This document shows positions 1 through 64,000 of a stretch of DNA of 64,000 nt, one piece after another. The notes beneath the pieces were generated by a model. That model searched no databases. It was given only the letters and a program-made list of their open reading frames with translations, and had not been told where the DNA came from. The translations under genes were made by a program, and so were the position numbers. Numbering within the stretch: position 1 is the stretch's first letter; each line of letters starts with the position of its first letter. The stretch is from Paenibacillus dendritiformis (lineage in GTDB: Bacteria; Bacillota; Bacilli; Paenibacillales; Paenibacillaceae), in the NCBI RefSeq assembly GCF_945605565.1, contig NZ_OX216966.1:6006001-6070000 (forward strand). The letters run 5' to 3'.

Positions 1-92
1 ACCTGTCACTATCGCATTAGCTTGCCAAAACATTATAAGTGAGCTTTAATCTTTAGTAACGAAGACAACATGCCGGGAGAGGACGGGATACG

Positions 93-797
93 ATGAGACC
101 GATCGATGTAGCGAGACGATTGAACCTGAGCACCAGCGCCCTCCGCAATTACGAGGCCCAGGGCATCATCCCCCCTGCGCTGCGCGATCCGAACGGATAC
201 CGGAACTATACGGACGAGCATCTCGCCTATCTGGAATGCATAGCTGCCATGGCCGCGGGATACGGCATGGAGGTGACTTCCGATGTGATGCGGCTGCTTC
301 TAGCCAAGGATACCGCATCCGCCCTGTGGCTGGTGAATGAAGCGCAAGCGCTGCTTCACCGGGATCGCTGCCTGGCCGAAGAAGCGATTCGCCGCTTCGA
401 ACTGGAAGAACGCGGCGCTTTCGAGCCGGACGCGGACAACGATGGGATGACGATCGGCGAAGTGGCGGCCGAGACCGATGTCCCCCCCTCCACCCTCCGC
501 TACTGGGAGAAGGAAGGGCTAATCGCCTCGTCCCGGGACGAACAGAACGGATACCGCCGGTTCAGCCCGTCCCAGCTTCGTAAAATTTGGCTGCTCCGCA
601 CGCTGCGAACCGTCCTCTACTCAGCGGATTCGGTCCGGCTGAAGCAAGCCATTCGGAAGCTGGAGGACAATGACGCGGAGCGCGCCCGGGACATTGCCCA
701 TGAATCGCTGCAATATTTGAATCGGCTTAATCAGGAACAGCTTCGCGGCTCCTACTATTTGTTCCGGCTGTGCCGCCGCTTGAACCTGCTGCAATAA
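93..797 (+). CDS. MerR-family regulator with two helix-turn-helix domains
   Basis: A 234-residue putative transcription factor carrying two MerR-type winged-helix segments. The first is at about residues 3-40 (DVARRLNLSTSALRNYEAQG). The second is at about 119-150 (IGEVAAETDVPPSTLRYWE), and both have the Leu-Arg-Tyr/Asn-Tyr/Trp-Glu signature of the family. The usual MerR protein has one such domain followed by a dimerisation helix; here about 70 helical residues link the two. No cysteine cluster typical of metal sensors is seen, so the ligand is unknown. The ATG follows a GAGAGGA-type ribosome binding site. It converges on the YrdB-like gene and forms no obvious operon. Family assignment is firm; the regulated genes cannot be named. 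Confidence 0.88.
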   Translation: MRPIDVARRLNLSTSALRNYEAQGIIPPALRDPNGYRNYTDEHLAYLECIAAMAAGYGMEVTSDVMRLLLAKDTASALWLVNEAQALLHRDRCLAEEAIRRFELEERGAFEPDADNDGMTIGEVAAETDVPPSTLRYWEKEGLIASSRDEQNGYRRFSPSQLRKIWLLRTLRTVLYSADSVRLKQAIRKLEDNDAERARDIAHESLQYLNRLNQEQLRGSYYLFRLCRRLNLLQ

Positions 798-812
798 CCG
801 GCGCGCGAATAA

Positions 813-843
813 GCCGCTTCGTCCTGTCTGGGGCGGAAGCGGC
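813..843. terminator. Hairpin between convergent genes
   Basis: An 8-bp perfect inverted repeat (GCCGCTTC at 813-820, GAAGCGGC at 836-843) lies between the convergent merR-like and yrdB-like genes. There is no clear T-run on either side, so it is at best a weak or factor-dependent terminator. Confidence 0.4.
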
Positions 844-849
844 CAGCTC

Positions 850-1197
850 TTACTGCTTCCCGACATACATCAATATTAGGTTAAGCAAAGCCACGGCCCC
901 ATAGCCGATCGCCCCGCCCGTTCGGCCAAGCAGCGCCAGCAGCACAACCGGAAGACCGAACATGGCAAGCTGGAACAGAAAATAATAAGGTTCGTCCAAT
1001 CGGATCGTAGCCTTGGGCGAGCCCATCATGCTCCACAACAAGGCGAGGACGAGCGGAAGACCGATCCCTGCCATCCCCTTCCACATCCATCCTTGCCCCG
1101 TACGGAATCCCCAATAGCCGGCGATCGCGAGCACGCCGAGCTCCAGCACAAAACGAACACCGAGATTGGCATATTTCAGCACCGTCAACAAGCCCAT
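850..1197 (-). CDS. yrdB: YrdB-like (DUF2568) small integral membrane protein
   Basis: A 115-residue, strongly hydrophobic protein with about four predicted membrane segments. Its pattern (NLGVRFVLELGVLAIAGYWG near the start, then a glycine/proline-rich second segment and SPKAT) fits the YrdB/DUF2568 family, which has no established biochemical function. I place the start at the ATG at 1197 because GGGAGGAG lies six bases upstream; an upstream in-frame start would add 11 unlikely residues. It is divergent from the acetyltransferase gene, and the shared spacer holds two operator-like palindromes. The family call is fairly confident, the role unknown. Confidence 0.75.
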   Translation of the reverse strand: MGLLTVLKYANLGVRFVLELGVLAIAGYWGFRTGQGWMWKGMAGIGLPLVLALLWSMMGSPKATIRLDEPYYFLFQLAMFGLPVVLLALLGRTGGAIGYGAVALLNLILMYVGKQ

Positions 1198-1230
1198 GAG
1201 CGAATCTCCTCCCTTTTCGCCACGCACCAA

Positions 1231-1272
1231 AACTAATATAATTAGTTAAAATTCTATACTAACGACATTAGT
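1231..1272. promoter_or_regulatory. Two tandem operator-like palindromes in a divergent promoter region
   Basis: AACTAAT-ATA-ATTAGTT (1231-1247) is a perfect 7-bp inverted repeat. It is followed 10 bp later by the related ACTAA-cgaca-TTAGT (1258-1272). Both lie between the divergent yrdB-like and acetyltransferase genes. Two similar symmetric sites suggest binding of a dimeric repressor, but no regulator gene is adjacent except the distant MerR-like one. Confidence 0.45.
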
Positions 1273-1403
1273 TTAGCAATCGTTTTTACTGATCCCCAGG
1301 AAATCCGTCCCCCGAAGGAGTGAATCTCATTCCTGGGATCATTCCGCCCTGACGCCGTTTGCGTTATAGTCAAGCTATCAAGATGAAGGAGGTGCGCAGC
1401 CTT

Positions 1404-2027
1404 ATGATCCCGCTTACGTTCCAGACGCTGGATAAGCTGGGCGAAGCCGATGTGGAGCAGGCGGCTCACGTGTTCGTGCACAGTTATATGGATGCGCTGA
1501 CAAGGGTATCCTCCGATCCGGACGTGCTGATCCGTCTGATTCGGAAGTCATTCATTCGCGAGCAATTTTACGCCGCATTGTGGAATGATCAAGTGGTAGC
1601 CATAATGGCGTACTCAACGCGCGGTACCCGTTCCCAGCGGTTCGACAAGAGCGGGCTGCAGCGCATCCTTGGCACATGGAAGGGATGGCTGTTCTATCGA
1701 TCCTTTGCCCGGGAATTCCATGCTCCCCACCGCTTGACGGACGAGGAATGCTTCCTGGAGGCGGTGGCGACCGCGCCGGAACACCGGGGCCAAGGCATTG
1801 CCGCCGCACTGCTCCGGCATATCATCGTTCAGCTCCCCTACCGGGTGTTCAAGCTGGAGGTCGCGGATACGAACGTGAAGGCGAGACGGCTCTATGAGCG
1901 TCAAGGCTTTACCCTTTTCCATACAAAAAAACAGTGGTTCCTCCCCAAGATGTATGGCTTTCGCGAAAGGCTATATATGAAGTTGGAGACAGACAAGGGG
2001 CCGTGTTCGCATGCCCCGTGGAAGTAA
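1404..2027 (+). CDS. GNAT-family N-acetyltransferase
   Basis: A 207-residue GNAT protein predicted to transfer an acetyl group from acetyl-CoA to an unidentified amine. The acetyl-CoA loop is seen at about residues 128-140 (ATAPEHRGQGIAAALL, a Q/RxxGxG/A motif). The C-terminal part (LEVADTNVKARRLYERQGF) is the typical GNAT beta5-alpha4 end. The start at 1404 is set by AAGGAGGT at 1387-1394; upstream in-frame codons lack a ribosome binding site. It appears monocistronic and ends before a hairpin shared with the convergent serine hydrolase gene. The substrate cannot be told from sequence. Confidence 0.85.
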   Translation: MIPLTFQTLDKLGEADVEQAAHVFVHSYMDALTRVSSDPDVLIRLIRKSFIREQFYAALWNDQVVAIMAYSTRGTRSQRFDKSGLQRILGTWKGWLFYRSFAREFHAPHRLTDEECFLEAVATAPEHRGQGIAAALLRHIIVQLPYRVFKLEVADTNVKARRLYERQGFTLFHTKKQWFLPKMYGFRERLYMKLETDKGPCSHAPWK

Positions 2028-2041
2028 GCGGCTAACGAGGA

Positions 2042-2066
2042 GAGGCGTCCGCACAGACGCCCCTCC
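2042..2066. terminator. Hairpin between convergent acetyltransferase and hydrolase genes
   Basis: GAGGCGTC (2042-2049) and GACGCC (2056-2061) plus CTC form a short stem between two convergent stop codons, followed on the plus strand by a C/T-rich run. It is a plausible terminator for the acetyltransferase gene. Confidence 0.45.
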
Positions 2067-2071
2067 CCCTT

Positions 2072-4093
2072 CTATATGATGTTCCAGTAAGAGAACAGCT
2101 TCAGCATTCCCAGCACCGCAAGTGCAAATAGCGTGTAGTGAATTCGCGCCCTGAGGCGCCCGTACCGCTTCCACCAGAGCAGTAGCGTGAGAAGAACGAT
2201 CACCGCGCCGAGTCCGGCCAGCAGAAATGGAATCCGATCGATCCAGACTTGCCATGCCGATGGCTCCATATAAGACGTTGCCGGCAGCCCATACACCGGA
2301 TCGGTCCTCCCCGTGCTTGCCATGCCCGCCACTGCGATCACGGTGAGCAGTCCGTACGCGACGGCCGTCCAGCGCGCCGCGGCCGCTCCGGCTGCATCCT
2401 TCAGAGAACGCCGCCGGATGCGGCGCACGAACGCCCCGATCAGCCAGTACAGCGAGGAACCGGCAACAACGAAGACGGCGAAGAGCAGCGCCATCATGGT
2501 GAATGAGCTTGTGCCGTACCAAGGCGCCTGCGAATAGGTCATCGGTCCGTCGGACATCAGCATGATATTGCCGTATGGATCGCGGTCAAATACGATAGTC
2601 CGGAATTCGCCGAAATAGTCCTGCGTCCTGCCTTCCCGAAAATTGTGATAGATTCCGGGTTCAACCTCCACGAAGCGGTTCGTCTCTCCGCCGTGCGTGA
2701 TCAGCAAATGGCCGTCTTCCTCCATGCCGACCGCGATCGTCCCCATCATCAGACTGACAATACTCTCCGATGTCGTGAAATTACGGCGGTTCTGGTGGTA
2801 CTCGCCGACATAGGCACGGCCTCGCTCTACACTCCCTGCGGGCGGCGGCTCCGACGCTGCGCGAGGGGAAGGATAGTAGCGATCCATGAAGGCTTGGAAC
2901 AGTTCATTATGCGCCAGATAGCTCCCCCCGCTAAAAGATACAAAAATCCCCGTCCCCTGCTCCGGCAGCAGATAGAGCCCGGTGCCGAACAGCATCGTGC
3001 TGCCGTTCTGGAAGAGGAGCCGCTGGCCGTTAAGCGTGCCTTCCATGAAGCCGTAAGTCATGCCGCCAAGCTCGGGATGCTGGGTGAACTGCTGACGATG
3101 CATCTGCTCGACCGTATCTTCTTGCAGGATGCGTCCCTCCCCCGCCTGGCCGCCCTGCAGATGGGCGATCATGAAGCAAGCCATATCCGATGCCGTGCTG
3201 CTCATGCCGCCGGCCGGCCCGGGCAGAAGATATTCGAACTCCCCTTCCGCATAGCCGCCGTCCACGGCCCGGTACGCCTTGGCCAAATCCTGCGCCAGCG
3301 ACTCCGGCAGCGGCTGGAGGAAGGAGCTGCGGCTCATGCCAAGCGGAGTGAAAATATGCTGCTCCACATACTCGGCAAAGGGCTGGCCCGAGACCCGTTC
3401 CACGATATAACCGGCCAAGGCCGCCCCGTAGTTGGAATAAGCCGCGACCTCCCCGGGAGGAAATACCCGCGCGGGAAGGTGCAGGCGAATATACTCCTGC
3501 AGCGGGAGCATCTCATCGGCGGACAGTCTGAATATCGAGTCCACGGAATCTTCGAAGCCAGGGGCATGCGTCATCAGATGCGTTAACGTGATCGGCTCGG
3601 CTTGATCCGGGGAATGGATAAGCTGCTGCGGAATCTTCACGTCCAGATACCGGTTGATGTCCGCATTCAGATCCAGCTTGCCCTGCTCGACAAGCTGCAT
3701 GACGGCGGTCCAGGTCAATAATTTCGAAGTTGATCCGATGCGGAACAAGGTGCGCTCGGCATCCACCGGAATCCGCTTCTCCCGATCGGCATATCCATAG
3801 CCCTTCGCCAACCGAACCTCTCCCCCCGAGACGACCGCTACCGCCGCATTGGTCATGTCGTATTTCTCCATTTGCGCCTTCATGACCTCATCGACGAAGG
3901 CTTCCAGATCCGGATATGCCGCGAACTTGGCCCCGGCAGGCGATGGAAACGCCATAAGAACGGAGCCCAAGAGCGCACATAATAGCATCAACACCATTCC
4001 TCGCCTTATCATAGACAAGGCCCTCTTCACCATACGAATTGATATGCAGCGTGAACGACACGCCCTGCATGCTTGCGCCGCTTGTTCCCTCAT
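2072..4093 (-). CDS. Serine hydrolase (beta-lactamase/class C-like) with C-terminal membrane domain
   Basis: About 673 residues in three parts. A signal-type N-terminus (MVLMLLCALLGSVLMAF, cleavage near PAGA) comes first. A beta-lactamase-like penicillin-binding fold at about residues 60-400 follows, with SxxK as STSK and the YxN motif as YSN; the third HxG/KTG-type element is replaced by a QNGST sequence. The C-terminal 150 residues contain about four membrane segments. Such proteins act outside the membrane on D-amino acid peptides or esters; the substrate is unknown. GAGGAGG precedes the ATG at 4093, but an internal ATG at 4012 with an AGAGGG site would give a more standard signal peptide. 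It follows the tetR gene by 31 bp and is probably in one operon. Confidence 0.85.
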   Translation of the reverse strand: MREQAAQACRACRSRCISIRMVKRALSMIRRGMVLMLLCALLGSVLMAFPSPAGAKFAAYPDLEAFVDEVMKAQMEKYDMTNAAVAVVSGGEVRLAKGYGYADREKRIPVDAERTLFRIGSTSKLLTWTAVMQLVEQGKLDLNADINRYLDVKIPQQLIHSPDQAEPITLTHLMTHAPGFEDSVDSIFRLSADEMLPLQEYIRLHLPARVFPPGEVAAYSNYGAALAGYIVERVSGQPFAEYVEQHIFTPLGMSRSSFLQPLPESLAQDLAKAYRAVDGGYAEGEFEYLLPGPAGGMSSTASDMACFMIAHLQGGQAGEGRILQEDTVEQMHRQQFTQHPELGGMTYGFMEGTLNGQRLLFQNGSTMLFGTGLYLLPEQGTGIFVSFSGGSYLAHNELFQAFMDRYYPSPRAASEPPPAGSVERGRAYVGEYHQNRRNFTTSESIVSLMMGTIAVGMEEDGHLLITHGGETNRFVEVEPGIYHNFREGRTQDYFGEFRTIVFDRDPYGNIMLMSDGPMTYSQAPWYGTSSFTMMALLFAVFVVAGSSLYWLIGAFVRRIRRRSLKDAAGAAAARWTAVAYGLLTVIAVAGMASTGRTDPVYGLPATSYMEPSAWQVWIDRIPFLLAGLGAVIVLLTLLLWWKRYGRLRARIHYTLFALAVLGMLKLFSYWNII

Positions 4094-4124
4094 CTCTTCC
4101 CGCTCCTCCTCTACGATTGGGGGC

Positions 4125-4706
4125 CTAATCCCTCTCTGCGCGCTTGCGCATCCGGGCCGCCGCCATCACATCATTCGCCGCGCCGGACAGCAGCTCCATG
4201 GCTCGCGCTTCATCCCACGGCTCCGGCAGCAGGCCGTTCGCGACCATGACCGACAAGCCAAGCTGGAATATTTTCATTTTCATCAAAATCATCATCAGCT
4301 CTTCATCGGAAAATCCTTGCAAATCGGCATCCTGCTTCATCTGTCCGATCAGGACAGGTCCCATATCCTGCTCATAGTCATTCATGTACGGATTCGGCTT
4401 CATGACCAGCTCCCGGAACAGCTCGCTGTATTCTCTTGCGAACCGGAGGCTGGCCGCCCCGATATCATAGAACGGATTGCCCGTGCTCATCTCCTCCAGC
4501 ATCTGCTGGCTCACCTGCACCGTCTTCTTAATCACCTCCTGAATCAATTCCTCCGCATCTTGAAAATTGACATAAATCGGAGCAATCGAGCTCCCCAGCC
4601 GATCCGCGACCTTCCGAATCGTGATGCTGGCGAGGCCCTCCATCCGCGCGATCTCAAAAGCCGCGTCAATAATTTGTTCCCGCGTAAATTTCTTTTTAGG
4701 CGCCAT
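4125..4706 (-). CDS. TetR/AcrR-family repressor
   Basis: A 193-residue regulator with a clear TetR N-terminal helix-turn-helix at about residues 7-50 (FTREQIIDAAFEIARMEGL followed by SITIRKVADRLGSS). Its C-terminus is a divergent helical ligand domain, also rich in methionine. The start at 4706 is chosen because AAGGAG lies six bases upstream. It lies immediately upstream of the serine hydrolase gene, so the pair probably form an autoregulated operon. A palindromic region directly upstream of its ribosome binding site is the obvious operator candidate. The ligand is unknown. Confidence 0.88.
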   Translation of the reverse strand: MAPKKKFTREQIIDAAFEIARMEGLASITIRKVADRLGSSIAPIYVNFQDAEELIQEVIKKTVQVSQQMLEEMSTGNPFYDIGAASLRFAREYSELFRELVMKPNPYMNDYEQDMGPVLIGQMKQDADLQGFSDEELMMILMKMKIFQLGLSVMVANGLLPEPWDEARAMELLSGAANDVMAAARMRKRAERD

Positions 4707-4720
4707 TGTTTTCTCCTTAC

Positions 4721-4740
4721 ATATCACTTGATATATATCA
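4721..4740. promoter_or_regulatory. Overlapping palindromes, candidate TetR operator
   Basis: ATATCA-CT-TGATAT (4721-4734) and the perfect 12-mer TGATATATATCA (4729-4740) overlap directly upstream of the tetR ribosome binding site. The position fits autorepression; the binding itself is inference. Confidence 0.5.
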
Positions 4741-4877
4741 TATGTTATTTATCATTATACGTTCCGTTTTTTATTTGTAAAGATTTTCTTTTCCATAACC
4801 TGGACATAAAGAGCGCGAGCTTCTCCCCATTTTGTTGCCATATCTTCACAGTTATAAATGTAAAATTACGGAATTGA

Positions 4878-4886
4878 TGGTATAAT
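4878..4886 (+). promoter_or_regulatory. Extended -10 promoter for the plus-strand pilin genes
   Basis: TGGTATAAT at 4878-4886 matches an extended -10 element (TGnTATAAT), about 60 bp before the first prepilin-like gene. No convincing -35 box is seen, as is usual for extended -10 promoters. Confidence 0.5.
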
Positions 4887-4945
4887 CAAATCAGCTCTTC
4901 CTCTTTGATTCCTAGCCTACTTTGTTGTGAAGGCGGTGCTTTCGC

Positions 4946-5398
4946 ATGTCCGCACATCGATTATTAAAGCGCTTTACTCCCCAACTGTGCCGGCGAGACG
5001 GCCTGACACTGGTAGAGGTGCTGGCGGCCACGGCTATATTAAGCATGCTGCTTGTCCTGTTCGTCTCCCTGAGCGGCTTCGTGCAGGTGACAGACAGAGC
5101 CGTGAGCCGGGCTCACGAAGCGGCGTCGATCGCAGAATCGCTCGTCCATCAATATCGCGCCAAGCCGCTGTCGATCGGCAGCGGAATCACCCTCGATGAT
5201 GTGAAGACCCACTCCGGTCAAGTACATAATTATCAAGCCTATATTCATCCGCTGCAGCCTTATGTGGACGGCGCGGCCCCAGCGGCCCGAACTGCCGGGC
5301 ACACGGCTGTCGTGCAATCGATAGTCTACATCGACGAACCCGCCTACGAGAATCAGCCGATGCTGCTCACGGTCACCGTGTCATGGGAGGAATCGTAA
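4946..5398 (+). CDS. Prepilin-type protein (minor pilin-like, short)
   Basis: A 150-residue protein with a class III prepilin leader: a basic N-terminus, then GLTLVEVLAATAI (cleavage after Gly19, Glu at mature position 5), followed by a hydrophobic helix. The remainder is a small globular domain without recognisable motif. PilD encoded at 10257-11024 would process it and the platform proteins would assemble it. AAGGCGGT precedes the ATG. Its stop overlaps the next start by one base (TAATG), so it is translationally coupled to the next prepilin gene. Placement with the other pilin-like genes suggests a minor or initiating pilin. Confidence 0.85.
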   Translation: MSAHRLLKRFTPQLCRRDGLTLVEVLAATAILSMLLVLFVSLSGFVQVTDRAVSRAHEAASIAESLVHQYRAKPLSIGSGITLDDVKTHSGQVHNYQAYIHPLQPYVDGAAPAARTAGHTAVVQSIVYIDEPAYENQPMLLTVTVSWEES

Positions 5399-6054
5399 TG
5401 CGCTTATCATCCTTCATCCGCAATGAACGAGGTCTGACGCTGCTGGAGCTGATGGCGTCTCTTCTTATTACGGCCGTCATTCTTGGCGGGGGCTTGGCCT
5501 TCTGGTGGAGCCTGCAGACGAACACCAATATGGTAGCTGCTTCGCAACGGCAGGAGGCATCTATCCGTTGGACCGCCAAGCAATTCCATCATCTGATCTC
5601 GGAAGCCTCCGCGGCCGTCCTCGTGAACCAAGAGGAGATTCGGCTGCGAGTCGGCCAGCAGTACCGGGCCGTCCTTCATGACTCGGCCGCAGGGGAGTGG
5701 CGAGTCTACTCCTTTACCCTTCCTACGGATAGATCTTATCTATCGGAGGAGGAAGTCCTGAATCGGTTAGCCAGCACTTCCATCACGCTCGCTTCGCACC
5801 CGGAGCGATACGAATATATGTATTCTCTAGCCGACAACATGGCGAACCCTCCGCGCATCCGCATCATTCAGCTTCCGGATGGTTCGAAGGCCGACTCGAC
5901 CGCGCTCCCCGCTATCGCCAAGGCGGGCAGCCTGCTTGAGGCCGAGCTGGACTTCCACAGCGTCATTCGCGATTCAATGGGCCGTCCCGTGCTTGCCGAA
6001 GACGATCCGCAAGCGCGCTATACGATAACGGCGAAGCTGATGCAAGACAGGTAA
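5398..6054 (+). CDS. Prepilin-type protein (PilW/GspJ-like minor pilin)
   Basis: A 218-residue protein with the prepilin signature GLTLLELMASLLITAVI at about residues 12-28: Gly before the cut and Glu at position 5. The hydrophobic N-terminal helix is followed by a larger globular region with beta character. Size and position resemble PilW/GspJ-type minor pilins, although direct similarity is only general. The start ATG at 5398 overlaps the preceding stop codon and has GGGAGG eight bases upstream. It is cotranscribed with its neighbours and is an expected PilD substrate. Confidence 0.82.
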   Translation: MRLSSFIRNERGLTLLELMASLLITAVILGGGLAFWWSLQTNTNMVAASQRQEASIRWTAKQFHHLISEASAAVLVNQEEIRLRVGQQYRAVLHDSAAGEWRVYSFTLPTDRSYLSEEEVLNRLASTSITLASHPERYEYMYSLADNMANPPRIRIIQLPDGSKADSTALPAIAKAGSLLEAELDFHSVIRDSMGRPVLAEDDPQARYTITAKLMQDR

Positions 6055-6186
6055 CCCGCGTGCCGGACCGAACAGCCACTGCCGTCCGCATCCCGCTCTG
6101 CGGTGAACCCTTGTCGCGGCTGCATAGCGGCTCCGCTTTCCCTCCAAGTTAGGCGGTGCATTATAAATAAGAAAGGGCCTGATATC

Positions 6187-7671
6187 GTGAACCGGTTGCA
6201 TTCTTGCTTACGCATTCTCCGCCAGGAACAAGGAAGCGCCATGATGATTGTCTTCGTCTGCATGATTTTGTTATTCCTCGCCATTCCTCTCCTGCTGCAG
6301 ACCGTCGGCGCCAGCGTCGCACAGCAGCACTTGATCTCGGAGCAGCGCATCGCGCAGGAGCTGACGATTGGCAATATGGAAGGATATATTGCCTACTTGA
6401 ATAAATACCGGCGCAGTATGAACGGGGCCTCTGTCTCGCCGGCTCAATACCGCGACGCCTATGCAGGCATGGGAGACAAGACCGTGCAGACCGGCAGCGG
6501 CTGGACGACCTCCGTCCATTTCCAGCCTGTTCAGCCATCATCCGATGACGGAATTACCGTGGATCCGGATCGCTTCTACATCCAGAGTGCGGCTTCGCTG
6601 CAAAAGGGTAAGAAAGATATGATCTATTCCTTCCTGAAAAAGCCGCGCTTCGGCGAGACGCAAGTTTCTCCCGATCCGGATGAGCGGGATTGCATGCTGG
6701 ATCGGGTTTTGCTGGAGGGGAGATTCTGGGATCAACATGACGGGGATCGAGAACCGCCGCTCGTTCTGCCTAACGGGTCGGGCAGCTCGGACATTACGAT
6801 CAGCAAGCACGACAATTTGCAAGGGCCGATCGGCATCTATCTTGATGAGCAAAGAAGCGAAGCCGCCGCCAGAACGAAGCCCGCCGCTGATGATGGATGC
6901 GAAGAATGCAGGAACGACCTGTCTAAAGCCGATGCGAAGGCAGTCGGTCCCGAGCAGACGATCGATATCGGCTCGGTAGCGGATCGGACGCCGCCTCGCG
7001 GCCGTATTACGATCGGAACCCGAGATCGGATCGTGAACCTCGTCGGAACAAGTCTTTCCTTCGATTCCTATGTCAACACCGAGATTTACGGGAACCTGCA
7101 TGTCTCCTCGCTGACGCTTCATAATGGAGGGCATCTCAACATACACGGCGATCTCATTATCGACGGTTCGCTGGCGGCCAGTGACTGGAAAGACGGCAGC
7201 GGACTCCGCACCATCATTCAGGCGAAGCGGATCATCGTCAAGAACAGGCTCGATGTCAACGACAATGCCGAGGTGTTGGCGGCCGAGTTGCTCTACGCCG
7301 AGACATTGACGACGGCCGGCAATGCGACCGTCGGCGGAGATCGCATCGTCGTGCGGGGAGACTTGACGGTGAACAACAAGATCTTTACGAATGAGAAGCT
7401 GACGCGCGACCTTATCGTAGGCAGCTTGCATCTGCAGGGCAACAATGCGTTCACCGTAAGCGGGGATATCCTGATCAAGCACGATCTGAAAGGAAATCAT
7501 AATACCTCGCTGGAATTCGGCGGCTTGCTGGCCGTCGGGGGCCATATGCGGCTCGAAGGAAGCAATAATCGGCTCCGGCCGAGCCTGGACGGGGAGCAGT
7601 CCTCCGGCATTATTCTTGACGGAGGAATCTGCGTCGGCATTCCCGACTGGGAGCCGCGCCGCGAGCGGTAA
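6187..7671 (+). CDS. PilX-like protein with C-terminal beta-helix (polymer-forming) region
   Basis: A 494-residue protein. The N-terminus (RQEQGSAMMIVFVCMILLF) resembles PilX/GspK-type membrane-anchored pilus components: short cytoplasmic part, one hydrophobic helix, no standard Gly-Phe-Thr-Leu-Ile-Glu cut. From about residue 280 onward the chain is a run of short, regular strand repeats (for example HLNIHGDLIIDGSL and NATVGGDRIVVRGDL), as in right-handed beta-helix or bactofilin-like folds. The GTG start is preferred because AAAGG lies upstream and longer versions begin with an unlikely sequence. It is the last gene of the plus-strand pilin set and is followed by a good terminator. A surface or assembly role in the pilus is inferred from context. 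Confidence 0.7.
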   Translation: MNRLHSCLRILRQEQGSAMMIVFVCMILLFLAIPLLLQTVGASVAQQHLISEQRIAQELTIGNMEGYIAYLNKYRRSMNGASVSPAQYRDAYAGMGDKTVQTGSGWTTSVHFQPVQPSSDDGITVDPDRFYIQSAASLQKGKKDMIYSFLKKPRFGETQVSPDPDERDCMLDRVLLEGRFWDQHDGDREPPLVLPNGSGSSDITISKHDNLQGPIGIYLDEQRSEAAARTKPAADDGCEECRNDLSKADAKAVGPEQTIDIGSVADRTPPRGRITIGTRDRIVNLVGTSLSFDSYVNTEIYGNLHVSSLTLHNGGHLNIHGDLIIDGSLAASDWKDGSGLRTIIQAKRIIVKNRLDVNDNAEVLAAELLYAETLTTAGNATVGGDRIVVRGDLTVNNKIFTNEKLTRDLIVGSLHLQGNNAFTVSGDILIKHDLKGNHNTSLEFGGLLAVGGHMRLEGSNNRLRPSLDGEQSSGIILDGGICVGIPDWEPRRER

Positions 7672-7678
7672 TAATATA

Positions 7679-7716
7679 GCCGGAGGCGTGATGCCTCCGG
7701 CTCCCTGTTGTTTTTA
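7679..7716 (+). terminator. Intrinsic terminator after pilin genes
   Basis: A perfect 9-bp stem (GCCGGAGGC 7679-7687, GCCTCCGGC 7693-7701) with a GTGAT loop and a T-rich run at 7707-7716, in the gap between the convergent pilin-like and pilO genes. Confidence 0.8.
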
Positions 7717-7725
7717 TGGTCTCGC

Positions 7726-8484
7726 TCAGCCCGATGCCCATGCCTCTGATCCAGGAGCGGCGTACACGTGAATGATCACCTGCATGTTGAATACGCTGCT
7801 GCCGCCGTCATGGCTGGACTCATCGGTACGGTATGAATGCTGTATCGCCCAATTTTCCAGCCGATGGAGCCGCTCCTGGCGCTGCAGGCTTGACAGCCAA
7901 GACAGCCAGTTGTTGTATTCTCCGACCCCATCCAGCTCATAGATCCACGCTTCCAGTTCCGGCGCCGCCTGTTCTTGCCGGGGCGTATCTTCCAGACCTT
8001 CACTTGTCCCCTCTCCCAATGGAGCGGATTCGTCTGCCCCTGCAACCCTTTGATCGCTGTCAGACGGCATATTTACCGCCGCAGCCTCGCCGCCCGCTTC
8101 GAGTTGCTCCCCGGCCGCAGGCAGCAGCCGCCGCTCGACGAAGCGAAGCTTTTTGACGTTAATCCCATGGTCACGGGATCCAATCCGGAGCTGCTGCAAC
8201 CAACCGCTCTCGTCATGAACGGGGGGAACGAGGCGATGCCACTTCGCCCAATCCTGCACGGTAACTTGCATCGGGTCAGGCTGGCTGCGAATGGCGGCAA
8301 GCCGCCTCTCCAGCATCTCCACATCCTCGAACGCCGTGAGCTGCGCGCGCGCTTCCCGGGCAGGAAGCCACGCCAGCAGGAAAAAGGCCAGCAGCCCGAG
8401 GCACCCGGCGATCCACACCAGCCACAAGGCCATTTTTTTCTTCCGCAAAGGAGATGCCGTTCCCTTCCCTGTCATATCCGCCAT
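7726..8484 (-). CDS. pilO: PilO-like type IV pilus alignment protein
   Basis: A 252-residue bitopic membrane protein. A basic N-terminus and one membrane helix (MALWLVWIAGCLGLLAFFLLAW, about residues 18-39) are followed by a coiled region and a ferredoxin-like C-terminal domain, with a low-complexity acidic insert at about 125-165. This is the layout of PilO/GspM, which pairs with PilN to connect the cytoplasmic motor to the outer parts of the machine. Sequence identity to PilO cannot be shown here; the assignment rests on topology and its place immediately after pilM-pilN. It is the last gene of the minus-strand operon. Confidence 0.72.
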   Translation of the reverse strand: MADMTGKGTASPLRKKKMALWLVWIAGCLGLLAFFLLAWLPAREARAQLTAFEDVEMLERRLAAIRSQPDPMQVTVQDWAKWHRLVPPVHDESGWLQQLRIGSRDHGINVKKLRFVERRLLPAAGEQLEAGGEAAAVNMPSDSDQRVAGADESAPLGEGTSEGLEDTPRQEQAAPELEAWIYELDGVGEYNNWLSWLSSLQRQERLHRLENWAIQHSYRTDESSHDGGSSVFNMQVIIHVYAAPGSEAWASG

Positions 8485-8485
8485 C

Positions 8486-9088
8486 TCACTTCGCCGCCTC
8501 CTTCATGACCCGCGGTTCCAGGGTGATGATGTAATCCACTTCCAGCAGCGGCTCCCCGGCCGGGAGCGGCTCCGTATCGCCGGACCACTGCTGGAACCGC
8601 ACCTCCTTCACGCCGTCCATTGCCTGCAAGCGCGCCTCGAATGCGGCCGCGTCATCCGCATTGCTCGTGACGAAGGACATATGAATCATATCCACCGAGT
8701 TCTCGGCTTCAGCAGACGCTCGCTTCCATCGCATCGTCTCCGGCAGCCCTTCCGTCCACCGCCGCCACATGCCTTCCCAATCCCTTCGTTCCTCCCGCAG
8801 CTGCCAAGACTGTCCTTCCAGCTGCTGATAGATGAGCGTGGCGGCGGTCGGTTCCTTCTGCAATCTCGCTGCGGTAATCTCGCTTCTCAGCCGGCTCATC
8901 TCCGTCTCGATCCGTTCGGTCTCCGCGCGGTATTGCCATGTCGCGAACACCAGGATCGCCGCGAGAATCAGCAAGATACCGCCGCTCACTCCCAAGTACA
9001 GCGGGAAGCGCCGTTCCAGACGAGGGCGAACCGGCAGCAGATTGATACGCCCCGGCCGGACACCCGCCGTATGAGGAATCAAGTTCAC
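8486..9088 (-). CDS. pilN: PilN-like type IV pilus assembly protein
   Basis: A 200-residue bitopic protein. The short cytoplasmic N-terminus contains INLLPVRPRLERR, the PilN segment that binds PilM. A membrane helix follows (LYLGVSGGILLILAAILVF, about residues 30-48), then an external coiled coil and a small alpha/beta domain. It overlaps pilM by four bases (ATGA) and is separated from pilO by one base, indicating translational coupling. Its role is to link the PilM ring to PilO in the inner platform. Confidence 0.85.
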   Translation of the reverse strand: MNLIPHTAGVRPGRINLLPVRPRLERRFPLYLGVSGGILLILAAILVFATWQYRAETERIETEMSRLRSEITAARLQKEPTAATLIYQQLEGQSWQLREERRDWEGMWRRWTEGLPETMRWKRASAEAENSVDMIHMSFVTSNADDAAAFEARLQAMDGVKEVRFQQWSGDTEPLPAGEPLLEVDYIITLEPRVMKEAAK

Positions 9089-10245
9089 GCTCTTCCCCCT
9101 CCCCCGCAGGCCAGACTAATGGGAACGGCGAACGGATGTAACGGCGCTTCCAGCGAAGTCGTCAGTCCGTCCGCCGCTTCCAGGACAAACGCCGGCATTT
9201 GGAGCATCCGCCCCAGGACGGGACAGATCTGCCCAAGTCCGTCGATATCCCCGCAGAGAAAGACGAACTGAATCGGCTCGCTGTCCTGCGGCGATGAGTA
9301 GCGGTAGAAATCAACCAGCCGTTCCAGCTCCAACGCCAATTCTTCGCATACCGCTTCCCAGTCCTTTTCCCCCGGCCATGCGCCGCCGCTTGGAGAAGCC
9401 TCTCTCTGCTTGCGCGAGATCGAGCCTGACCTGATAGACAGGCTCCGGGTCAAGCGAAGCTGTCCCCGGTGGAACAGGAAAATATCCGTATGTCGCGCAT
9501 GAATGCTGGCGGTGACGTATGTACAAGCCTCCTCGGCCAGCGAGATGCGCGGCAGAAGCCGATCGACAGCCAGCGGTTTGATGTCGAAAACGCGCGGCTG
9601 CAAGGAGGCCGCCTCCAGCGCATCGCGGTACCGGATCATCTCCGCCCCCGGCACCGCCGCCAGCAGGACGTTGCTCCGCGCCCCCGATTGACCTTGTGCC
9701 GGTTCACGATGCAGCGCCCCGCGCACCCTGCGGCCGATCCGGCTCCATAGCCCCTGGTCCTCCCGCTCCATTACGCTCCCGGCCGCCGCTTCCTCCTGGG
9801 CGTCATGGCGGAGGGGAAGCGTGTTCCCCGCTTCCTCTTCATCCGCTGCTCCGCTCGGCTTCACCGCATAAATCACGAAGTCATATATCGGATCGGAAAA
9901 AGGCAGCCGGGTCCGCAATTGAAGCTCCATGTCCAGCATTTTGCGGAGCTCGGCCCGCTCGGCAGACGGCAGCTGATAATGACGGATCAGCACGATCGAG
10001 CTCGGAATCCCGAAATACACCTCCCGGGATTGGAACCCGGCCTGCCGCCATAGCTCGGAGACGGCGGCGGTCAGCAGCCCGGGCTGCACGACCCGCCCTT
10101 CCTCCACGATGCCCGGCGCAAGCGGAGCCCGCTCCGCCTGGATCACTTCAATTCCTTCCGGCTGCTCGCTAATCTCGGCTGCCTGCAGCCACGTATCGTT
10201 AATCTCCAGCCCTACTTTTCTCGAATGGTTCCTGCGCAGCTTCAT
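9085..10245 (-). CDS. pilM: PilM-like actin-fold pilus assembly ATPase
   Basis: A 386-residue cytoplasmic protein of the PilM/FtsA-like actin fold. The N-terminus VGLEINDTWLQAAEI matches the phosphate-1 region. Later features are a PilM-type SPSSIVLIRHYQLP-like segment (GIPSSIVLIRHYQLP) and KMLDMELQLRTRLPF, followed by a second subdomain. PilM binds the N-terminus of PilN and couples to PilB. AGGAGGGGG just upstream fixes the start at 10245 and overlaps the end of the prepilin peptidase gene. A poorly conserved, arginine/glutamate-rich insert occurs at about residues 160-200. Confidence 0.85.
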   Translation of the reverse strand: MKLRRNHSRKVGLEINDTWLQAAEISEQPEGIEVIQAERAPLAPGIVEEGRVVQPGLLTAAVSELWRQAGFQSREVYFGIPSSIVLIRHYQLPSAERAELRKMLDMELQLRTRLPFSDPIYDFVIYAVKPSGAADEEEAGNTLPLRHDAQEEAAAGSVMEREDQGLWSRIGRRVRGALHREPAQGQSGARSNVLLAAVPGAEMIRYRDALEAASLQPRVFDIKPLAVDRLLPRISLAEEACTYVTASIHARHTDIFLFHRGQLRLTRSLSIRSGSISRKQREASPSGGAWPGEKDWEAVCEELALELERLVDFYRYSSPQDSEPIQFVFLCGDIDGLGQICPVLGRMLQMPAFVLEAADGLTTSLEAPLHPFAVPISLACGGGGRA

Positions 10246-10256
10246 GCGTCCCCCTC

Positions 10257-11024
10257 CTAGACTGTCACGAGATATTGAAGCATGGCGTCCAGAGCTTCTT
10301 GCCCGTACCAATAAGCCCACCAGGCGCCCACGGCGATGAACGGCGCGAACGGCAGGGAGCGGTCCTTGCGGAAGCCCGGCTTGAAGCAGAGCATCATGCA
10401 GCCATACAGCAGCCCGAACAGACTGGCCGCGAACAGCGACAATAGGGCCGGCGCCAGACCGAGCACCAGACCGATGAACAGATAGAGCTTAATATCCCCT
10501 CCGCCCACTCCGCCCTTGCTGGCGATCGCAAGAAGGAACAACAGTCCCGAGCAGGCGAGCGCCGCCAGCGCATAATTCCACCAGGGCAGCGGATGACTGA
10601 GACAGCGCAGCAGCAGGCCCAGCCCAACTCCCCAGGCGATAATGCGGTTCGGTATAATGCGCCAATCGATATCGGTAATGACCACGGCAATCAAGACCGT
10701 GCTCAGCAGCGCGCCTGCCAAAGCTTCGACGCTCCACGGCATGCGCCAGGCAGCGATGGCGAAGGCGGTGCCCGTCAGCAGCTCCACCGCCGGATAGCGT
10801 GCGCGGATCGGATTGCCACAGAAGCGGCAGCGCCCGCACAGCAGAACATAGCTGACGACCGGAATCAGATCGTACGGCCGCACCCGCTCCCCGCAGTCCG
10901 GACAGCGCGAAGGCGGAGCAACGACCGACTCTCCCCGCGGCACCCGGTAAGCGACCACATTGAGGAAGCTGCCGATGCAGAGCCCGAACAGCGCGAAGCT
11001 GCCTACCCACAGCTCCATTTCCAT
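10257..11024 (-). CDS. pilD: Prepilin leader peptidase/N-methyltransferase
   Basis: A 255-residue polytopic membrane enzyme that cuts the leader of type IV prepilins and methylates the new N-terminus. Two CxxC zinc pairs are present (CPDC, CRFC) in the N-terminal cytoplasmic loop. The catalytic aspartates are visible in ITDIDWRIIPN and GGGDIKLYLFIG. The start GSFLNVVAYRVPRGES is the classic PilD/GspO opening. The ATG at 11024 is six bases after GAGGGGG; nearby in-frame ATGs at 11030 and 11018 are possible. All prepilin-like proteins in this window are its likely substrates. It is separated from the upstream pilin gene by decayed DNA. Confidence 0.93.
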   Translation of the reverse strand: MEMELWVGSFALFGLCIGSFLNVVAYRVPRGESVVAPPSRCPDCGERVRPYDLIPVVSYVLLCGRCRFCGNPIRARYPAVELLTGTAFAIAAWRMPWSVEALAGALLSTVLIAVVITDIDWRIIPNRIIAWGVGLGLLLRCLSHPLPWWNYALAALACSGLLFLLAIASKGGVGGGDIKLYLFIGLVLGLAPALLSLFAASLFGLLYGCMMLCFKPGFRKDRSLPFAPFIAVGAWWAYWYGQEALDAMLQYLVTV

Positions 11025-11044
11025 TCTCATCCCCCTCTAAAGAA

Positions 11045-11068
11045 AAGGTAACTCTTGCGAGTTACCTT
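11045..11068 (-). terminator. Hairpin upstream of pilD, left inverted-repeat copy
   Basis: AAGGTAACTC (11045-11054) and GAGTTACCTT (11059-11068) form a perfect 10-bp stem with a 4-base loop. On the minus strand it is followed by TTTTCTTT and the pilD ribosome binding site, so it could terminate or attenuate reading into pilD. Confidence 0.5.
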
Positions 11069-11164
11069 AAAACTGTCAACAATGGTTTTAGCGAGATAGG
11101 CCGCCTTATACACGGTGTCATTCCTCAATTCCATGATAGGCGGTGGAATTCCATTCCGTGAGAA

Positions 11165-11520
11165 TCAATTCCTTGTCAGCAGCCCTTGCTCGGCCAGCAG
11201 CCTCATCACCTGCGCAAGCATGTCCCGCAAATCATCCGGACTCGGAAGAGTCCCCATGAACTCCTCCAATATTTGGCGGTACGGATGCAACGGAGCCGCA
11301 GCGGAGCGCGCGGTTCGGCGTGAAGCACCCTCCTCGATATGGTCATGCGGATAGAAATGAGGCGGGAGAAGTCCAGCAAACACGGATTGCTGCGGCAGAA
11401 CGAAAAATAATTCATCATTCAGCCGCAGCGAGCGGATGGTAATGATCCGCTCGGGCGCGCAGCCGCTCCGAAACGCCCTTCAAGGTCCGATAGGTTCGCA
11501 AATACCTCTCTTTCTTCCAT
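11165..11520 (-). pseudogene. Frameshifted small gene remnant of unknown family
   Basis: An ATG at 11520 opens a short frame (MEEREVFANLSDLEGRFG) that stops after 33 codons. The following frame reads on as a coherent sequence (PERIITIRSLRLNDELFF, later HPYRQILEEFMGTLPSPDD) to a stop at 11165. A single frame change near 11450 would join them into a protein of about 118 residues. No family is recognised, and the intact frame lacks a good start and ribosome binding site. It could be a decayed gene or chance. Confidence 0.35.
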
Positions 11521-11606
11521 CGTTCCCGCCCAGAACATCCGCAGCTCCGGTCATCTACTCCACTATAGCTGCAGTACTCCCGCCACCCTAGTCATCTGCT
11601 CCGCCA

Positions 11607-11800
11607 ATACTGCAAGAATGCAGCAATTTCAGTGAGACGAGGATGCGAAAATAGGATTGCTGCAAAAATACAGCAATTACCCTACGGCAAGGCATAAATA
11701 GCATTCAAAATGGCGAAATAATGTAATTTTGCAGGATTTCCTCAAAATTCAGCCTCTCGAGGTTAAAAATGCTGCGCCTGTGCAGCATTTTCATGCGGTG
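11607..11800. repeat. Dispersed TGCAG-rich noncoding repeat, copy A
   Basis: Contains several short blocks of the form CTGCA(A)nATGCAGCAATT and TAATGTAATTTTGCAGGA, similar to sequences at about 44190-44400, 52490-52525 and 54820-55000. No coding potential is seen. Confidence 0.5.
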
Positions 11801-11912
11801 AACCGCTTGCTTCATGCGCGGACCAACTTGCCCTAACCTAACCTGTTCGCCCTTCCCCGACCCCGCCCATCCTAAGAAAATAACTAGTGACGGGACTTTG
11901 TCGACAGTCTGA

Positions 11913-11932
11913 GCTAACTCTTGCGAGTTACC
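11913..11932 (+). repeat. Right inverted-repeat copy of the hairpin sequence
   Basis: TAACTC-TTGC-GAGTTA followed by CCTTTT. In the minus orientation this copy and its flank (GGTAACTC....GAGTTA then ACTGTCGACAA) match the sequence at 11047-11085 read on the plus strand. The two therefore bound the interval in inverted orientation. Confidence 0.5.
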
Positions 11933-11967
11933 TTTTGGGTGTATAGAGTGATTTAGTGCGTCAGGGG

Positions 11968-12375
11968 TTAATCTTTGGGTGGTGTATACCAATCCCCAAA
12001 TTCAATAATAAATTGCTTGTCATTTGTTGAAGCATATTTGACAGTAACTGCACCAAGCTTATCTCCTTTTGAGTTTTTAGGAATATCCTTTATATATCCT
12101 TTCTTGATAAGTGTATCCATATCAATAGGCTTCGCTTCTGTACTAATCTCTATAGTAGGATTATCCAATAAGTATCTCTGTACCGCATCGGTTATTATTC
12201 TCGCCGATGCCGCATCCGAAGTCTCCTTCGCCTTATCAAACTGCCCTACAATAACCACCGCCGCGATCGCAATGATAATCCCCAGGATGACGATAACCGC
12301 CAGCAGCTCGATGAGCGTCATCCCCTTCTCGTTCCGTGCAGCCTTCAGCCGTTCCTGTGCCCATGCCATACTCAT
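11968..12375 (-). CDS. Type IV pilin-like protein, probable major pilin (ComGC/PilA-like)
   Basis: A 135-residue protein with a textbook class III prepilin leader and helix: KGMTLIELLAVIVILGIIIA at about residues 17-36, with cleavage after Gly18 and Glu at mature position 5. The C-terminal part is a small lysine-rich domain (about 75 residues). Its compact size and location directly after the motor and platform genes suggest the major pilin. The start at 12375 is chosen from AAAGGGGA about ten bases upstream. Codon use is more AT-rich than in neighbouring pil genes, possibly reflecting high expression or diversification. PilD is the expected processing enzyme. Confidence 0.9.
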   Translation of the reverse strand: MSMAWAQERLKAARNEKGMTLIELLAVIVILGIIIAIAAVVIVGQFDKAKETSDAASARIITDAVQRYLLDNPTIEISTEAKPIDMDTLIKKGYIKDIPKNSKGDKLGAVTVKYASTNDKQFIIEFGDWYTPPKD

Positions 12376-12412
12376 GATTTTCGTTTCCCCTTTCATGAAT
12401 ACAATGATTTAT

Positions 12413-12430
12413 GTTTTACTTCCGTAAAAC
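12413..12430. promoter_or_regulatory. Hairpin between pilC and the pilin gene
   Basis: GTTTTAC-TTCC-GTAAAAC is a perfect 7-bp stem in the 92-bp gap before the pilin gene. There is no strong T-run, so it may serve as a processing or stabilising element that lets the pilin be expressed differently from the platform gene. Confidence 0.4.
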
Positions 12431-12467
12431 CATTACCTAGGGCGGAGCTCCGGTCCGGATGACCGAA

Positions 12468-13679
12468 TCAGCGCAAATTGTCCATCAGCTTGAAGGACGG
12501 GAGCATGACGGCCAAGACGATGAAGCCGACGATGACCGCCAAAACCACAATCATAAGCGGCTCCAGCATCGACTTCAGACGATCCGACATCGTCTCCACA
12601 TCCCGCTCGTAGAAGTCGGCCACCTTTTCCATCATCTCGTCCAGATTCCCGGTCCGTTCGCCGACTCCCATCATCTGCACCAGCATCGGCGGGAACCAGG
12701 CATGCTCCTCGAATGTATCCGACAGCGCCCGGCCGCTCTTGACGTCTTCCCGCGCGGCACGGATGATGCGCCCGTACACCTCGTTGCCGGTGATACGCGC
12801 GGCGATCGTCAGCGTATCGACGATCGGAATGGCCGCGCTGAAGAGGGAAGCGAACGTGCGGGTGAAGCGCGCCAGCGCCTGCTTCTGCTGCAGCTTCCCC
12901 AGGATCGGGAAGCGCAGCTTCGCCTTGTCCCTTGGATATTGCAGGCGCGGCAGCTTCAGCAACAGCATGCACCCGAACGGAAGCAGGACAAGCCCCGGAA
13001 TGACGAGATAGCTGTACTGGACCATGAAGCCGCTTACAGCCATGACGACGCGGGTCGGCAGCGGCAGTTCAATGTCCATCGAAGTGAAGCTCAGCACCAG
13101 CTTCGGAATCACGAAGATCATCAAGACGGTGACGACAACGACCGTCATGACCAGCATAATGATCGGGTAGATCATCGCGGACTTCACTTTTTCCCGCGTC
13201 TGATGCTCCTTTTCATAAAAGACCGCCAGCCGCTCCAGCATCTCGTCCAGCTTCCCCGAGGCTTCCCCGGCCTTCACCATATTGACGAACATCTGGCTGA
13301 ATACGCCGGGTGTCCGCTCCGCAGCCTGAGATAAGGATGTGCCGGATTCGAGATCATCGAGCACCTGGTGCAGCACCGCGCTGAATGACTTATTGTCGGT
13401 CTGTCCTTCCAGTACGCGAATCGATTCCGCGAGCGGAATGCCGGCACGCGCCATCGTGGCGAGCTGGCGGCAAAATACGGTCATCTCCCCGACCTTCACG
13501 CGCGGACCGCCAAACGCAATATCGCGATGCAGCCAATGGCTCCTGCGATCCTCCAGCTTCGTAACCCACCAATTCCTCGCCTGCAATTGCTCGGCCGCCT
13601 GCTTCTTCGTTGCCGCCTTCACGACACCGCGCCGGCGGGCGCCGTATTCATCCACCGCCTTGAATTGAAAGGTCGCCAA
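12468..13679 (-). CDS. pilC: PilC/GspF inner-membrane platform protein
   Basis: A 403-residue polytopic protein with two T2SSF domains (about residues 70-193 and 270-395) and about three membrane segments. Recognisable motifs are the FCRQLATMARAGIPLAESI opening of the first repeat and FTRTFASLFSAAIPIVDTL of the second. It forms the rotor/platform on which PilB and PilT act. The start is a TTG at 13679 with AGAGG eight bases upstream, and the sequence MATFQFKAVDEYG is typical for GspF. Length is the family norm. It lies 35 bp after pilT. Confidence 0.93.
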   Translation of the reverse strand: MATFQFKAVDEYGARRRGVVKAATKKQAAEQLQARNWWVTKLEDRRSHWLHRDIAFGGPRVKVGEMTVFCRQLATMARAGIPLAESIRVLEGQTDNKSFSAVLHQVLDDLESGTSLSQAAERTPGVFSQMFVNMVKAGEASGKLDEMLERLAVFYEKEHQTREKVKSAMIYPIIMLVMTVVVVTVLMIFVIPKLVLSFTSMDIELPLPTRVVMAVSGFMVQYSYLVIPGLVLLPFGCMLLLKLPRLQYPRDKAKLRFPILGKLQQKQALARFTRTFASLFSAAIPIVDTLTIAARITGNEVYGRIIRAAREDVKSGRALSDTFEEHAWFPPMLVQMMGVGERTGNLDEMMEKVADFYERDVETMSDRLKSMLEPLMIVVLAVIVGFIVLAVMLPSFKLMDNLR

Positions 13680-13714
13680 CGCAACAACCTCTTTTCCCCA
13701 TTAATTTAATCGCT

Positions 13715-14803
13715 TTAATTCAACCTGCGATGGGAAGCGCCGTTAGAGAGGGACGGCCCCTCTACCACGATATCGGAATGCGCCTGAACTTGATCATAAT
13801 CAATAAGCCCGTTCATGGCCGCATCGGCAAATGCCTGAGCGAAGGTAACCATCCCTTCCGCCCGGCTGGTCAGCATAATTCCCGGCAATTGATACGTTCG
13901 GCCCGCGCGGATCGAATGCGCCACAGAAGGAATATTGACCAGTACTTCAAATATGCCGACCATTCCCTTCTCGAAGCGCCTTCGCACGAGACGCTGCGCC
14001 ACGACGCCGACCAGAACCGACGCCAGTTGCGTGCGTATATGCTGCTGCATCTCGCCCGGGAAGCTGTCAATCAGCCGGTCGATCGATAGCGCCGCATTGG
14101 AGGTATGCAAGGTTCCGAGCACGAGATGTCCTGTCTCCGCGGCGGTGAGCGCCGTCGAGATCGTGTCATTGTCCCTCATCTCGCCGATGACGATCACATC
14201 GGGGTCTTGCCGCAGCGCGGCGCGCAAGCCGTCGAAGAAGGTCGGCGTATCGATTCCGATCTCCCGCTGATGCACCAATGCCTTCTCAGAGGGATGCAGC
14301 TTCTCCACCGGGTCCTCCAGCGTCACGATATGAATCGGCTTCGTCCGGTTCAGCTCATCCACGAACGCGCCCAGCGTCGTGGACTTCCCGCTTCCCGTCG
14401 GCCCGACGACCAGAATCAGCCCTTGCTTCTGATGAATAAGCTGCCGCGTCACCTCAGGCAGCCCCAGCGAAGCAATGGAGGCCGGCTTGCCAATGATAAT
14501 TCTGGCCGCCAGACAGGGAGCGCCCCGCATCCGGTACACATGAAGGCGCACGCGCACAGACTCGCTATGCTGTACGGCCGCGTCCACATCCCCGCGGGCG
14601 ACGAACTGCTCCCATTGCGGCAGCGACAACAGGTCCTCGCACAGCTCCATAATCTCCGAAGCCGTAAGCTCGCGGCTCATCATAGGCTGCAATTCGCCGA
14701 GCACCCGCATCATCGGCGGCATCCCGGACGACAGATGTACGTCCGACGCCTCCATACTCACGGCCAGAGCTACCCATCTCGACCAATCCTCTACCGCACT
14801 CAT
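13715..14803 (-). CDS. pilT: PilT twitching/retraction ATPase
   Basis: A 362-residue hexameric secretion ATPase. Walker A GPTGSGKSTT is at about residues 135-144, with an Asp box (TLEDPVE), a Walker B region (DPDVIVIGEMRD) and a His box (TGHLVLGTLHT). The N-terminal SDVHLSSGMPP motif is characteristic of PilT rather than PilB. PilT depolymerises pili and powers twitching or DNA uptake. The start overlaps the pilB stop by four bases (ATGA). Its presence implies that this pilus can retract, unlike a pure type II-like pseudopilus. Confidence 0.94.
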   Translation of the reverse strand: MSAVEDWSRWVALAVSMEASDVHLSSGMPPMMRVLGELQPMMSRELTASEIMELCEDLLSLPQWEQFVARGDVDAAVQHSESVRVRLHVYRMRGAPCLAARIIIGKPASIASLGLPEVTRQLIHQKQGLILVVGPTGSGKSTTLGAFVDELNRTKPIHIVTLEDPVEKLHPSEKALVHQREIGIDTPTFFDGLRAALRQDPDVIVIGEMRDNDTISTALTAAETGHLVLGTLHTSNAALSIDRLIDSFPGEMQQHIRTQLASVLVGVVAQRLVRRRFEKGMVGIFEVLVNIPSVAHSIRAGRTYQLPGIMLTSRAEGMVTFAQAFADAAMNGLIDYDQVQAHSDIVVEGPSLSNGASHRRLN

Positions 14804-16500
14804 TGGACAAGCGCACTCCTTTCCTGCAGTTCCTCCTCTTCCGGAGTCGCGACGCGGATCACCTCGCTGATCGTCGTCAAGCCTTCCGCCGCCTTGCGCA
14901 GTCCGTCTTCGAACAGCGAAGCGAAGTTCTGAGCGGCAGCCGCCGCCCGGTATTCGCTATCCGGGCGCTTGTTCATCGTCAGCAGCCGCAGCTCGTCATC
15001 CATCTTCAGCACCTCGTGGATGGCCAGCCTTCCCCGGTAGCCGGTCCGCCCGCAGGCTTCACACCCCGTCCCGCGGCGCAATCCGTCCAGCGGCAGCCGG
15101 TAGCGCTCCAGCCACATGCGCTCCTCCAGGGTCGGCTCGCAAGGCTGTGCGCATTGCGTACACACCCTCCGAACCAGGCGCTGACCGGCGACACAGAGCA
15201 AGGAAGAGGAGACGAGATACGGCTCCACCCCCATATCCATCAGGCGCGTCATCGTATTGACCGCGCTGTTCGTATGCAGGGTGCTCAGCACGAGGTGGCC
15301 GGTCATCGCTGCCCGAACGGCAATCTCTGCCGTCTCCAGATCGCGTATTTCCCCGACCATAATAATATTCGGGTCCTGACGCAGCATCGCTCGCAGCCCG
15401 CGGGCAAAGGTCATGCCGATCGCCGCGTTCACCTGGACCTGATTGATGCCCGGCAGCTGGTATTCCACCGGATCTTCAATCGTCATGATATTGATACCCT
15501 GATGATAGAGCTGGGAAAGCGCGGCATATAGGGTCGTAGACTTGCCGCTTCCGGTCGGTCCGGTCAACAGGATGATCCCGTAAGTCGATTGGATCGCCCG
15601 CTGGAATTGGGCCAGATTATGCGGAGTAAATCCAAGCTGATCCAGCCCGCTGATCCCATGATGCTGATTCAGCAGCCGCATGACGACCTTTTCGCCATGA
15701 ATCGTCGGCAGTGTGGAGACCCGGACATCCCATTGCTCATGAGCATGCAGCCATTCGAAGCGGCCGTCCTGGGGCAGACGGCGCTCAGTCAGATTCAGAT
15801 TGGCCAAAATTTTGATTCGTGCCACAATCACATTCTGCATATGCTTCGGGAGCGTTCGTTCCGTGCGCAGCACCCCGTCTACCCGGTAGCGAATCGCCAG
15901 CTCCTCGCCCTGGGGATCGAGATGAATATCGCTCGCCCGCACCGTCACCGCCTGCGTTATCAACTGATTGACGGTCCTGACGACGGGAGATTGTTCATCT
16001 TCCAGCTGCGCCGACAGCGTCTCTTCCTCATACTGCTGGAGATGCTGCAGCATTTCGTCCACGGATTCCTGCATGCCGTAATAGCGGCGTATCATGCGGC
16101 CAAGCTCTTCGCGGGTGGCAATCACCGGCTCAATCCGATAGCCCGTGGCAAGCCGCAATTCTTCGAGCGCATAGTAATCCAACGGATCTTCCATCGCTAC
16201 GATGAGCTTTGAATCCTCGATGCGCAGGGGAAGCACCCGGTACTGCTCGGCAAGCCGCTGCGAGATTAGATCGATGATCTCCTGCTCGATATGATGCCGG
16301 TACAGTTGAACATGCGGGATCCCCAGCTGGTAATCCAGCACCTCGATCAATTGCTCTTCCGTAATGAGGCCTTCGGACAGCAGGACATCGCCAAGCCGCC
16401 CTTTATGCTTCGCCTGAACCGCCAACGCATGCTGCAATTGCGCCGGGGTGATGAGACCGACCTCGACCATCAATTCTCCGATTCGCTTGCGCTGCTTCAT
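14800..16500 (-). CDS. pilB: PilB/GspE extension ATPase
   Basis: A 566-residue ATPase that drives pilus polymerisation. An N-terminal MshEN/T2SSE-N domain (about residues 5-150, GELMVEVGLITPAQLQHAL) precedes the ATPase core. The core has Walker A GPTGSGKSTTLY at about 320, the Asp box IEDPVEY, Walker B QDPNIIMVGEIRD, and a zinc-binding tetracysteine (CTQC ... CEAC) near 455-490. The ATG at 16500 follows GGGGTGA; an upstream in-frame start would add 20 residues without a ribosome binding site. It is the first gene of the minus-strand pilus operon. Confidence 0.94.
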   Translation of the reverse strand: MKQRKRIGELMVEVGLITPAQLQHALAVQAKHKGRLGDVLLSEGLITEEQLIEVLDYQLGIPHVQLYRHHIEQEIIDLISQRLAEQYRVLPLRIEDSKLIVAMEDPLDYYALEELRLATGYRIEPVIATREELGRMIRRYYGMQESVDEMLQHLQQYEEETLSAQLEDEQSPVVRTVNQLITQAVTVRASDIHLDPQGEELAIRYRVDGVLRTERTLPKHMQNVIVARIKILANLNLTERRLPQDGRFEWLHAHEQWDVRVSTLPTIHGEKVVMRLLNQHHGISGLDQLGFTPHNLAQFQRAIQSTYGIILLTGPTGSGKSTTLYAALSQLYHQGINIMTIEDPVEYQLPGINQVQVNAAIGMTFARGLRAMLRQDPNIIMVGEIRDLETAEIAVRAAMTGHLVLSTLHTNSAVNTMTRLMDMGVEPYLVSSSLLCVAGQRLVRRVCTQCAQPCEPTLEERMWLERYRLPLDGLRRGTGCEACGRTGYRGRLAIHEVLKMDDELRLLTMNKRPDSEYRAAAAAQNFASLFEDGLRKAAEGLTTISEVIRVATPEEEELQERSALVQ

Positions 16501-16622
16501 GAGTTCACCCCATCTCGAATCGCGACGGCAATCCCGTCCCGTAGGTATGTACAAGTGCATGAAAACCGCGATGGAAACAACATTTTTTAAAAATCCCGCT
16601 CTTTAAAAAAGAACGCAAGATT

Positions 16623-16656
16623 CGATGCCAAGCCGCTCCCTGCTTGGGTTTCATCG
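16623..16656 (-). promoter_or_regulatory. Nested hairpin in the pilB leader RNA
   Basis: CGATG-CCAAGC ... GCTTGG-(GTTT)-CATCG: a 6-bp inner stem (16628-16633/16642-16647) stacked on a 5-bp outer stem (16623-16627/16652-16656) with a one-sided bulge. It lies about 125 bp before the pilB start. It does not match the c-di-GMP-I consensus as far as I can tell. Confidence 0.4.
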
Positions 16657-16700
16657 ATTTTAGATATTTTAAATTTTAGCGTTTAAACTATTTCTAAGGA

Positions 16701-16730
16701 TATGTAACCACAGGCTATCATCACTGTCAA
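16701..16730 (-). promoter_or_regulatory. Candidate promoter of the pilBTC operon
   Basis: On the minus strand TTGACA (16725-16730) is separated by 18 bp from TACATA (16701-16706). This would give a leader of about 190 bases before pilB. Confidence 0.4.
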
Positions 16731-16916
16731 TATATCCCATACCGTTTATTCTCCAAAATTCCGAACGTTACCGTTAACAAAGTCGAAAATGTTCACAATT
16801 TTGTAAATTTAGGCTCGATTATTCATTTTTCCGACACAAGTGAACGGTTCCGGCCTTCCCCTCCCAGAGACGCTCCCTCTCTACAAGCTCGCGTGATCAG
16901 CCGCTTCCCGAGAACG

Positions 16917-16955
16917 CAAAAAAGAGCGCGAACGGCTTTACGTATCCGCACTCTT
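16917..16955 (-). terminator. Intrinsic terminator of the amino-sugar cluster
   Basis: An 11-bp stem with one G-U pair (16922-16932 with 16945-16955), followed on the minus strand by a run of six T. It ends the long operon whose last gene is the kinase at 16994. Confidence 0.75.
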
Positions 16956-16993
16956 ATTGTTGGTGTGTTCCAGTTCCGAACATTGCTTCCGCT

Positions 16994-17911
16994 TCATCCC
17001 GCAACCAGCTTCCCTAATGCCAACAGTACCGCGCCATAGGCCGCATCCTTCCCGGCGGCCATGCATTGCATCCCGGGGTACCGCTCTGCCAACAAAGCGG
17101 TAAACCCGTTCCGGACCTCGCTGTTTTTCAGCAGCACGCTGCCGGCCATCGCCACCGTTCCCGCTTGCAGACCCAGCTTCTCCACGACCGGAACGACGAG
17201 CTCGCAGAGGGAGCGGGCGCATTTGTCCGCAATGGAGAGAGCGCTCTTGTCCCCAAGCGCGCAGGCCTGCGACAAAATCGGGGCCAGAGCCGCGATATCC
17301 TTTTTGTTCGTGTGCCGATCATACACGAAGCGGATAAGCTGTTGAATCGATTCCATCTGCAGGTGCTGATATACCATCCCTGTGATGGGCGTTGCGGGGA
17401 GGCGGCCGTCATGTGCGCGCACGACCGCCGACAGCAGCTCGCGGCCAATGCTGTAGCCGCTGCCTTCATCATCGATCAGATGACCGTAACCGCCCGCGCG
17501 ATGCGACTGGCCCGCTTCATTTTGGCCATAGCAGATCGATCCCGTGCCCGCGATGAGAATGACGCCGACGGCCTTGCCGTGCGCACCCCACAGCGCCGTT
17601 GCTTGATCGCCCGTAATGGTCAAGCCGCCTTCATACCCGCATTCACGAACGTTCGCTTCCAGGCGGGGGATGACCGTCGGATTGCTGACTCCCGCCGCGC
17701 CGATACATACCTGCACGCAGTGCTCCAGCCCTCCGCATACCTCGGCAATCGTCGCGAAAATATCCCGCAGACTGCTTCGCACGCTCGCCTCGTCCTGTCC
17801 GTTGTAGTTGATTGCCCCGGACGTGAACGTGTGCACTACCGTCCCTTTCACATCCGCAACGGTGACGGCCGTCTTCGTGCCGCCGCCGTCCACCCCTGCC
17901 ACATAGTTCAA
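16994..17911 (-). CDS. murK: BadF/BadG-type amino-sugar kinase (GlcNAc/MurNAc kinase, MurK-like)
   Basis: A 305-residue ASKHA-fold kinase. Phosphate-binding motifs are GVDGGGTKTAV at residues 6-16 and LIAGTGSICYG at about 121-131, with the BadF-family segment GYGHLIDDEGSGYSIG at about 142-157. Family members phosphorylate GlcNAc or MurNAc at O6. Since MurQ in the same operon needs MurNAc-6-phosphate and no PTS is present, MurNAc (or both sugars) is the expected substrate; this is inference. The start is a TTG preceded by AAGGATGTGA. It is the last gene of the cluster, followed by a terminator. The gene symbol is functional shorthand and not proven orthology. Confidence 0.8.
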   Translation of the reverse strand: MNYVAGVDGGGTKTAVTVADVKGTVVHTFTSGAINYNGQDEASVRSSLRDIFATIAEVCGGLEHCVQVCIGAAGVSNPTVIPRLEANVRECGYEGGLTITGDQATALWGAHGKAVGVILIAGTGSICYGQNEAGQSHRAGGYGHLIDDEGSGYSIGRELLSAVVRAHDGRLPATPITGMVYQHLQMESIQQLIRFVYDRHTNKKDIAALAPILSQACALGDKSALSIADKCARSLCELVVPVVEKLGLQAGTVAMAGSVLLKNSEVRNGFTALLAERYPGMQCMAAGKDAAYGAVLLALGKLVAG

Positions 17912-17992
17912 CGTAAGCTCACATCCTTCTTCTGCCTTAGGATCCGCGCAGGCGCACGAACGGTGCGCATTCCGGAAAGCAGCTGTTCCGCC

Positions 17993-19135
17993 CTATGGGT
18001 ACAAATGATAGTGCCGCTTCATGCCGGCAAATTCCCGGCTTTCTTCCCGGAACCGTTCCAGCATCGCCGGAACGTCCACCGGCTCCGCGCGGTAGATGCT
18101 GTCCCCGCCTAACAGATCAATGAACGGCCGCGAATTCTCCTTCACCGGGGGCAAAAAGGAAAACTGCTCATAATTGCGCTTGATCGCATACAGCAGTTGA
18201 AACCCCGCTTCCAACGGCTGCAGCGCGCGGCGATCGAGCACATGCAGCTGCACCCCGCCGCATTGCTCATCCCGGAACTTCGAGAACGAAGGCTTGAAAT
18301 AGACCGGACGGAAGACGACTCCCGGCAGCTTCATCCGGTTCATCTCCTCAGCCAGCTTCTCCGCTTCAATGAACGGCGCGCCGATGATCTCGAACGGAGC
18401 CGTCGTGCCGCGGCCTTCCGAAATGTTGGTCCCTTCGAACAGGCAAGTGCCTGCATACAGCAATGCCGAATCGAACCGCGGAAGCCCCAGGGACGGCATA
18501 ACCCACGGAAGCCCGGCATCAGGGAACTGCATCGTCCGATCCCAGCCTTCGCAGCGCACGACATGCAGCCGGCCGTTCCACTTCATCTGCTCGTTCGCCA
18601 TCGCCGCCACCTCGCCTGCCGTCAGGCCGTAGCGGACGCAGAGCGGATAATTCCCGACGAAGGAGTGATAGCCCGGCTTCAATAGATTCCCTTCCACCGT
18701 GACGCCGTCGAGCGGATTGATCCGATCCAGCACGACGAACGCCTTGCCTGCCTTCGCGCAATCCTCCAGGGCGTACAGCATCGTGTAAATGAACGTATAA
18801 TACCGAACCCCGACATCCTGAATATCGTACACGACCATATCGACTTCATCCAGCATCTCCCGGCTCAAGCGCTTGGAGTCTTTGCGGTACAAGCTGTACA
18901 CCGGCACCTGCGTATACGGGTCCACATACGTCTCCACCTGGGCCCCCGCCGCCTGATCGCCGCGCACGCCGTGCTCCGGCGAGAACAGCGCGACCAGGTT
19001 GAATTTCTCGTGCAGAACTTGAATCGTCGAGACGAAGTCCTTCGTTAAGCCGGTCGGCGCCGTAATCAACCCGATACGCTTTCCTTGGAACAGATGCGCA
19101 TACTCCTCGATACAATCAATCCCGTTGCGGATCAT
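17993..19135 (-). CDS. namZ: NamZ-family (DUF1343, YbbC-like) exo-N-acetylmuramidase
   Basis: A 380-residue DUF1343 protein. Bacillus NamZ releases MurNAc from the non-reducing end of peptidoglycan glycans. Diagnostic segments are GKRIGLITAPTGL, LFSPEHGVRGDQAAG (containing Glu54 in SPEHG, the position proposed as catalytic in the family), VYDIQDVGVRYYTFIYT and LDRINPLDG. Unlike secreted YbbC, it begins MIRNGIDCIEEY and has no signal peptide, so it should act in the cytoplasm on an imported saccharide. GAGGAGG five bases upstream supports the start. It lies between the PIG-L deacetylase and the kinase. Confidence 0.88.
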   Translation of the reverse strand: MIRNGIDCIEEYAHLFQGKRIGLITAPTGLTKDFVSTIQVLHEKFNLVALFSPEHGVRGDQAAGAQVETYVDPYTQVPVYSLYRKDSKRLSREMLDEVDMVVYDIQDVGVRYYTFIYTMLYALEDCAKAGKAFVVLDRINPLDGVTVEGNLLKPGYHSFVGNYPLCVRYGLTAGEVAAMANEQMKWNGRLHVVRCEGWDRTMQFPDAGLPWVMPSLGLPRFDSALLYAGTCLFEGTNISEGRGTTAPFEIIGAPFIEAEKLAEEMNRMKLPGVVFRPVYFKPSFSKFRDEQCGGVQLHVLDRRALQPLEAGFQLLYAIKRNYEQFSFLPPVKENSRPFIDLLGGDSIYRAEPVDVPAMLERFREESREFAGMKRHYHLYP

Positions 19136-19164
19136 AGCAGCCTCCTCTTCATGCGCATCCGCCC

Positions 19165-19869
19165 CTACAATTCGGACTGGCGCAGGCGCATGCTTTCTTC
19201 CGGAATCATGAACGTTTCTGCGTATTCCTTCCTTGCCTCAATGCCGCGCACCCGGGCGAGATGCTTATAGTACTCCAGATAAGGGAACGAGGTGCTGCCC
19301 GTCACGAACCAATGCAGCGACACCGCCTTCACCCACAAATCATAAGCCTCTTGCGAAAAGTCAACGTAGACGTAAGGCTTGTAGTCCACCGCGTCCTCCC
19401 AGTTCTCCGCATAATAGAGCTTGGAAGCGAAGAAGGCGGGCAGCTCCCGCTGGAACGACGGCAAGCCGGCGAAGAAGCGCGCGTCATTGACAATGCGGTG
19501 CGTCGTCATATGATCCTTGTGCATGCTGTTCTTGAAATGCGTAATGATAATATTCGGGCGCACCTGGCGGATGACATCGCACACCTTGAGGCGATTCTCT
19601 TCATTGTCCTGCAGCTCGCCGTCCGGCGTATCGAACACGATAGCCTCGCCGCCCAGCATCTCGGCGAACGCCTTCGCCTCATTCACCTTCTGCTCGCGGT
19701 ACTCCGCCATATCTCTGCCTGCCGGGACCCCGCGCTCCCCTGCGGTCAACGCCAGGGTGACGATCCGATCCCCCTTCAGCGAATGGCTTGCCAATACGCC
19801 GCCCGCGGTCAGCTCCATATCCCCCACATGACCGCCAATGGCCAGAATCGTTATCTTTTGCTCGCTCAT
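19165..19869 (-). CDS. PIG-L (LmbE-like) family deacetylase
   Basis: A 234-residue protein of the zinc-dependent PIG-L/LmbE fold, whose members N-deacetylate GlcNAc-containing molecules. The family's AHPDD motif appears as GGHVGDMEL at residues 12-20 (His14, Asp17 kept), and the second metal motif is HKDHMTTH near 118-125. Length is normal. The start overlaps the stop of the GNAT gene by one base (TAATG), showing tight coupling. In this cluster a de-N-acetylase for an amino sugar or muropeptide fragment is likely; the precise substrate is unknown. The first Asp of the usual DD pair is altered to Gly, as in a subset of the family. Confidence 0.85.
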   Translation of the reverse strand: MSEQKITILAIGGHVGDMELTAGGVLASHSLKGDRIVTLALTAGERGVPAGRDMAEYREQKVNEAKAFAEMLGGEAIVFDTPDGELQDNEENRLKVCDVIRQVRPNIIITHFKNSMHKDHMTTHRIVNDARFFAGLPSFQRELPAFFASKLYYAENWEDAVDYKPYVYVDFSQEAYDLWVKAVSLHWFVTGSTSFPYLEYYKHLARVRGIEARKEYAETFMIPEESMRLRQSEL

Positions 19870-20840
19870 TAGACAAGCTCCTTTCTCATGACAGCGAAAG
19901 ATTTGACCGTGCGAAAGCCAGCCTTCTCATAAATGCGAATCGCCGGATTCGTGCTTCCGGTATAGAGCGACATATACTCGGTTCCGATACTTCGGAACGC
20001 CTCGCACAGCTTGAAGAACAACACCGTTCCCAAGCCATGCCCCTCATGCCCGGGATGAACGCCGATGCCCGCGAAGTAGCCGCGTCCGTTCTCCTGGCGA
20101 ATGACCGGACCGGCGAAGCCGGCGGCCTTCCCTTCATACGCGGCAATTACGAACGGCACTCCGTCCGCAGCCGCCTGGGCAATCTCCCGCTCCCAGAGCG
20201 GATTGTTCAATCCCCGCAGCATCTCCTCCACGCCGCTATGCTTATCCGGGTCGAACAGTTCGACCGCATAGCCTTCGAAGGCGGCCCGCGCCTCTTTGGC
20301 CCTGATCTCTTCGGGGATGGCGAACCCGGCCAGCGGCATATACATGGCGCATTCGATTGCGCGCTCGATATAGCCTTGCCGCAGCAAAAATTGATGATAC
20401 GCGCTGCCGACCGGGACGCCCGGCGCATTATTATGCTCATGCTTCGGCGTATCCGGGATGTACCAGGGCAGCATCATCGGATTGAAGAACAGGACGTCCG
20501 CCTGCTTTTTTCCCAATGCTTGAAAGCGTTCCTCCACCGCCTCCAGCATCACCTTATAGTTCTCATCGCTGCTGTGATCATGGGACAGCACGATGCAGGT
20601 AATATAGCCGGCGACCTCCCCGAGTGGCAGATCCTGTCCGGTGCAGCCGCACGCGAAGCCGATTACCCGGCCCGCCTCCAGCAGCACAAACGTATTTTCC
20701 GGGTCGAAATACGCATTCGATAAAAAGATAGCTTCAAAGCTTGCCTCCGTCAGCTCCTTGTACCCGTCTCTCACGGCTTCTTCATTCCATAGCGCAATCA
20801 CATCGCCGCTATACTTCCGATCCCAGGTTGCGAGCATCAT
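19869..20840 (-). CDS. Double GNAT-domain acetyltransferase
   Basis: A 323-residue protein with two GNAT-like halves. The first (about residues 1-140) is degenerate. The second (about 165-320) has the acetyl-CoA loop GVHPGHEGHGLGTVLFF and the C-terminal NPAIRIYEKAGFRTVKS end. The start at 20840 is chosen because GGGAGG lies about nine bases upstream; a GTG at 20849 would abut the site. It is translationally coupled to the PIG-L gene. An acetyltransferase next to a deacetylase and a muramidase suggests adjustment of N-acetylation of imported amino sugars, but this is inference. Confidence 0.8.
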   Translation of the reverse strand: MMLATWDRKYSGDVIALWNEEAVRDGYKELTEASFEAIFLSNAYFDPENTFVLLEAGRVIGFACGCTGQDLPLGEVAGYITCIVLSHDHSSDENYKVMLEAVEERFQALGKKQADVLFFNPMMLPWYIPDTPKHEHNNAPGVPVGSAYHQFLLRQGYIERAIECAMYMPLAGFAIPEEIRAKEARAAFEGYAVELFDPDKHSGVEEMLRGLNNPLWEREIAQAAADGVPFVIAAYEGKAAGFAGPVIRQENGRGYFAGIGVHPGHEGHGLGTVLFFKLCEAFRSIGTEYMSLYTGSTNPAIRIYEKAGFRTVKSFAVMRKELV

Positions 20841-20855
20841 GAGCAGCACCTCCCA

Positions 20856-21716
20856 TTAACCTTTGACCGCGCCTACCGTGACCCCCTTCAGGAAATACTT
20901 CTGCAAGCTGAAGAAGAGAATGAACATCGGCAGCGCAGAGATCGTAGCGCCCGCCATCATCGGCGCAAAGTATGTCGTGTTGGCGAAGCGGAAGTTTTTA
21001 AGGCCTACCTGAATCGTCTGCATATCCATCGTATTCGTGACGAGGAACGGCCAGAAGAAGGTGTTCCAGCTATCCATGAAGGTGAGAATCGCCATGACGG
21101 CCAACACCGTTTTCGACAGCGGCAGTATGATCTTGAAATAGACCTGAAGCTGATTGCAGCCTTCAATCTTCGCGCATTCCAGCACCTCGGTCGGAATGCT
21201 GCTCATGAACTGCTTCGCAAGGAAAATATTATATACGGTAACGAGACCAGGCATGATTAAGGCACTGTACGTATTCTGGATTTGGAAAATGTTGACGATC
21301 AAAATGTACAATGGCACTTGCGATACCTGATACGGAATCATCATCGCTATTAACAGCAGGGTGAACAGCGCCGTTCTGCCCTTGAATTTGATTTTGGAGA
21401 AGGCGTATCCGGCCATGCTCGCAAAAAACACGTTCGACACCGTCACGACACTTGCCACAAACAAGGAATTTAACAGCCAGCGAAAGGAATGCTCGCTATA
21501 TTCGAAAAAGAACTTGTATGATTCCAGAGTGAACTTGGTCGGAAAGAGCGAGTAGCTCATCGCACCGGCTTCCACAGGATCCCCGAAGGAAGAAATAATC
21601 ATAAAATAGATAGGGAAGATCGTGGCCAAAGCAAAAAGCAAAAGTACGGTAATGATGACAGCATTTCTAATATATTTGACTGCCACATTTCCATTATGTG
21701 AATGATAGAGTGACAT
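20856..21716 (-). CDS. Sugar ABC transporter permease (MalG-like)
   Basis: A 286-residue inner-membrane permease of the carbohydrate CUT1 class with six membrane segments. The EAA loop is recognisable in the last third (EVLECAKIEGCNQLQVYFKI), and the C-terminus FLKGVTVGAVKG is typical of MalG-type subunits. It pairs with the MalF-like subunit 21 bp upstream in the operon. No ATP-binding gene is nearby, so a shared MsmX-type ATPase is expected. Codon use is more AT-rich than in flanking enzyme genes. Confidence 0.92.
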   Translation of the reverse strand: MSLYHSHNGNVAVKYIRNAVIITVLLLFALATIFPIYFMIISSFGDPVEAGAMSYSLFPTKFTLESYKFFFEYSEHSFRWLLNSLFVASVVTVSNVFFASMAGYAFSKIKFKGRTALFTLLLIAMMIPYQVSQVPLYILIVNIFQIQNTYSALIMPGLVTVYNIFLAKQFMSSIPTEVLECAKIEGCNQLQVYFKIILPLSKTVLAVMAILTFMDSWNTFFWPFLVTNTMDMQTIQVGLKNFRFANTTYFAPMMAGATISALPMFILFFSLQKYFLKGVTVGAVKG

Positions 21717-21737
21717 TATCGGCTTCTCCCCTTCCCC

Positions 21738-22640
21738 TTAATATTCCACGTCTTTGCCCATAAATTTAAATTGAATGAACGAAATGATCGCAATAATGGC
21801 GGCCAGCACCAAAGATTGGGCTGCAGCCTTCCCGAATTCAAAGTACTTAAATGCGTTGTTGAAAATAAGCAACCCAACCATTGTCGTTGAATTGTCCGGG
21901 CCGCCGCCCGTCATCAGATAAGCGTTCTGGAACACTTGAAAGGAACCGATAACACCGGTTACGAGCAAAAACAACGTTGTTGGCTTCAAAAAAGGAATTA
22001 CGATATACCATAGCTTCTTCAAAAAGGATGCCCCATCCAATTCCGCTGCCTCATAATAACTGTCATCAATGCCGAGCAGGGCCGCCAAGTAAATAATAAT
22101 GGCCGTGCCATGGCTTGCCAGCCAGGACATCAGGACGAGAGAGAACATCGACGTCGAGCTTGAGCCGAGCCAGTTCAAATTGCTGATGCCGAACAGGCCA
22201 AGCAGCTGGTTCAAAATTCCCGCTTCCATCGGATCGAAGATCCACAGCCATACGACAGACATCGCCACCCCGGACGCGACGGCCGGCAAATAATATACCG
22301 CCTTGAACGTCGTCTGCAGCTTCTTATTCAGCGGCAAAATAAGAATGGCCACGACAAAGGAGATAATCAAGGCCACGGGAACCGTCAACACCGTATAGAC
22401 GGCCGTATTGACGATCGATTTCCAAAACAGCGGATCCTTGAAGGAATTAATATAATTGTCAAAACCGATAAACGTAGAGCCTAGCGGCTTATAATCCTGG
22501 AAGCTGATAATAAAGGCGCTGACAACCGGATAGGCCGTAAATACGGCGAATACAACCAGGGCAACGGCGATAAACGCATATCCCCAGCCTGAATCTCCTC
22601 TAATTTTCCGTCTCTTCAACGGCTTCGTTAATTGGGCCAT
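21738..22640 (-). CDS. Sugar ABC transporter permease (MalF-like)
   Basis: A 300-residue permease with six membrane segments, a proline-rich first helix (FAVFTAYPVVSAFIISFQDY) and an EAA loop in EAAELDGASFLKKLWYIVIP at about residues 202-221. It is the MalF/UgpA-type partner of the following gene and receives substrate from the lipoprotein encoded upstream. Between that lipoprotein gene and this one lies a strong 13-bp stem-loop without T-run. The transported sugar is inferred to be a MurNAc-containing saccharide from context only. Confidence 0.92.
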   Translation of the reverse strand: MAQLTKPLKRRKIRGDSGWGYAFIAVALVVFAVFTAYPVVSAFIISFQDYKPLGSTFIGFDNYINSFKDPLFWKSIVNTAVYTVLTVPVALIISFVVAILILPLNKKLQTTFKAVYYLPAVASGVAMSVVWLWIFDPMEAGILNQLLGLFGISNLNWLGSSSTSMFSLVLMSWLASHGTAIIIYLAALLGIDDSYYEAAELDGASFLKKLWYIVIPFLKPTTLFLLVTGVIGSFQVFQNAYLMTGGGPDNSTTMVGLLIFNNAFKYFEFGKAAAQSLVLAAIIAIISFIQFKFMGKDVEY

Positions 22641-22681
22641 AATGTGAAACCCCTTTCAATACGCAGTGATGCAATGATTTC

Positions 22682-22715
22682 CGGATAGCCGCATACAGTT
22701 CCATGCGGCTATCCG
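22682..22715 (-). promoter_or_regulatory. Intercistronic stem-loop between binding-protein and permease genes
   Basis: A perfect 13-bp inverted repeat (CGGATAGCCGCAT and ATGCGGCTATCCG) around an 8-base loop, with no T-run. Such hairpins commonly protect the 3' end of the abundant binding-protein mRNA segment. Confidence 0.6.
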
Positions 22716-22729
22716 AAAGTCTGCTCTGT

Positions 22730-24160
22730 CTAGTCTTTGACAACTCCGTCTTCGCCGAATGCGGCGACGGCTGCCGATTTCACCGCATCATACATTTGCT
22801 CTGGCGAAATCTCGTTGGCGATCAAGGCTTGAAGCTTCGGAATAATCACTTCGTCCTCGAGCTTAATCGCCTTGGCGCCCAGATCCGTCGGAATATCCGG
22901 ACGTGCCGGCGTTGCTTGCTTGAGCAATGTTTCTACAGCCTCTTTATTGAACTCGTTTCTTTCAATTGGCATGCTTTCCGCCGCTTTTCTGCCGGACTCG
23001 GTAATATGGGCGGCGAAGAGATCATTGTTCGTCGTGGCCGCAACCTTGCCGCTGGCCAAGAAGTAAGCTGCTTTGACGACATTGGCCTTATGCTCAGGCG
23101 TCGGCTCCTGCTTGCCGCGGAAGGTTACATAACCGTCAACCGCGACGCTTGCCTGCTGCTTCTCGCCCAAGAAGGTAGGAACCGGCAATACGATATAATC
23201 GACCGGGATGCTTCCTTTGACTTCACTGCCGTCTTTTTTCTCGATCTTTTCGTTATTTTGGTTCGCGTTATTTTCGAAAGTGGCCAGGCCTTTGCCTGTA
23301 ATCATCGTTTGACCTGTCAGGAACATATTCCAGCGTTTCCCTGCATCGACCGAGCTGAGCTCCTTCGGCATGGAACCGTCATCAATGAGCACGCGAATCG
23401 CTTTCAGCACTTCCAGGAAGTTTTTGCTCGTATACGCATATTTCAGATCTTTGTCGAACGCGGCCGGCATGCCCGCATTTTTGAGCAGAATAGCCAAGTA
23501 GTCCTTGGACGCTACGCCCGCCGTCGCAAATACGAAGCCGTAACGGGACGTTTTGTCGCCATCCTTCACGACGCCTTTTTTGACATCTTCACGGAATTGC
23601 TCGAACGTCCAGCCTTCCTTCTGCACCTTCTTCCAATCGATGCCCGCTTGCTCCAGGAACTCTCGGTTGCCCCCAAGCGCGTGGACCTCCATATACGCCG
23701 GGAAGCCGTATAATCCGTCACCGCTCTTCATATATTCCAATGGAATTTCATCGTAATCCGCAATCATTTCTGGCGTGGCAATATCGCTAATATCCATCAG
23801 CATGCCTTGCTGAATATATTTCGGAATTCCGGCCGAACCGATGAACGCAATATCCGGCGGGCTGCCCGCGTTCACTTGCGTATCCAGCTTCTGCGTCATG
23901 TCTTCCCAGCTTGCCGGCTCGATCTTCAACGTCAGGTCCGGATACAATTCATTGAATTCCTTCTCCATTTGCTTGAAATTATCTTGGAAATTGCCAGACA
24001 CTGGCGGGAGCAATGCGGTTATCGTATCTTTTGCACTGTTCCCTCCGTTAGCGCCCGCATCTGGCGATTTCGCATCATTATTCGAGCTTCCGCATGCCGT
24101 TAAAGAGGACAAAGCCAAGGTTAATGCCAAAATGGATGCCAATACACGCAATTTCCTCAT
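22730..24160 (-). CDS. Extracellular sugar-binding lipoprotein (ABC transporter)
   Basis: A 476-residue family 1 solute-binding protein. A lipoprotein signal peptide ends in LSSLTAC (Cys22), followed by a Ser/Asn/Gly-rich linker and a two-lobed binding fold (LTLKIEPASWEDMTQKL, PPDIAFIGSAGIPKY). The lipid anchor would hold it on the outer face of the membrane, delivering ligand to the two permeases encoded downstream. It starts 31 bp after murQ, so it is cotranscribed with it. The ligand is presumably a peptidoglycan-derived saccharide; that is contextual inference. Confidence 0.9.
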   Translation of the reverse strand: MRKLRVLASILALTLALSSLTACGSSNNDAKSPDAGANGGNSAKDTITALLPPVSGNFQDNFKQMEKEFNELYPDLTLKIEPASWEDMTQKLDTQVNAGSPPDIAFIGSAGIPKYIQQGMLMDISDIATPEMIADYDEIPLEYMKSGDGLYGFPAYMEVHALGGNREFLEQAGIDWKKVQKEGWTFEQFREDVKKGVVKDGDKTSRYGFVFATAGVASKDYLAILLKNAGMPAAFDKDLKYAYTSKNFLEVLKAIRVLIDDGSMPKELSSVDAGKRWNMFLTGQTMITGKGLATFENNANQNNEKIEKKDGSEVKGSIPVDYIVLPVPTFLGEKQQASVAVDGYVTFRGKQEPTPEHKANVVKAAYFLASGKVAATTNNDLFAAHITESGRKAAESMPIERNEFNKEAVETLLKQATPARPDIPTDLGAKAIKLEDEVIIPKLQALIANEISPEQMYDAVKSAAVAAFGEDGVVKD

Positions 24161-24191
24161 TGATATAAGCCCCCTCAGGTTATCGAATGAA

Positions 24192-25106
24192 TTACACCAC
24201 TTTTGTAAACATGCCGATCGCTTTCTTCAAGCTGCCCTCGCATTGTTCCAGCGCTTGCTCTGCCGCGGCCGCATCCAGACCGGTCTTAATCATCATGATG
24301 GCCAGCTTGCAGTTCATGGAAGCGCTTTCTAAATACGTGGCAGCGGTACCCGCATCAACGCCTGTAGCTGCCTGTATTATCCGTACGGACCGATCTCGCA
24401 GCTTGATATTGCTCGCCTTCAAATCGACCATTAAGTTGTTATACGTCTTGCCCAGCTTTACCATCGTACAAGTAGTAAGCATGTTCAGAACCAGCTTCTG
24501 TGCTGTACCCGCTTTCAATCGGGTCGATCCCATAATGACTTCCGGTCCTACAACAGGTGAAATGCAGATATCGCAGACGCTCTCCAGCAAGGATTGCTTG
24601 TTATTGACGACGCCGATGGTCGTCGCCCCGATCTCCCGCGCCTTCTTCAAGGCTGCGATGACAAATCGAGCGCTTCCGCTCGCCGTAATCCCGACAACCG
24701 CATCCTTGTCTGTCACGCCGCAACTCTCGATTAATGCAACCCCCTCCTCCGCATTGTCTTCATAGCCTTCTACGGCCCATCGCAGCGCAGTGTCTCCCCC
24801 GGCAATATGTCCTTGCACCAGCTCAGGGTCGGTTCCGAACGTGGGCGGACATTCCGAAGCGTCGAGGACGCCCATTCTTCCTGAAGATCCAGCACCGACG
24901 TAAAACATCCTTCCACCATGTTTGAGCACTTGATGAAGTGAATTAACCGCTTTCACAATTTGCGGAATTTCAGCCGCAACCGCTTGCGGAACGCTCGCAT
25001 CCTGCTCGTTCATGAGGCGGAGCATTTGCTCGGTCGTGCATTCATCAATGGCCGCTGTCTCAGGATTGATTGCTTCCGTCGTTAGACCCGCTAGATACTC
25101 ATCCAT
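24192..25106 (-). CDS. murQ: N-acetylmuramic acid 6-phosphate etherase
   Basis: A 304-residue SIS-domain enzyme that cleaves the lactyl ether of MurNAc-6-phosphate to give GlcNAc-6-phosphate and D-lactate in the cytoplasm. Diagnostic motifs are the opening TTEAINPETAAID, MFYVGAGSSGRMGVLDASE (sugar-phosphate site with the general acid/base Glu of SECPPTFG) and AGTAQKLVLNMLTT. Length matches the family. The ATG at 25106 is chosen because AGGAGG lies six bases upstream; the ATG at 25112 abuts the site. It is the first gene of the operon, downstream of a candidate promoter and operator. Confidence 0.96.
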   Translation of the reverse strand: MDEYLAGLTTEAINPETAAIDECTTEQMLRLMNEQDASVPQAVAAEIPQIVKAVNSLHQVLKHGGRMFYVGAGSSGRMGVLDASECPPTFGTDPELVQGHIAGGDTALRWAVEGYEDNAEEGVALIESCGVTDKDAVVGITASGSARFVIAALKKAREIGATTIGVVNNKQSLLESVCDICISPVVGPEVIMGSTRLKAGTAQKLVLNMLTTCTMVKLGKTYNNLMVDLKASNIKLRDRSVRIIQAATGVDAGTAATYLESASMNCKLAIMMIKTGLDAAAAEQALEQCEGSLKKAIGMFTKVV

Positions 25107-25148
25107 AGCCATCCTCCTATCCTGTTTGTGTAACTTGCTTATACTGCA

Positions 25149-25177
25149 ATCTTAGCCGCAAAGACCATTACGGTCAA
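25149..25177 (-). promoter_or_regulatory. Promoter of the murQ operon
   Basis: On the minus strand TTGACC (25172-25177) is spaced 17 bp from TAAGAT (25149-25154), about 40 bp before the murQ start. Confidence 0.55.
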
Positions 25178-25187
25178 CAGTTTTTGA

Positions 25188-25201
25188 AATAAAATTTTAT
25201 T
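25188..25201. promoter_or_regulatory. Palindrome AATAAAATTTTATT, candidate RpiR operator
   Basis: A perfect 14-bp palindrome just upstream of the murQ -35 box. Related TAAAATAAAATTT sequences occur twice upstream of rpiR (26176-26190 and 26206-26223), which suggests a shared operator for the RpiR-type regulator. Confidence 0.5.
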
Positions 25202-25242
25202 ATAAAATAAATTGTTGTTGTTTTATTTTCTCCATTTCAACA

Positions 25243-25271
25243 AAAAAAGACATCGGACGCGAGCCGATGTC
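25243..25271 (-). terminator. Terminator of the rpiR gene
   Basis: GACATCGG (25249-25256) pairs with CCGATGTC (25264-25271) around a 7-base loop, followed on the minus strand by seven T. It separates rpiR transcription from the murQ operon. Confidence 0.85.
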
Positions 25272-25294
25272 TGACCGTCAAGCCGCTCCCAGCA

Positions 25295-26155
25295 TTAGCG
25301 ATGCTTGCTTGCCAGTATATTGTGCGTCTTCGTCAAATATTTCTTCACATGCTTGTATTCCGCGCTGGCCACGCCGGCGAACAAAATATCGATCACCGTC
25401 AGCATGGCAATCCGCGATCCCATGGCGCCGCTGCGGATCGTGATCTCGGGCGTGGAAATGCTCAGCACGATATGGGCGTTTTCCGCCAACGGGCTTTTCG
25501 TATACTTCGTAATCGCGATGATGCAGGCGCCGTTCTTTTTGGCGATGTCCAGCGCATCGAGAATATCGGCCGTATTGCCGGAATTCGAGATAAAGATCGC
25601 CACGTCGTTTTTCTCCAGTAGCGTCGCCGCGGTAAGCTGGCTATGGCCGTCGGTGTATGCATGGCAAATCTTATTAATGCGCGAAAATTTCTGCTCCGCA
25701 TCGATCCCGACCAGACCGGAAGCGCCGATGCCAAAAAACACGATCCGCCGGCTTTCCCGCAGCACCTTCACCGCGCGCTCGACTTCTTTTCTATCAATCA
25801 CACAAAGCGTATCCTCGATAGACTTGCTATTATTGCGAGAAATATTCGAGATAATCGTATTCAGATCATCTCCAGGCTGAATATCCGTATACTGATCTTT
25901 TTGCTCATCCTCCATCGAACCAAGCGAAGCGGAAATACTGACAATAAAGCTGCGGTATCCGGTATAGCCCATCGTCTTGCAAAAACGGAGAACGGATGCG
26001 TCACTCGTCTTCGTCAACTGAGCCAGACTCTTGATGGAGAGATGCGGAATCTCCTCCAAATTGTTCAGCACATACTCTGCGACTGTCCTTTCTACCGGCG
26101 TCAGGCTGTCCTTCATGTCACGAATCTTAATTAAAATATTGTCGTGGATTGACAT
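25295..26155 (-). CDS. murR: RpiR-family regulator (MurR-like)
   Basis: A 286-residue regulator with an N-terminal RpiR helix-turn-helix (about residues 15-75; LSIKSLAQLTKTSDASVLRF) and a C-terminal SIS sugar-phosphate domain (about 120-250; IVFFGIGASGLVGIDAEQK and FISNSGNTADILDAL). MurR proteins sense MurNAc-6-phosphate and control murQ. Here the gene directly precedes the murQ operon on the same strand, with its own terminator. AGGGA six bases upstream favours the ATG at 26155 over a GTG at 26158. Orthology to murR is inferred from position. Confidence 0.88.
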   Translation of the reverse strand: MSIHDNILIKIRDMKDSLTPVERTVAEYVLNNLEEIPHLSIKSLAQLTKTSDASVLRFCKTMGYTGYRSFIVSISASLGSMEDEQKDQYTDIQPGDDLNTIISNISRNNSKSIEDTLCVIDRKEVERAVKVLRESRRIVFFGIGASGLVGIDAEQKFSRINKICHAYTDGHSQLTAATLLEKNDVAIFISNSGNTADILDALDIAKKNGACIIAITKYTKSPLAENAHIVLSISTPEITIRSGAMGSRIAMLTVIDILFAGVASAEYKHVKKYLTKTHNILASKHR

Positions 26156-26175
26156 CACTTTTCCCTACTCATCTT

Positions 26176-26223
26176 TGAAATTTTATTTTAAAGTTTTGCT
26201 CCAATAATAAATTTTATTTTATA
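26176..26223. promoter_or_regulatory. Two AT-rich direct copies upstream of rpiR, candidate operators
   Basis: On the minus strand TAAAATAAAATTTCA (26176-26190) and TATAAAATAAAATTTATT (26206-26223) repeat the core TAAAATAAAATTT found in the murQ operator region, consistent with autoregulation. Confidence 0.45.
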
Positions 26224-26293
26224 CCTTGCCCCTGCTATTTGCAATACGATGGCGCACATTCCACGAGGCCGATCTATCTTTGGCTGCTCTTAT

Positions 26294-26687
26294 TGGCATT
26301 CTCCCATCCAGTCAGAATTGTCCTGTTCGCTCCTTAGCAGCACTCTCCCATCCGGTCAGAATCACCCTGCACGTTCCTTGTCAGCACTATCCCATCCGGT
26401 CAGAACCGCCCTGCACGCTCCTTATCAGCACTCTCCATCCGGGCAGAATGACCCTGCACGCCCCCTCTCAGCACTCTCCCATCCGGTCAGAATGACCCTG
26501 CACGCTCCTTGTCAGCACTCTCCCATCCGGTCAGAATGACCCTGTACATTCCTTGTCAGCACTCTCCCATCCGGGCAGAATGACCCTGCACGTTCCTTGT
26601 CAGCACTCTCCCATCCGGTCAGAATGACCCTGTACATTCCTAGTCAGCACTCTCCCATTCAATCAGAATATCCGCGCATCCCTCTTA
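26294..26687. repeat. Tandem array of about nine 44-bp units
   Basis: Units begin at 26294 (degenerate), 26338, 26382, 26426, 26469, 26513, 26557, 26601 and 26645 (degenerate end). The consensus opens CAGCACTCTCCCATCCGGTC and continues AGAATGACCCTGCACGCTCC. Unit 4 lacks one base. Inner units differ at only a few positions; the outer ones are more diverged. Open frames across it on the plus strand are repeat-derived and lack a ribosome binding site. Confidence 0.92.
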
Positions 26688-26835
26688 TTTCATCATCTAA
26701 TCCTAGAATAAAAATCTGAAAAAATCGGAATAGACCAGATGAAAATAATAGCTTCTGAGCCTTGGGGAGAATGCTCATAAGAGGCGCGCACCCCCTATTC
26801 ATTCAGCACCAGCCAGCCCCCCCTCTATCTCACAA

Positions 26836-26863
26836 AAGAAAAAAACGACATCTCTGTCGTTTT
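26836..26863 (-). terminator. Terminator of deoD
   Basis: A 9-bp stem AAAACGACA/TGTCGTTTT with a TCTC loop (26842-26863), and on the minus strand a run of T opposite the A-run at 26836-26845. It lies about 50 bp after the deoD stop. Confidence 0.8.
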
Positions 26864-26909
26864 AACGATAATTCATCATTCCACTTCATCATTTCATAAT
26901 TCTGTGTCC

Positions 26910-27620
26910 TTACTCCTGCGCCGCCGCCAGATCCAGGGCGAGCTCAATCATCTCGGTGAAGGTGCTCTCCCGCTCCTCGGCGGTCGTCATCTCGCCCGTC
27001 AGCACGTGGTTCGACACGGTCAAGATCGACAGCGCGTTCACCTCATGCCGGGCAGCGAGCGTATAGAGCGCCGCCGTCTCCATTTCCAGCGCCAGAATTT
27101 GATAGTCGGCCCACAGCTGAATTTCTTCGCGGTCCTCCATGTAGAACGTATCGGTCGTCATCACATTGCCGACCTTGACGGGCAGCTTCTTTTCACAGGA
27201 CAGATCATACGCCTGCTTCAGAAAGCGGAAATCGGCGGTCGGCGCGAAGTCAATGCCCCGGAAGCGGCGCTGGTTCACTGCCGAGCTCGTGGAAGCGCTC
27301 ATCGCGATCACGATGTCCCGCAGCCCCACGTTTTGCTGAATCGCTCCGCAGGTGCCGACGCGAATCATATGCTTGACGCCGTATTCGTGAATCAGCTCAT
27401 GCGCGTAGATCGAGATGGAGGGCACCCCCATTCCCGTACCTTGAACGGAGACCCGCTTCCCTTTGTACTTCCCCGTAAAGCCGAGCATGCCGCGCACCGC
27501 GTTATAGCAATGCGCCTCTTCCAAAAAAGTATCCGCAATAAACCGGGCCCGTATCGGATCGCCGGGCAGCAGAATCGCCTCGGCGATCTCACCTTGCGGA
27601 GCGCCAATGTGTACGCTCAT
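26910..27620 (-). CDS. deoD: Purine nucleoside phosphorylase, DeoD type
   Basis: A 236-residue hexameric-type phosphorylase that converts purine (deoxy)nucleosides and phosphate to base and (deoxy)ribose 1-phosphate. Recognisable segments are the N-terminus [23 protein letters not shown] (phosphate site), [12 protein letters not shown], the VGTCGAI element and EMETAALY near the active site. The ATG at 27620 fits the family start and lies about ten bases after GGGAGGA; the upstream ATG at 27629 is too close to that site. It follows deoR by 38 bp and ends at a clear terminator. Confidence 0.97.
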
Positions 27621-27658
27621 ATCTGTCATATCCTCCCCATTATGAAGTAACCGCCTGC

Positions 27659-28663
27659 TCAGTACAGAGGAATGCTAGAGAGAGGGAAGGAAGAGGAAGT
27701 CCCCTCCCGATGAAGCTGCTCCTGCTCCTTGTCGGCAAGAGATTTGGCCGTGAACTGATCGGTAATGAGCACGTTCGCATAACCTCCCTGCAGCGCGCCG
27801 AATATCGCCTCCACCTTGCCCGGTCCGCCGGCCACAAGGATGGAATGCTCCTTCCGGGCGAGCGAATCGAGCGGGATCCCGATCGTCCGCGCATCCAGTT
27901 CAGGCAGACAGATCCGGCCATCGGCATCGTAGAACCGGGCGCCAATCTCTCCGCAAGCCGCGCTTGCCAATTCTTTCGCCTCTTCTTCGGTAAAGTATTG
28001 CACCGGTAAAACCGGAGAATTCGGCACAGGAACGCCTACGCTGTACAGGGCGATATTCGCCTGTTCCCCCATGTCCAGAACGGCGCGCATATGGCGCTCG
28101 GACTCTATCGCCTGCTTCACCAACGGGTGATCCACGATGACGGGAAGGGGCAGGAAATAAGGAGACGTATGATAAGCGCTGCCAAATAGCTGCATAATCT
28201 CGCAGCTATAGGTATTCGCTCCTGACTGGCTTACGCCGCCTTGCCACTGCACGACATTGACATGGCTTACATGCTTATGGTTCAACTTTTTCGCTACCTG
28301 ATAAATCGTCTCTCCCCAAGCCAATGCAATCGTATCTCCATCGGTGACCAGCTCATCCAGATAGCGCGAGGCATCCTCGGCCAAATACTCTCCGATCAGT
28401 TCCTCCTCATAGTGAGGCACCGGAACGACAATCGCCTTTTTCAAGCGGTATTTGTCCTTCAACTGGTAGGCAAGCCGGTGCGTATCCTCGGACGGATCCA
28501 GAATACGAATCTGCACCAATCCGTCCTCCCGCGCCTGCTGCAGAAATCGGGAGACCGTAGGCCGGGACACGCCGAGCTTGTCCGCGATATCCTGCTGGCT
28601 GCAATCCATGAAATAATACATTTTCGCAGCATCAATCATTTTTTTGATTTTCTCTTGATCCAT
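27659..28663 (-). CDS. deoR: SorC/DeoR-type regulator, probable deoxyribonucleoside regulator DeoR
   Basis: A 334-residue SorC-family repressor. The N-terminal helix-turn-helix is at about residues 20-45 ([20 protein letters not shown]). The large sugar-phosphate-binding domain follows, with [12 protein letters not shown] and [17 protein letters not shown]. In Bacillus subtilis the DeoR of this family responds to deoxyribose 5-phosphate. Cotranscription with deoD supports that role here; dra/nupC/pdp partners are not in the window. The proline/serine C-terminus is not conserved in the family. Confidence 0.85.
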
Positions 28664-28798
28664 CCCAAGCCACCCATCTATCCAATGTCGAATATAGGAA
28701 AAACGGTCTATAATTCTCTATTATAGCATTGTCGCCGCCTCTTATCATTTGGCATTCCCGGATGGCGGATGACATCTCCCGGACATGCAGAACGAGAA

Positions 28799-28834
28799 CA
28801 AGCGCCCCCCTGCACAATCGCTGGGGAGCGCTCG
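28799..28834 (-). terminator. Probable terminator of the 5'-nucleotidase gene
   Basis: AGCGCTCCCC pairs with GGGGCGCT (minus strand) around an internal loop and is followed by TTGTTCTCGTT. It lies about 80 bp downstream of the nucleotidase stop. Confidence 0.5.
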
Positions 28835-28910
28835 TCGCATTACGCTCAGCCTATTTATTTATCACGCGGCAGGCCATATATGAAATGGATAACCTGCACC
28901 CCGCCCCGGA

Positions 28911-30785
28911 TTAGTTGACTCTTACAATGCGGTTCTCTACTTTTGGATGAATGACCTTGTTGTTCTCCAAGTATTCTTCTACGATGTCATAGAAGGTATA
29001 GCCGGTATCCAGCACCTGATCCTTCTTCAGCATCGAGTATCCGTCTCCGCCGGAGGTAATGAAGTCATTCGTCGCCACCTTGTACGTCTTCTCCGGGTCG
29101 AGCGGCAGCCCGCCGACCTTCACCTCGGTGACCCGTTCGCCAGCCGGCTTCTTCACGTCATAGACGAAGGACATGCCGCCTACCTGAAGGAAGGAGCCCG
29201 GCAGATCGTCGGTATTCTCCGCTCCTCTGACCGACACTTCCAACGCAGCCTTCAGATCGGCTCCGGTCGCCTCCACGATGGTCAGCGTATTCGGGAACGG
29301 CAGAATGGAGTAGAGATCCTTCTTCGTCATGTCTCCCGCCTGCTTGCTGGCACGGATGCCCCCGCCGTTGACCAGCGCCACATCGGCTTCATAGCCCTTA
29401 ATCGTCTTCGTCTTGGCGATAAGCGCATCGGCAATGAAGTTACCCAGATTGGTCTCCTTCGCCCGGACCTGCGTCCGTTCGCCGTCCAAATCGACCTCCG
29501 TCTTGCCGACGACGGCCTTCATCGATTCCTCGACCTTGGCCACGACCTCTTGCACCAGCTTCTCGATCTCCGGATCCGCCTTCACGCTCTCGTCATACTC
29601 GACCAGCCCTCCGCTGAAGCCGACAAGCTCCTTGTTATAATAGAACAGATCGACACGGCCCAATGATTTGCCGTACTCCCAGTCCTGTACGATATAGGTG
29701 CCGTTCACGACTTCCGGCGTATGAAGCGGCGTATGGGAATGGCCGCCGATGATGAGGTCGATGCCCGAGACGTTCTTCGCGATCTCCCGGTCTTTGTCCA
29801 CGCCGATATGCGAGACGATAATGACATGATCGGCTTCCTTCTTCATCTCCGGTACCAGCTCCCTGGCGATATCAACCGGATCCTTGAACGTCAGCCCCTT
29901 CACGTTGTTCGGATGCGTCACGATCGGCGTCTCTTCCGCGACGAAGCCGATGAAGGCGAACGTCTCGCCCCCTACCTCGGTCTGGAACGTCGGCACGAGC
30001 AAGTTGGTGCCGTCCGCCTTGAAGACGTTGGCGCTAATCATCGGATACTTCAGCTGATCGCGAAGCTTCAGCAGCTGCTCGTAGCCGAAATCAAATTCGT
30101 GGTTCCCGGCAGCCATCGCCGTGTAGCCGAGCGAATTGAGAATCGGAAGGATCGATTCTCCCTTGAACTGGTTCGTATAGATCGTGCCCTGGAACGTATC
30201 TCCCGCATCCATCAAGAGGAAATTCTTGTTCTCCTTCTCCCATTCCTTGATGAGCGTAGCGATTTTGGCGTAGCCGAACTCCTTGCCCTTTTGATCTTCC
30301 TGAATGTGGCCGTGCACATCATTCGTATGGGCAATCGTAATATGCTCCGTCAGCGCGGCTCCCAATGCTTCCGTAAATTGCTCGCGGGTGACTGAGGTGC
30401 CCGCAGGCAGCTCCAGCGCAACGCCCAGCTTCTGCGCAATCTCGGCCAGGCGTTCGGCGGAAGGCGCCTGTCTGTCATCGGCGCTCTCCTTCTCCGTAAT
30501 CGCGCCCTGTCCGGCAGCCCAGTCAAGATAGCTCTGCGCCCAATAGCCCTTCTGCTCCGGAATCGCCGCCCCGGTGCCTCTCGCAATCAGCGCGACGGCT
30601 TCCCCCAACGACACAGGGCGCTCGAGTCGCAGATCCCCTTGCTCATAGCCTGCAATAATATGCTTCTGCTGCATCCATTCATTGTGCTCCACCGGATGGA
30701 GCGGAGCGGCAAAGGCCGATGCCGAGAACAGCATCCCCAATGCGCCGGTCACGAGAAATGAAGCCGCTTTCATTTGGAATCTCAA
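28911..30785 (-). CDS. Secreted 5'-nucleotidase/metallophosphoesterase with SLH-like N-terminal domain
   Basis: About 624 residues. A signal peptide (MKAASFLVTGALGMLFSASAFA) is followed by a segment at about residues 30-140 that resembles S-layer homology repeats (HIIAGYEQGDLRLERPVSLG and YWAQSYLDWAAGQGAI). The calcineurin-like domain follows, with HTNDVHGHI, DAGDTFQGT, GNHEFDFG and GGHSHTPLH, and then the 5'-nucleotidase C-domain with NGGGIRAS. It should hydrolyse extracellular nucleotides at the cell wall. A TTG at 30785 has AGGGAG at good spacing; an ATG at 30806 gives seven extra residues but no ribosome binding site. Salvage with deoD nearby is plausible. Confidence 0.88.
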   Translation of the reverse strand: MRFQMKAASFLVTGALGMLFSASAFAAPLHPVEHNEWMQQKHIIAGYEQGDLRLERPVSLGEAVALIARGTGAAIPEQKGYWAQSYLDWAAGQGAITEKESADDRQAPSAERLAEIAQKLGVALELPAGTSVTREQFTEALGAALTEHITIAHTNDVHGHIQEDQKGKEFGYAKIATLIKEWEKENKNFLLMDAGDTFQGTIYTNQFKGESILPILNSLGYTAMAAGNHEFDFGYEQLLKLRDQLKYPMISANVFKADGTNLLVPTFQTEVGGETFAFIGFVAEETPIVTHPNNVKGLTFKDPVDIARELVPEMKKEADHVIIVSHIGVDKDREIAKNVSGIDLIIGGHSHTPLHTPEVVNGTYIVQDWEYGKSLGRVDLFYYNKELVGFSGGLVEYDESVKADPEIEKLVQEVVAKVEESMKAVVGKTEVDLDGERTQVRAKETNLGNFIADALIAKTKTIKGYEADVALVNGGGIRASKQAGDMTKKDLYSILPFPNTLTIVEATGADLKAALEVSVRGAENTDDLPGSFLQVGGMSFVYDVKKPAGERVTEVKVGGLPLDPEKTYKVATNDFITSGGDGYSMLKKDQVLDTGYTFYDIVEEYLENNKVIHPKVENRIVRVN

Positions 30786-30839
30786 AAAATTCACTCTCCC
30801 TTTCATCTTGTTGATAGAATGACGACCAAAAGTGAACAA

Positions 30840-31128
30840 ATGTAAATATACGAAATACTTTTTGTCAACTCATAGTATACATAGTTTATTTTTCGGCGGT
30901 CAAGATAAAGTTTCATGCCGAGATAGTAGAGAAAACATAGGATTTTCATAGATCATCGCTCCGCACAGAATGAACATTTGTAAAACCTATCGTTTCATAT
31001 CGAATTGAAAACGAACTTTAGCCAAATTTCCGCCAGGCCATCCTTCCCCATTCGGAATTCATACTCCGTTCATATTCGTTGCTTAGGATGAAGGTGCATA
31101 CATCGAACTGATCAGGAGGAATGCCGAT
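30840..31128. other. Divergent promoter region, AT-rich
   Basis: The spacer between the nucleotidase and the S9 peptidase genes. It is AT-rich near the nucleotidase side. No hairpin or repeat of note was seen. A sequence AAAACGAACTTT near 31008 loosely resembles half a purine-operator box but is too imperfect to call. Confidence 0.4.
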
Positions 31129-33483
31129 ATGAGTAACATGATATCCCGCGAGCAGTATGATCGTGCCGCGAGACTGCTGAACACCGAATGGCAACAGCAT
31201 GTGTTCAACGGCCGCGCCGTTCCGAACTGGCTTGCCAGCGGGAACCGGTTCTGGTACCGCCGCGACGTGCGGCTTGGCAGTAAGAAGGGAACCGAGTACA
31301 TCCTCGTCGATCCCGAGACGAACACCTCGAAGCCGGCCTTCGATCATGAACGCCTTGCTTCTTCCCTTAGCCAGGAGCTTGACCGGACGCTGGATCGCCA
31401 TCATTTGAAGCTGGAGCGGCTGGAGCTGCCCGAGTCCTGCCATCTCATCCGCTTCGATATGGACGGGGAGCGCTGGGAATGCGATCTGTCCAGCTACCGG
31501 AGCACCCGCCTTCCGGCCCGGCCGCGGCCAGAGCCGTACGAACTGCCCTCTCCCGACGGGCAGTGGGGCGCCTACGCCGAGAAGCATAATCTGTTCGTCC
31601 GCCATCTCGAGAGCGGGGAAGTGCGGCAGCTCACCTTCGGCGGCGAGCCTTATTATGATTATGCAGGCAGTGTGGAGGCGATGAACCTGAATCTTCGCCC
31701 CGAGGGCAAGTCATTCCCGGCCGCCTTATGGTCGCCCGACTCCACGAAGCTCATGACGATGCGGCTCGATCAGCGTTCGCTCCGCGAGCTTCATCTGCTT
31801 CAACACGTGCCCCCTGCGACAAGCGGGGACCTGCGGCCTGTCCGGCATGCGATACGCTATGCTTGTCCGGGCGATCCCCATGTTCCGCTGGCCGACATCG
31901 TCATCTGCGATATAGAGCGGCAGGACAGCATCACCGTAGAGGCGCCCCGGATGATCCTGGGTTCCGACACTCCCTTCAGTCCGATGGCGCCGCAGGCCGG
32001 CTGGAGCAAAGACAGCAAGCAGATCTGCTATCTGTCCATGGCCCGCGATTACCGTTCGGCCAAGCTGATTGCCGCCGATGCGGAGACGGGATCGGCGCGA
32101 ATCGCCGTCGAGGAACAGAGCGATACGTTCCTGTTCATCGATCTGTATCATTTCGGCAATCTGGACTTATACTTACGGCCGGATCCGAACTTCCGCCTGC
32201 TTCACGACGATACGGCCCTCTGGCTCTCGGAGCGCGACGGATACGCTCATCTGTATCTGTTCGACAGCCGCTCGGGACAGATCATCCGGCAGATGACGTC
32301 CGGCCAGTGGAACGTCCGGCGGCTGGCAGCCGTGGATGAGCGGCAGCAATGGGTCTATTTTACGGCCAGCGGCCGCGAACCGGGGCGCGATCCGTATTAC
32401 CAGCACCTGTACCGCATCCGACTCGACGGGACGGGCTTGACGCTGCTGACGCCGGAGGATGCGGATCATAAGATCGCCTTCGCTCCGGATCTGAGCTGCT
32501 TCACGGACACGTATTCGCGCGTCGATCTGCCCCCGGTGTCCGTGCTGCGCCACAACGACGGCAGCCTTGTCCGGGAACTGGAGCGGGCCGATATCGAGCT
32601 GCTGCTGGAGCAAGGTTATCAGCTCCCGGAACGGTTCACGGTCAAGGCGGCGGATGGAGTTACGGATCTGTACGGCATTCTGGTCCCTCCCGCATCCTGC
32701 GAGCCGGGGCGGAAGTATCCGCTGATTGACTATTTCTATGGCGGGCCTCAGCTTCTCAATACGCCGAAATCATTCCTCTGGGAGTCCGCTATCGATTTCT
32801 CCGGCGGGGCCCAATCGTTCGCCCAGCTCGGGTTCGCAACCATCGTGATGGACGGAACGGGCACGCCTTACCGCTCCAAGGCGTTCCATGACGCGTCCGA
32901 CGGCAGGCTGGAGCATGCGGCCGGATTGGCGGATCATGCCGCCGCCATCCCGCAGCTGGCCGAACAATTCCCGTTCATCGATCCGAAGCGCGTCGGCATC
33001 TGGGGCGTGTCCGGAGGCGGCTACGGCGCGGCCCGGGCGATCCTTGCCTATCCCGATGTCTATTCCGTCGCCGTCTCGGGGGCCGGCAATCACAACCAGC
33101 GGGCCTACATTACGGCATGGGGCGATCGCTTCCAGGGGCTGGCCGACAAGGAACATCCCGATCGGTATGCCCGTCAGGACAATGCCCAGCTGGCGGCCAA
33201 TCTGAAGGGCAAGCTGCTGCTCGCGCACGGCGATATGGATGACAACGTTCATATGGCGCATACGATGCAGCTCGTCGACGCGCTGATCCGGGCGAACAAG
33301 GATTTCGATCTGCTCATCATGCCGAACGTCGGCCATAGCATTCAAATGAACCGCTATTTCATCCGGCGGAAATGGGACTATTTCGTGAAGCATCTGCTGG
33401 GAGCCGAACCGCCCGCCCAGTATGAGATTGCGCCGAAGGCGCAGCACTTGCCCGCAGAGGCCGCTCTGTCCATTCCCGACTAA
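31129..33483 (+). CDS. S9-family prolyl oligopeptidase (dipeptidyl peptidase IV-like)
   Basis: A 784-residue serine peptidase. The N-terminal half is a beta-propeller of the DPPIV_N type (PSPDGQWGAYAEKHNLFVR, WSPDSTKLMTMRLD, AGWSKDSKQICYLS). The C-terminal 270 residues form the alpha/beta-hydrolase domain with nucleophile motif GVSGGG at about 626-631, the acid in HGDMDDNV near 704-711, and the histidine in NVGHSI near 733-738. No signal peptide is seen, so it is likely cytoplasmic and trims short, proline-containing peptides. AGGAGG precedes the ATG. It stands alone ahead of the methionine operon. Confidence 0.9.
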   Translation: MSNMISREQYDRAARLLNTEWQQHVFNGRAVPNWLASGNRFWYRRDVRLGSKKGTEYILVDPETNTSKPAFDHERLASSLSQELDRTLDRHHLKLERLELPESCHLIRFDMDGERWECDLSSYRSTRLPARPRPEPYELPSPDGQWGAYAEKHNLFVRHLESGEVRQLTFGGEPYYDYAGSVEAMNLNLRPEGKSFPAALWSPDSTKLMTMRLDQRSLRELHLLQHVPPATSGDLRPVRHAIRYACPGDPHVPLADIVICDIERQDSITVEAPRMILGSDTPFSPMAPQAGWSKDSKQICYLSMARDYRSAKLIAADAETGSARIAVEEQSDTFLFIDLYHFGNLDLYLRPDPNFRLLHDDTALWLSERDGYAHLYLFDSRSGQIIRQMTSGQWNVRRLAAVDERQQWVYFTASGREPGRDPYYQHLYRIRLDGTGLTLLTPEDADHKIAFAPDLSCFTDTYSRVDLPPVSVLRHNDGSLVRELERADIELLLEQGYQLPERFTVKAADGVTDLYGILVPPASCEPGRKYPLIDYFYGGPQLLNTPKSFLWESAIDFSGGAQSFAQLGFATIVMDGTGTPYRSKAFHDASDGRLEHAAGLADHAAAIPQLAEQFPFIDPKRVGIWGVSGGGYGAARAILAYPDVYSVAVSGAGNHNQRAYITAWGDRFQGLADKEHPDRYARQDNAQLAANLKGKLLLAHGDMDDNVHMAHTMQLVDALIRANKDFDLLIMPNVGHSIQMNRYFIRRKWDYFVKHLLGAEPPAQYEIAPKAQHLPAEAALSIPD

Positions 33484-33499
33484 TCCAATGAAAATTAAA

Positions 33500-33528
33500 T
33501 TGACAACCGCAGCAATCCTGTGTATGAT
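33500..33528 (+). promoter_or_regulatory. Promoter of the SAM-riboswitch operon
   Basis: TTGACA at 33500-33505 and TATGAT at 33523-33528 with 17-bp spacing, about 30 bp before the riboswitch begins. Confidence 0.75.
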
Positions 33529-33556
33529 TCTCACAAGACAATTTCATTTTCTTGAC

Positions 33557-33665
33557 CTTATCAAGAGTGACTGAGGGAATAGGCCCTATGACGTCCGGCA
33601 ACCTTACCCATTATGGTAAAAGGTGCTAAATCCTACAGAATGCACAGCATTCTGAGAGATAAGTG
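33557..33665 (+). ncRNA. SAM-I (S-box) riboswitch
   Basis: Shows the S-box order: CTTATCAAGAG opening P1 with GAGAGATAAG closing it, GTGACTGAGGGA, GGCCCTATGA, GTCCGGCAACC, and GGTAAAAGGTGCTAAATCC. Binding of S-adenosylmethionine should stabilise P1 and allow the following terminator to form, shutting off the methionine uptake operon. Confidence 0.96.
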
Positions 33666-33684
33666 GTTCCTAGCGATGCAATGC

Positions 33685-33716
33685 AGCCTCTTTCTCTCAT
33701 GAAAGAGGCTTTTTTT
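33685..33716 (+). terminator. Regulated terminator of the S-box
   Basis: A 10-bp stem AGCCTCTTTC/GAAAGAGGCT with a TCTCAT loop, then seven T. This is the expression platform of the riboswitch. Confidence 0.93.
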
Positions 33717-33780
33717 CATTCCGTAGATTAGAAGCCGGCCGGGCGAGACAATACAGCATGAATGTTGGAGTGTGAGAGAG

Positions 33781-34784
33781 ATGATAGAGCTAAGGAATCT
33801 CGTCAAGGAGTACCGAAGCAAGACGGGAAGGTCGTCGGTGTCGATAGTGTCTCGCTGCATATAGAGAAAGGCGACATTTACGGCATCATCGGGCGAAGCG
33901 GAGCGGGCAAAAGCTCCCTGCTGCGCTGCATCAACCTGCTGGAGGAGCCGACTTCGGGCCGCATCCTCGTCGACGGCGTCGATCTGACCAAGCTGCAGGG
34001 CGAGCAGCTGCGGCAGGCCCGGTTGAAGATCGGCATGATCTTTCAACATTTTCACCTGATTCGATCCAAGACGGTGTATGAGAACATCGCCTTCGCGCTC
34101 AAGGCGAACCGGACATCCAAGGCGGACATCGAAGCGCGCGTGACCGAGCTGCTGGAGATGGTCGGCTTGTCCGACAAGTTCGACGTCTATCCGTCGCAGC
34201 TGAGCGGCGGCCAGAAGCAGCGGGTGGGCATCGCCAGGGCGCTCGCGAACGATCCGCATGTGCTCCTCTGCGATGAGGCGACATCGGCACTGGACCCGGA
34301 GACGACCCAGTCCATTCTCGACCTGCTGCAGAAGATCAATCGCGAATGGAAGCTGACGATCGTGCTGATTACCCATGAGATGGAAGTCGTCAAGGCAATC
34401 TGCGATCGGATGGCCGTCATGCAGAACGGCCGCGTCGTCGAGGAGGGGCCTGTCTATGATATCTTTTCGGATCCGAAGCATCCGATGACCCATTCCTTCA
34501 TCAGCAGCCTGTTCCAATTCGAGCTGCCCGACCGCTTGCTCCGGAACAGCGCCGGCACCGTCGTCAAGATTCACTTCGTCGCGCCGCAGGCGGAGGAAGC
34601 CGTCATTACCGATATGCTCAAGAGATTCGACGTCCAAGGCAACATCCTGCATGGCAAAATCGAATATATCCATGATACGCCTCTCGGCATCCTCATCCTG
34701 GAGCTGAACGGCAATCCGTCCGAAGTGCAACGGGCCATGGATTATATCGCATCACGAACGCACCGACTGGAGGTAATCAGATAA
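33781..34784 (+). CDS. metN: Methionine ABC transporter ATPase MetN, N-terminal frameshift
   Basis: A MetN-type ATPase: Walker A GRSGAGKSS, signature LSGGQKQR, Walker B VLLCDEATSALD, H-loop THE, and a C-terminal NIL ligand-sensing domain. The natural start appears to be the ATG at 33781 (MIELRNLVKEYRSK), but that frame stops after 27 codons. The rest of the protein (DGKVVGVDSVSL onward) lies in another frame, joined near 33828. One inserted G (AAG GAC GGG) would restore a standard MetN N-terminus. The alternative, a TTG at 33762 in the downstream frame, gives an unrelated N-terminus that loses the first beta strand. It may be a sequencing error or a true inactivating mutation. Confidence 0.88.
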
Positions 34785-34785
34785 G

Positions 34786-35445
34786 ATGGACTCCCTCATA
34801 CAGATCTTGCCCGATCTGTACAAGGCGTTTTTTCAGACCTTGTATATGGTGGGCATCTCATTAGTTGTCGCTTTAATTCTGGGTCTTCCTATTGGAATAA
34901 TATTATTTGTAACGGATAAAGGACTGTTCCTGGAGAATCGCCTCACCCGCGTCATCCTCGGCTTCATCGTCAACATGATCCGATCGGTTCCTTTCATCAT
35001 TCTGCTCGTGACGCTGCTCCCGGTAACGAAGCTTATTGCCGGCACTACGATCGGTCCGACGGCCGCATCCGTCTCCTTGTCGGTAGCCGCCATCCCGTTC
35101 TTCGCCCGGCTCGTCGAGACCGCGCTGCGCGAGATCGACAAGGGCGTCATCGAAGCGGCGGTGTCGATCGGAGCCACGCCCTGGATGATTATCAAGGATG
35201 TGCTGCTTCCCGAAGCGAAGCCCGGCATCGTGCAGGGGATCAACATTACCGCCATCAGTCTCGTGGCCTACTCGGCCATGGCCGGGACGGTCGGCGGAGG
35301 CGGCATCGGCGATCTGGCGATCCGGTTCGGCTATTACCGCTATGACAACACGGTCATGTTCACCACTGTCATCGTCCTGATCTGCCTCGTGCAGCTCATT
35401 CAATATGGCGGCGATTTCCTGGCCAAGAAGGTAGACAAGCGCTAA
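34786..35445 (+). CDS. metI: Methionine ABC transporter permease MetI
   Basis: A 219-residue inner-membrane permease with five membrane segments. Characteristic segments are MIRSVPFIILLV, FFARLVETALREIDKGVIEA (EAA loop contacting MetN) and AMAGTVGGGGIGDLAIRFGY. It starts one base after the metN stop, so the two are translationally coupled. It carries D/L-methionine across the membrane together with MetN and MetQ. Length and sequence are intact, in contrast with the frameshifted metN. Confidence 0.95.
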   Translation: MDSLIQILPDLYKAFFQTLYMVGISLVVALILGLPIGIILFVTDKGLFLENRLTRVILGFIVNMIRSVPFIILLVTLLPVTKLIAGTTIGPTAASVSLSVAAIPFFARLVETALREIDKGVIEAAVSIGATPWMIIKDVLLPEAKPGIVQGINITAISLVAYSAMAGTVGGGGIGDLAIRFGYYRYDNTVMFTTVIVLICLVQLIQYGGDFLAKKVDKR

Positions 35446-35488
35446 CGCGAGGTTACAACATCATTTCACATATATGGAGGGTATCATC

Positions 35489-36328
35489 ATGAAAAAGACA
35501 GCCATTCTTCTCTCGCTCATCCTGACGTTCGGCCTGCTGGCCGCCTGCGGCGATTCGTCCTCCAACGGGGACACTGCGAAGCAGGAAGAGAGCAAAACCT
35601 TAAAGTTCGGGGCCACCGCCGGCCCATACAGCGATATGCTGACGAAGGCGATCAAGCCGATCATGGAGAAAAAAGGCTACACGATCGAAATCGTCGAATT
35701 CGGGGATTATGTGCAGCCGAATCTGGCGCTCTCCAACGGCGATCTGGACGCGAACCTGTTCCAGCATAAAATCTATATGGATAACTTCGCCAAGGAAAAC
35801 AAGCTGGAACTGACCGATCTCATCGTCGTGCCGACGGCGCCGATGGGCATCTACTCCTCGAAGTACAAGTCAGTCGACGAGATCGCCGACGGCAGCACCG
35901 TCGCTCTGGCCAATGATCCGACCAATCTGGCCCGTTCGCTGGGGCTGCTCCAGGACGCCGGCCTGCTGACGATGAAGGATGACATCGATCCGCTGCGCGT
36001 CTCGGAGAAGGACGTCAAGAACAATCCGAAGCAGCTCGTGCTGCAGCCGATCGAAGCCGGCCAGCTGCCGCGCGCCGTCGACAGCGCCGATATCTCCCTC
36101 GTGCCGGGCAACTTCGCCCTCGCGGCCAAGATGAATTTGCTCGATGCGCTGCAGTTGGAAAATATGCCGGACGACTACCGCAACCGGGTCGTCATCAACA
36201 CGGCCGACAAGGACAAGGCCTTCGCGAAGGATCTGAAGGAAGCGGTCGAGTCGCCGGAATTCGAGCAGATTATCGATGAGCAGTTCCAGGGCTTCGGCAA
36301 GCCGGAGTGGATGCTGAACCGGAAATAA
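35489..36328 (+). CDS. metQ: Methionine-binding lipoprotein MetQ
   Basis: A 279-residue NlpA/MetQ-family lipoprotein. The signal peptide ends in the lipobox LLAAC (Cys19). The mature binding domain shows the family segments FGATAGPYSDML, FGDYVQPNLALSNGDLDAN and FQHKIYMDNF. It binds extracellular methionine and feeds the MetNI transporter. GGAGGG seven bases upstream supports the ATG at 35489. It is the third gene of the SAM-riboswitch operon. Confidence 0.96.
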   Translation: MKKTAILLSLILTFGLLAACGDSSSNGDTAKQEESKTLKFGATAGPYSDMLTKAIKPIMEKKGYTIEIVEFGDYVQPNLALSNGDLDANLFQHKIYMDNFAKENKLELTDLIVVPTAPMGIYSSKYKSVDEIADGSTVALANDPTNLARSLGLLQDAGLLTMKDDIDPLRVSEKDVKNNPKQLVLQPIEAGQLPRAVDSADISLVPGNFALAAKMNLLDALQLENMPDDYRNRVVINTADKDKAFAKDLKEAVESPEFEQIIDEQFQGFGKPEWMLNRK

Positions 36329-36354
36329 GTCCAAACCGTGGGGAGGGATAGGAA

Positions 36355-37458
36355 ATGACAACGCTCGATCAGCCGCTGATCGTCAGAGGGGCTCCCGCCA
36401 TCTACCGCTGCGAAGCCGGCATCTTGGAGAAGCTGGAGTCTCTGCTCCAGCCGTACGGCTGCCGCCGGGTGTGCGTCGTGCACGGCGAGCGCTCCTGGGA
36501 AGCCGCGGCTCCGTATTGGCCGCAGCAGACGGAGCTGACGCTTCTGCCGCTGGCGTACCGCGGCGAGTGCACGCTGGCGGAGGCTGGCCGGATCGCCCGC
36601 GAAGCGCGGGCGGCGCAGGCCGATATACTGCTCGGGCTCGGCGGCGGCAAAGTGATGGACCTCGTCAAGGCCGCAGGCATCGAAGCCGGACTCGACACGG
36701 TACTCGTGCCGACGCTCGCCTCGAACTGCGCGGCCTGGACGCCGCTCAGCGTGTTCTACGATGAACAGGGCCGCTTCACGCATTATACGCTTCATCCGAA
36801 GAGCCCGCTCATGGTGCTGGTCGATCCGCGAATCGCCCTGAGCGCGCCGGCCGCTTACCTGCGGGCCGGCATCGCCGACACGCTCGCGAAATGGTACGAG
36901 GCCGACGTGCTCGTCCGTCAGTGGAGCCGGCCGCCCGCGGCGGTGCAGATCGCTCATCTCACCGCCCGCCTGTGCCAGACCGCTCTGCTGGAGCACGGCC
37001 TGCAGAGCGTGCGGGATGCCGAGCGGCAGCAATTGACGGACGCGTTCACGCTCGCCGTGGAGACGATCATCATGACGGGCGGCACCGTCGGCGGCTTCGG
37101 CGACCATGCGGGACGGATCGCTGGAGCCCATTCGATCCATAACGGGTTGACGGCAGCCCCGGCGACGCATCACCTTCTGCACGGGGACAAGGTCGCCTAT
37201 GGCATCCTTGTCCAGCTCGCGCTGGAGGGCAAGCTCGGCGAAGTCGAGCGGCTGCTGCCGTTCTACCGGGATATGGGGCTTCCCCGCTGCCTGTCCGATC
37301 TCGGGCTGTCCGCCTCGGATCGCGAGACGCTGGACCGCGTCGCCGCCGCATCGGTCCTTCCGCAGGAGTCGATTCATCTGATGAACCGGAAGGTGACGGC
37401 GGACGATGTGCGGCAGGCGATGCTGCAGTTGGAAGCCGTGACCGCCGGAACATCATAG
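36355..37458 (+). CDS. Iron-containing alcohol dehydrogenase family enzyme (GldA/HcxA-like)
   Basis: A 367-residue group III dehydrogenase. The NAD site GLGGGKVMDLVKA is at about residues 92-104, and metal ligands are expected in AGIADTLAKW (Asp), GAHSIHNGL (His) and LLHGDKVAYG (His). It resembles the glycerol-1-phosphate/hydroxycarboxylate dehydrogenase branch. It lies 26 bp after metQ, inside the riboswitch-controlled unit, so a substrate linked to methionine, such as a methionine-derived 2-oxo or hydroxy acid, is more likely than glycerol. That is inference. It ends ahead of a GC-rich hairpin. Confidence 0.8.
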   Translation: MTTLDQPLIVRGAPAIYRCEAGILEKLESLLQPYGCRRVCVVHGERSWEAAAPYWPQQTELTLLPLAYRGECTLAEAGRIAREARAAQADILLGLGGGKVMDLVKAAGIEAGLDTVLVPTLASNCAAWTPLSVFYDEQGRFTHYTLHPKSPLMVLVDPRIALSAPAAYLRAGIADTLAKWYEADVLVRQWSRPPAAVQIAHLTARLCQTALLEHGLQSVRDAERQQLTDAFTLAVETIIMTGGTVGGFGDHAGRIAGAHSIHNGLTAAPATHHLLHGDKVAYGILVQLALEGKLGEVERLLPFYRDMGLPRCLSDLGLSASDRETLDRVAAASVLPQESIHLMNRKVTADDVRQAMLQLEAVTAGTS

Positions 37459-37464
37459 CGATTG

Positions 37465-37496
37465 GAGGGCGGGGGCGCATGCTCCCGCTCTTTCTC
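37465..37496 (+). terminator. Terminator of the met operon
   Basis: GCGGGGGC-GCAT-GCTCCCGC (one G-U pair) followed by TCTTTCTCT, just after the dehydrogenase stop codon. Confidence 0.65.
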
Positions 37497-37594
37497 TGCC
37501 TCGGCAATCACTTTTCTTAATCGCCTCGACAAAAAATTAGAAATATCACTTATCACCCGCTCGTTGTAAAATGGTGGAAAAAGGAGGGGTTGAT

Positions 37595-38632
37595 TTGGTT
37601 AACGCAAGCTTGTCCGACCGTTTCGCACGCTTTGCGCGTCAAGAATGCGCAGGCTCCTGTGATCTGTACGAGCATCTGGCGCTGCGCATCGCCGCCGATG
37701 ATGAATTGCTCCGGGTCGCCTCGCATGCAAGACCGGGTCAGCCGGTGCCGAACCTGCTCTTCGGCGCGGTTCAATACTTGCTGCTCTCCGGCGCCGATCA
37801 CGAGCTGCGCCGCTACTATGACGGACTCGTCGAGGAGCCGGGAGACATCCGGCAATCGTTCCCGCCGTTCAAGGATTTCTGCCTCACATACGCTGACGGT
37901 ATCGTGCCGCTCCTGAAGACCAAGATCGTACAGACGAACGAGGTCAGGCGCTGCGCCTATCTGTACCCGAGCTTCTGCCTCATCTACGAGAACATACGCA
38001 AACCGTTGGCGCTGATCGAGATCGGCACGAGCGCGGGACTGCAGCTGATATGGGATCAGTACGGGTACTCCTACGGATCCGGAGACGTGTACGGCAACCC
38101 GGCCGGAGAGGTCCGGATCGCGGCGGCCATCATCGGAGGCGGAGACACTGCCCCGCCGCTGCTGCCGCACAGTCCCCCTGTTACCGCCAGGATCGGCGTC
38201 GATCTGCATATCAACCGGCTGTCCGATCCGGAAGACCACCGATGGCTGCGGGCTTTGATCTGGCCCGGACACCGGGACAGAGTCGCGCTGTTCGACGATG
38301 CGGCCCGCTGCCTGACCGGACAGCCGGTGAAACTGATCGAGGGAGACGGGATCGAGCTGCTCCCGAGTCTCGCGGCCGGCATTCCCGACGACGCGGCCAT
38401 CTGCGTCTTCCATACCCATGTCGCCAATCAGATGCCGCCGGAAGCGAAGCGGCGCCTGGAGCAGCAAATCAGGGAGATGGGCAGCAGACGCGATCTGTTC
38501 CACCTGTACAACAATATGTGGGACGCGAATCTGCATCTGGATAAATATATCGGCGGGGTTGAGCGCAGAACGGTGCTTGCCGAGACCGAAGGACACGGGC
38601 GATGGTTCCGCTGGATCGATCCCGGCATATAA
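37595..38632 (+). CDS. DUF2332-family protein
   Basis: A 345-residue protein of the uncharacterised DUF2332 family. Family-like features are NLLFGAVQYLLLSG in the N-terminal half, PLALIEIGTSAGLQLIWDQY at about 140-160, RIGVDLHINRL, and a C-terminal block with FHTHVANQMP. The IEIGTSAGL segment resembles a nucleotide or SAM-binding loop of a Rossmann fold, but no enzyme activity is established. The TTG at 37595 is preferred since AAAGGAGG lies seven bases upstream; an ATG at 37571 would place that site inside the coding region. It is probably monocistronic. Confidence 0.78.
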   Translation: MVNASLSDRFARFARQECAGSCDLYEHLALRIAADDELLRVASHARPGQPVPNLLFGAVQYLLLSGADHELRRYYDGLVEEPGDIRQSFPPFKDFCLTYADGIVPLLKTKIVQTNEVRRCAYLYPSFCLIYENIRKPLALIEIGTSAGLQLIWDQYGYSYGSGDVYGNPAGEVRIAAAIIGGGDTAPPLLPHSPPVTARIGVDLHINRLSDPEDHRWLRALIWPGHRDRVALFDDAARCLTGQPVKLIEGDGIELLPSLAAGIPDDAAICVFHTHVANQMPPEAKRRLEQQIREMGSRRDLFHLYNNMWDANLHLDKYIGGVERRTVLAETEGHGRWFRWIDPGI

Positions 38633-38677
38633 AAAACCGAGCAGCGCCCTTCTTGACTGCCGTCCAATCGTATAGTA

Positions 38678-38691
38678 GTATTTCTAAATAA
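38678..38691. promoter_or_regulatory. Shared motif upstream of trmB-like gene
   Basis: TAGTAGTATTTCTAAATA occurs here and, with one change, before the MFS gene (39588-39601), where its core GTATTTATAAATAC is a perfect palindrome. It overlaps the likely -10 region in both cases. Confidence 0.5.
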
Positions 38692-38763
38692 GACTAAAGG
38701 ATGCCATTCAAGGAGGAGCTCTCCTCGCCTTGAACGTCCTTATCGAGAGGAGGTTGCCATCCG

Positions 38764-39546
38764 ATGATCGAGGAATTGCGCAAGCTGGGCCTGTCCGAGC
38801 TGGAAGCAAGATGCTATCTGGCGCTGCATGCGGAGCCGAATATTTCAGGATATGAAGTGGCCAAAAAGGTCTCCGTCTCCCGCACCAACGTGTACGCCGC
38901 CCTGCGCTCCTTGACGGACAAAGGAGTATGCCGGGCGATCGAAGCCGACCCCGTCCTGTACGATGCCGTCCCGATCGAGCAGCTCGTCCGCATGCTTCAA
39001 TCCGATTTCGAGCAGACCGCCCGCACGCTGGTGAAGCAACTGAAGTCTCCGCCGCAATCGGCGGCGTCCTTCTACAATTGGCAGGGCGACAACGCCATTC
39101 GCACCGCCATCCGGCGCCTCGCGGCCAATGCGGACAAGAGCATCGTCGTCGACATATGGGCCGAAGATGTCCATTGGGTCGAGGAACCGCTGCTGGAGGC
39201 GGAGCGAAGAGGCGTCTTCGTGACGCTGATCGTGATCGGGGAATGCGCCGTCCGCCTGAACCGCGTTCTGTTCCATCACCGGAGCGAGGCCTGGGACGCG
39301 TCGGAAGCGCGAAAGTTCTCGATTCTATGCGATTCCCGTTCCGCTCTGCTCGGCAGCTTCGGCAGCACCGTCAAGCTGTCCGCCCTGGAGACGAATCATC
39401 CCGCCGTCGTCGAGCTGCTGCTGAACGGGTTCTACCACGACGTCATTATGGAGCGGGTCGAGCAGGACTTCGGCCGCATGTTCACTGAACGCTACGGCGA
39501 TCATTACGATGACATTATTCACCCTTACCGGAAATACTTAGATTAA
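38764..39546 (+). CDS. TrmB-family transcriptional regulator
   Basis: A 260-residue regulator. The N-terminal TrmB winged helix spans about residues 1-70 (LGLSELEARCYLALHAEP; VSVSRTNVYAALRSL), followed by a short coiled coil and a phospholipase-D-like C-terminal fold (about 105-225) seen in TrmB-type proteins. GAGAGGAGG precedes the ATG. It sits directly upstream of a drug-exporter-type MFS gene on the same strand, with a common promoter motif before both, so it most likely controls the exporter and itself. The inducer is unknown. Confidence 0.85.
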   Translation: MIEELRKLGLSELEARCYLALHAEPNISGYEVAKKVSVSRTNVYAALRSLTDKGVCRAIEADPVLYDAVPIEQLVRMLQSDFEQTARTLVKQLKSPPQSAASFYNWQGDNAIRTAIRRLAANADKSIVVDIWAEDVHWVEEPLLEAERRGVFVTLIVIGECAVRLNRVLFHHRSEAWDASEARKFSILCDSRSALLGSFGSTVKLSALETNHPAVVELLLNGFYHDVIMERVEQDFGRMFTERYGDHYDDIIHPYRKYLD

Positions 39547-39587
39547 TTTTACGGAGTATTTCCTCTTTTTTTGGAGAAATTGTAGTA

Positions 39588-39601
39588 GTATTTATAAATA
39601 C
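39588..39601. promoter_or_regulatory. Palindrome GTATTTATAAATAC, candidate TrmB operator
   Basis: A perfect 14-bp palindrome in the 95-bp gap before the MFS gene, preceded by TAGTA as in the trmB promoter. Confidence 0.5.
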
Positions 39602-39641
39602 CTCTAAAATAAAAAACAATCTGACACAAGGAGAACTTACT

Positions 39642-41186
39642 ATGAACAAAGTGTATGCACAGGCATCCCCGGCATTCGATGTCAGACGCTGGTGGGCCCT
39701 GGCCGTCTTATTGCTCGGCACGTTTATGGTTATCTTGGACTCGTTCATCGTCAATGTCGCAATCCCGACGATTCAGAGCCAGCTTCAGGCCAACGCTGCG
39801 CAAGTACAGTTCATCGTCGCAGCCTATGTGCTGTCCTACGCCGTGCTCCTCATTCCCGGCGCCCGGCTCGGGGATCGCTTCGGCCGCAAAAAGATGTTCA
39901 TTGCCGGCATGCTTGTCTTCACCGCCGCCTCGGGACTGTGCGGCATGGCGACCAGCGCGGCGTTCCTTATCTTCGCCCGGGTACTCCAGGGTGTCGGGGC
40001 CGCCATGCTGATTCCTCAGGTGCTGACGATCATTCAAGTTATTTTCCCGCCCGAGGAGAAGGGCAAGGCGATCGGGTTCTACGGCGCGGTCAGCGGACTG
40101 GGACTTATCGCCGGACAGATTATCGGCGGCATCATTTTACATTGGAACGGCTGGGGATTGGGATGGCGTTCCGTCTTTCTCATCAACCTCCCTATCGGAA
40201 TCGCAGCGGTGCTGTGCATAATTCCGCTGGTGCGGGATACGCGGGCGGAGGAGCAGAAGAGCATGGACGTGACCGGCATTGCGATCCTGACCTGCAGCCT
40301 GCTCCTCTTGATCTATCCCTTGGTCATCGGGCGGGAAGCCGGCTGGCCGCTGTGGGTATTCATCAGCTTCGCCGGAGCGGCGCTCAGTCTGCTCCTGCTG
40401 ATGGTTCACGAAGCGGGACTGGCCAAGCGCGGGCGTCATCCGCTGATTCCCCCTGGCCTGTTCGCCGGGCGTGCCTTCACCCTGGGCGTGCTCGCGATAT
40501 TGGCGTATCAAATCGGGAACAGCGGCTTCTTCCTCGTCGTCTCGCTGACGCTGCAGGACGGCTTGGCGCTGGCCGCGATGGATTCGGCGCTCGCCTTTGT
40601 TCCGATCGGCGCCGCCTTCTTCCTCGGGTCGCTATGGGGCCCCCGTTGGGCGCGAGACGGGCGGCCGGTTCTGGCCTGGGGCGCTCTCGCTCTGATGGCC
40701 GGCTATGCGGCCGTGCTCCTCGTGACGATGGCGGGGGGCGCCGAACTGTACTGGCAGCAGTTGATCGTTCCGTTCCTGCTCGTCGGGTTCGGCCAAGGGC
40801 TGGTCGGCGCTCCCCTGATGGGGACGATTATGTCCGCCGTCCGCCCGGAGCATGCCGGCTCCGCTTCCGGCATACTGAGCACCTGCATGCAGACCGCGAA
40901 CGCGCTCGGCGTCGCTGTCATCGGCACCCTCTTCTTCTCGGCGCTCAGCCGGCACGAAGCAGGAAGCGGGGGAGCAGATGCGATCGTCCCGTATCTCGCC
41001 TCTTTCCAGGCGGCGCTGCTCTGCAGCCTCGGGCTGGCGCTCGTAACGCTGCTGCTCGTGACCGGGCTGCGCCGGGCCCAGCGAGCGCAAGCCGGAGACC
41101 CATTCTACGTAATGGCGGCTTGGCATGACTTGACATATAGACGCGTTGATGCGTATACTTCACACTGTAAGGAATTAACTTTGTAA
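39642..41186 (+). CDS. MFS multidrug efflux transporter, DHA2 (14-TM) family
   Basis: A 514-residue proton-driven exporter with about 14 membrane segments. The first helix carries the DHA2 signature LLGTFMVILDSFIVNVAIPTIQ-type sequence (motif D1), GARLGDRFGRKKMF is motif A in loop 2-3, and GLGLIAGQIIGGII matches motif C of antiporters. AAGGAG precedes the ATG. It is probably regulated by the adjacent TrmB protein. The exported compound cannot be predicted. The promoter of the following ABC-F gene lies inside its 3' end. Confidence 0.9.
   Translation: MNKVYAQASPAFDVRRWWALAVLLLGTFMVILDSFIVNVAIPTIQSQLQANAAQVQFIVAAYVLSYAVLLIPGARLGDRFGRKKMFIAGMLVFTAASGLCGMATSAAFLIFARVLQGVGAAMLIPQVLTIIQVIFPPEEKGKAIGFYGAVSGLGLIAGQIIGGIILHWNGWGLGWRSVFLINLPIGIAAVLCIIPLVRDTRAEEQKSMDVTGIAILTCSLLLLIYPLVIGREAGWPLWVFISFAGAALSLLLLMVHEAGLAKRGRHPLIPPGLFAGRAFTLGVLAILAYQIGNSGFFLVVSLTLQDGLALAAMDSALAFVPIGAAFFLGSLWGPRWARDGRPVLAWGALALMAGYAAVLLVTMAGGAELYWQQLIVPFLLVGFGQGLVGAPLMGTIMSAVRPEHAGSASGILSTCMQTANALGVAVIGTLFFSALSRHEAGSGGADAIVPYLASFQAALLCSLGLALVTLLLVTGLRRAQRAQAGDPFYVMAAWHDLTYRRVDAYTSHCKELTL
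41130..41159 (+). promoter_or_regulatory. Promoter of the ABC-F leader, inside the MFS gene end
   Basis: TTGACA (41130-41135), 18 bp, TATACT (41154-41159). It would start transcription near 41167, giving a leader of about 300 bases before the ABC-F start. Confidence 0.7.
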
Positions 41187-41202
41187 TGAGGTGGAAAGGA
41201 AA

Positions 41203-41244
41203 ATGTTGCATTTATCGACTGTTCTTCAACGGGATTTGGCTTAA
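41203..41244 (+). CDS. 13-residue leader peptide of the ABC-F gene
   Basis: ATG at 41203 preceded by GAGGTGGAAAGG encodes MLHLSTVLQRDLA then stop. Its 3' half lies in the left arms of a large stem-loop: GTTCTTC at 41221 pairs with GAAGAAC at 41284, and TTGGCTTA at 41236 pairs with TAAGCCAA at 41274. Stalling of ribosomes on this peptide by an antibiotic could change folding and let polymerase pass the downstream terminator. Function is inferred by analogy with leaders of vmlR- and vga-type genes. Confidence 0.65.
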   Translation: MLHLSTVLQRDLA

Positions 41245-41290
41245 GACGGGATAGATCTGCCCATTTTTAGCTCTAAGCCAACCGAAGAAC
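41221..41290 (+). promoter_or_regulatory. Attenuator stem-loop in the ABC-F leader
   Basis: Two aligned inverted repeats (7 bp and 8 bp) enclose the second half of the leader peptide and its stop codon. Confidence 0.6.
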
Positions 41291-41332
41291 AGAAGATAAA
41301 GAACCGATTTCCTTTCATGCATATCGATCTGT

Positions 41333-41367
41333 ATGGGTAAGGTGCGCGTTCGCCTTACCCATTTTTT
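41333..41367 (+). terminator. Terminator ahead of the ABC-F gene
   Basis: A 10-bp stem ATGGGTAAGG/CCTTACCCAT, then six T, about 100 bp upstream of the ABC-F start. A full terminator within a leader points to attenuation control. Confidence 0.88.
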
Positions 41368-41467
41368 GTATATTTTTTTCGCTTGCCGATACAATTGAAG
41401 ACTGTCTTTATTTTGCTGTTCTCCCGGTTGGCTTCCTATCTTGAAGCGAATAAAGGAGAGAACCGAT

Positions 41468-43006
41468 ATGAGCATTGTCACGGTTGAACAACTGTCCCAT
41501 ACGTACGGGGACAAGAACGTATTTCACAATATTAGCTTCCGCCTCGTGCGGGGAGAGCATGCCGGACTGGTCGGCGGCAACGGCGCGGGCAAGTCCACGC
41601 TGCTCCGCATCCTGTCGGGCGAGCTGCTTCCCGATCGCGGCACCGTCGATTGGCTGCCGGGCATCCGCGCCGGATACCTGCAGCAGCATATCGATCTGCA
41701 GGCGGGAATGACCATTATCGAGTATTTGCGCAGCGCTTATGCGGAGCTATATGCGATGGAGGCCCGCATGAATCAGCTCGCGGCCCGGATGGCCGAGGCC
41801 GGGGACGATCTCGATTCCTTGTTGACTCGCTACGGCGAGCTGCAGCAGCAGCTGGAGCATTCCGGCTTCTATCTGATTGATACGAAGATCGAGGAGGTCG
41901 CTGCCGGACTGGGCATTCTCGCGCTTGGCCCGGATCGCGACGTGAGCGAGCTGAGCGGCGGCCAGCGCACGAAGCTGCTCTTGGGCAAGCTGCTGCTGGA
42001 GCAACCGGATGTCCTGCTGCTCGATGAGCCGACCAACTATTTGGATGACGTGCATATCGAGTGGCTTACCGGATATTTGACCCGGTATGAGCAGGCCTAC
42101 CTCGCCGTCTCCCATGACGAGCGGTTTTTGAATGCGATCACGACGACGATTTTTCATTTGGAGCACCAGTCGATTCGGCGTTACCCCGGCAATTACGAGC
42201 AGTTCAAGCGCAGCTATGAATTGAACAAAGAGCAGCTGCAGGCCGCTTATGCGCGACAGCAGCGGGAGATCGAGCGGCTGGAGGACTTCATTCAGAAGAA
42301 CCGCATCCGCAAGGCGAAGCAGGCCAAGAGCCGGGAAAAAATGCTGGAGCGGATGGAGCGGATCGACAGACCGTCCTCCGGGCCGCAGCCGCGCTTCGCC
42401 TTCCGGGTGCACGCCGATCCGGCGGGCACGGTCATCGAAGCAAGACGGCTTCAGATCGGCTATCGCGAGCCGTTGTTCGCTCCCGTCGATCTGACGGTGA
42501 AGCGCGGGGAGAAGATCGCCATCGTCGGCTACAACGGGATCGGCAAGTCGACGATGCTCAAGACCTTGCTCGGCCTTATTCCGGCGCTGGGCGGCAAGGT
42601 GCAATTCGGCGATCGCGTCAAGACGGCCTATTTCGCCCAAGAGGAGCAGCCTCCCGATCATAGCCCGCTGGAACATTTATCTGCATTGCGCCCGGATATG
42701 ACGCTGAAGGACTTCCGGCGCCTGCTCGCCCAGTCCGGGCTGACCGAGAAGCATATCCGGAAGGCGATCCGTCTCCTGAGCGGCGGGGAGCAAGCCAAGG
42801 TTCGGCTGTGCGAGCTGATGCTGACCGACAGCAATGTGCTCGTGCTGGATGAGCCGACCAGCCATCTCGACGTCCGGGCGAAGGAGGCCTTTCAGGACGC
42901 GCTGCAGAAATATGCCGGCACGATCCTGCTCGTCTCCCATGAGCCGGACTTCTACGAGGATTGGGTCACCCAAGTATGGAATGTGCAGGAGTGGACGAAG
43001 AAATAA
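41468..43006 (+). CDS. ABC-F ribosome-protection ATPase (probable antibiotic resistance type)
   Basis: A 512-residue cytoplasmic protein with two ABC domains and no membrane segments. The first Walker A is GGNGAGKST with signature LSGGQRTK and Walker B VLLLDEPTNYLD. The second is GYNGIGKST with LSGGEQAK and VLVLDEPTSHLD. An inter-domain linker of about 80 charged residues (about 225-320) carries the helical arm that reaches the ribosomal peptidyl-transferase centre. Proteins of this class displace lincosamides, streptogramins A, pleuromutilins or macrolides. AAAGGAGA upstream fixes the ATG at 41468. Its leader peptide plus terminator strongly suggests drug-induced expression. Confidence 0.9.
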   Translation: MSIVTVEQLSHTYGDKNVFHNISFRLVRGEHAGLVGGNGAGKSTLLRILSGELLPDRGTVDWLPGIRAGYLQQHIDLQAGMTIIEYLRSAYAELYAMEARMNQLAARMAEAGDDLDSLLTRYGELQQQLEHSGFYLIDTKIEEVAAGLGILALGPDRDVSELSGGQRTKLLLGKLLLEQPDVLLLDEPTNYLDDVHIEWLTGYLTRYEQAYLAVSHDERFLNAITTTIFHLEHQSIRRYPGNYEQFKRSYELNKEQLQAAYARQQREIERLEDFIQKNRIRKAKQAKSREKMLERMERIDRPSSGPQPRFAFRVHADPAGTVIEARRLQIGYREPLFAPVDLTVKRGEKIAIVGYNGIGKSTMLKTLLGLIPALGGKVQFGDRVKTAYFAQEEQPPDHSPLEHLSALRPDMTLKDFRRLLAQSGLTEKHIRKAIRLLSGGEQAKVRLCELMLTDSNVLVLDEPTSHLDVRAKEAFQDALQKYAGTILLVSHEPDFYEDWVTQVWNVQEWTKK

Positions 43007-43189
43007 CACGAGGGGCGCCGGCCATAGTTTTGCGCGTTACAGACCGGGCCGGGGCCCTTTGTCCCCTCAGCCGGCTTGCCCGCTGCCGAATCCTTCGTTA
43101 ACGGGGCCGGCAGCAGGCAGCGAAAATAAACGATAACGTCAACCGCTTGCCATGCAACCGGTGGTTGAATAGGAGAATCAATAATCGAT

Positions 43190-43927
43190 ATGAATCATTT
43201 ATATCTGCTTGAGATCGAGTTTGAATATAATGGACAGCAGCAGGCCATCACCCCGGTCCTGCTTCAGGATGGGAACGATACGATACTCGTCGACTGCGGG
43301 TATCCGGATTTCACGCATCTGCTTGAAGAAGCGGCCAACCGGGAGGGAATCCGTCTCGATTCGATGACGGCCTTGATCGTGACCCATCACGATATGGACC
43401 ACATCGGCTCGCTGGCCGCATTGAAGCGGGCATACCCGCGCATCAGAATCGTCGCGCATGAGCTGGAACAGCCGTACATCGAAGGCGAGCGCAAGCCGCT
43501 GCGACAGCAGCAGGCAGAATCCACGATCGACGACTTGCTGGAGGAAGCCAAGCCGGATGCGGAGCAGTTCATTCGCTTCCTGCAGTCGATCGAGCCGGCC
43601 CAGGTCGATCGGGCGGCGGCCCACGGAGAACGGCTGCCCTGGTGCGGCGGCATCGACATTGTCCATACCCCCGGGCACACGTCCGGACATATCTCGCTGT
43701 ATCTGCCCGCGAGCAAGACGCTCATCGCGGGAGACGCTGTCGTCATCGAAGACGGACAATTGAATATCGCCAATCCCCAGCATGCGTGGGATTTGAAGGA
43801 GGCCGTCCGCTCCGTCCAGCGCCTGCTCGACTACGACATTGAGCGAATCATTTGCTACCATGGGGGCCTATTCCGCGGCGATGCCCAGCAGGCGCTCCGG
43901 CAGCTCGTTCATGCCTATACGTCTTGA
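43190..43927 (+). CDS. Metallo-beta-lactamase-fold hydrolase
   Basis: A 245-residue MBL-fold enzyme. The metal motif THHDMDHIG is at about residues 65-73, further ligands lie in HTPGHTSGH (about 159-167) and IAGDAV (Asp near 183), and a final histidine is in CYHGG near 224. This glyoxalase II-like layout is used for thioester, lactone or phosphodiester hydrolysis; the substrate is unknown. The ribosome binding site (AGGAG) is spaced rather far from the ATG, so the start is uncertain. No operon partner is obvious. Confidence 0.87.
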   Translation: MNHLYLLEIEFEYNGQQQAITPVLLQDGNDTILVDCGYPDFTHLLEEAANREGIRLDSMTALIVTHHDMDHIGSLAALKRAYPRIRIVAHELEQPYIEGERKPLRQQQAESTIDDLLEEAKPDAEQFIRFLQSIEPAQVDRAAAHGERLPWCGGIDIVHTPGHTSGHISLYLPASKTLIAGDAVVIEDGQLNIANPQHAWDLKEAVRSVQRLLDYDIERIICYHGGLFRGDAQQALRQLVHAYTS

Positions 43928-44104
43928 GCAGGAACGAATTCCGGGCGGAATTCAATGCTTCGGCCGGACGATGATCATTTCATAATGGAGGGGATGTTAT
44001 GGAGTATATTCGTCCCGTATGAAACATGGGTAGCCGCGCCCTCATACAACCTGCTCGGAAGACTGGACAACCATCGTTAGAATGGCATCACATCCCCATG
44101 TTAA

Positions 44105-44473
44105 AAGGGGCTGTCTCATAAGCAGTTTTTAGCTGCAGCGAGACAGCTCACCTTACTTCTCACAGCGAAGTGGCTGAAAAAACTGTGAATATGCAGTTTT
44201 CCATGGTGACGTGTACACCGTTACAGGAGTTCCTGCAAAACGGCATCAATTTCAGACTATTCAATAGATCAAAGACAAAAAGCGATGAAAATAATGTACT
44301 TTTGCAGGAACTTCATCAAATAGCGCCTCAAATAACGAAAATTGCTGTATTAACGCAGGATTTCACTGCCTCATCCATCTTCTGTCGCTTTGCCCGCCGC
44401 CGTTTTCCCGCATCCACATTCTCTGTTGACCCGTTACCTCAATCATTATGCAATGCCTATGAGACACCCTCTT
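44105..44473. mobile_element. MITE-like element, about 369 bp
   Basis: Left end AAGGGGCTGTCTCATAAGC (44105-44123). The right end, read on the other strand, is AAGAGGGTGTCTCATAGGC (44455-44473). Sixteen of nineteen positions agree. A smaller inverted repeat (CAGTTTTTAGC with GCTGAAAAAACTG) lies inside the left end. There is no transposase and no clear target duplication. Confidence 0.6.
44190..44400. repeat. Dispersed TGCAG-rich noncoding repeat, copy B
   Basis: GAAAATAATGTACTTTTGCAGGA followed by TTCATCAAAT and AAAATTGCTGTATTAACGCAGGATTT parallels copy A at 11607-11800 (GAAATAATGTAATTTTGCAGGA and following) in order and spacing. Confidence 0.5.
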
Positions 44474-44495
44474 GCTTGTTGCTTGCGCCCGGCTT

Positions 44496-45245
44496 CTAAC
44501 GGCGGGCTATGATGAGGAAGCGCGCCGAATTGGTCTGAATGCCCCGCTCCGTCCGGTTCAACGCGACGAACCGCTCGAAACGTTCGGCATCCCCTTCGAC
44601 TTCTCCGAAGCAGGGGATGATCGGGGTATGCTTCAGCAGGAACAGCAGATCCTCTGCCGCCCGCATATATTCGACCGCATCGTATTCCTCACAATGAATC
44701 TCGGTGAAGCCTGCCTCCTTCAACTGCTCGGCGCAGCGGCACATCAGCGTTCCGTTCGGCTCGCCATAGGCCTGGCCGCGTCCGAACGCCTCCTTCACAT
44801 TCCATTTGTCGCGCTCGCTCACCTGCTGCGTGACGAATACGCCGCCTTCCGTCAGCACCCGGGCCACTTCCCCGGCGTGGAATGGAGCATGGCGGCAAAT
44901 GACGGCGTCGAACAGCCCGTCAGGGAACGTCAACTCTTCCGCATCCATGCATGCAAAGCGGACATGGCACGCGGACGAGCGGGCCGCATGACGCCGAGCT
45001 GTCTCAATCATGTCCGGCGAACGGTCGATCCCGATGGCCAGCCTCACGGCTTCCGCCAGCGGCAATAACGCCTCTCCTCCGCCGGTGCCGATATCAAGCA
45101 GCACATCGGCCGGCTTGCATAATTCCGTTACCTTCGCACCATAATCCCAAGCCGTGCCTTCGGTGACCGAACGCACAGACCGGAAATCCCAGCCGTTGAT
45201 CGCTCCAATCCGGTCATAAAAAGCTTTTTCATCAAATGCAATCAT
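44496..45245 (-). CDS. Class I SAM-dependent methyltransferase
   Basis: A 249-residue Rossmann-fold methyltransferase. SAM motif I is LLDIGTGGGEALLPL at about residues 49-63, an acidic end of motif II lies at AIGIDRSPDM, and CMDAEELTFPDGLFDAVIC gives the post-motif region. The C-terminal third is family-specific. It shares an unusual GWDF segment near the N-terminus with the methyltransferase at 45681, so the two are probably distant paralogues arranged divergently. The substrate is unknown. It is read toward the MITE-like element. Confidence 0.87.
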   Translation of the reverse strand: MIAFDEKAFYDRIGAINGWDFRSVRSVTEGTAWDYGAKVTELCKPADVLLDIGTGGGEALLPLAEAVRLAIGIDRSPDMIETARRHAARSSACHVRFACMDAEELTFPDGLFDAVICRHAPFHAGEVARVLTEGGVFVTQQVSERDKWNVKEAFGRGQAYGEPNGTLMCRCAEQLKEAGFTEIHCEEYDAVEYMRAAEDLLFLLKHTPIIPCFGEVEGDAERFERFVALNRTERGIQTNSARFLIIARR

Positions 45246-45454
45246 CGTTCATTCTCCTTCCAATGGATATCGCCTGACAGGTAAATGCTCTGCTCCAATC
45301 GCTCCGGTTCCGGGTCCCAAGGGCAGACTGATCCCTTGATGGCTGGCACGCGTATTAACCCAGCCCGGAGACTATCTACCTCGAACGATTCGAAACGGCA
45401 TTCCCATCACCCCGTTGGAAAGATATAATCAAATTATACGCATTCCGTAAGCAC

Positions 45455-45525
45455 TTCAACAAGCGACATTATCAAGCGGCATCATCAAGAGGATACATTC
45501 AAGAGGTATTCAATCAAGAGGGGTT
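45455..45525. repeat. Five imperfect 13-16-bp repeats (core TCAAG(A/C)GG)
   Basis: Successive units read CAACAAGCGACATT, ATCAAGCGGCATC, ATCAAGAGGATAC, ATTCAAGAGGTATTCA and ATCAAGAGGGG, directly upstream of the mini-ORF. Confidence 0.5.
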
Positions 45526-45563
45526 CATTAAAGCCCAACCTACCAATGGAAAGGAGAACGTCC

Positions 45564-45590
45564 ATGCGATCAATCGAGCACGAGACCTAA
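45564..45590 (+). CDS. Possible 8-residue upstream ORF
   Basis: MRSIEHET followed by TAA, with AAAGGAG seven bases upstream, about 90 bp before the methyltransferase start. The ribosome binding site is better than chance would need, so it may be a leader peptide or the remnant of a truncated gene. No hairpin typical of attenuation was found. Confidence 0.35.
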   Translation: MRSIEHET

Positions 45591-45680
45591 CAACCTTGCC
45601 CTTATGCCCGAGGTCCGCCGGATCGTATCCGTATAGAGTGACATTCGATTTGCGGAATAACGAACTGGAGGGACCTGGAT

Positions 45681-46448
45681 ATGATGACAAAAGACAAGCA
45701 ATTTCAATGGTGGATAGAACAAGCGAATCAGCCGTTCTCGGGATGGGATTTCTCGTATATTTCCGGAACGGGCCGCATGAGCAGCGACTGCTTGGACTGG
45801 TCGTACGGCAGCATGGCCATTCCGCTAATGCAGGGCGCGCAATCGATGCTGGATATGGGAACCGGCGGCGGCGAGCTTCTATCAAGACTGAGACCATGGC
45901 CGAAATCCGTCTGCGCCACGGAAGGCTATCCGCCGAATCTGCCCGTCGCCAAGGAACGGTTGGAGCCGCTGGGCGTGACGGTCCTCCCGGTGGAGGATGA
46001 CGAGCATCTCCCCTTCGAGACCGGCCAATTCGACCTCGTGCTGAACCAGCACGAATCCTATTCGCCGCGGGAGGTGCGGCGGGTACTCGCCGATGGCGGC
46101 TTCTTCTTCACCCAGCAAGCGGGCGGCAGCGATTGCTTCGAGATCAACGAACGGTTCAGAGTGCCGCTGAATGAAGAATTTGCGGAATGGAAGCTAGACA
46201 TCGCCGCGCGGGAAGCGCAGGAGCATCGCTTCGAGGTCGTGAAGCAAGCGGAGCAATTCCTGAGCCAACGCTTCTATGATGTCGGCGCGCTAGTCTACTA
46301 TTTGAAGGCCATTCCGTGGCAGATCCCCGATTTTGAGGTGGAAAAATATAGAGAAGAGCTTAACGGCATTCATCAGCTTATTGAGCGGCAAGGCTATTTC
46401 GAGGTGACGCAGCACCGGTTCTACTTGGTAGCCAAAGCGTTGTCCTAG
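45681..46448 (+). CDS. Class I SAM-dependent methyltransferase
   Basis: A 255-residue methyltransferase. Motif I is MLDMGTGGGELLSRL at about residues 56-70, the acidic residue after motif II is in ATEGYPPN, and post-motif region FDLVLNQHESY is at about 117-127. GGAGG lies nine bases before the ATG. Similarity in the N-terminal GWDF segment and overall layout links it to the divergent gene at 44496. It is followed by a perfect terminator. The substrate is unknown. Confidence 0.87.
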   Translation: MMTKDKQFQWWIEQANQPFSGWDFSYISGTGRMSSDCLDWSYGSMAIPLMQGAQSMLDMGTGGGELLSRLRPWPKSVCATEGYPPNLPVAKERLEPLGVTVLPVEDDEHLPFETGQFDLVLNQHESYSPREVRRVLADGGFFFTQQAGGSDCFEINERFRVPLNEEFAEWKLDIAAREAQEHRFEVVKQAEQFLSQRFYDVGALVYYLKAIPWQIPDFEVEKYREELNGIHQLIERQGYFEVTQHRFYLVAKALS

Positions 46449-46477
46449 TCCGGCCGCAACAGTGGCGCATCACACAA

Positions 46478-46507
46478 GGCCAGCCAGAATATCTGGCTGG
46501 CCCTTTT
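46478..46507 (+). terminator. Intrinsic terminator after methyltransferase
   Basis: A perfect 11-bp stem GGCCAGCCAGA/TCTGGCTGGCC with a 3-base ATA loop and a run of T. It separates the gene from the convergent ArsR-type gene. Confidence 0.9.
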
Positions 46508-47218
46508 TTACGAATCCGATCCTGGCTCCCGCTCCAAATCCATCCCGAATAGATCCTTGAAGCCTTGCTTGCCGGCCGCCGTAACCGTGACGGCCCTTGT
46601 CCCCGTCAGACGTTGAATCCAGCGAAGCTCTAACCATTTATCCAGAAGGGCATGGCCCAGCGCGCCCGCCAGATGATGGCGCCGCTCGCTCCAATCGAGA
46701 CAGCAATGGCTGAAAGAGCGCCGCTTGGCCCGGGTTCGCCCCAGATCGATGCCCACATCCGCCAAAAATTGCTCGCCGTTAGCCGTAACGGCGAATTCCT
46801 TCTCTCCCTTAATCAGGAGCCCTCTCGCCAGCAGCCCCTCCGTTACCTGTACCCCTGCAAATCCGGCCAGGTGATCATAGCAGGTTCTTGCATACCGAAC
46901 CGCCTTGTCCTCCACCGATTGCTTGAGAGACGAAATGACAGGAGGCGGGGCGATAGACAGCATCGTCTCCATAACATGGGCCACTTCTTGATTCCGGATG
47001 CCGTAATAACGGTGCCGCCCATGCTTCTCTACACGGACGACATCCGCTTCCGACAGCTTGGCCAGGTGGAAGCTGGCCGTCTGCGGCTTAATGCCCGCCA
47101 TATAGGCCAGTTCGCTCGCGGGATGGAAGCGGCCGTCCAGCAGCGCGGTCAATATGGCCGCCCGCGACGGCTCGCTGACAAGCGAAGCGATGATAGCGAC
47201 GTTCGCATTGGCTTTCAC
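46508..47218 (-). CDS. ArsR-family winged-helix regulator
   Basis: A 236-residue regulator. The ArsR/SmtB-type winged helix is at about residues 5-85 (SEPSRAAILTALLDGRFHPA; ELAYMAGIKPQTASFHLAKL), followed by a longer C-terminal domain than the usual 100-residue ArsR. No metal-binding cysteine pair like CxC is seen in the recognition helix. A GTG at 47218 with AAAGGGGA seven bases upstream is the best start; the ATG at 47242 lies in the operator-like palindrome. It is divergent from the flavin reductase-like gene, its probable target. Confidence 0.83.
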   Translation of the reverse strand: MKANANVAIIASLVSEPSRAAILTALLDGRFHPASELAYMAGIKPQTASFHLAKLSEADVVRVEKHGRHRYYGIRNQEVAHVMETMLSIAPPPVISSLKQSVEDKAVRYARTCYDHLAGFAGVQVTEGLLARGLLIKGEKEFAVTANGEQFLADVGIDLGRTRAKRRSFSHCCLDWSERRHHLAGALGHALLDKWLELRWIQRLTGTRAVTVTAAGKQGFKDLFGMDLEREPGSDS

Positions 47219-47240
47219 AATGATCTCCCCTTTGCATTCC

Positions 47241-47264
47241 ATATTTCGATGATAATTGAAATAT
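47241..47264. promoter_or_regulatory. Operator-like palindrome between arsR-like and flavin reductase genes
   Basis: ATATTTC, 10 bp, GAAATAT, with further partial symmetry in the centre, placed in the 95-bp divergent promoter region. Confidence 0.5.
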
Positions 47265-47313
47265 TGCTATTTTACAATAAATACGAATGACAAAGCCAAA
47301 GGAGAATACAAAC

Positions 47314-47934
47314 ATGAACCAAGCGAAATCTGTCGCCAAGACCAAAGTTATCCGCCCGAAAATTTTATATTACGGGATGCCTGTCATCTTGCTGAACACA
47401 TTGAATGAAGACGGAACGGTCAATATTAGCCCGATGTCCTCGTCCTGGGCCTTGGGAGATTCGATTGTCTTGGGAATCGGTCCCGGATCGAAGGCGCTCG
47501 AGAATGTGCAGCGTCATCCCGAGTGCGTCATCAATGTCCCCGGTCCGGATCTGTGGAAGCAGGTCGAGAAACTGGCTCCTTACACCGGGCGAAGCCCTGT
47601 CCCTGACTTTAAGAAACAGATGGGATTCACGTATCACAAAGACAAGTTCGAACTGAGCGGGTTGACTCCCGTTCCTTCAATGGCCGTGCAGCCGACACGA
47701 ATTGCGGAGTGCCCGCTTCAGATCGAGGCTCAAATCCGGCATATTCGGATCTCGGACAGCGCGCTGCCGTTCGCCATCGTCGAGACGCAGGCGATTCAGG
47801 TGCATGCTCACGAGGAGATGATTATCGGAGAGCATCATATCAACCCGAATCAGTGGAGCCCCCTCATTTATAATTTCCGCCACTACTTCGGTCTTGGCCC
47901 TGCGCTGGGCAAGACGTTCAAGTCGGAGACCTAA
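47314..47934 (+). CDS. Flavin reductase-like (FMN-binding split barrel) protein
   Basis: A 206-residue protein of the flavin reductase/DIM6-NTAB family. Family-like segments are LLNTLNEDGTVNISPMSSSWALGD at the start of the barrel, VINVPGPDLWKQVEKLA, and SDSALPFAIVETQAIQVHAHE near the C-terminus with INPNQWSPLIYNFRHYFGLG. It binds FMN and could reduce flavins or a small substrate. AAAGGAGA eight bases upstream sets the ATG at 47314. It is divergent from the ArsR-type regulator. Confidence 0.82.
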   Translation: MNQAKSVAKTKVIRPKILYYGMPVILLNTLNEDGTVNISPMSSSWALGDSIVLGIGPGSKALENVQRHPECVINVPGPDLWKQVEKLAPYTGRSPVPDFKKQMGFTYHKDKFELSGLTPVPSMAVQPTRIAECPLQIEAQIRHIRISDSALPFAIVETQAIQVHAHEEMIIGEHHINPNQWSPLIYNFRHYFGLGPALGKTFKSET

Positions 47935-48030
47935 GCGGAACCGACCGAGCCGGCGTCTTGGAACAACGATGAAGGCACGGACAGCCTTGCGGATCTTTCT
48001 GTCGACAACCGGCCGACATCAAGTATGATT

Positions 48031-48067
48031 AATGTATCGATACGATATATCTACTCGATATATTATT
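48031..48067. promoter_or_regulatory. CGATATAT repeats upstream of padR
   Basis: GTATCGATACGATATATCTACTCGATATATTATTG contains a short palindrome (TATCGATA) and two CGATATAT copies 14 bp apart, overlapping the likely promoter of the padR gene; a plausible self-binding site. Confidence 0.4.
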
Positions 48068-48092
48068 GTGCATGGCGAAGGGATGTCGGCAG

Positions 48093-48623
48093 ATGCTGGA
48101 ATATATTATTTTGGGCCTTCTGATGGAAGGCCCGATGAGCGGATATGAGATGAAGAAGACCATTGACAGCTCGGTTGGCCTGTTCTACCGGGCGAGCTAC
48201 GGCAGCCTCTATCCCGCGTTGAAGCGGTTGGCGGATAAGGGGCTCCTGTCGGCAGCCGAGGCCGAAGGCGGCAGGAACAAAAAAGAATATACGCTGCTTC
48301 CCGCAGAGAAGGAACAGTTTGTGAACTGGCTGACCGAGCCGCTTCCCGTCTCCCGCAATGAAGTGCTGCTTCGCATTTTCTTTTACGATTACTTGGATGA
48401 AGACACGCGGCTAGCGCGCCTGGCCGAGTACGAGAACAAGCTTGAATCCGAGATGAGGCGGCTTCAGGGCGTGCAGGAGATTGTAGCGGGGGAACTGGAG
48501 CAGATTGAACACCCGGAGACCTACTATTACCGCGTGTCCGTGCTCACCTATGGATTGCATTATTTCGGAATGGAGAAGAAGTGGATGCAAGTCATTAAGC
48601 AGCGGGGGGAAATGAAACCATGA
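48093..48623 (+). CDS. PadR-family transcriptional regulator
   Basis: A 176-residue PadR repressor. The N-terminal winged helix spans residues 1-80 (ILGLLMEGPMSGYEMKKTI; SYGSLYPALKRLADKGLL), and the C-terminal Vir-type helical dimerisation domain contains a clear coiled coil (about 105-140). The ATG at 48093 has GAAGGGA upstream. It overlaps the CPBP protease gene by four bases (ATGA), so both form one unit and the repressor probably controls it. The ligand is unknown. Confidence 0.9.
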   Translation: MLEYIILGLLMEGPMSGYEMKKTIDSSVGLFYRASYGSLYPALKRLADKGLLSAAEAEGGRNKKEYTLLPAEKEQFVNWLTEPLPVSRNEVLLRIFFYDYLDEDTRLARLAEYENKLESEMRRLQGVQEIVAGELEQIEHPETYYYRVSVLTYGLHYFGMEKKWMQVIKQRGEMKP

Positions 48624-49363
48624 CTTTACCAGACACAGAATCATTTTCGAAGAAGCGCCCGGTATTGACGGTCGTGTTGGTGCAGCTGCTATCATTGCTT
48701 GTCGTCTTCGCCGCCGGAGCGTATGCCACGATCAAGCAGCTTCCTTATACATCAGCGGTGATGATCGCCTTCATTCCGATTGCGCTTGCGCTGCTCTGTT
48801 ACATGACAATCAAAAAGAGATGGGCGCACTACGGGTTCCGCTCGCCCTCCACTCTTCATGCCCGAGACTGGATCGACTACGTCCCTTTGCTTGTCGTGCT
48901 TGTCATTCTCAGCATCAAAAACTTTCATGACATTTCGCTATCCGAAGCCGGCTTTTTCCTGCTCTTCACGCTGCTCATCGCCTTCGTGGAGGAGATGATA
49001 TACAGAGGATTGATTCTGAGGACCCTTATCCGCAAAAACGCCGCCGCAGCCGTGATCACATCCAGCGTTCTCTTCTCCTTGACCCATATGATCAATATGC
49101 TGTCGGGACAGAATGCGGCGGACACCGTTAAGCAGTTGGTCTATGCGCTGCTGGTCGGCTTCGTGCTCGCCCTGCTGATGGTGAAGCATCACAATATCTA
49201 TCCGTTGATTCTGTTTCACTTCGTTCATAACTTTATTGAGTTCATCGGGAACGAGAGCAACCTAATCCATGCTTCCCTCGTTTTCCTCGTACTGGGCGCG
49301 CATTGTGTCTGGCTGCTGATCAGTGCAAGAACTTCCGCCCCCAAGACAACCGCTTCGCTCTGA
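48620..49363 (+). CDS. CPBP family intramembrane metalloprotease
   Basis: A 247-residue membrane protein with about seven hydrophobic segments. It carries the ABI/CPBP motifs: EEMIYRG (motif 1, about residues 115-121), FSLTHMINM (motif 2, about 150-158) and FHFVHNF (motif 3, about 195-201). Such proteins resemble CAAX prenyl proteases and are often bacteriocin self-immunity or membrane-quality factors in Bacillota. It is translationally coupled to padR. No bacteriocin precursor was recognised nearby. Confidence 0.9.
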   Translation: MTLPDTESFSKKRPVLTVVLVQLLSLLVVFAAGAYATIKQLPYTSAVMIAFIPIALALLCYMTIKKRWAHYGFRSPSTLHARDWIDYVPLLVVLVILSIKNFHDISLSEAGFFLLFTLLIAFVEEMIYRGLILRTLIRKNAAAAVITSSVLFSLTHMINMLSGQNAADTVKQLVYALLVGFVLALLMVKHHNIYPLILFHFVHNFIEFIGNESNLIHASLVFLVLGAHCVWLLISARTSAPKTTASL

Positions 49364-49485
49364 ACCTCATCGCCCGAACAACCTCCGCATGGACACGGTC
49401 TTCTCCGTATTTATGCGGTTTTTTACATATTCCTGTCCCTCCCGGGAAGACTAATTCAAAAATCGGGAAAGGCTGGGATAAGTAC

Positions 49486-50202
49486 ATGATGGAGGAAACC
49501 TGGGTCGTCATCGTTCGATCCATAATCGCCTTCTTCAGCCTCGTGATCTATACACGGCTATTAGGCAAGCAGCAAATGGGGTCCCTCTCCTACTTCGACT
49601 ACATTAACGGCATCACGATCGGGTCATTGGCAGGGACGTTGGCGACCGATCTGTCATCGAAGGGCTGGCTGCATTTTATCGGACTTACCGTGTTCGTAAT
49701 CATTACGTTTCTATTCCAGATTTGGACATTGAAAAGCCGATTTTTCTCCAAAGTGATAGATTCCGAACCGACCGTAGTGATTCAGCATGGCAAAATTTTA
49801 GAACAGAACTTAAAGAAAATGCGTATCCGCTTCGATGAAATCATGATGCTGCTGCGCGAGAAAGATACATTCGATATCACCAAGGTCGAATACGCTATCC
49901 TGGAGCCGAACGGGGGACTCTCCGTCTTGCTCAAATCCGAAGAGCAGCCGTTGACGCCGAAAGATCTGAATCGGACGGTCACGCCTGCCCGCATGATGAC
50001 GGACGTCGTGCATGAAGGCAAAATTTTGACCAATAACCTCCAACGGAGGAATAAGACGACGAAATGGCTTCATCATGAACTCAAGAAGCAAGGGGTCGAA
50101 AATATCAAGCAAGTCAGCTTTGCCGCCATCCTGCCAGACGACACGCTATATGTTGACTTGTACAAAGATAATCTGTCCAATGAAACGGATAACCGCGAAT
50201 AG
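49486..50202 (+). CDS. DUF421 (YetF/YdfS-like) membrane protein
   Basis: A 238-residue protein with three N-terminal membrane segments (about residues 5-75; SIIAFFSLVIYTRLLGKQQM) and a C-terminal cytoplasmic DUF421 domain with LEPNGGLSVL and DTLYVDLYKDN. Family members such as YetF and YdfS are linked to spore or stress physiology, without a defined reaction. The start lies at one of two adjacent ATGs (49486 or 49489); the ribosome binding site is weak. It is followed 20 bp later by a DUF4363 gene, a pairing commonly seen in Bacillota. Confidence 0.87.
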   Translation: MMEETWVVIVRSIIAFFSLVIYTRLLGKQQMGSLSYFDYINGITIGSLAGTLATDLSSKGWLHFIGLTVFVIITFLFQIWTLKSRFFSKVIDSEPTVVIQHGKILEQNLKKMRIRFDEIMMLLREKDTFDITKVEYAILEPNGGLSVLLKSEEQPLTPKDLNRTVTPARMMTDVVHEGKILTNNLQRRNKTTKWLHHELKKQGVENIKQVSFAAILPDDTLYVDLYKDNLSNETDNRE

Positions 50203-50222
50203 TTCATAGCGAGGTGAGCAGC

Positions 50223-50594
50223 ATGCAAATGAGAAAATGGCTGATGTTGGCCTTGGCCGCTCTTCTTCTCGTATTTTTCGGCGCCGTCCTCGGCTCGGGC
50301 AATTTTTTGAAGCAGCCGCTGGGCAAAGAGGACCGGCTTCTTGAAGCGGTCCAGTCCATAGAACAGCATATTGAGAAGAAGAATTGGAAGCAGGCCAAGG
50401 ACAAAGTCGAATACGCCTCCAATGCATGGAGACGTATTGTCAATCGGATTCAATACAGCGTCGAACGCGAATACATGTACGATATTTCCGGCATCCTCAG
50501 CCGCATCCGGGGAGGAATCGTAGCCAAGGACGATGCCGCGGTCATGGAAGAAGTTTATTTTTTCTACGAGCTATGGGACAATCTCGGACGCTAA
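50223..50594 (+). CDS. DUF4363 family protein
   Basis: A 123-residue protein with one N-terminal membrane helix (MLALAALLLVFFGAVLG) and a helical extracytoplasmic domain (WKQAKDKVEYASNAWRRI; YMYDISGILSRIRGGI). It matches the DUF4363 partner of DUF421 proteins. GAGGTG six bases upstream fixes the start at 50223. Its stop codon overlaps the stop of the opposing gene. Function is unknown; a role together with the DUF421 protein is likely. Confidence 0.82.
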   Translation: MQMRKWLMLALAALLLVFFGAVLGSGNFLKQPLGKEDRLLEAVQSIEQHIEKKNWKQAKDKVEYASNAWRRIVNRIQYSVEREYMYDISGILSRIRGGIVAKDDAAVMEEVYFFYELWDNLGR

Positions 50595-51580
50595 CTCACG
50601 CACTCCCGCGTCAATGCTTCATACATCCGCTCCAGCGCCGCGACCCCTTGCTCCTCCGCTGCCTTGGCGGCCTTCAGGAGAGCCTCCGCCTCGCTTGCGC
50701 TGGCCGGATCGTTAGGCTCTCCGCCCTGCGGGAAGGGGAACAGCCGCTGCAGCCCGCGGAGCGCTTCCGCCACGGCTCCATAATGCTTCGCCGCTTCTGC
50801 GCCAAGCCGGCGGAGCGCTTCCTCCCGCTCGGAATCCCCCGTCCATCGTTCCGGGAACGACTCCAGGAAGCGAACCCCGAACTCGCGGGCGCAGCAGACG
50901 ACCGCCGTATTATACGCATTGCCGAACGGATCAACGGTCCGGTGGCGGAAGGCCTCCATCCAGGCGTCATAGCCCGCCAGGCCGTGCTTGTATTCCGCCG
51001 ACAAGGACGGCGCCTGTCCCCGCGCGAATTCAATTATCGACCGCAGTCCCTTCGTCCACGCCTCCAGCGGATCGACGTCATGACTGTCCGTAACCCGCAG
51101 CATATAGACGAACTTCATCGGCAGCTCGTTCAGCTTCGTGTAAGGAAGCGCCCCATCCTGCCGCGGATCGCGGCAGTACAGCTCCTGCTTCTCATCGTCA
51201 TAGCCGTAGATCAGCCCGAACTCCGGCACGAACAGACTCCAACCGATAACCGGCAACCCCCGATCGATGCTCGCTTGGGCGAACTCGATCGCTTCCCTTA
51301 GCTGCTCGGGCGTTGCGGGCGTAGAGAAGCCGTGCAGCGGCTCCGTCGCGAAGCCCAACAGATGAAGGCCATCCTCCAGCAGCTGTTCGGGATCGAACAT
51401 CGTGGGACCGGCCGCGTTCACATCCCCCGGATGAATATTAATGCGGAAGGCATGTCCCGACACCCCCATGACATCGGTCAGTGTATAGTGCTCCTTCTTG
51501 TCGGTGTACGGCAGCAGCGCATAGATCGCCTGCGCGGCGGAGGTCCATGTCATCGTCCAATCGTTGCAAGTTGTGGTCAT
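50591..51580 (-). CDS. Uncharacterised protein coupled to ECF sigma factor (BtrH/C39-like N-terminus suspected)
   Basis: A 329-residue protein I do not firmly recognise. The first 200 residues contain DVMGVSGHAFRINIHPG, GWSLFVPEFGLIYGYDDE and KQELYCRDPR, which resembles BtrH-type or peptidase C39-like cysteine domains found next to sigma factors in Paenibacillus. A conserved catalytic Cys-His pair is not obvious. The C-terminal third is helical and alanine-rich. The start at 51580 has GGGGAG nine bases upstream; extending the frame upstream only overlaps the sigma gene. It follows that gene by 20 bp. Confidence 0.6.
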   Translation of the reverse strand: MTTTCNDWTMTWTSAAQAIYALLPYTDKKEHYTLTDVMGVSGHAFRINIHPGDVNAAGPTMFDPEQLLEDGLHLLGFATEPLHGFSTPATPEQLREAIEFAQASIDRGLPVIGWSLFVPEFGLIYGYDDEKQELYCRDPRQDGALPYTKLNELPMKFVYMLRVTDSHDVDPLEAWTKGLRSIIEFARGQAPSLSAEYKHGLAGYDAWMEAFRHRTVDPFGNAYNTAVVCCAREFGVRFLESFPERWTGDSEREEALRRLGAEAAKHYGAVAEALRGLQRLFPFPQGGEPNDPASASEAEALLKAAKAAEEQGVAALERMYEALTRECVS

Positions 51581-51600
51581 TTTTCCGTGCTCCCCTCGGA

Positions 51601-52332
51601 TTATATTCGCAGTGGCGTGGCCAATACGCGGCGCGTCTGCCGTCCGGCCTGCTTCTTCTCGGAGGCATAGTCTCGAAAATAAACCCGGATGCGCTCGCGC
51701 TGCACTTTGGTCCGCGATCGGGACAGTGCCGTATAGACCGAACCGGGACTTGTATCGAACAAGCGGGCGATCTCGGATGGCGGAAGCTGGCGGAACACAT
51801 GCGCTTCGAACATTTGTCTTTCCCTGGCCGTCAAGCAGGACAGCAGCTCCCGGATCTGCTCCATCAGCTCGCGCCGAAGCAGCCACGCCTGCGGGTCCTG
51901 CATCTCGCGCGGGGGCGCGGTGCAGAGCCGGTGCAGCACCCGGTCCAGTTCCGAATCCTCCGCGGGCCGCCTTGGGGCCAAGCTCGACCAGGGCCGTTCT
52001 TTGCCATATGGGCCTCCCCGCCGCAGCTTCATATTGGCCTGATTGCGCACGATGCGCTGCAGCCAATATTGGAAGCGGGACGCTTCCAGCAGCGTCTCCA
52101 GCCGCAGGAACGCATTCAGCAGCGCTTCCTGCACGATATCCTCCGCCAATTGGTCATCGCGGGCCATGGAGCAGGCCCATCCCAGCGCCCGCTCCCGGTG
52201 CCGCCGCACCAATTCGCCGAACGCTTCCCGGCTGCCCGCGCGGGCGGCCTCTACCAGCTCCTCGTCGCGTTGCGGACGCTCCGCTTCCTCCTCATCCATT
52301 CCGGCATCCGGCCTCCACTCCGCCCTATGCAT
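51601..52332 (-). CDS. ECF-type RNA polymerase sigma factor
   Basis: A 243-residue sigma-70-family factor with region 2 (about residues 40-105; AFGELVRRHRERALGWACSM; DIVQEALLNAFLRL) and region 4 (about 160-215; CLTARERQMFEAHVFRQLPP; SEIARLFDTSPGSVYTAL). The linker and the C-terminal arginine-rich tail (about 25 residues) are longer than usual. GGAGGGG precedes the ATG. No adjacent anti-sigma factor with a membrane helix is seen. The coupled downstream gene at 50591 may be its regulator or its target. Confidence 0.9.
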   Translation of the reverse strand: MHRAEWRPDAGMDEEEAERPQRDEELVEAARAGSREAFGELVRRHRERALGWACSMARDDQLAEDIVQEALLNAFLRLETLLEASRFQYWLQRIVRNQANMKLRRGGPYGKERPWSSLAPRRPAEDSELDRVLHRLCTAPPREMQDPQAWLLRRELMEQIRELLSCLTARERQMFEAHVFRQLPPSEIARLFDTSPGSVYTALSRSRTKVQRERIRVYFRDYASEKKQAGRQTRRVLATPLRI

Positions 52333-52610
52333 ATACGCTTCCCCTCCTCCTCAGGAACCAAGACAGCCGCACTCCGTAAGAGCCACTTATACAAGATGCC
52401 GCCCGGCCCGAAAATCTTACCGGCCGAAATCAAAATATATGAAAATTACTATGGAACAGCCTCTTCTTCTCTTCATTTTAAATAAAAAAACAGCAGCAAT
52501 CGACAGATAATGTACTGAATTTGCAGATTTATGAATAAAAATGTAGACGAATTGACCCGTGTATGATATCACTAACATAAGGTGAAATAGGTGAATATTA
52601 GGAGGAAATG
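52333..52610. other. Promoter-bearing spacer with partial repeat copy D
   Basis: Includes AATGTACTGAATTTGCAG near 52508, a partial match to the dispersed TGCAG repeat, then TTGACC about 55 bp ahead of the permease start as a possible -35 element. No gene is seen. Confidence 0.4.
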
Positions 52611-53516
52611 ATGAGTTTTCGAGCACAATTTCTGCGAACGTTAATCATCAGCTTCTTTGCCATGCTGATGGTTGTCCTCATCGTATTGTTCCCGCGCGAC
52701 CTCGATATCCAAATGGATAGTTACCGGATGAACGTCAACTATGACTTTAGTTGGGCAAAGTACGGGAACAATATCAAAGGCTTTTTTGCCAATCTCATCG
52801 AGAAGGGAAGCCTCGGCATCGATCGCTACAACCTGCCGATCGTAACAGTCGTGCTGACTTCCGTGGCCAAAAGCCTTGCCGTCATCGTCACGGCGCTTAT
52901 TCTTAGCTTCGGACTCGGCGTGCTGAAGGGAATTATGGACTACAAGCTGTCACGGACGAAGTGGAGCTTCTTCGGCAACTGGACGACCTGGCTTTTTCAA
53001 TCGCTGCCCGATTTTCTGGTGCTGCTGCTGATCCAGTGGTATGTCATCCGCTATCTGCCGTTTATCCGAATTTTCTCGCCGGATCAATGGTATTCCTTTC
53101 TTCTGGCTGCCGTGCTGGTATCGATATATCCGACGATGTATATCGCACGCATCACGAGCGCTTCCATCGCGGATCAGGACGGCAAAATGTACATAATGGT
53201 AGCCCGTGCCAAAGGCTTGACCCAGCGTCTCATTTTTTACAAGCATGTCTTCTATAACAGCTTCGGCACGATATTGACACATCTCTCCTCCCTCTTCGTC
53301 TATGTATTGTCCAATCTGCTGATGGTCGAGTACTTCACGAACTTCCCGGGAGCGGCCTATCGATTATTTCTTGCCATCGATTACAGCGTGAACTTCGGAA
53401 CCGGCCCCAATTATGAGCCCGGTGTCATCATCGGCATCGCCTTCTTCTTCATGATCATGGTGCTTATCGTCCAATGGATCAGTCTGGCGGCAAGAAGACA
53501 TTTCGAAGCGAGGTAA
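52611..53516 (+). CDS. Oligopeptide-type ABC permease (DppB/OppB-like)
   Basis: A 301-residue inner-membrane permease with six membrane segments. The conserved EAA-like loop is at MYIMVARAKGLTQRLIFYKH, and the N-terminal external loop (about residues 30-75) is typical of DppB. AGGAGG five bases upstream favours the ATG at 52611 over that at 52608. The partner permease follows after 14 bp. No binding protein or ATPase gene is adjacent, which is unusual for this family, so the substrate and energy source are unclear. Confidence 0.85.
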   Translation: MSFRAQFLRTLIISFFAMLMVVLIVLFPRDLDIQMDSYRMNVNYDFSWAKYGNNIKGFFANLIEKGSLGIDRYNLPIVTVVLTSVAKSLAVIVTALILSFGLGVLKGIMDYKLSRTKWSFFGNWTTWLFQSLPDFLVLLLIQWYVIRYLPFIRIFSPDQWYSFLLAAVLVSIYPTMYIARITSASIADQDGKMYIMVARAKGLTQRLIFYKHVFYNSFGTILTHLSSLFVYVLSNLLMVEYFTNFPGAAYRLFLAIDYSVNFGTGPNYEPGVIIGIAFFFMIMVLIVQWISLAARRHFEAR

Positions 53517-53530
53517 GGAAGGAGAACGAC

Positions 53531-54433
53531 ATGAAAAATATTACATTGTGGATCGGAGCCGCGATGCTGGCCATACTCGTATTCTTTATGTTTTTCGGCC
53601 CCGAGCTTCCCTTTGTCGACAAAGAATTGCAAGAAGTGAAGCACCGCTTCAACGAGAATAACCGGCTGCAGCTGCCGCCTTATCCGCCTTCGGCGCTCAA
53701 TCCGCTAGGCTCGGACAAGAGCGGCGTCGACCTGCTGAGCAAGCTGATTCTCGGCACGAAATCGACCATTCTCATCGTATTGACGATTACGACGGTGCGC
53801 TATTTGATTGCGATCCCCCTTGGGCTGATGGCGCGGCGCAAAAAAGGAATCGCGCATTTTATCGTAAACAGCTTGAATCAGGTATTCTCTTTTTTGCCGT
53901 CGATCTTTTCGGCGGTGCTGTTGGTGAGCGTCCCTTTTATCCAAAACTCGGGCAATCGGCTGTGGTGGGTCATCTTTTTCGTGGCCGTCATCGAGGCGGG
54001 CCGCGTCGCCCATATCGTTCAGGAGCATACGCATAAGTTGTCGCGGGAGCTGTATGTCGAGGCGGGCAACAGTCTTGGTTTGAGTCCCTGGCGGATGTCC
54101 AAAAGCTACTATATGCCGGCGATCCTTCCTGAATTGATTGTCAACTTCTGTCTCGATATGGGCAAAGTGATGCTGATTATCGGCCAGATGGGCGTATTGA
54201 GCATCTTCCTGACCCATCAATGGATCGAGGTCAATTATTTCACGCCGAAGTTTTTGAACACCAGCCTGGACTGGGCCTCGCTGCTCGCTGAGCACCGGGC
54301 CGAAATCTATGTGAACAAATTCGGCTTCATTTTCTATCCGGCGGCCGCGATCGCCTTCGCCATTCTCACCTTCAATATTTTGGGTGAGGGGCTGCGCCGC
54401 CATTTCAACCGCCGCATGAACGTATTGCTGTAA
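53531..54433 (+). CDS. Oligopeptide-type ABC permease (DppC/OppC-like)
   Basis: A 300-residue permease with a long N-terminal external loop (about 25-65; PPYPPSALNPLGSDKSGVDL, the GTDxxGRDxxSR-like element of DppC) and six membrane segments. The EAA loop is ELYVEAGNSLGLSPWRMSKS. AAGGAGA precedes the ATG at 53531. It is cotranscribed with the DppB-like gene and ends at a strong hairpin. With no other transport components in the window, it must use ones encoded elsewhere or have a special role such as sensing or peptide export. Confidence 0.84.
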   Translation: MKNITLWIGAAMLAILVFFMFFGPELPFVDKELQEVKHRFNENNRLQLPPYPPSALNPLGSDKSGVDLLSKLILGTKSTILIVLTITTVRYLIAIPLGLMARRKKGIAHFIVNSLNQVFSFLPSIFSAVLLVSVPFIQNSGNRLWWVIFFVAVIEAGRVAHIVQEHTHKLSRELYVEAGNSLGLSPWRMSKSYYMPAILPELIVNFCLDMGKVMLIIGQMGVLSIFLTHQWIEVNYFTPKFLNTSLDWASLLAEHRAEIYVNKFGFIFYPAAAIAFAILTFNILGEGLRRHFNRRMNVLL

Positions 54434-54447
54434 CCCGCTCATAGCTT

Positions 54448-54497
54448 GAGGGCAGATACCAGCGCAGCCTGCCGGCTGCGGCTTGGCGTCTGCCCTC
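54448..54497 (+). terminator. Terminator of the dppBC-like pair
   Basis: GAGGGCAGA ... TCTGCCCTC encloses an inner stem CGCAGCC-TGCC-GGCTGCG. A weak C/T-rich run follows. Confidence 0.6.
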
Positions 54498-54819
54498 TCT
54501 CCGTTAGGCTGCCGCTCCCGCTTCACCTCTGCTGCATATGCGCATCTCCACTCCTCCGCATATGCAGGCCTAACATCGCCTGCGCCTCCTCGACCTCGCC
54601 TGCGTCCTACCGCAGCAGGATCGACGAGATGGGTCGATTGCTCCATGAACTGGCAGCCGGTCCATCCTCCTTCCGTCACCACGCGGCCTGCGGCATGCTC
54701 CCATCCATTGGCCGAGGGCCATCCCGCCGCCCCGCCGGACCAACTCCTCCTTCAAGCGCAGCACCTTCTCCACGCTGGTTCCGCATACGGACCTACACCG
54801 GCCCCCGCCGCGCCACCAA

Positions 54820-55000
54820 TCCTGCAAAATTACAGTATTGTTTTTTGGGGCAGGCGCACTCGACGCCAATCCTGCAAAAACTACATCATTTTTCCTGAAG
54901 CCCCCACGATCCCCCCGTTTTTTCACGAAATTGATGCACCTGCACAGGAATTTCTTCTTTTCATCACCGAAACAGCTAAAAATACTGCACTTTTGCAGCT
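54820..55000. repeat. Dispersed TGCAG-rich noncoding repeat, copy C
   Basis: CCTGCAAAATTACAGTATT and CCTGCAAAAACTACATCATTTTT, then AATACTGCACTTTTGCAGC. The first two are reverse-complement matches to the TAATGTAATTTTGCAGG core of copies A and B. Confidence 0.5.
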
Positions 55001-55009
55001 TTCGCCCCT

Positions 55010-55140
55010 CATCGCTACCACCACGCTCCTGTCCTCTCGCCAACTCCGCCCCCCCTCTCCTCACCCGCTCCTGTCCTCTCGCCCTTCCTCGCCTCACCAC
55101 GCTTCTGTCCTCTCGCCAACTCCACCCTTCCTCCTTCCTC
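55010..55140. repeat. C/T-rich direct repeats (three copies)
   Basis: CCACGCTCCTGTCCTCTCGCC, CCCGCTCCTGTCCTCTCGCC and CCACGCTTCTGTCCTCTCGCC, spaced 35-43 bp. The second half of each unit diverges. Confidence 0.6.
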
Positions 55141-55254
55141 ACCACCACTGTCCACTGATTCCAACCTCGACCTCCATCTGCCACAGAGCAAAACCACAAC
55201 CAACCTTCCGACATTCGCCAATGCTTCTTGACAACGGAACCTCATTTAACTATT

Positions 55255-55282
55255 ATCTAATTTAACAAATACTTTATTAGAT
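55255..55282. promoter_or_regulatory. Operator-like inverted repeat upstream of ArsR-DUF2087 gene
   Basis: ATCTAAT (55255-55261) and ATTAGAT (55276-55282), 14 bp apart, about 40 bp ahead of the gene; a candidate self-regulatory site. Confidence 0.45.
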
Positions 55283-55322
55283 GAATATTAAATCACACAA
55301 AATGTGAGGTGTGAGACATACC

Positions 55323-55931
55323 ATGCAATTGGAAAAAATCGTGGCGTATCATAAGGCGCTCTCCGACCCGACCCGCATCAAAATGCTCGTCCTTATCGCC
55401 CAGGAGGAGTACAGCGGGCAGCGGCTGGCCGAACGGCTCGGCGTCACCCCGGCCACCATTACCCACCATGCCGCCAAGCTGAGGGAGGCCGCCCTCATTA
55501 ACGAGCGCCGGGACAAAAATACGATCTATTTTTCATTGAACCATTACTTTATGAAAACAAATGCCACGGCGACCTTTGATTTCATCTATCGCCATGCCGT
55601 GCAGAAGGAGGACAGCCTTATGCAGGACCAAGAAGCCCAACAGAAATACCAGCAGTCCGTTATCAACAATTTCTTCACGGCAGATGGCCGCTTGAAAACA
55701 ATCCCGGCCCAGTTGAAGAAGAAGCTGATCGTGCTCGAGCATCTTGTCTCGCGCCTGGAGCGCGGACGGAAATACACGGAACCGGAAATCAACGCGTTCA
55801 TCCGATCCTATCACGACGATTTCGCGACCTTGCGCCGGGAATTCGTCATGCAGCATTTCATGTACCGGGAGAACAGCATCTACGAGCTGAATCCGCCGGA
55901 AATGTGGGCCTCCTGGAGACAGCTCAAATAA
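55323..55931 (+). CDS. ArsR-type regulator with DUF2087 domain
   Basis: A 202-residue regulator. The ArsR winged helix is at about residues 3-75 (YHKALSDPTRIKMLVLIA; LAERLGVTPATITHHAAKLR), and the C-terminal DUF2087 domain is at about 120-190 (FTADGRLKTIPAQLKKKLIV; YTEPEINAFIRSYHDDFATLRREF). This combination is common in Bacillota, with unknown ligand. The ATG at 55323 follows GAGGTG by ten bases; a GTG at 55311 is possible. The Nudix gene follows after 115 bp. Confidence 0.88.
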   Translation: MQLEKIVAYHKALSDPTRIKMLVLIAQEEYSGQRLAERLGVTPATITHHAAKLREAALINERRDKNTIYFSLNHYFMKTNATATFDFIYRHAVQKEDSLMQDQEAQQKYQQSVINNFFTADGRLKTIPAQLKKKLIVLEHLVSRLERGRKYTEPEINAFIRSYHDDFATLRREFVMQHFMYRENSIYELNPPEMWASWRQLK

Positions 55932-56046
55932 ACCGTGCCCGTGCGCCTCGGGCAAAGACGAGACAGGAGCCGGCGTTGGCTGACAACCTTCAAGAACATG
56001 TAAGCAATAGATCGCGATTCTGGAAAATACGGGGAGGGGACTGGAA

Positions 56047-56484
56047 ATGTTCATCGTTAATGTCGAAGCGGCGATTTATCGCGACGGAAAGTGGCTGATT
56101 ATCGAACGCAGCCAACAGGAGGAGCATGCTGGCGGCACGTTCGCGTTCGTCGGCGGCAAGGCCGAGCGGGAGGGGGCCGTGCCCGATATATTGGAGAAGA
56201 CCATCGCGCGCGAAGTGATGGAGGAAGTCGGGCTGGCCCTTACCGGGACGCCCCGCTACGTGAACAGCTCCTCCTTCGTCACGGATCGCGGGGAGGCTGT
56301 CGTCGACATTGTCTTCCTGTGCGAAGCAGAGCCCGGGGAGCCCCGCATCGCCAGTCCGGAGGAGGTGGGGGCCGTCATCTGGATGACTGCCGAGGAAGTG
56401 CTAAGCCATCCGCTCTCCCCTCCCTGGCTGAAAAGGAACCTGCAGCAGGCGGACCAAGTGAGGCGGCAAACGCGGCAGCAGTGA
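56047..56484 (+). CDS. Nudix hydrolase
   Basis: A 145-residue Nudix protein that should hydrolyse a nucleoside diphosphate-linked or related pyrophosphate. The Nudix box runs from GGKAEREG to REVMEEVGL at about residues 36-63, but the loop between the glycines and the REVMEE helix is about three residues longer than standard. Catalytic glutamates of REVMEE are kept. GGGGAGG upstream supports the ATG. The C-terminal tail is glutamine/arginine-rich and may extend into repetitive DNA that follows. Confidence 0.87.
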   Translation: MFIVNVEAAIYRDGKWLIIERSQQEEHAGGTFAFVGGKAEREGAVPDILEKTIAREVMEEVGLALTGTPRYVNSSSFVTDRGEAVVDIVFLCEAEPGEPRIASPEEVGAVIWMTAEEVLSHPLSPPWLKRNLQQADQVRRQTRQQ

Positions 56485-56728
56485 CGGACAGCGCAACCCG
56501 GGGACGGGGGAACGCAGAATGGAACAACAGTGGAACGAAGCAAACGCGGAAACGGGCAACAGTGCACCGGTACAACGCGGAACCGAACAATAGCGGAACC
56601 GTGGCAACAGCACACCGGTGGAGACGCGAAACAGAACAAACGCGCAACAGAGCAACAACGCAACGGAGCCAACTCGGAACAGAGTAAACGCAGAACCGAG
56701 CAACAGCGCACCGTTGCCAACGCGCAAT
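56485..56728. repeat. Repetitive GGAAC/CAACAG-rich interval
   Basis: About 240 bp built of short related blocks such as CAACAGTGCACCGGT, CAACAGCACACCGGTG and CAACAGCGCACCGTTG, mixed with GCGGAAC/ACGCGGAACC units. Purine-rich on the plus strand and without a supported gene. Confidence 0.6.
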
Positions 56729-56771
56729 GGCCCGGTCCGGGGCTGGATCGCATCCAATCCCGGACCGGGCC
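56729..56771. terminator. Long hairpin between convergent Nudix and dehydrogenase genes
   Basis: A perfect 13-bp outer stem (GGCCCGGTCCGGG/CCCGGACCGGGCC) with an inner 5-bp stem TGGAT-CGC-ATCCA. There is no T-run, so it could act as a factor-assisted terminator for both sides. Confidence 0.6.
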
Positions 56772-56790
56772 GCCTCATTCGCGCCGCTTC

Positions 56791-57804
56791 CTATGGCCGG
56801 CTGGCATCGGCATAGCGCAGCACGACGCCAATCGTATCCTTCGGCGACTGCTTGTAGCGCGCGTAGGCGATGTCCGCCTTCTCCATCGGCAGCTCCGCCG
56901 AGATAAGCGGCTCGACGCGAATCCGCCCCGCTGCCAGCAGGCGGACATATTCGGCCACATTGCGGCCCTCTGTCCAGCGCACATAGCCGAGCGGATAATC
57001 GAATCCGCCCACCTCATAATCGCGCGCATAGCGTCCCGGGCCGCCTGCCCGCGAGATGAGCACCTCCGCTTCCTTCGTGAACATGCGCTCGCGGTCGAAT
57101 TCCATTTTCAGGTCGCCAACGATGACGACCTTGCCCCGATCCCGCAGCCAGCCGAGCGACTTGTCGATCAGATCGGTGGCGCTGCCGCCGGCGCAGAGCA
57201 GCACCGCATCGGCGCCCTCCCCGTTCGTCAGCTTCCGAATCGCCGCTTCCAGTTCCTGCGGGTCGGCGTCGACCGCCTCGATGCCGGCTTGCCTCAGCAT
57301 CGCGCACCGCTCCGGCAGCAGGTCATAGCCGATGACGGTATAGGCTGCCGCATGGGCCACTTGCGCGATGATCTGCCCAAGGATGCCGAGGCCGACCACC
57401 ACGACCCGCTCCCCGAATTGAAGCTGCGCCTGCCGCAGCGCGTGAATCGCGATGGCGCCGAGTCCCGCGAAAGACGCTTCCCGCAGCGACACCTGCTGCG
57501 GCAGCGGCGCGGCGAGATGCTTCGGCACGGCGAGCAGCGAAGCATGCTTGACGAACGGCGCCCCGTAGCAGGCCACCCGGTCTCCCGGACGGAGATGGCT
57601 GACGCCCTCGCCGACCTCCCTGACGATGCCTGCGGCGCTGTAGCCCAGGGCGAACGGCCCCTGCACATTTTTCTGCATCGACATCTCGGTTCCCGGACTT
57701 ATCGCCGAATAGACGGTATCCACCAGCACGAAATGAGGCTGGAGAACCGGCGCCTCCTTTTCCACGGTGTGGACGACGCCATCTGTAGATACGACTGCTC
57801 TCAT
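56791..57804 (-). CDS. Zinc-type (MDR) alcohol dehydrogenase-like oxidoreductase
   Basis: A 337-residue medium-chain dehydrogenase. The GroES-like domain is at about residues 1-120 (AISPGTEMSM; GYSAAGIVREVGEGVS), and the NAD(P) site VVVVGLGILGQIIAQVAHAA is near 138-157. Typical catalytic-zinc residues (GHE at the start) are replaced by GYS, as in BchC/sugar-dehydrogenase-like relatives, so the metal may be absent. It lies 25 bp after the permease gene, last in a sugar ABC operon, and probably oxidises the imported sugar or polyol. Confidence 0.82.
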   Translation of the reverse strand: MRAVVSTDGVVHTVEKEAPVLQPHFVLVDTVYSAISPGTEMSMQKNVQGPFALGYSAAGIVREVGEGVSHLRPGDRVACYGAPFVKHASLLAVPKHLAAPLPQQVSLREASFAGLGAIAIHALRQAQLQFGERVVVVGLGILGQIIAQVAHAAAYTVIGYDLLPERCAMLRQAGIEAVDADPQELEAAIRKLTNGEGADAVLLCAGGSATDLIDKSLGWLRDRGKVVIVGDLKMEFDRERMFTKEAEVLISRAGGPGRYARDYEVGGFDYPLGYVRWTEGRNVAEYVRLLAAGRIRVEPLISAELPMEKADIAYARYKQSPKDTIGVVLRYADASRP

Positions 57805-57828
57805 GGGTAATCTCCTCTTTCTCTGATG

Positions 57829-58650
57829 TTAAGACTTGATACCGGACATGGCGATCCCTTCCGTGAAATACCGCTGGAAGAAGACGAAAATAAGGAAAGT
57901 CGGCACAAAAGAGATCGCCGCTCCCGCCATTTCGATCCCGAAGTTCCCTTCCTTCGTCAGCAGGGACGCCAGACCGACCGTAATCGGGTACATCTCTTCC
58001 GATGTCATGAAAATCAGCGGCGTGAACAGATCATTCCAGCAGCTGATGAACGCGAACGTCCCGATCGTCGCGATGGCCGGCTTCGCCAGCGGCAGCATAA
58101 TGCGGAAGAAAATCGTGAAGTCCCCTGCGCCGTCGATATAGGCCGCTTCCTCCAAATCTTTCGGGATCGTCATCATGAACTGCCTAACGAGGAATACCCC
58201 CATAATGGCCCACAGCTCCGGAACAATAATGGCTCCGTACGTATTGATCCAGCCGAATTGACTGAACATGATATATTTTGGAATAATGAGCAGCTGTCCA
58301 GGCACCATGACGACAGCCATCATGAGCCAGAACACAATCTCCCTGCCGGGGAACTGCTTCTTGGCGAAAATATACCCGAGCACCGCCCCGAAAAAAATCT
58401 GGGTCGCCACCGGAATGAGCGTAATGACAAGCGAGTTCTTAATCCAATGCAGGAACGAACTCTGCCCGATAATGTACGTGAAATTGTACAGCGTCGGATT
58501 CGTCGGAATCCAGAACAACGGATCGGCCGTTGCCTTCTCCACCTTTTGCAGCGAACCGAGAATCATCATCGCAAAAGGAAAAAAGAACAGGATGCCGAGA
58601 ATGACGAGAAGCACATAAATGGCGGCCTTATGCTTCAAACGAATATTCAT
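57829..58650 (-). CDS. Sugar ABC transporter permease (MalG-like)
   Basis: A 273-residue CUT1-type permease with six membrane segments, the EAA loop EEAAYIDGAGDFTIFFRIML at about residues 168-187 and the usual C-terminus FTEGIAMSGIKS. AGGAGG upstream of the ATG. It partners the MalF-like gene 43 bp upstream. An ATPase is not encoded here; a shared MsmX-type ATPase is expected. Confidence 0.92.
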   Translation of the reverse strand: MNIRLKHKAAIYVLLVILGILFFFPFAMMILGSLQKVEKATADPLFWIPTNPTLYNFTYIIGQSSFLHWIKNSLVITLIPVATQIFFGAVLGYIFAKKQFPGREIVFWLMMAVVMVPGQLLIIPKYIMFSQFGWINTYGAIIVPELWAIMGVFLVRQFMMTIPKDLEEAAYIDGAGDFTIFFRIMLPLAKPAIATIGTFAFISCWNDLFTPLIFMTSEEMYPITVGLASLLTKEGNFGIEMAGAAISFVPTFLIFVFFQRYFTEGIAMSGIKS

Positions 58651-58693
58651 GCGAGCCCCTCCTTCGGATGCCGGCGTTCACTGCGGGCGCGCA

Positions 58694-59635
58694 TCAGTAA
58701 TGCACCTCTTTGCCCAGCACGCGGCGCTGTACGAGCGATATCGCGAAAATGATGAAAAACAGTATATACGCAAGCACGCTGGCATATCCGAGGCGAAGTC
58801 CGGTGAAGCCTTCCTCATACAAGTAATACACCAGAGTCGTCGTTGCATAGTTCGGTCCCCCGCCCGTAATGAGGAACGCGGAATCGAAGACTTGAAAAGA
58901 ACCGATCGTCGTAATGATGGCAACGTAAAAATGAATCGGCAGCAGCAGCGGGAACGTAACGCTCCAGAACGTGCGCCAGCGTCCTGCGCCATCGATCTTG
59001 GCCGCCTCGTACAAGTGGTTCGGAATCGATTTGAGTCCGGCGTAATAGTAGACCATCGTGCTTCCCGCCACTTTGAAAATACTCAGCCCCGCCAGCACCG
59101 GCAGCGCCTGCGACGAATTCGAGAAGAACAGCTGCGGCTCGATGCCGAACCAGCTGAGCGCATAGTTGATCATGCCATATTCGGTTCCCTTGAACAGCCA
59201 CGCCCAGATTCCCGAGATAATGACGAAGGAAGTGACGACGGGCAAGAAGTACAAGCCCTTGAAAAAGCCGGCCGCGCGCACGCCCGAGTTGACGAGCAGC
59301 GCCAGCAGCAGCCCGACTCCCATCGTCGGAACGATATAGTAGACCGAGAAGAGAACCGTATTCCAGATCGCCTTCCAGGCAATCTCGTCCGTGAAAAAAT
59401 AACTCCAGTTCGCAAGCCCGACGAAGGACGGCGAGCCGATAATGGGCCAATCCATGAACGTCAGCACCAGACTGAAGGCCAGCGGGAACACCTGGAACAC
59501 AAGAAAATGGATCAGTATCGGAATCAAAAATACGTACACGATGGCATTCCGCCGGAACTCCTGCCGGAACCCCTCTCCCGGCGGCCGCCGTGCGGCAGAT
59601 TCCCGAGCGGCGGCTCCCTGCTTCACTGTTAGCAC
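58694..59635 (-). CDS. Sugar ABC transporter permease (MalF-like)
   Basis: A 313-residue permease. A longer basic N-terminus (about 28 residues) precedes six membrane segments, with the EAA loop YEAAKIDGAGRWRTFWSVTF at about 213-232 and the end RRVLGKEVHY. The GTG at 59635 has AAGGTGA upstream; another GTG nine bases downstream is also possible. It receives sugar from the lipoprotein encoded upstream. Confidence 0.91.
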   Translation of the reverse strand: MLTVKQGAAARESAARRPPGEGFRQEFRRNAIVYVFLIPILIHFLVFQVFPLAFSLVLTFMDWPIIGSPSFVGLANWSYFFTDEIAWKAIWNTVLFSVYYIVPTMGVGLLLALLVNSGVRAAGFFKGLYFLPVVTSFVIISGIWAWLFKGTEYGMINYALSWFGIEPQLFFSNSSQALPVLAGLSIFKVAGSTMVYYYAGLKSIPNHLYEAAKIDGAGRWRTFWSVTFPLLLPIHFYVAIITTIGSFQVFDSAFLITGGGPNYATTTLVYYLYEEGFTGLRLGYASVLAYILFFIIFAISLVQRRVLGKEVHY

Positions 59636-59747
59636 GTGCTATCACCTTCCATCCCTGTTAATGAGCCGGCAGCGCCACGCGAGGCAGCGGGCAGAGCGGC
59701 GGCCGGCAATAGCCGGTCCGCGCTCTCCCGCCGCATGCCGCCAAGAG

Positions 59748-61067
59748 TTAGCTTTTATTCATGTCGTCCTGAATCGCCTTCGCCGCCGCATCCGCCGCTT
59801 CCTGCGGCGATTTGCCGCCTTCCAGCATCGCGGCGAGTTCGGCCTGAATCTTCGGCATAATGGTGCGCGCTACCGGGCTCATTACGCCAGGACGGGTATA
59901 GGCCGTTACTTCCAGGAAGATTTCCATATCTTTATCCCCTTCATAGATGGACGCAGCCGATTTCCGGGTCGGGATATAATTGGCCAGCTTATTGAACTTT
60001 TTCTGCGCTTCCGTATTAGTCATTACTTTGATGAATTCCACCGCTGCTTGCTTGTTCTTGCTGTTCTTCGGCACGGCGAACATGCCGACCGTCCCGAAGC
60101 TGGCTTGCTCCGCGCCTTTGAGCGGCGGGCCTGCCGCATAATTGAACTTCTCTTCCTTCAGCACGGTTTGGGTCAAGCCCGAGCCCCAGACCGCCAACAT
60201 TTTGCCGGAGAGGAATTCCGCAGATTGATCCTGGTTCGAAATGGAATCCTTCGGAATCCAACCCTTGTCGTACATATCTTTAATCATCTGGAACGTGCGG
60301 ACGCCTGCTTCATTGTTGATGACGATCTCGCCGTTTCCGTTGATGACGTCGCCGCCTTGCTGCCACAGAATCGGATACAGCGTTGCGTTGCAGCATGCGG
60401 CGCCGCCGTTGAAGTCGCGGGCGTAATAGCCCTTGGCCACGGCCTTTTCGGCCCACACACTGAACTCATCCCAGGTCTGCGGCAGCGCCGAAGCGTCCTC
60501 GCCAATCTCCTTGATGATGTCCGCATTGTAGAACATGAGCTGCGATTCCTGCAGAATCGGCAGCGCGTACAGCGTATCCTGATACGTGCCCGCCGCCAGC
60601 GCGCCCGGTGTGAAATCATCCATCTGATTGTCTTCCATATAAGGGCTTAGCGGCTCAAGGACATCCTTGTTGGCGAACTGCGGGATCTGGTCGGGAAGCT
60701 GATAGAACACATCCGGCCCGTTCCCTGCCGCCAACGCCGTCAATATTTTTTGCTCCCGGTTCTTCCACGGGATTTCCTCCAGCTTCACCTTCACATCCGG
60801 GTATTTGCTGTTATACTCCGAGATAATGCCGTCGAAGACCGCTTTCATGTCGTTCTTTTTCTCCTCCGACACATAAGGATGCACCCATACCGTGATCGTG
60901 CCGGACAGCGCTTGCTCCTGCTGCCCCTCCGGCTGGTCAGCGCCCGGATTGGCCGCTTCCTTCCCCGGGGACTCGGAGCCTCCCGCTCCTCCCGAGCCGC
61001 AAGCCGTCAACAGCATGGACAGCGCCAGCACAAATGCCAGCATCAACAGACTGGAACGTTTCCTCAT
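59748..61067 (-). CDS. Extracellular sugar-binding lipoprotein
   Basis: A 439-residue family 1 solute-binding protein. The lipoprotein signal peptide ends in MLLTAC (Cys23), followed by a Gly/Ser/Glu-rich linker and a two-lobed fold (TITVWVHPYVSEEKKNDMKA; NGPDVFYQLPDQIPQFANK). The start at 61067 gives a standard signal peptide, although its ribosome binding site is distant; an ATG at 61094 adds nine residues. First gene of the operon with the two permeases and the dehydrogenase. A cre-like site lies about 240 bp upstream. Ligand unknown. Confidence 0.9.
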   Translation of the reverse strand: MRKRSSLLMLAFVLALSMLLTACGSGGAGGSESPGKEAANPGADQPEGQQEQALSGTITVWVHPYVSEEKKNDMKAVFDGIISEYNSKYPDVKVKLEEIPWKNREQKILTALAAGNGPDVFYQLPDQIPQFANKDVLEPLSPYMEDNQMDDFTPGALAAGTYQDTLYALPILQESQLMFYNADIIKEIGEDASALPQTWDEFSVWAEKAVAKGYYARDFNGGAACCNATLYPILWQQGGDVINGNGEIVINNEAGVRTFQMIKDMYDKGWIPKDSISNQDQSAEFLSGKMLAVWGSGLTQTVLKEEKFNYAAGPPLKGAEQASFGTVGMFAVPKNSKNKQAAVEFIKVMTNTEAQKKFNKLANYIPTRKSAASIYEGDKDMEIFLEVTAYTRPGVMSPVARTIMPKIQAELAAMLEGGKSPQEAADAAAKAIQDDMNKS

Positions 61068-61094
61068 CTTGATCAGACCATCCCTTCTATTCAT

Positions 61095-61408
61095 AACTTT
61101 TATAATCTAGATGTAGACCAATCCCCTTCGCTTCCGTCCCGGCATCAATTTCTTATAACTTCAAATGAAAATGATTAGGCAGTCCCCGCCTCCCTTCCCT
61201 TTGATATTTTTATGAAGTGCGAATTTCTCCCGATCATCATGCATGGAATGCAATGACCCAGACAAGTTGTAGTTCATATCTGGTATGTAAACAATCATAG
61301 ACCTGAAAGAAAGCGCTGTCAATCCTGTTTTAAAAGAGACGAATTAAAGACAGAACGGAACGTCGCGGCCATGCCCCGGTCGAACTCTTGCACGCCACGA
61401 CCAAAAAA
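61095..61408. other. Promoter region of the sugar operon with cre-like site
   Basis: Holds a catabolite-responsive element candidate (61308-61321) and AT-rich DNA; the right end is the terminator of the divergent-side regulator gene. No gene is seen. Confidence 0.5.
61308..61321. promoter_or_regulatory. cre-like CcpA site
   Basis: AGAAAGCGCTGTCA matches the cre consensus TGWAANCGNTNWCA except at the first base. It lies upstream of the sugar operon, so glucose repression by CcpA is plausible. Confidence 0.5.
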
Positions 61409-61425
61409 CCGCCCTTAACGGGCGG
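61401..61425 (-). terminator. Terminator overlapping the stop of the GntR-SBP gene
   Basis: CCGCCC (61409-61414) and GGGCGG (61420-61425) form the stem; on the minus strand a run of six T follows. One arm lies inside the last codons and the stop codon is in the loop. Confidence 0.82.
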
Positions 61426-62806
61426 CCCTATCGGACAGCAGGCCTTCCAGCCTGCTGCACATTGATTGTTCGTCCTCGAGACGCGACCAATACAGCTTCA
61501 ACGCATTGCATACGTGCTGCAGGTCCGCGGAACGCAGCCCCAGTTCCGTAAAGAAGCGGAGGGACGGAATAATCTCGCGGTACATCGAGAAGCGGCTCGG
61601 CCGGGGGAACATTTCCTTCCCGTTCCATTCCGCCGCCTTCTTGTGCGCCGGGATGCTGAACGTATGCTGCCGGATGTGAAGCTGGGCTTCGTATGAGAGC
61701 AAATAATCGACCAGTTCAAGCGCCGCTTCCTTCGCCGCCGACGTCCGGTTCACTATCAGGCCGATGGCGAGCAGCAGCGACTTGGCCTCGTTCAAGTAAG
61801 GCAGCGGCGCCACATCGAATGCGAACGGCGCATCCTTCAGGTGATTCAGGCTGAAGTAGGTCGCGATAATGACCGACAGCTTGCCCTGCAGGAACAGCCG
61901 CTCCGCATCCATATCATTCTCCGACAGATAGGCCGGATACGCGCTCTGCCTGTCAATCAGCTCGCGGGTCAGCCGGAGGCCCTCCATCAGCTTCGTTCCG
62001 CAGACGGGGACATTTCCCGCTTCGTCGGGCTCGAATCGCCCGCCGCTCTGCAGCAGGAACACCGGCCAGCGGTTGTTCGAGAGCATATGGAAATAGAAGC
62101 CGAACGTGCCCGGCTCCCGGCCGAGCCGCTCCGCCGCAGCCATCAGCTCGGGCCACCGCCAGCTGCTGTCCGGCTCGGGCAGATCATGCGCCAGGAAATG
62201 CTCCCGGTTGTAGCAGAGCATGACCGGCGAGAAGATAAGCGGCAAGCCCAACAGCCGCCCTTCATGCCGGAAGCAGTCCGCGATGAACGGATACAGCTCC
62301 GGGCGGGGAGCCAGCGGCTCCAGCAGCTCATGATGCCCCTCATCCGCAAGCCAGCGGAAATCGTTGTAATTCACCGTCGCCACATCAAGCATGTCATGCC
62401 CGATATAACCGGAGACTGCATCGGGGTAATTTTCGTACGGAAGGGGAACGAGCTCTACCCGGATATGCGGATGAGCTTGCTGGAACCCCTCGATGAGCTG
62501 ATCCAGCGCCGCCTCCTGGATGACAGATCGGTAATATCCGAACCGCAGCAGCACTGTGCCGGACGCCCCCGGATCCGCGATCCGGTTCCCGACCCGGGGT
62601 ACCTTCTCGATCAGCTTCTCCTCGACGAGCCGCTCCAAGCCTTTACGGACCGAGTTTTTGCTCAATTGGAATTGCTCCGCCAGCGCCACCTCCGAGGGCA
62701 AATAATCGCCGACGTCCCGGCGGCCCGTAATAATATCGTCCCGCAGCACGGTAACCATTTCGTCCAATCGCTGTCTAAACGTAGTGCGGCTTGGTCTGCT
62801 CGTCAT
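61415..62806 (-). CDS. GntR-family regulator fused to a solute-binding-protein domain
   Basis: A 463-residue predicted cytoplasmic protein. Residues 1-80 are a GntR winged helix (GDYLPSEVALAEQFQLSKNS; VRKGLERLVEEKLIEKVPRV). From about 90 to the end the sequence is a family 1 extracellular solute-binding fold (AHPHIRVELVPLPYENYPDA; EGRLLGLPLIFSPVMLCYNR; LLQSGGRFEPDEAGNVPVCG). No signal peptide or lipobox is present. The binding lobe presumably senses the sugar taken up by the adjacent ABC system and controls DNA binding. The gene is on the same strand upstream of the operon. The domain pairing is visible; the sensing role is inferred. Confidence 0.85.
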   Translation of the reverse strand: MTSRPSRTTFRQRLDEMVTVLRDDIITGRRDVGDYLPSEVALAEQFQLSKNSVRKGLERLVEEKLIEKVPRVGNRIADPGASGTVLLRFGYYRSVIQEAALDQLIEGFQQAHPHIRVELVPLPYENYPDAVSGYIGHDMLDVATVNYNDFRWLADEGHHELLEPLAPRPELYPFIADCFRHEGRLLGLPLIFSPVMLCYNREHFLAHDLPEPDSSWRWPELMAAAERLGREPGTFGFYFHMLSNNRWPVFLLQSGGRFEPDEAGNVPVCGTKLMEGLRLTRELIDRQSAYPAYLSENDMDAERLFLQGKLSVIIATYFSLNHLKDAPFAFDVAPLPYLNEAKSLLLAIGLIVNRTSAAKEAALELVDYLLSYEAQLHIRQHTFSIPAHKKAAEWNGKEMFPRPSRFSMYREIIPSLRFFTELGLRSADLQHVCNALKLYWSRLEDEQSMCSRLEGLLSDRAAR

Positions 62807-63018
62807 CCTGTACTCTCCTTCAATCTATCGTTCGAATTCTAGTATATATCTAGTATATTCCTTCATGATATCGGCCAGAAGTCGAAAAGTCAATGAAAGG
62901 CCTCCCTTCCTTGCCCCCTCTTTCCCCTCGCACCCCCATCCACTACAATAGAGGAAAGAGCAGCTTCCCGAAGGGGGATGCCGCCGTATGATAATCAATG
63001 CTGTGGAGGATGCCAATT

Positions 63019-63954
63019 GTGAAAATCGATCGCCTGCTCAATATCATCATTCTGCTTCTGAATCGCCCGATCGTGCAGGCCAAAGACTTGGCCGAGCGCT
63101 TTGAGGTCTCGATTCGCACCATTTACCGCGATATCGACGCGATTAACCAGGCCGGCATTCCGATCGTGACCTACCAGGGAGCGAACGGCGGCATCGGGCT
63201 CGCCGAAGGCTACCGACTGGACCGGAACCTGCTGACGAACGAGGAACTGGCCGCGATCGTGACCGCGCTCCAGAGCGTGTCCTCCTCCTATCCGGATGAA
63301 GGGCACGCCATGCTGGTGGAGAAGATCAGCAGCATTATTCCCGCCTCGCAAGCGGAAGACTTCCAGTTCCGGACGAAGCAATTTGTCGTTGATTTATCCC
63401 CCTGGGGGAACCATGACAAGCTGGAAGCGATGATTTTGACGCTGAAAAAAGCAATTGAAGAGCGGCAGGCCGTCCGCTTCTCCTATCGCAACGCCGAAGG
63501 AGAGGCAACGGAACGGAACGTGCATCCCTACACCCTCGTGTTGAAGGGTCATGCCTGGTATTTATACGCTTATTGCACCGGCAAGCTCGGGTTCCGCTTC
63601 TTCAAGCTCGTCCGCATGAAGCGGCTGAAGCCGCTCGACAGCCGCTTCGAGCGGGAAGACATCTCCCTGGAAGAACGTCCATGGGACAAGGAATGGCATG
63701 CGCCAGAGCGCACCGTCTCCCTCACGCTTCGCTTCGGCCCCGGCATCCGGCATGCCGCTGAGGAGTGGTTCGGGGCAGAATCGCTGCAGGACGATGAGAC
63801 GGGGCATTTGATCGCCAATGTCTCCTTGCCCGACAATGCTTGGCTGTACGGCTTTATTCTCAGCTTCGGCCCCGAAGCCGAGGTGCTGGAGCCGGAATCG
63901 GTCCGCCACCGCATTCGCGATCTGGCCGCTGGCATCGCGGCGAACTACCGCTAA
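63019..63954 (+). CDS. WYL-domain transcriptional regulator (YafY/DeoR-like HTH)
   Basis: A 311-residue regulator with an N-terminal HTH_11/DeoR-type winged helix at about residues 1-60 (LNIIILLLNRPIVQAKDLAE; FEVSIRTIYRDIDAINQAG). A WYL domain spans about 125-215 (VRFSYRNAEGE; LKGHAWYLYAYCTGKLGFR, where the W-Y-L triad is HAWYLYAY), followed by a C-terminal WCX extension. The GTG at 63019 with GGAGG nine bases upstream is preferred to an in-frame TTG at 62998. WYL proteins often sense nucleic acid or small ligands; the target is unknown. It is not linked to a recognised neighbour in this window. Confidence 0.88.
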   Translation: MKIDRLLNIIILLLNRPIVQAKDLAERFEVSIRTIYRDIDAINQAGIPIVTYQGANGGIGLAEGYRLDRNLLTNEELAAIVTALQSVSSSYPDEGHAMLVEKISSIIPASQAEDFQFRTKQFVVDLSPWGNHDKLEAMILTLKKAIEERQAVRFSYRNAEGEATERNVHPYTLVLKGHAWYLYAYCTGKLGFRFFKLVRMKRLKPLDSRFEREDISLEERPWDKEWHAPERTVSLTLRFGPGIRHAAEEWFGAESLQDDETGHLIANVSLPDNAWLYGFILSFGPEAEVLEPESVRHRIRDLAAGIAANYR

Positions 63955-64000
63955 TCGCTCCGTCCGCAATCACCATCGCGCACTTCAGGCATATATTTAC

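Follow-up and report, generated by a model that had tools for sequence, protein, structure and literature searches.

A putative MurR-regulated operon for the intracellular salvage of peptidoglycan sugars in Paenibacillus dendritiformis

Gram-positive recycling of N-acetylmuramic acid (MurNAc) is best known from systems based on the phosphotransferase system (PTS). A gene cluster in Paenibacillus dendritiformis raises the question of how MurNAc might be salvaged with an ABC transporter, a NamZ that appears to stay in the cytoplasm and a separate sugar kinase, and of what an acetyltransferase and a PIG-L-fold protein do beside them. The cluster lies in the window, a stretch of 64,000 nucleotides from contig NZ_OX216966.1 (positions 6,006,001 to 6,070,000). 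It is probably a MurR-type-regulated operon for the intracellular salvage of peptidoglycan sugars; we infer every reaction and the imported substrate.

Gene content, control and conservation

The nine genes lie on the minus strand and run from 26158 to 16994 in the order rpiR/murR, murQ, solute-binding protein (SBP), two CUT1 permeases, tandem GNAT, PIG-L, NamZ and BadF-type kinase. Pfam and NCBIfam profiles place them in the families RpiR, MurQ, SBP_bac_1, BPD_transp_1 (twice), GNAT, PIG-L, NamZ_N with NamZ_C, and BcrAD_BadFG. The single-strand salvage cluster described in the earlier note is thus borne out in gene content, order and expected families. The genes from murQ to the kinase are tightly spaced, with a 1-base overlap between GNAT and PIG-L and a widest gap of 89 bases.

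The regulator gene (25295..26158, minus strand) encodes an HTH_6 domain (PF01418) and a SIS domain (PF01380), and scores under the equivalog cut-offs of the MurR and RpiR models. It probably forms its own transcript, separate from the murQ-kinase operon, because the interval between rpiR and murQ holds a terminator-like stem and then a palindrome that resembles an operator and a sigma-A-like promoter. The hairpin (25248..25272, minus strand), 3′ of rpiR, has a 9-pair stem followed by a T-run. RNA folding of the region 25240-25285 gives a z of -2.29, with equally stable folds in 6 of 200 shuffles, and both arms align in all ten sequences compared, in a shortened form in L039. The candidate MurR operator, the palindrome AATAAAATTTTATT (25186..25201, minus strand) upstream of murQ, is exact in nine of these ten sequences, has two mismatches in L040, and is exact in 9 of the 17 clade-A loci (L032-L048). 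The putative promoter of the murQ-kinase operon (25149..25177, minus strand) reads TTGACC-17-TAAGAT; TTGACC recurs in 9/10 aligned sequences, and the -10 box is TAAGAT or TAATAT.

The operator 16-mer has a single perfect match in the genome. A search for a wider regulon at up to two mismatches gave 8 genome matches, which include the murQ site counted on both strands, versus 17 for a reversed control pattern, so these counts are at chance level. One site with two mismatches, suggestive only, lies about 210 bases upstream of a lone anmK. Within the cluster no RNA element matched Rfam at gathering scores; the window's sole Rfam match, at 33555, is a SAM riboswitch. A reading of the cluster as a defence system was also tried and rejected, since PADLOC gave no match for the GNAT, PIG-L and NamZ proteins, the three submitted.

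The neighbourhood is conserved in relatives. In the stretches fetched around 33 NamZ genes of relatives, the kinase is found at 33, MurQ at 32, RpiR at 31 and each permease at 31. The cluster is more than a chance arrangement, because the relatives show the same gene set and order again. The same 33 stretches contain AnmK in 20 cases, an MsmX-like ATPase in nine and NagZ in eight, and the NagZ- and AnmK-type proteins beside some of these clusters lack a signal. ABC transporter, MurQ, MurK, GNAT, PIG-L and NamZ also occur together in a spirochaete metagenome-assembled genome (MAG; L091), although MAG loci may be misbinned.

NamZ, the kinase and the transporter

NamZ (17993..19135, minus strand) exceeds the gathering score in both NamZ (GH171) domains (PF07075, 260 bits; PF20732, 162 bits), is predicted by family to be an exo-β-N-acetylmuramidase, and is the only PF07075 match in the genome. 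It had been taken to lack a signal peptide, which a hydrophobicity heuristic bears out. Its frame has no ATG, GTG or TTG upstream of the start used, and its N-terminus is not hydrophobic by eye. In relatives, the heuristic put 2/33 NamZ proteins over threshold versus 25/27 SBPs; both of these NamZ proteins (L060, L064) come from long alternative starts, and for L102 the scored frame was 1094 residues long. Presumed cytoplasmic controls over threshold were 2/29 for MurK, 4/33 for MurQ, 4/15 for GNAT2 and 0/16 for PIG-L. The window NamZ is therefore predicted to be intracellular. By the same heuristic it lacks the secreted character of Bacillus-type NamZ: all 17 scored NamZ proteins of Bacillaceae/Planococcaceae-type loci (a family placement of these genera that we assume) have a hydrophobic N-terminus and look secreted, the 18th (L077) being outside the scoring.

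The kinase (16994..17911, minus strand; BcrAD_BadFG) matches 8zo3, a solved MurNAc/GlcNAc kinase and its closest solved relative, over residues 1-299 at E 2.3e-51. We take 8zo3 to be the MurK of Clostridium acetobutylicum, and the relation to this type extends over the full length. The proposal of a MurNAc/GlcNAc-type kinase is thus supported by sequence. The relation to 8ow9, a "putative novel MurNAc kinase" that is presumably the Tannerella forsythia enzyme, is more distant (E 2.4e-4). At the loop that bears on whether the sugar site can accommodate the lactyl group, the kinase has GGYGH where 8zo3 has GGWGH, with no bulky acidic residue there. This loop probably corresponds to S133-L135 of PMC10465942.

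MurQ (24192..25112, minus strand) scores 361 bits against TIGR00274, above the equivalog cut-off of 302, and NagA is above cut-off in the same genome, the combination expected of the MurNAc-6-phosphate etherase pathway of E. coli-type recycling. NagA in fact exceeded its cut-off in all 42 genomes searched, a sample from 60 that includes the window genome. The solute-binding protein (22730..24160, minus strand; PF01547) has a hydrophobic N-terminus and, by eye, a lipobox ending in LSSLTAC. The two permeases (21738..22640 and 20856..21716, both minus strand; PF00528) are closest to the UgpA/GlcT and GlcU/UgpE models, respectively, both under cut-off. Elsewhere, the genome encodes a β-N-acetylhexosaminidase (NagZ model, above cut-off), AnmK adjoining a PF00144 hydrolase, and MsmX-like ATPases.

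The genome also contains a second cluster with murQ, murR and a MurNAc-type PTS EIIBC. The claim that a kinase replaces PTS phosphorylation therefore holds for this operon but fails genome-wide, because the separate cluster has been retained. The presence of that PTS also means that the ABC transporter could carry something else, and a MurNAc-containing disaccharide is the probable substrate.

The GNAT and PIG-L-fold proteins

The tandem GNAT (19869..20849, minus strand), in which Pfam detects the C-terminal GNAT domain, is a predicted glucosamine or glucosaminide N-acetyltransferase. Its predicted model has GlmA entries and 4zm6 as its top solved matches, GlmA thus being among the nearest solved folds, at an rmsd of about 11 Å and a TM of about 0.4 to GlmA. 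The model therefore resembles GlmA, a glucosamine N-acetyltransferase. By sequence, 5kf1 is absent from the matches of the window GNAT (E up to 0.01) and from those of its profile (E up to 1). GNAT_B, its distant kin, matches 5kf1 at E 8e-7 and an L054-type GNAT does so at E 1.9e-53; the other three GlmA-type GNATs score 468-572 bits to the L054-type one tested. Four loci within the genus have this GlmA type in place of the window type. The aspartate D287 of GlmA, which is mutated in 5kga, aligns with Leu295 in the window protein. The "double GNAT" of the earlier note accordingly stands as a tandem GNAT, refined to GlmA-like through fold and kin where sequence alone failed.

The PIG-L-fold protein (19165..19869, minus strand; PF02585, 82 bits) was first read as a deacetylase. 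Family membership held, as did the fold and the zinc ligands His-x-x-Asp ... His: H14, D17 and H120, which we take to bind zinc, are invariant in 13 aligned sequences. The deacetylase assignment became doubtful. In PIG-L/LmbE deacetylases the Asp of HxDD is the general base; here the motif is HxGD, and that neighbouring Asp is replaced in all 40 family members read (Gly in 39, Ala in 1), a set with at least one duplicate, since L066 and L073 are taken as the same records as L037 and L051. The motif GGHVGD occurs in the 120 nearest of 1422 homologues, while the three other PIG-L proteins read from this genome keep HPDD or HADD. The closest NCBIfam model, BshB1 (TIGR04001), gives 95.5 bits, below its cut-off of 182.5. 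The best PDB profile match is the 4-carboxy-2-hydroxymuconate hydratase GalB (5cgz), narrowly ahead of the deacetylases BshB and BcZBP, with 21-26% identity to GalB and BshB/BcZBP in the alignments; we know of no link of GalB, BshB or BcZBP to muramic acid. Public records call members of the Asp-less family "deacetylase" in many cases and "4-oxalmesaconate hydratase" in one, and the family may be misnamed in many genomes. A role as stand-in for a missing NagA was ruled out, because NagA is present throughout the genomes searched.

The two proteins are closely associated with NamZ in the order as a whole: 63/68 GNAT2 genes and 62/64 close PIG-L genes have a clade-A NamZ no more than 12 kb away and always on their own strand. 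Among the 33 NamZ loci, 25 have one GNAT of four types (the GlmA type in four) and none has two. Both proteins appear not to be essential, because none of the four GNAT types is found in 8/33 loci, PIG-L is missing from 17/33, and among the more distant NamZ places at least 13 of the 79 included have a PIG-L nearby. These 79 were taken from the matches listed; the co-location counts of 15/32 and 13/79 are lower bounds and omit one PIG-L fragment place in G305. PIG-L also co-occurs with GlmA-like GNATs apart from NamZ, in a set of loci chosen for a PIG-L match (L152-L167) or a GNAT2 match (L148-L151).

Proposed pathway, alternatives and known systems

Import followed by internal cleavage, as originally proposed, is the most economical reading of a signal-less NamZ, a conserved gene set and a MurNAc/GlcNAc-type kinase. 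Secreted hydrolases would release MurNAc-GlcNAc or short glycan pieces, and the lipoprotein and CUT1 permeases would import the intact disaccharide, drawing on a shared ATPase of MsmX type whose gene lies elsewhere. The GlmA-like GNAT may re-acetylate glucosamine left by wall deacetylases, enabling hydrolases that need the 2-acetamido group. Cytoplasmic NamZ would then cleave off MurNAc, the kinase would form MurNAc-6P and probably also GlcNAc-6P, and MurQ would remove D-lactate to give GlcNAc-6P for NagA and NagB. The NagZ- and AnmK-type proteins, which are encoded close to the cluster in some of the relatives but at other places in the present genome, could extend the route to GlcNAc-MurNAc and anhydro-MurNAc, and the PIG-L protein may work with the GNAT on some sugar modification.

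Alternatively, the operon may import free MurNAc, or MurNAc and GlcNAc, made outside by other hydrolases, with the inner NamZ only clearing short oligosaccharides. CUT1 systems carry mono- to oligosaccharides, the kinase type would fit, and in L092 and L093 an ABC transporter and MurK accompany a secreted-looking NamZ. This would make the operon a second MurNAc uptake route in a genome that already has a MurNAc-type PTS transporter, whose one NamZ lacks a signal, and whose relatives have signal-less NagZ- and AnmK-type proteins at some clusters; we consider it unlikely. Far less probable still is that the cluster serves an amino-sugar glycan other than peptidoglycan, its NamZ and MurQ homologues having drifted in specificity. 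GNAT_B-PIG-L pairs do also adjoin sugar ABC transporters where the 18 kb fetched contain neither MurQ nor NamZ (several of L153-L159 and L165-L167). However, MurQ is above its equivalog cut-off, AnmK and NagZ families occur at the cluster in relatives, and all five neighbours of stray pairs that were tested belong to the PF00144 hydrolases, the family found at the amiE position of a Bacillus mur cluster (L080), although by eye no such neighbour was seen at other stray pairs.

Salvage of imported peptidoglycan sugars is compatible with more than one role for the PIG-L protein. It could be a conventional N-deacetylase that acts on GlcNAc, MurNAc or a disaccharide by means of another base, with the GNAT reversing its action or both remodelling N-acylation (an unusual N-acyl group off, acetyl on). 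This is a serious possibility toward which we lean slightly less than not, given the uniform loss of the HxDD aspartate where other PIG-L proteins of the genome keep it, the futility that sharing a substrate with the GNAT would entail, and the presence of NagA anyway. More tentatively, the pair may form a two-part module that restores modified wall sugars before catabolism. The GNAT would N-acetylate glucosamine, and the PIG-L protein, not being an N-deacetylase, would lift another block, such as a 6-O-acetyl group of MurNAc that stops C6 phosphorylation, or would partner the GNAT; we hold this somewhat doubtful. If true, the module would be the intracellular counterpart of two lysozyme-resistance modifications. 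The conserved pair in any case makes testable the salvage of wall sugars carrying N-deacetylation or O-acetylation.

Judged from its genes, the operon is a variant of Gram-positive MurNAc recycling plus one unexplained enzyme pair. With its relatives it points to a PTS-independent cytoplasmic version, common in Paenibacillales and reaching a spirochaete MAG. In the part of the open-access literature covered, we found no ABC-NamZ-MurK cluster, no PIG-L protein with muramic acid and no Paenibacillus murQ.

In C. acetobutylicum, MurK, GlmA and NagZ are presumably clustered. The likeness to MurK and GlmA (the 5kf1 family; organism per PDB titles) lies in the kinase match, the GNAT fold and the GlmA-type GNAT of four related clusters; the differences are NamZ, PIG-L, an ABC transporter and a GNAT without D287. 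This MurK is described in PMC5790795. Gram-positives are already known to recycle MurNAc by way of MurQ (PMC5061867), and the Bacillus subtilis order given there, murQ-murR-murP-amiE-nagZ-ybbC(namZ), is repeated in Bacillus sp. SKDU12 (L080). Like it, the present cluster groups NamZ with MurQ and a MurR-type regulator, and NagZ and a PF00144 hydrolase are part of the wider set. The B. subtilis type has a PTS transporter, and NamZ and NagZ of L080 have hydrophobic N-termini, whereas here there are an ABC transporter, a kinase, a signal-less NamZ, GNAT and PIG-L. Staphylococcus aureus mupG-murQPR (PMC6262408) imports intact MurNAc-GlcNAc and cleaves it inside by another enzyme before MurQ acts, as is proposed here. 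It does so with PTS import and phosphorylation and the 6-phospho-muramidase MupG (DUF871), reported there for Paenibacillus too, in place of the ABC transporter, NamZ and separate kinase proposed for this operon. Finally, T. forsythia MurT/MurK/MurQ (PMC10465942 and PMC5790795) shares a MurNAc kinase that feeds MurQ in place of a PTS, but its kinase, presumably 8ow9, is only distantly related and its transporter is different.

Anatomy of the murQ operon and its surroundings

The genome is a single contig of 6.72 Mb, and the window lies at 6.006–6.070 Mb. All nine genes claimed in the earlier note are present on the minus strand (26158–16994) in the stated order, and profile matches confirm their families: rpiR, murQ, a lipoprotein SBP, two CUT1 permeases, a GNAT, a PIG-L protein, NamZ and a BadF-type, MurK-like kinase. 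The genes from murQ to the kinase look like one transcript, given a conserved hairpin with a T-run after rpiR, followed by a palindrome, AATAAAATTTTATT, and a putative sigma-A-like promoter directly before murQ. The exact palindrome is found in 9 of 17 loci of NamZ clade A (L032–L048); in L043 it has one mismatch and is located upstream of rpiR. The window's genome holds one perfect site of the 16-mer query. At L185 (7818–9232), another locus of this genome, a lone anmK is preceded, at a distance of about 210 bases, by a site that differs from the candidate murQ operator at two positions, and is followed by a PF00144 hydrolase gene. MurR control common to the murQ operon and anmK is possible, with operator-site counts at chance.

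Upstream of rpiR, a tandem repeat (26296–26669) contains 8.5 copies of a 44-base unit with 87% matches. Type II secretion/type IV pilus-like genes lie beside the cluster on the minus strand (11968–16560), where pilin-like, GspF-, PilT- and GspE-like ORFs were recognized by eye. The only element of the window to pass an Rfam gathering score is a SAM riboswitch (33555–33665; 83.7 bits).

Conservation of the gene set

NamZ occurs in 34 of 60 genomes searched, including the window's own. The other 33 loci, fetched as 9.8–20 kb stretches, some cut by contig ends, were scored against window-type and relative-type queries. The neighbourhood proved to be conserved: the kinase is present in 33/33, MurQ in 32/33, and RpiR and each permease in 31/33. 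AnmK is found in 20/33, PIG-L in 16/33, the tandem GNAT type, GNAT2, in 15/33, MsmX-like ATPase in 9/33 and NagZ in 8/33; the family identities of AnmK, NagZ and the ATPase come from Pfam matches of two, one and one representatives, respectively.

By identity to the window's own protein, NamZ forms two clades, A (64–96%) and B (43–50%; L049–L064). An order-wide search of 296 genomes found GNAT2 in 68, PIG-L in 92 and NamZ in 163. Among the matches listed, clade-A NamZ lies within 12 kb of 63/68 GNAT2 and 62/64 close PIG-L, in every case on the same strand, and 63/71 clade-A NamZ have GNAT2, as 63/71 have PIG-L. NamZ is near at least 15 of 32 distant PIG-L (41–50% identity), and PIG-L is near at least 13 of the 79 distant NamZ used. 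The association of these genes, like their anatomy, is directly observed. The closest named homologues of the window PIG-L are from Paenibacillus thiaminolyticus, P. melissococcoides and P. dendritiformis. What is least explained in the system is this PIG-L, which lacks the Asp of the HxDD motif, and its tie to GlmA-like GNATs.

GNAT, PIG-L and NamZ are also associated in L124 and L091 (by record title, a Bacillota MAG and a Spirochaetales MAG, respectively). Four NamZ clusters with neither GNAT2 nor GlmA carry a PF13527-type GNAT close to MurQ, assigned by Pfam in L058 (4491–5732) and by similarity in L061–L063. Split frames affect SBP in L038 and MurQ in L046 and L054, and genome G308 has a stop within its GNAT and PIG-L matches; these are either assembly errors or decaying copies.

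NamZ localisation and routes of import

The proposed absence of a signal peptide from the window NamZ is borne out: no alternative start codon precedes the chosen one in its frame, and near-identical relatives share a conserved core from about residue 20. By a heuristic that looks for ten consecutive uncharged residues close to the N-terminus (threshold 2.0), 2/33 NamZ of relatives pass, compared to 25/27 SBP; passes for other proteins are MurK 2/29, MurQ 4/33, PIG-L 0/16, GNAT2 4/15, AnmK 0/20 and NagZ 0/8. NamZ of B. subtilis is a secreted enzyme. Among 80 named loci, the top-ranking ones of at least 594 genome-scan candidates, 8/8 Paenibacillus NamZ score below 1.5 (two are the same records as L037 and L051), while 17/17 scored loci of Bacillaceae/Planococcaceae-type genera reach 2.1 or more, and thus the signal split tracks lineage in the sampled loci. 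It has no strict tie to transporter type, since L092 and L093 combine ABC and MurK genes with a secreted-looking NamZ.

In T. forsythia MurK, a loop gives room for the lactyl group, according to PMC10465942. The loop taken as its counterpart is GGYGH in the window kinase and GGWGH in 8zo3, a solved MurNAc/GlcNAc kinase, and lacks a bulky acidic residue in both. The GGYGH loop is consistent with MurNAc binding by the kinase but is not proof of it.

The idea that this kinase stands in for PTS phosphorylation holds within the operon but not genome-wide. A second MurQ, at 5.667 Mb, has a regulator of MurR type and an EIIBC protein of the PTS as neighbours, so the ABC–kinase route exists alongside a PTS route. 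The best NCBIfam model for this EIIBC is the MurNAc PTS transporter, at 338 of 516 bits and below the cut-off; the protein at the murP position in Bacillus sp. SKDU12 likewise falls below it, at 320 bits. The simplest division of labour would assign MurNAc to the PTS and a disaccharide or larger piece to the ABC transporter. The genome also encodes a GH3 protein above the beta-N-acetylhexosaminidase (NagZ) model cut-off (217 versus 207 bits), with no obvious signal by eye. The operon contains no ATPase gene; the genome has eight ATPase matches at E ≤ 1e-60 (best 56% identity), and the transporter's ATPase is probably shared and encoded outside the operon. We infer the substrates, direction and order of the steps.

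Relation to known MurNAc recycling

Gram-positive MurNAc recycling through MurQ and PTS import is already known (PMC5061867 and PMC6262408). The open-access literature searched, which did not cover key papers, yielded no description of an operon that unites ABC import, an intracellular NamZ and a separate kinase. Bringing these three together under shared regulation makes the Paenibacillus operon a new version of PTS/MurQ recycling, and the GlmA/MurK precedent of C. acetobutylicum limits its novelty.
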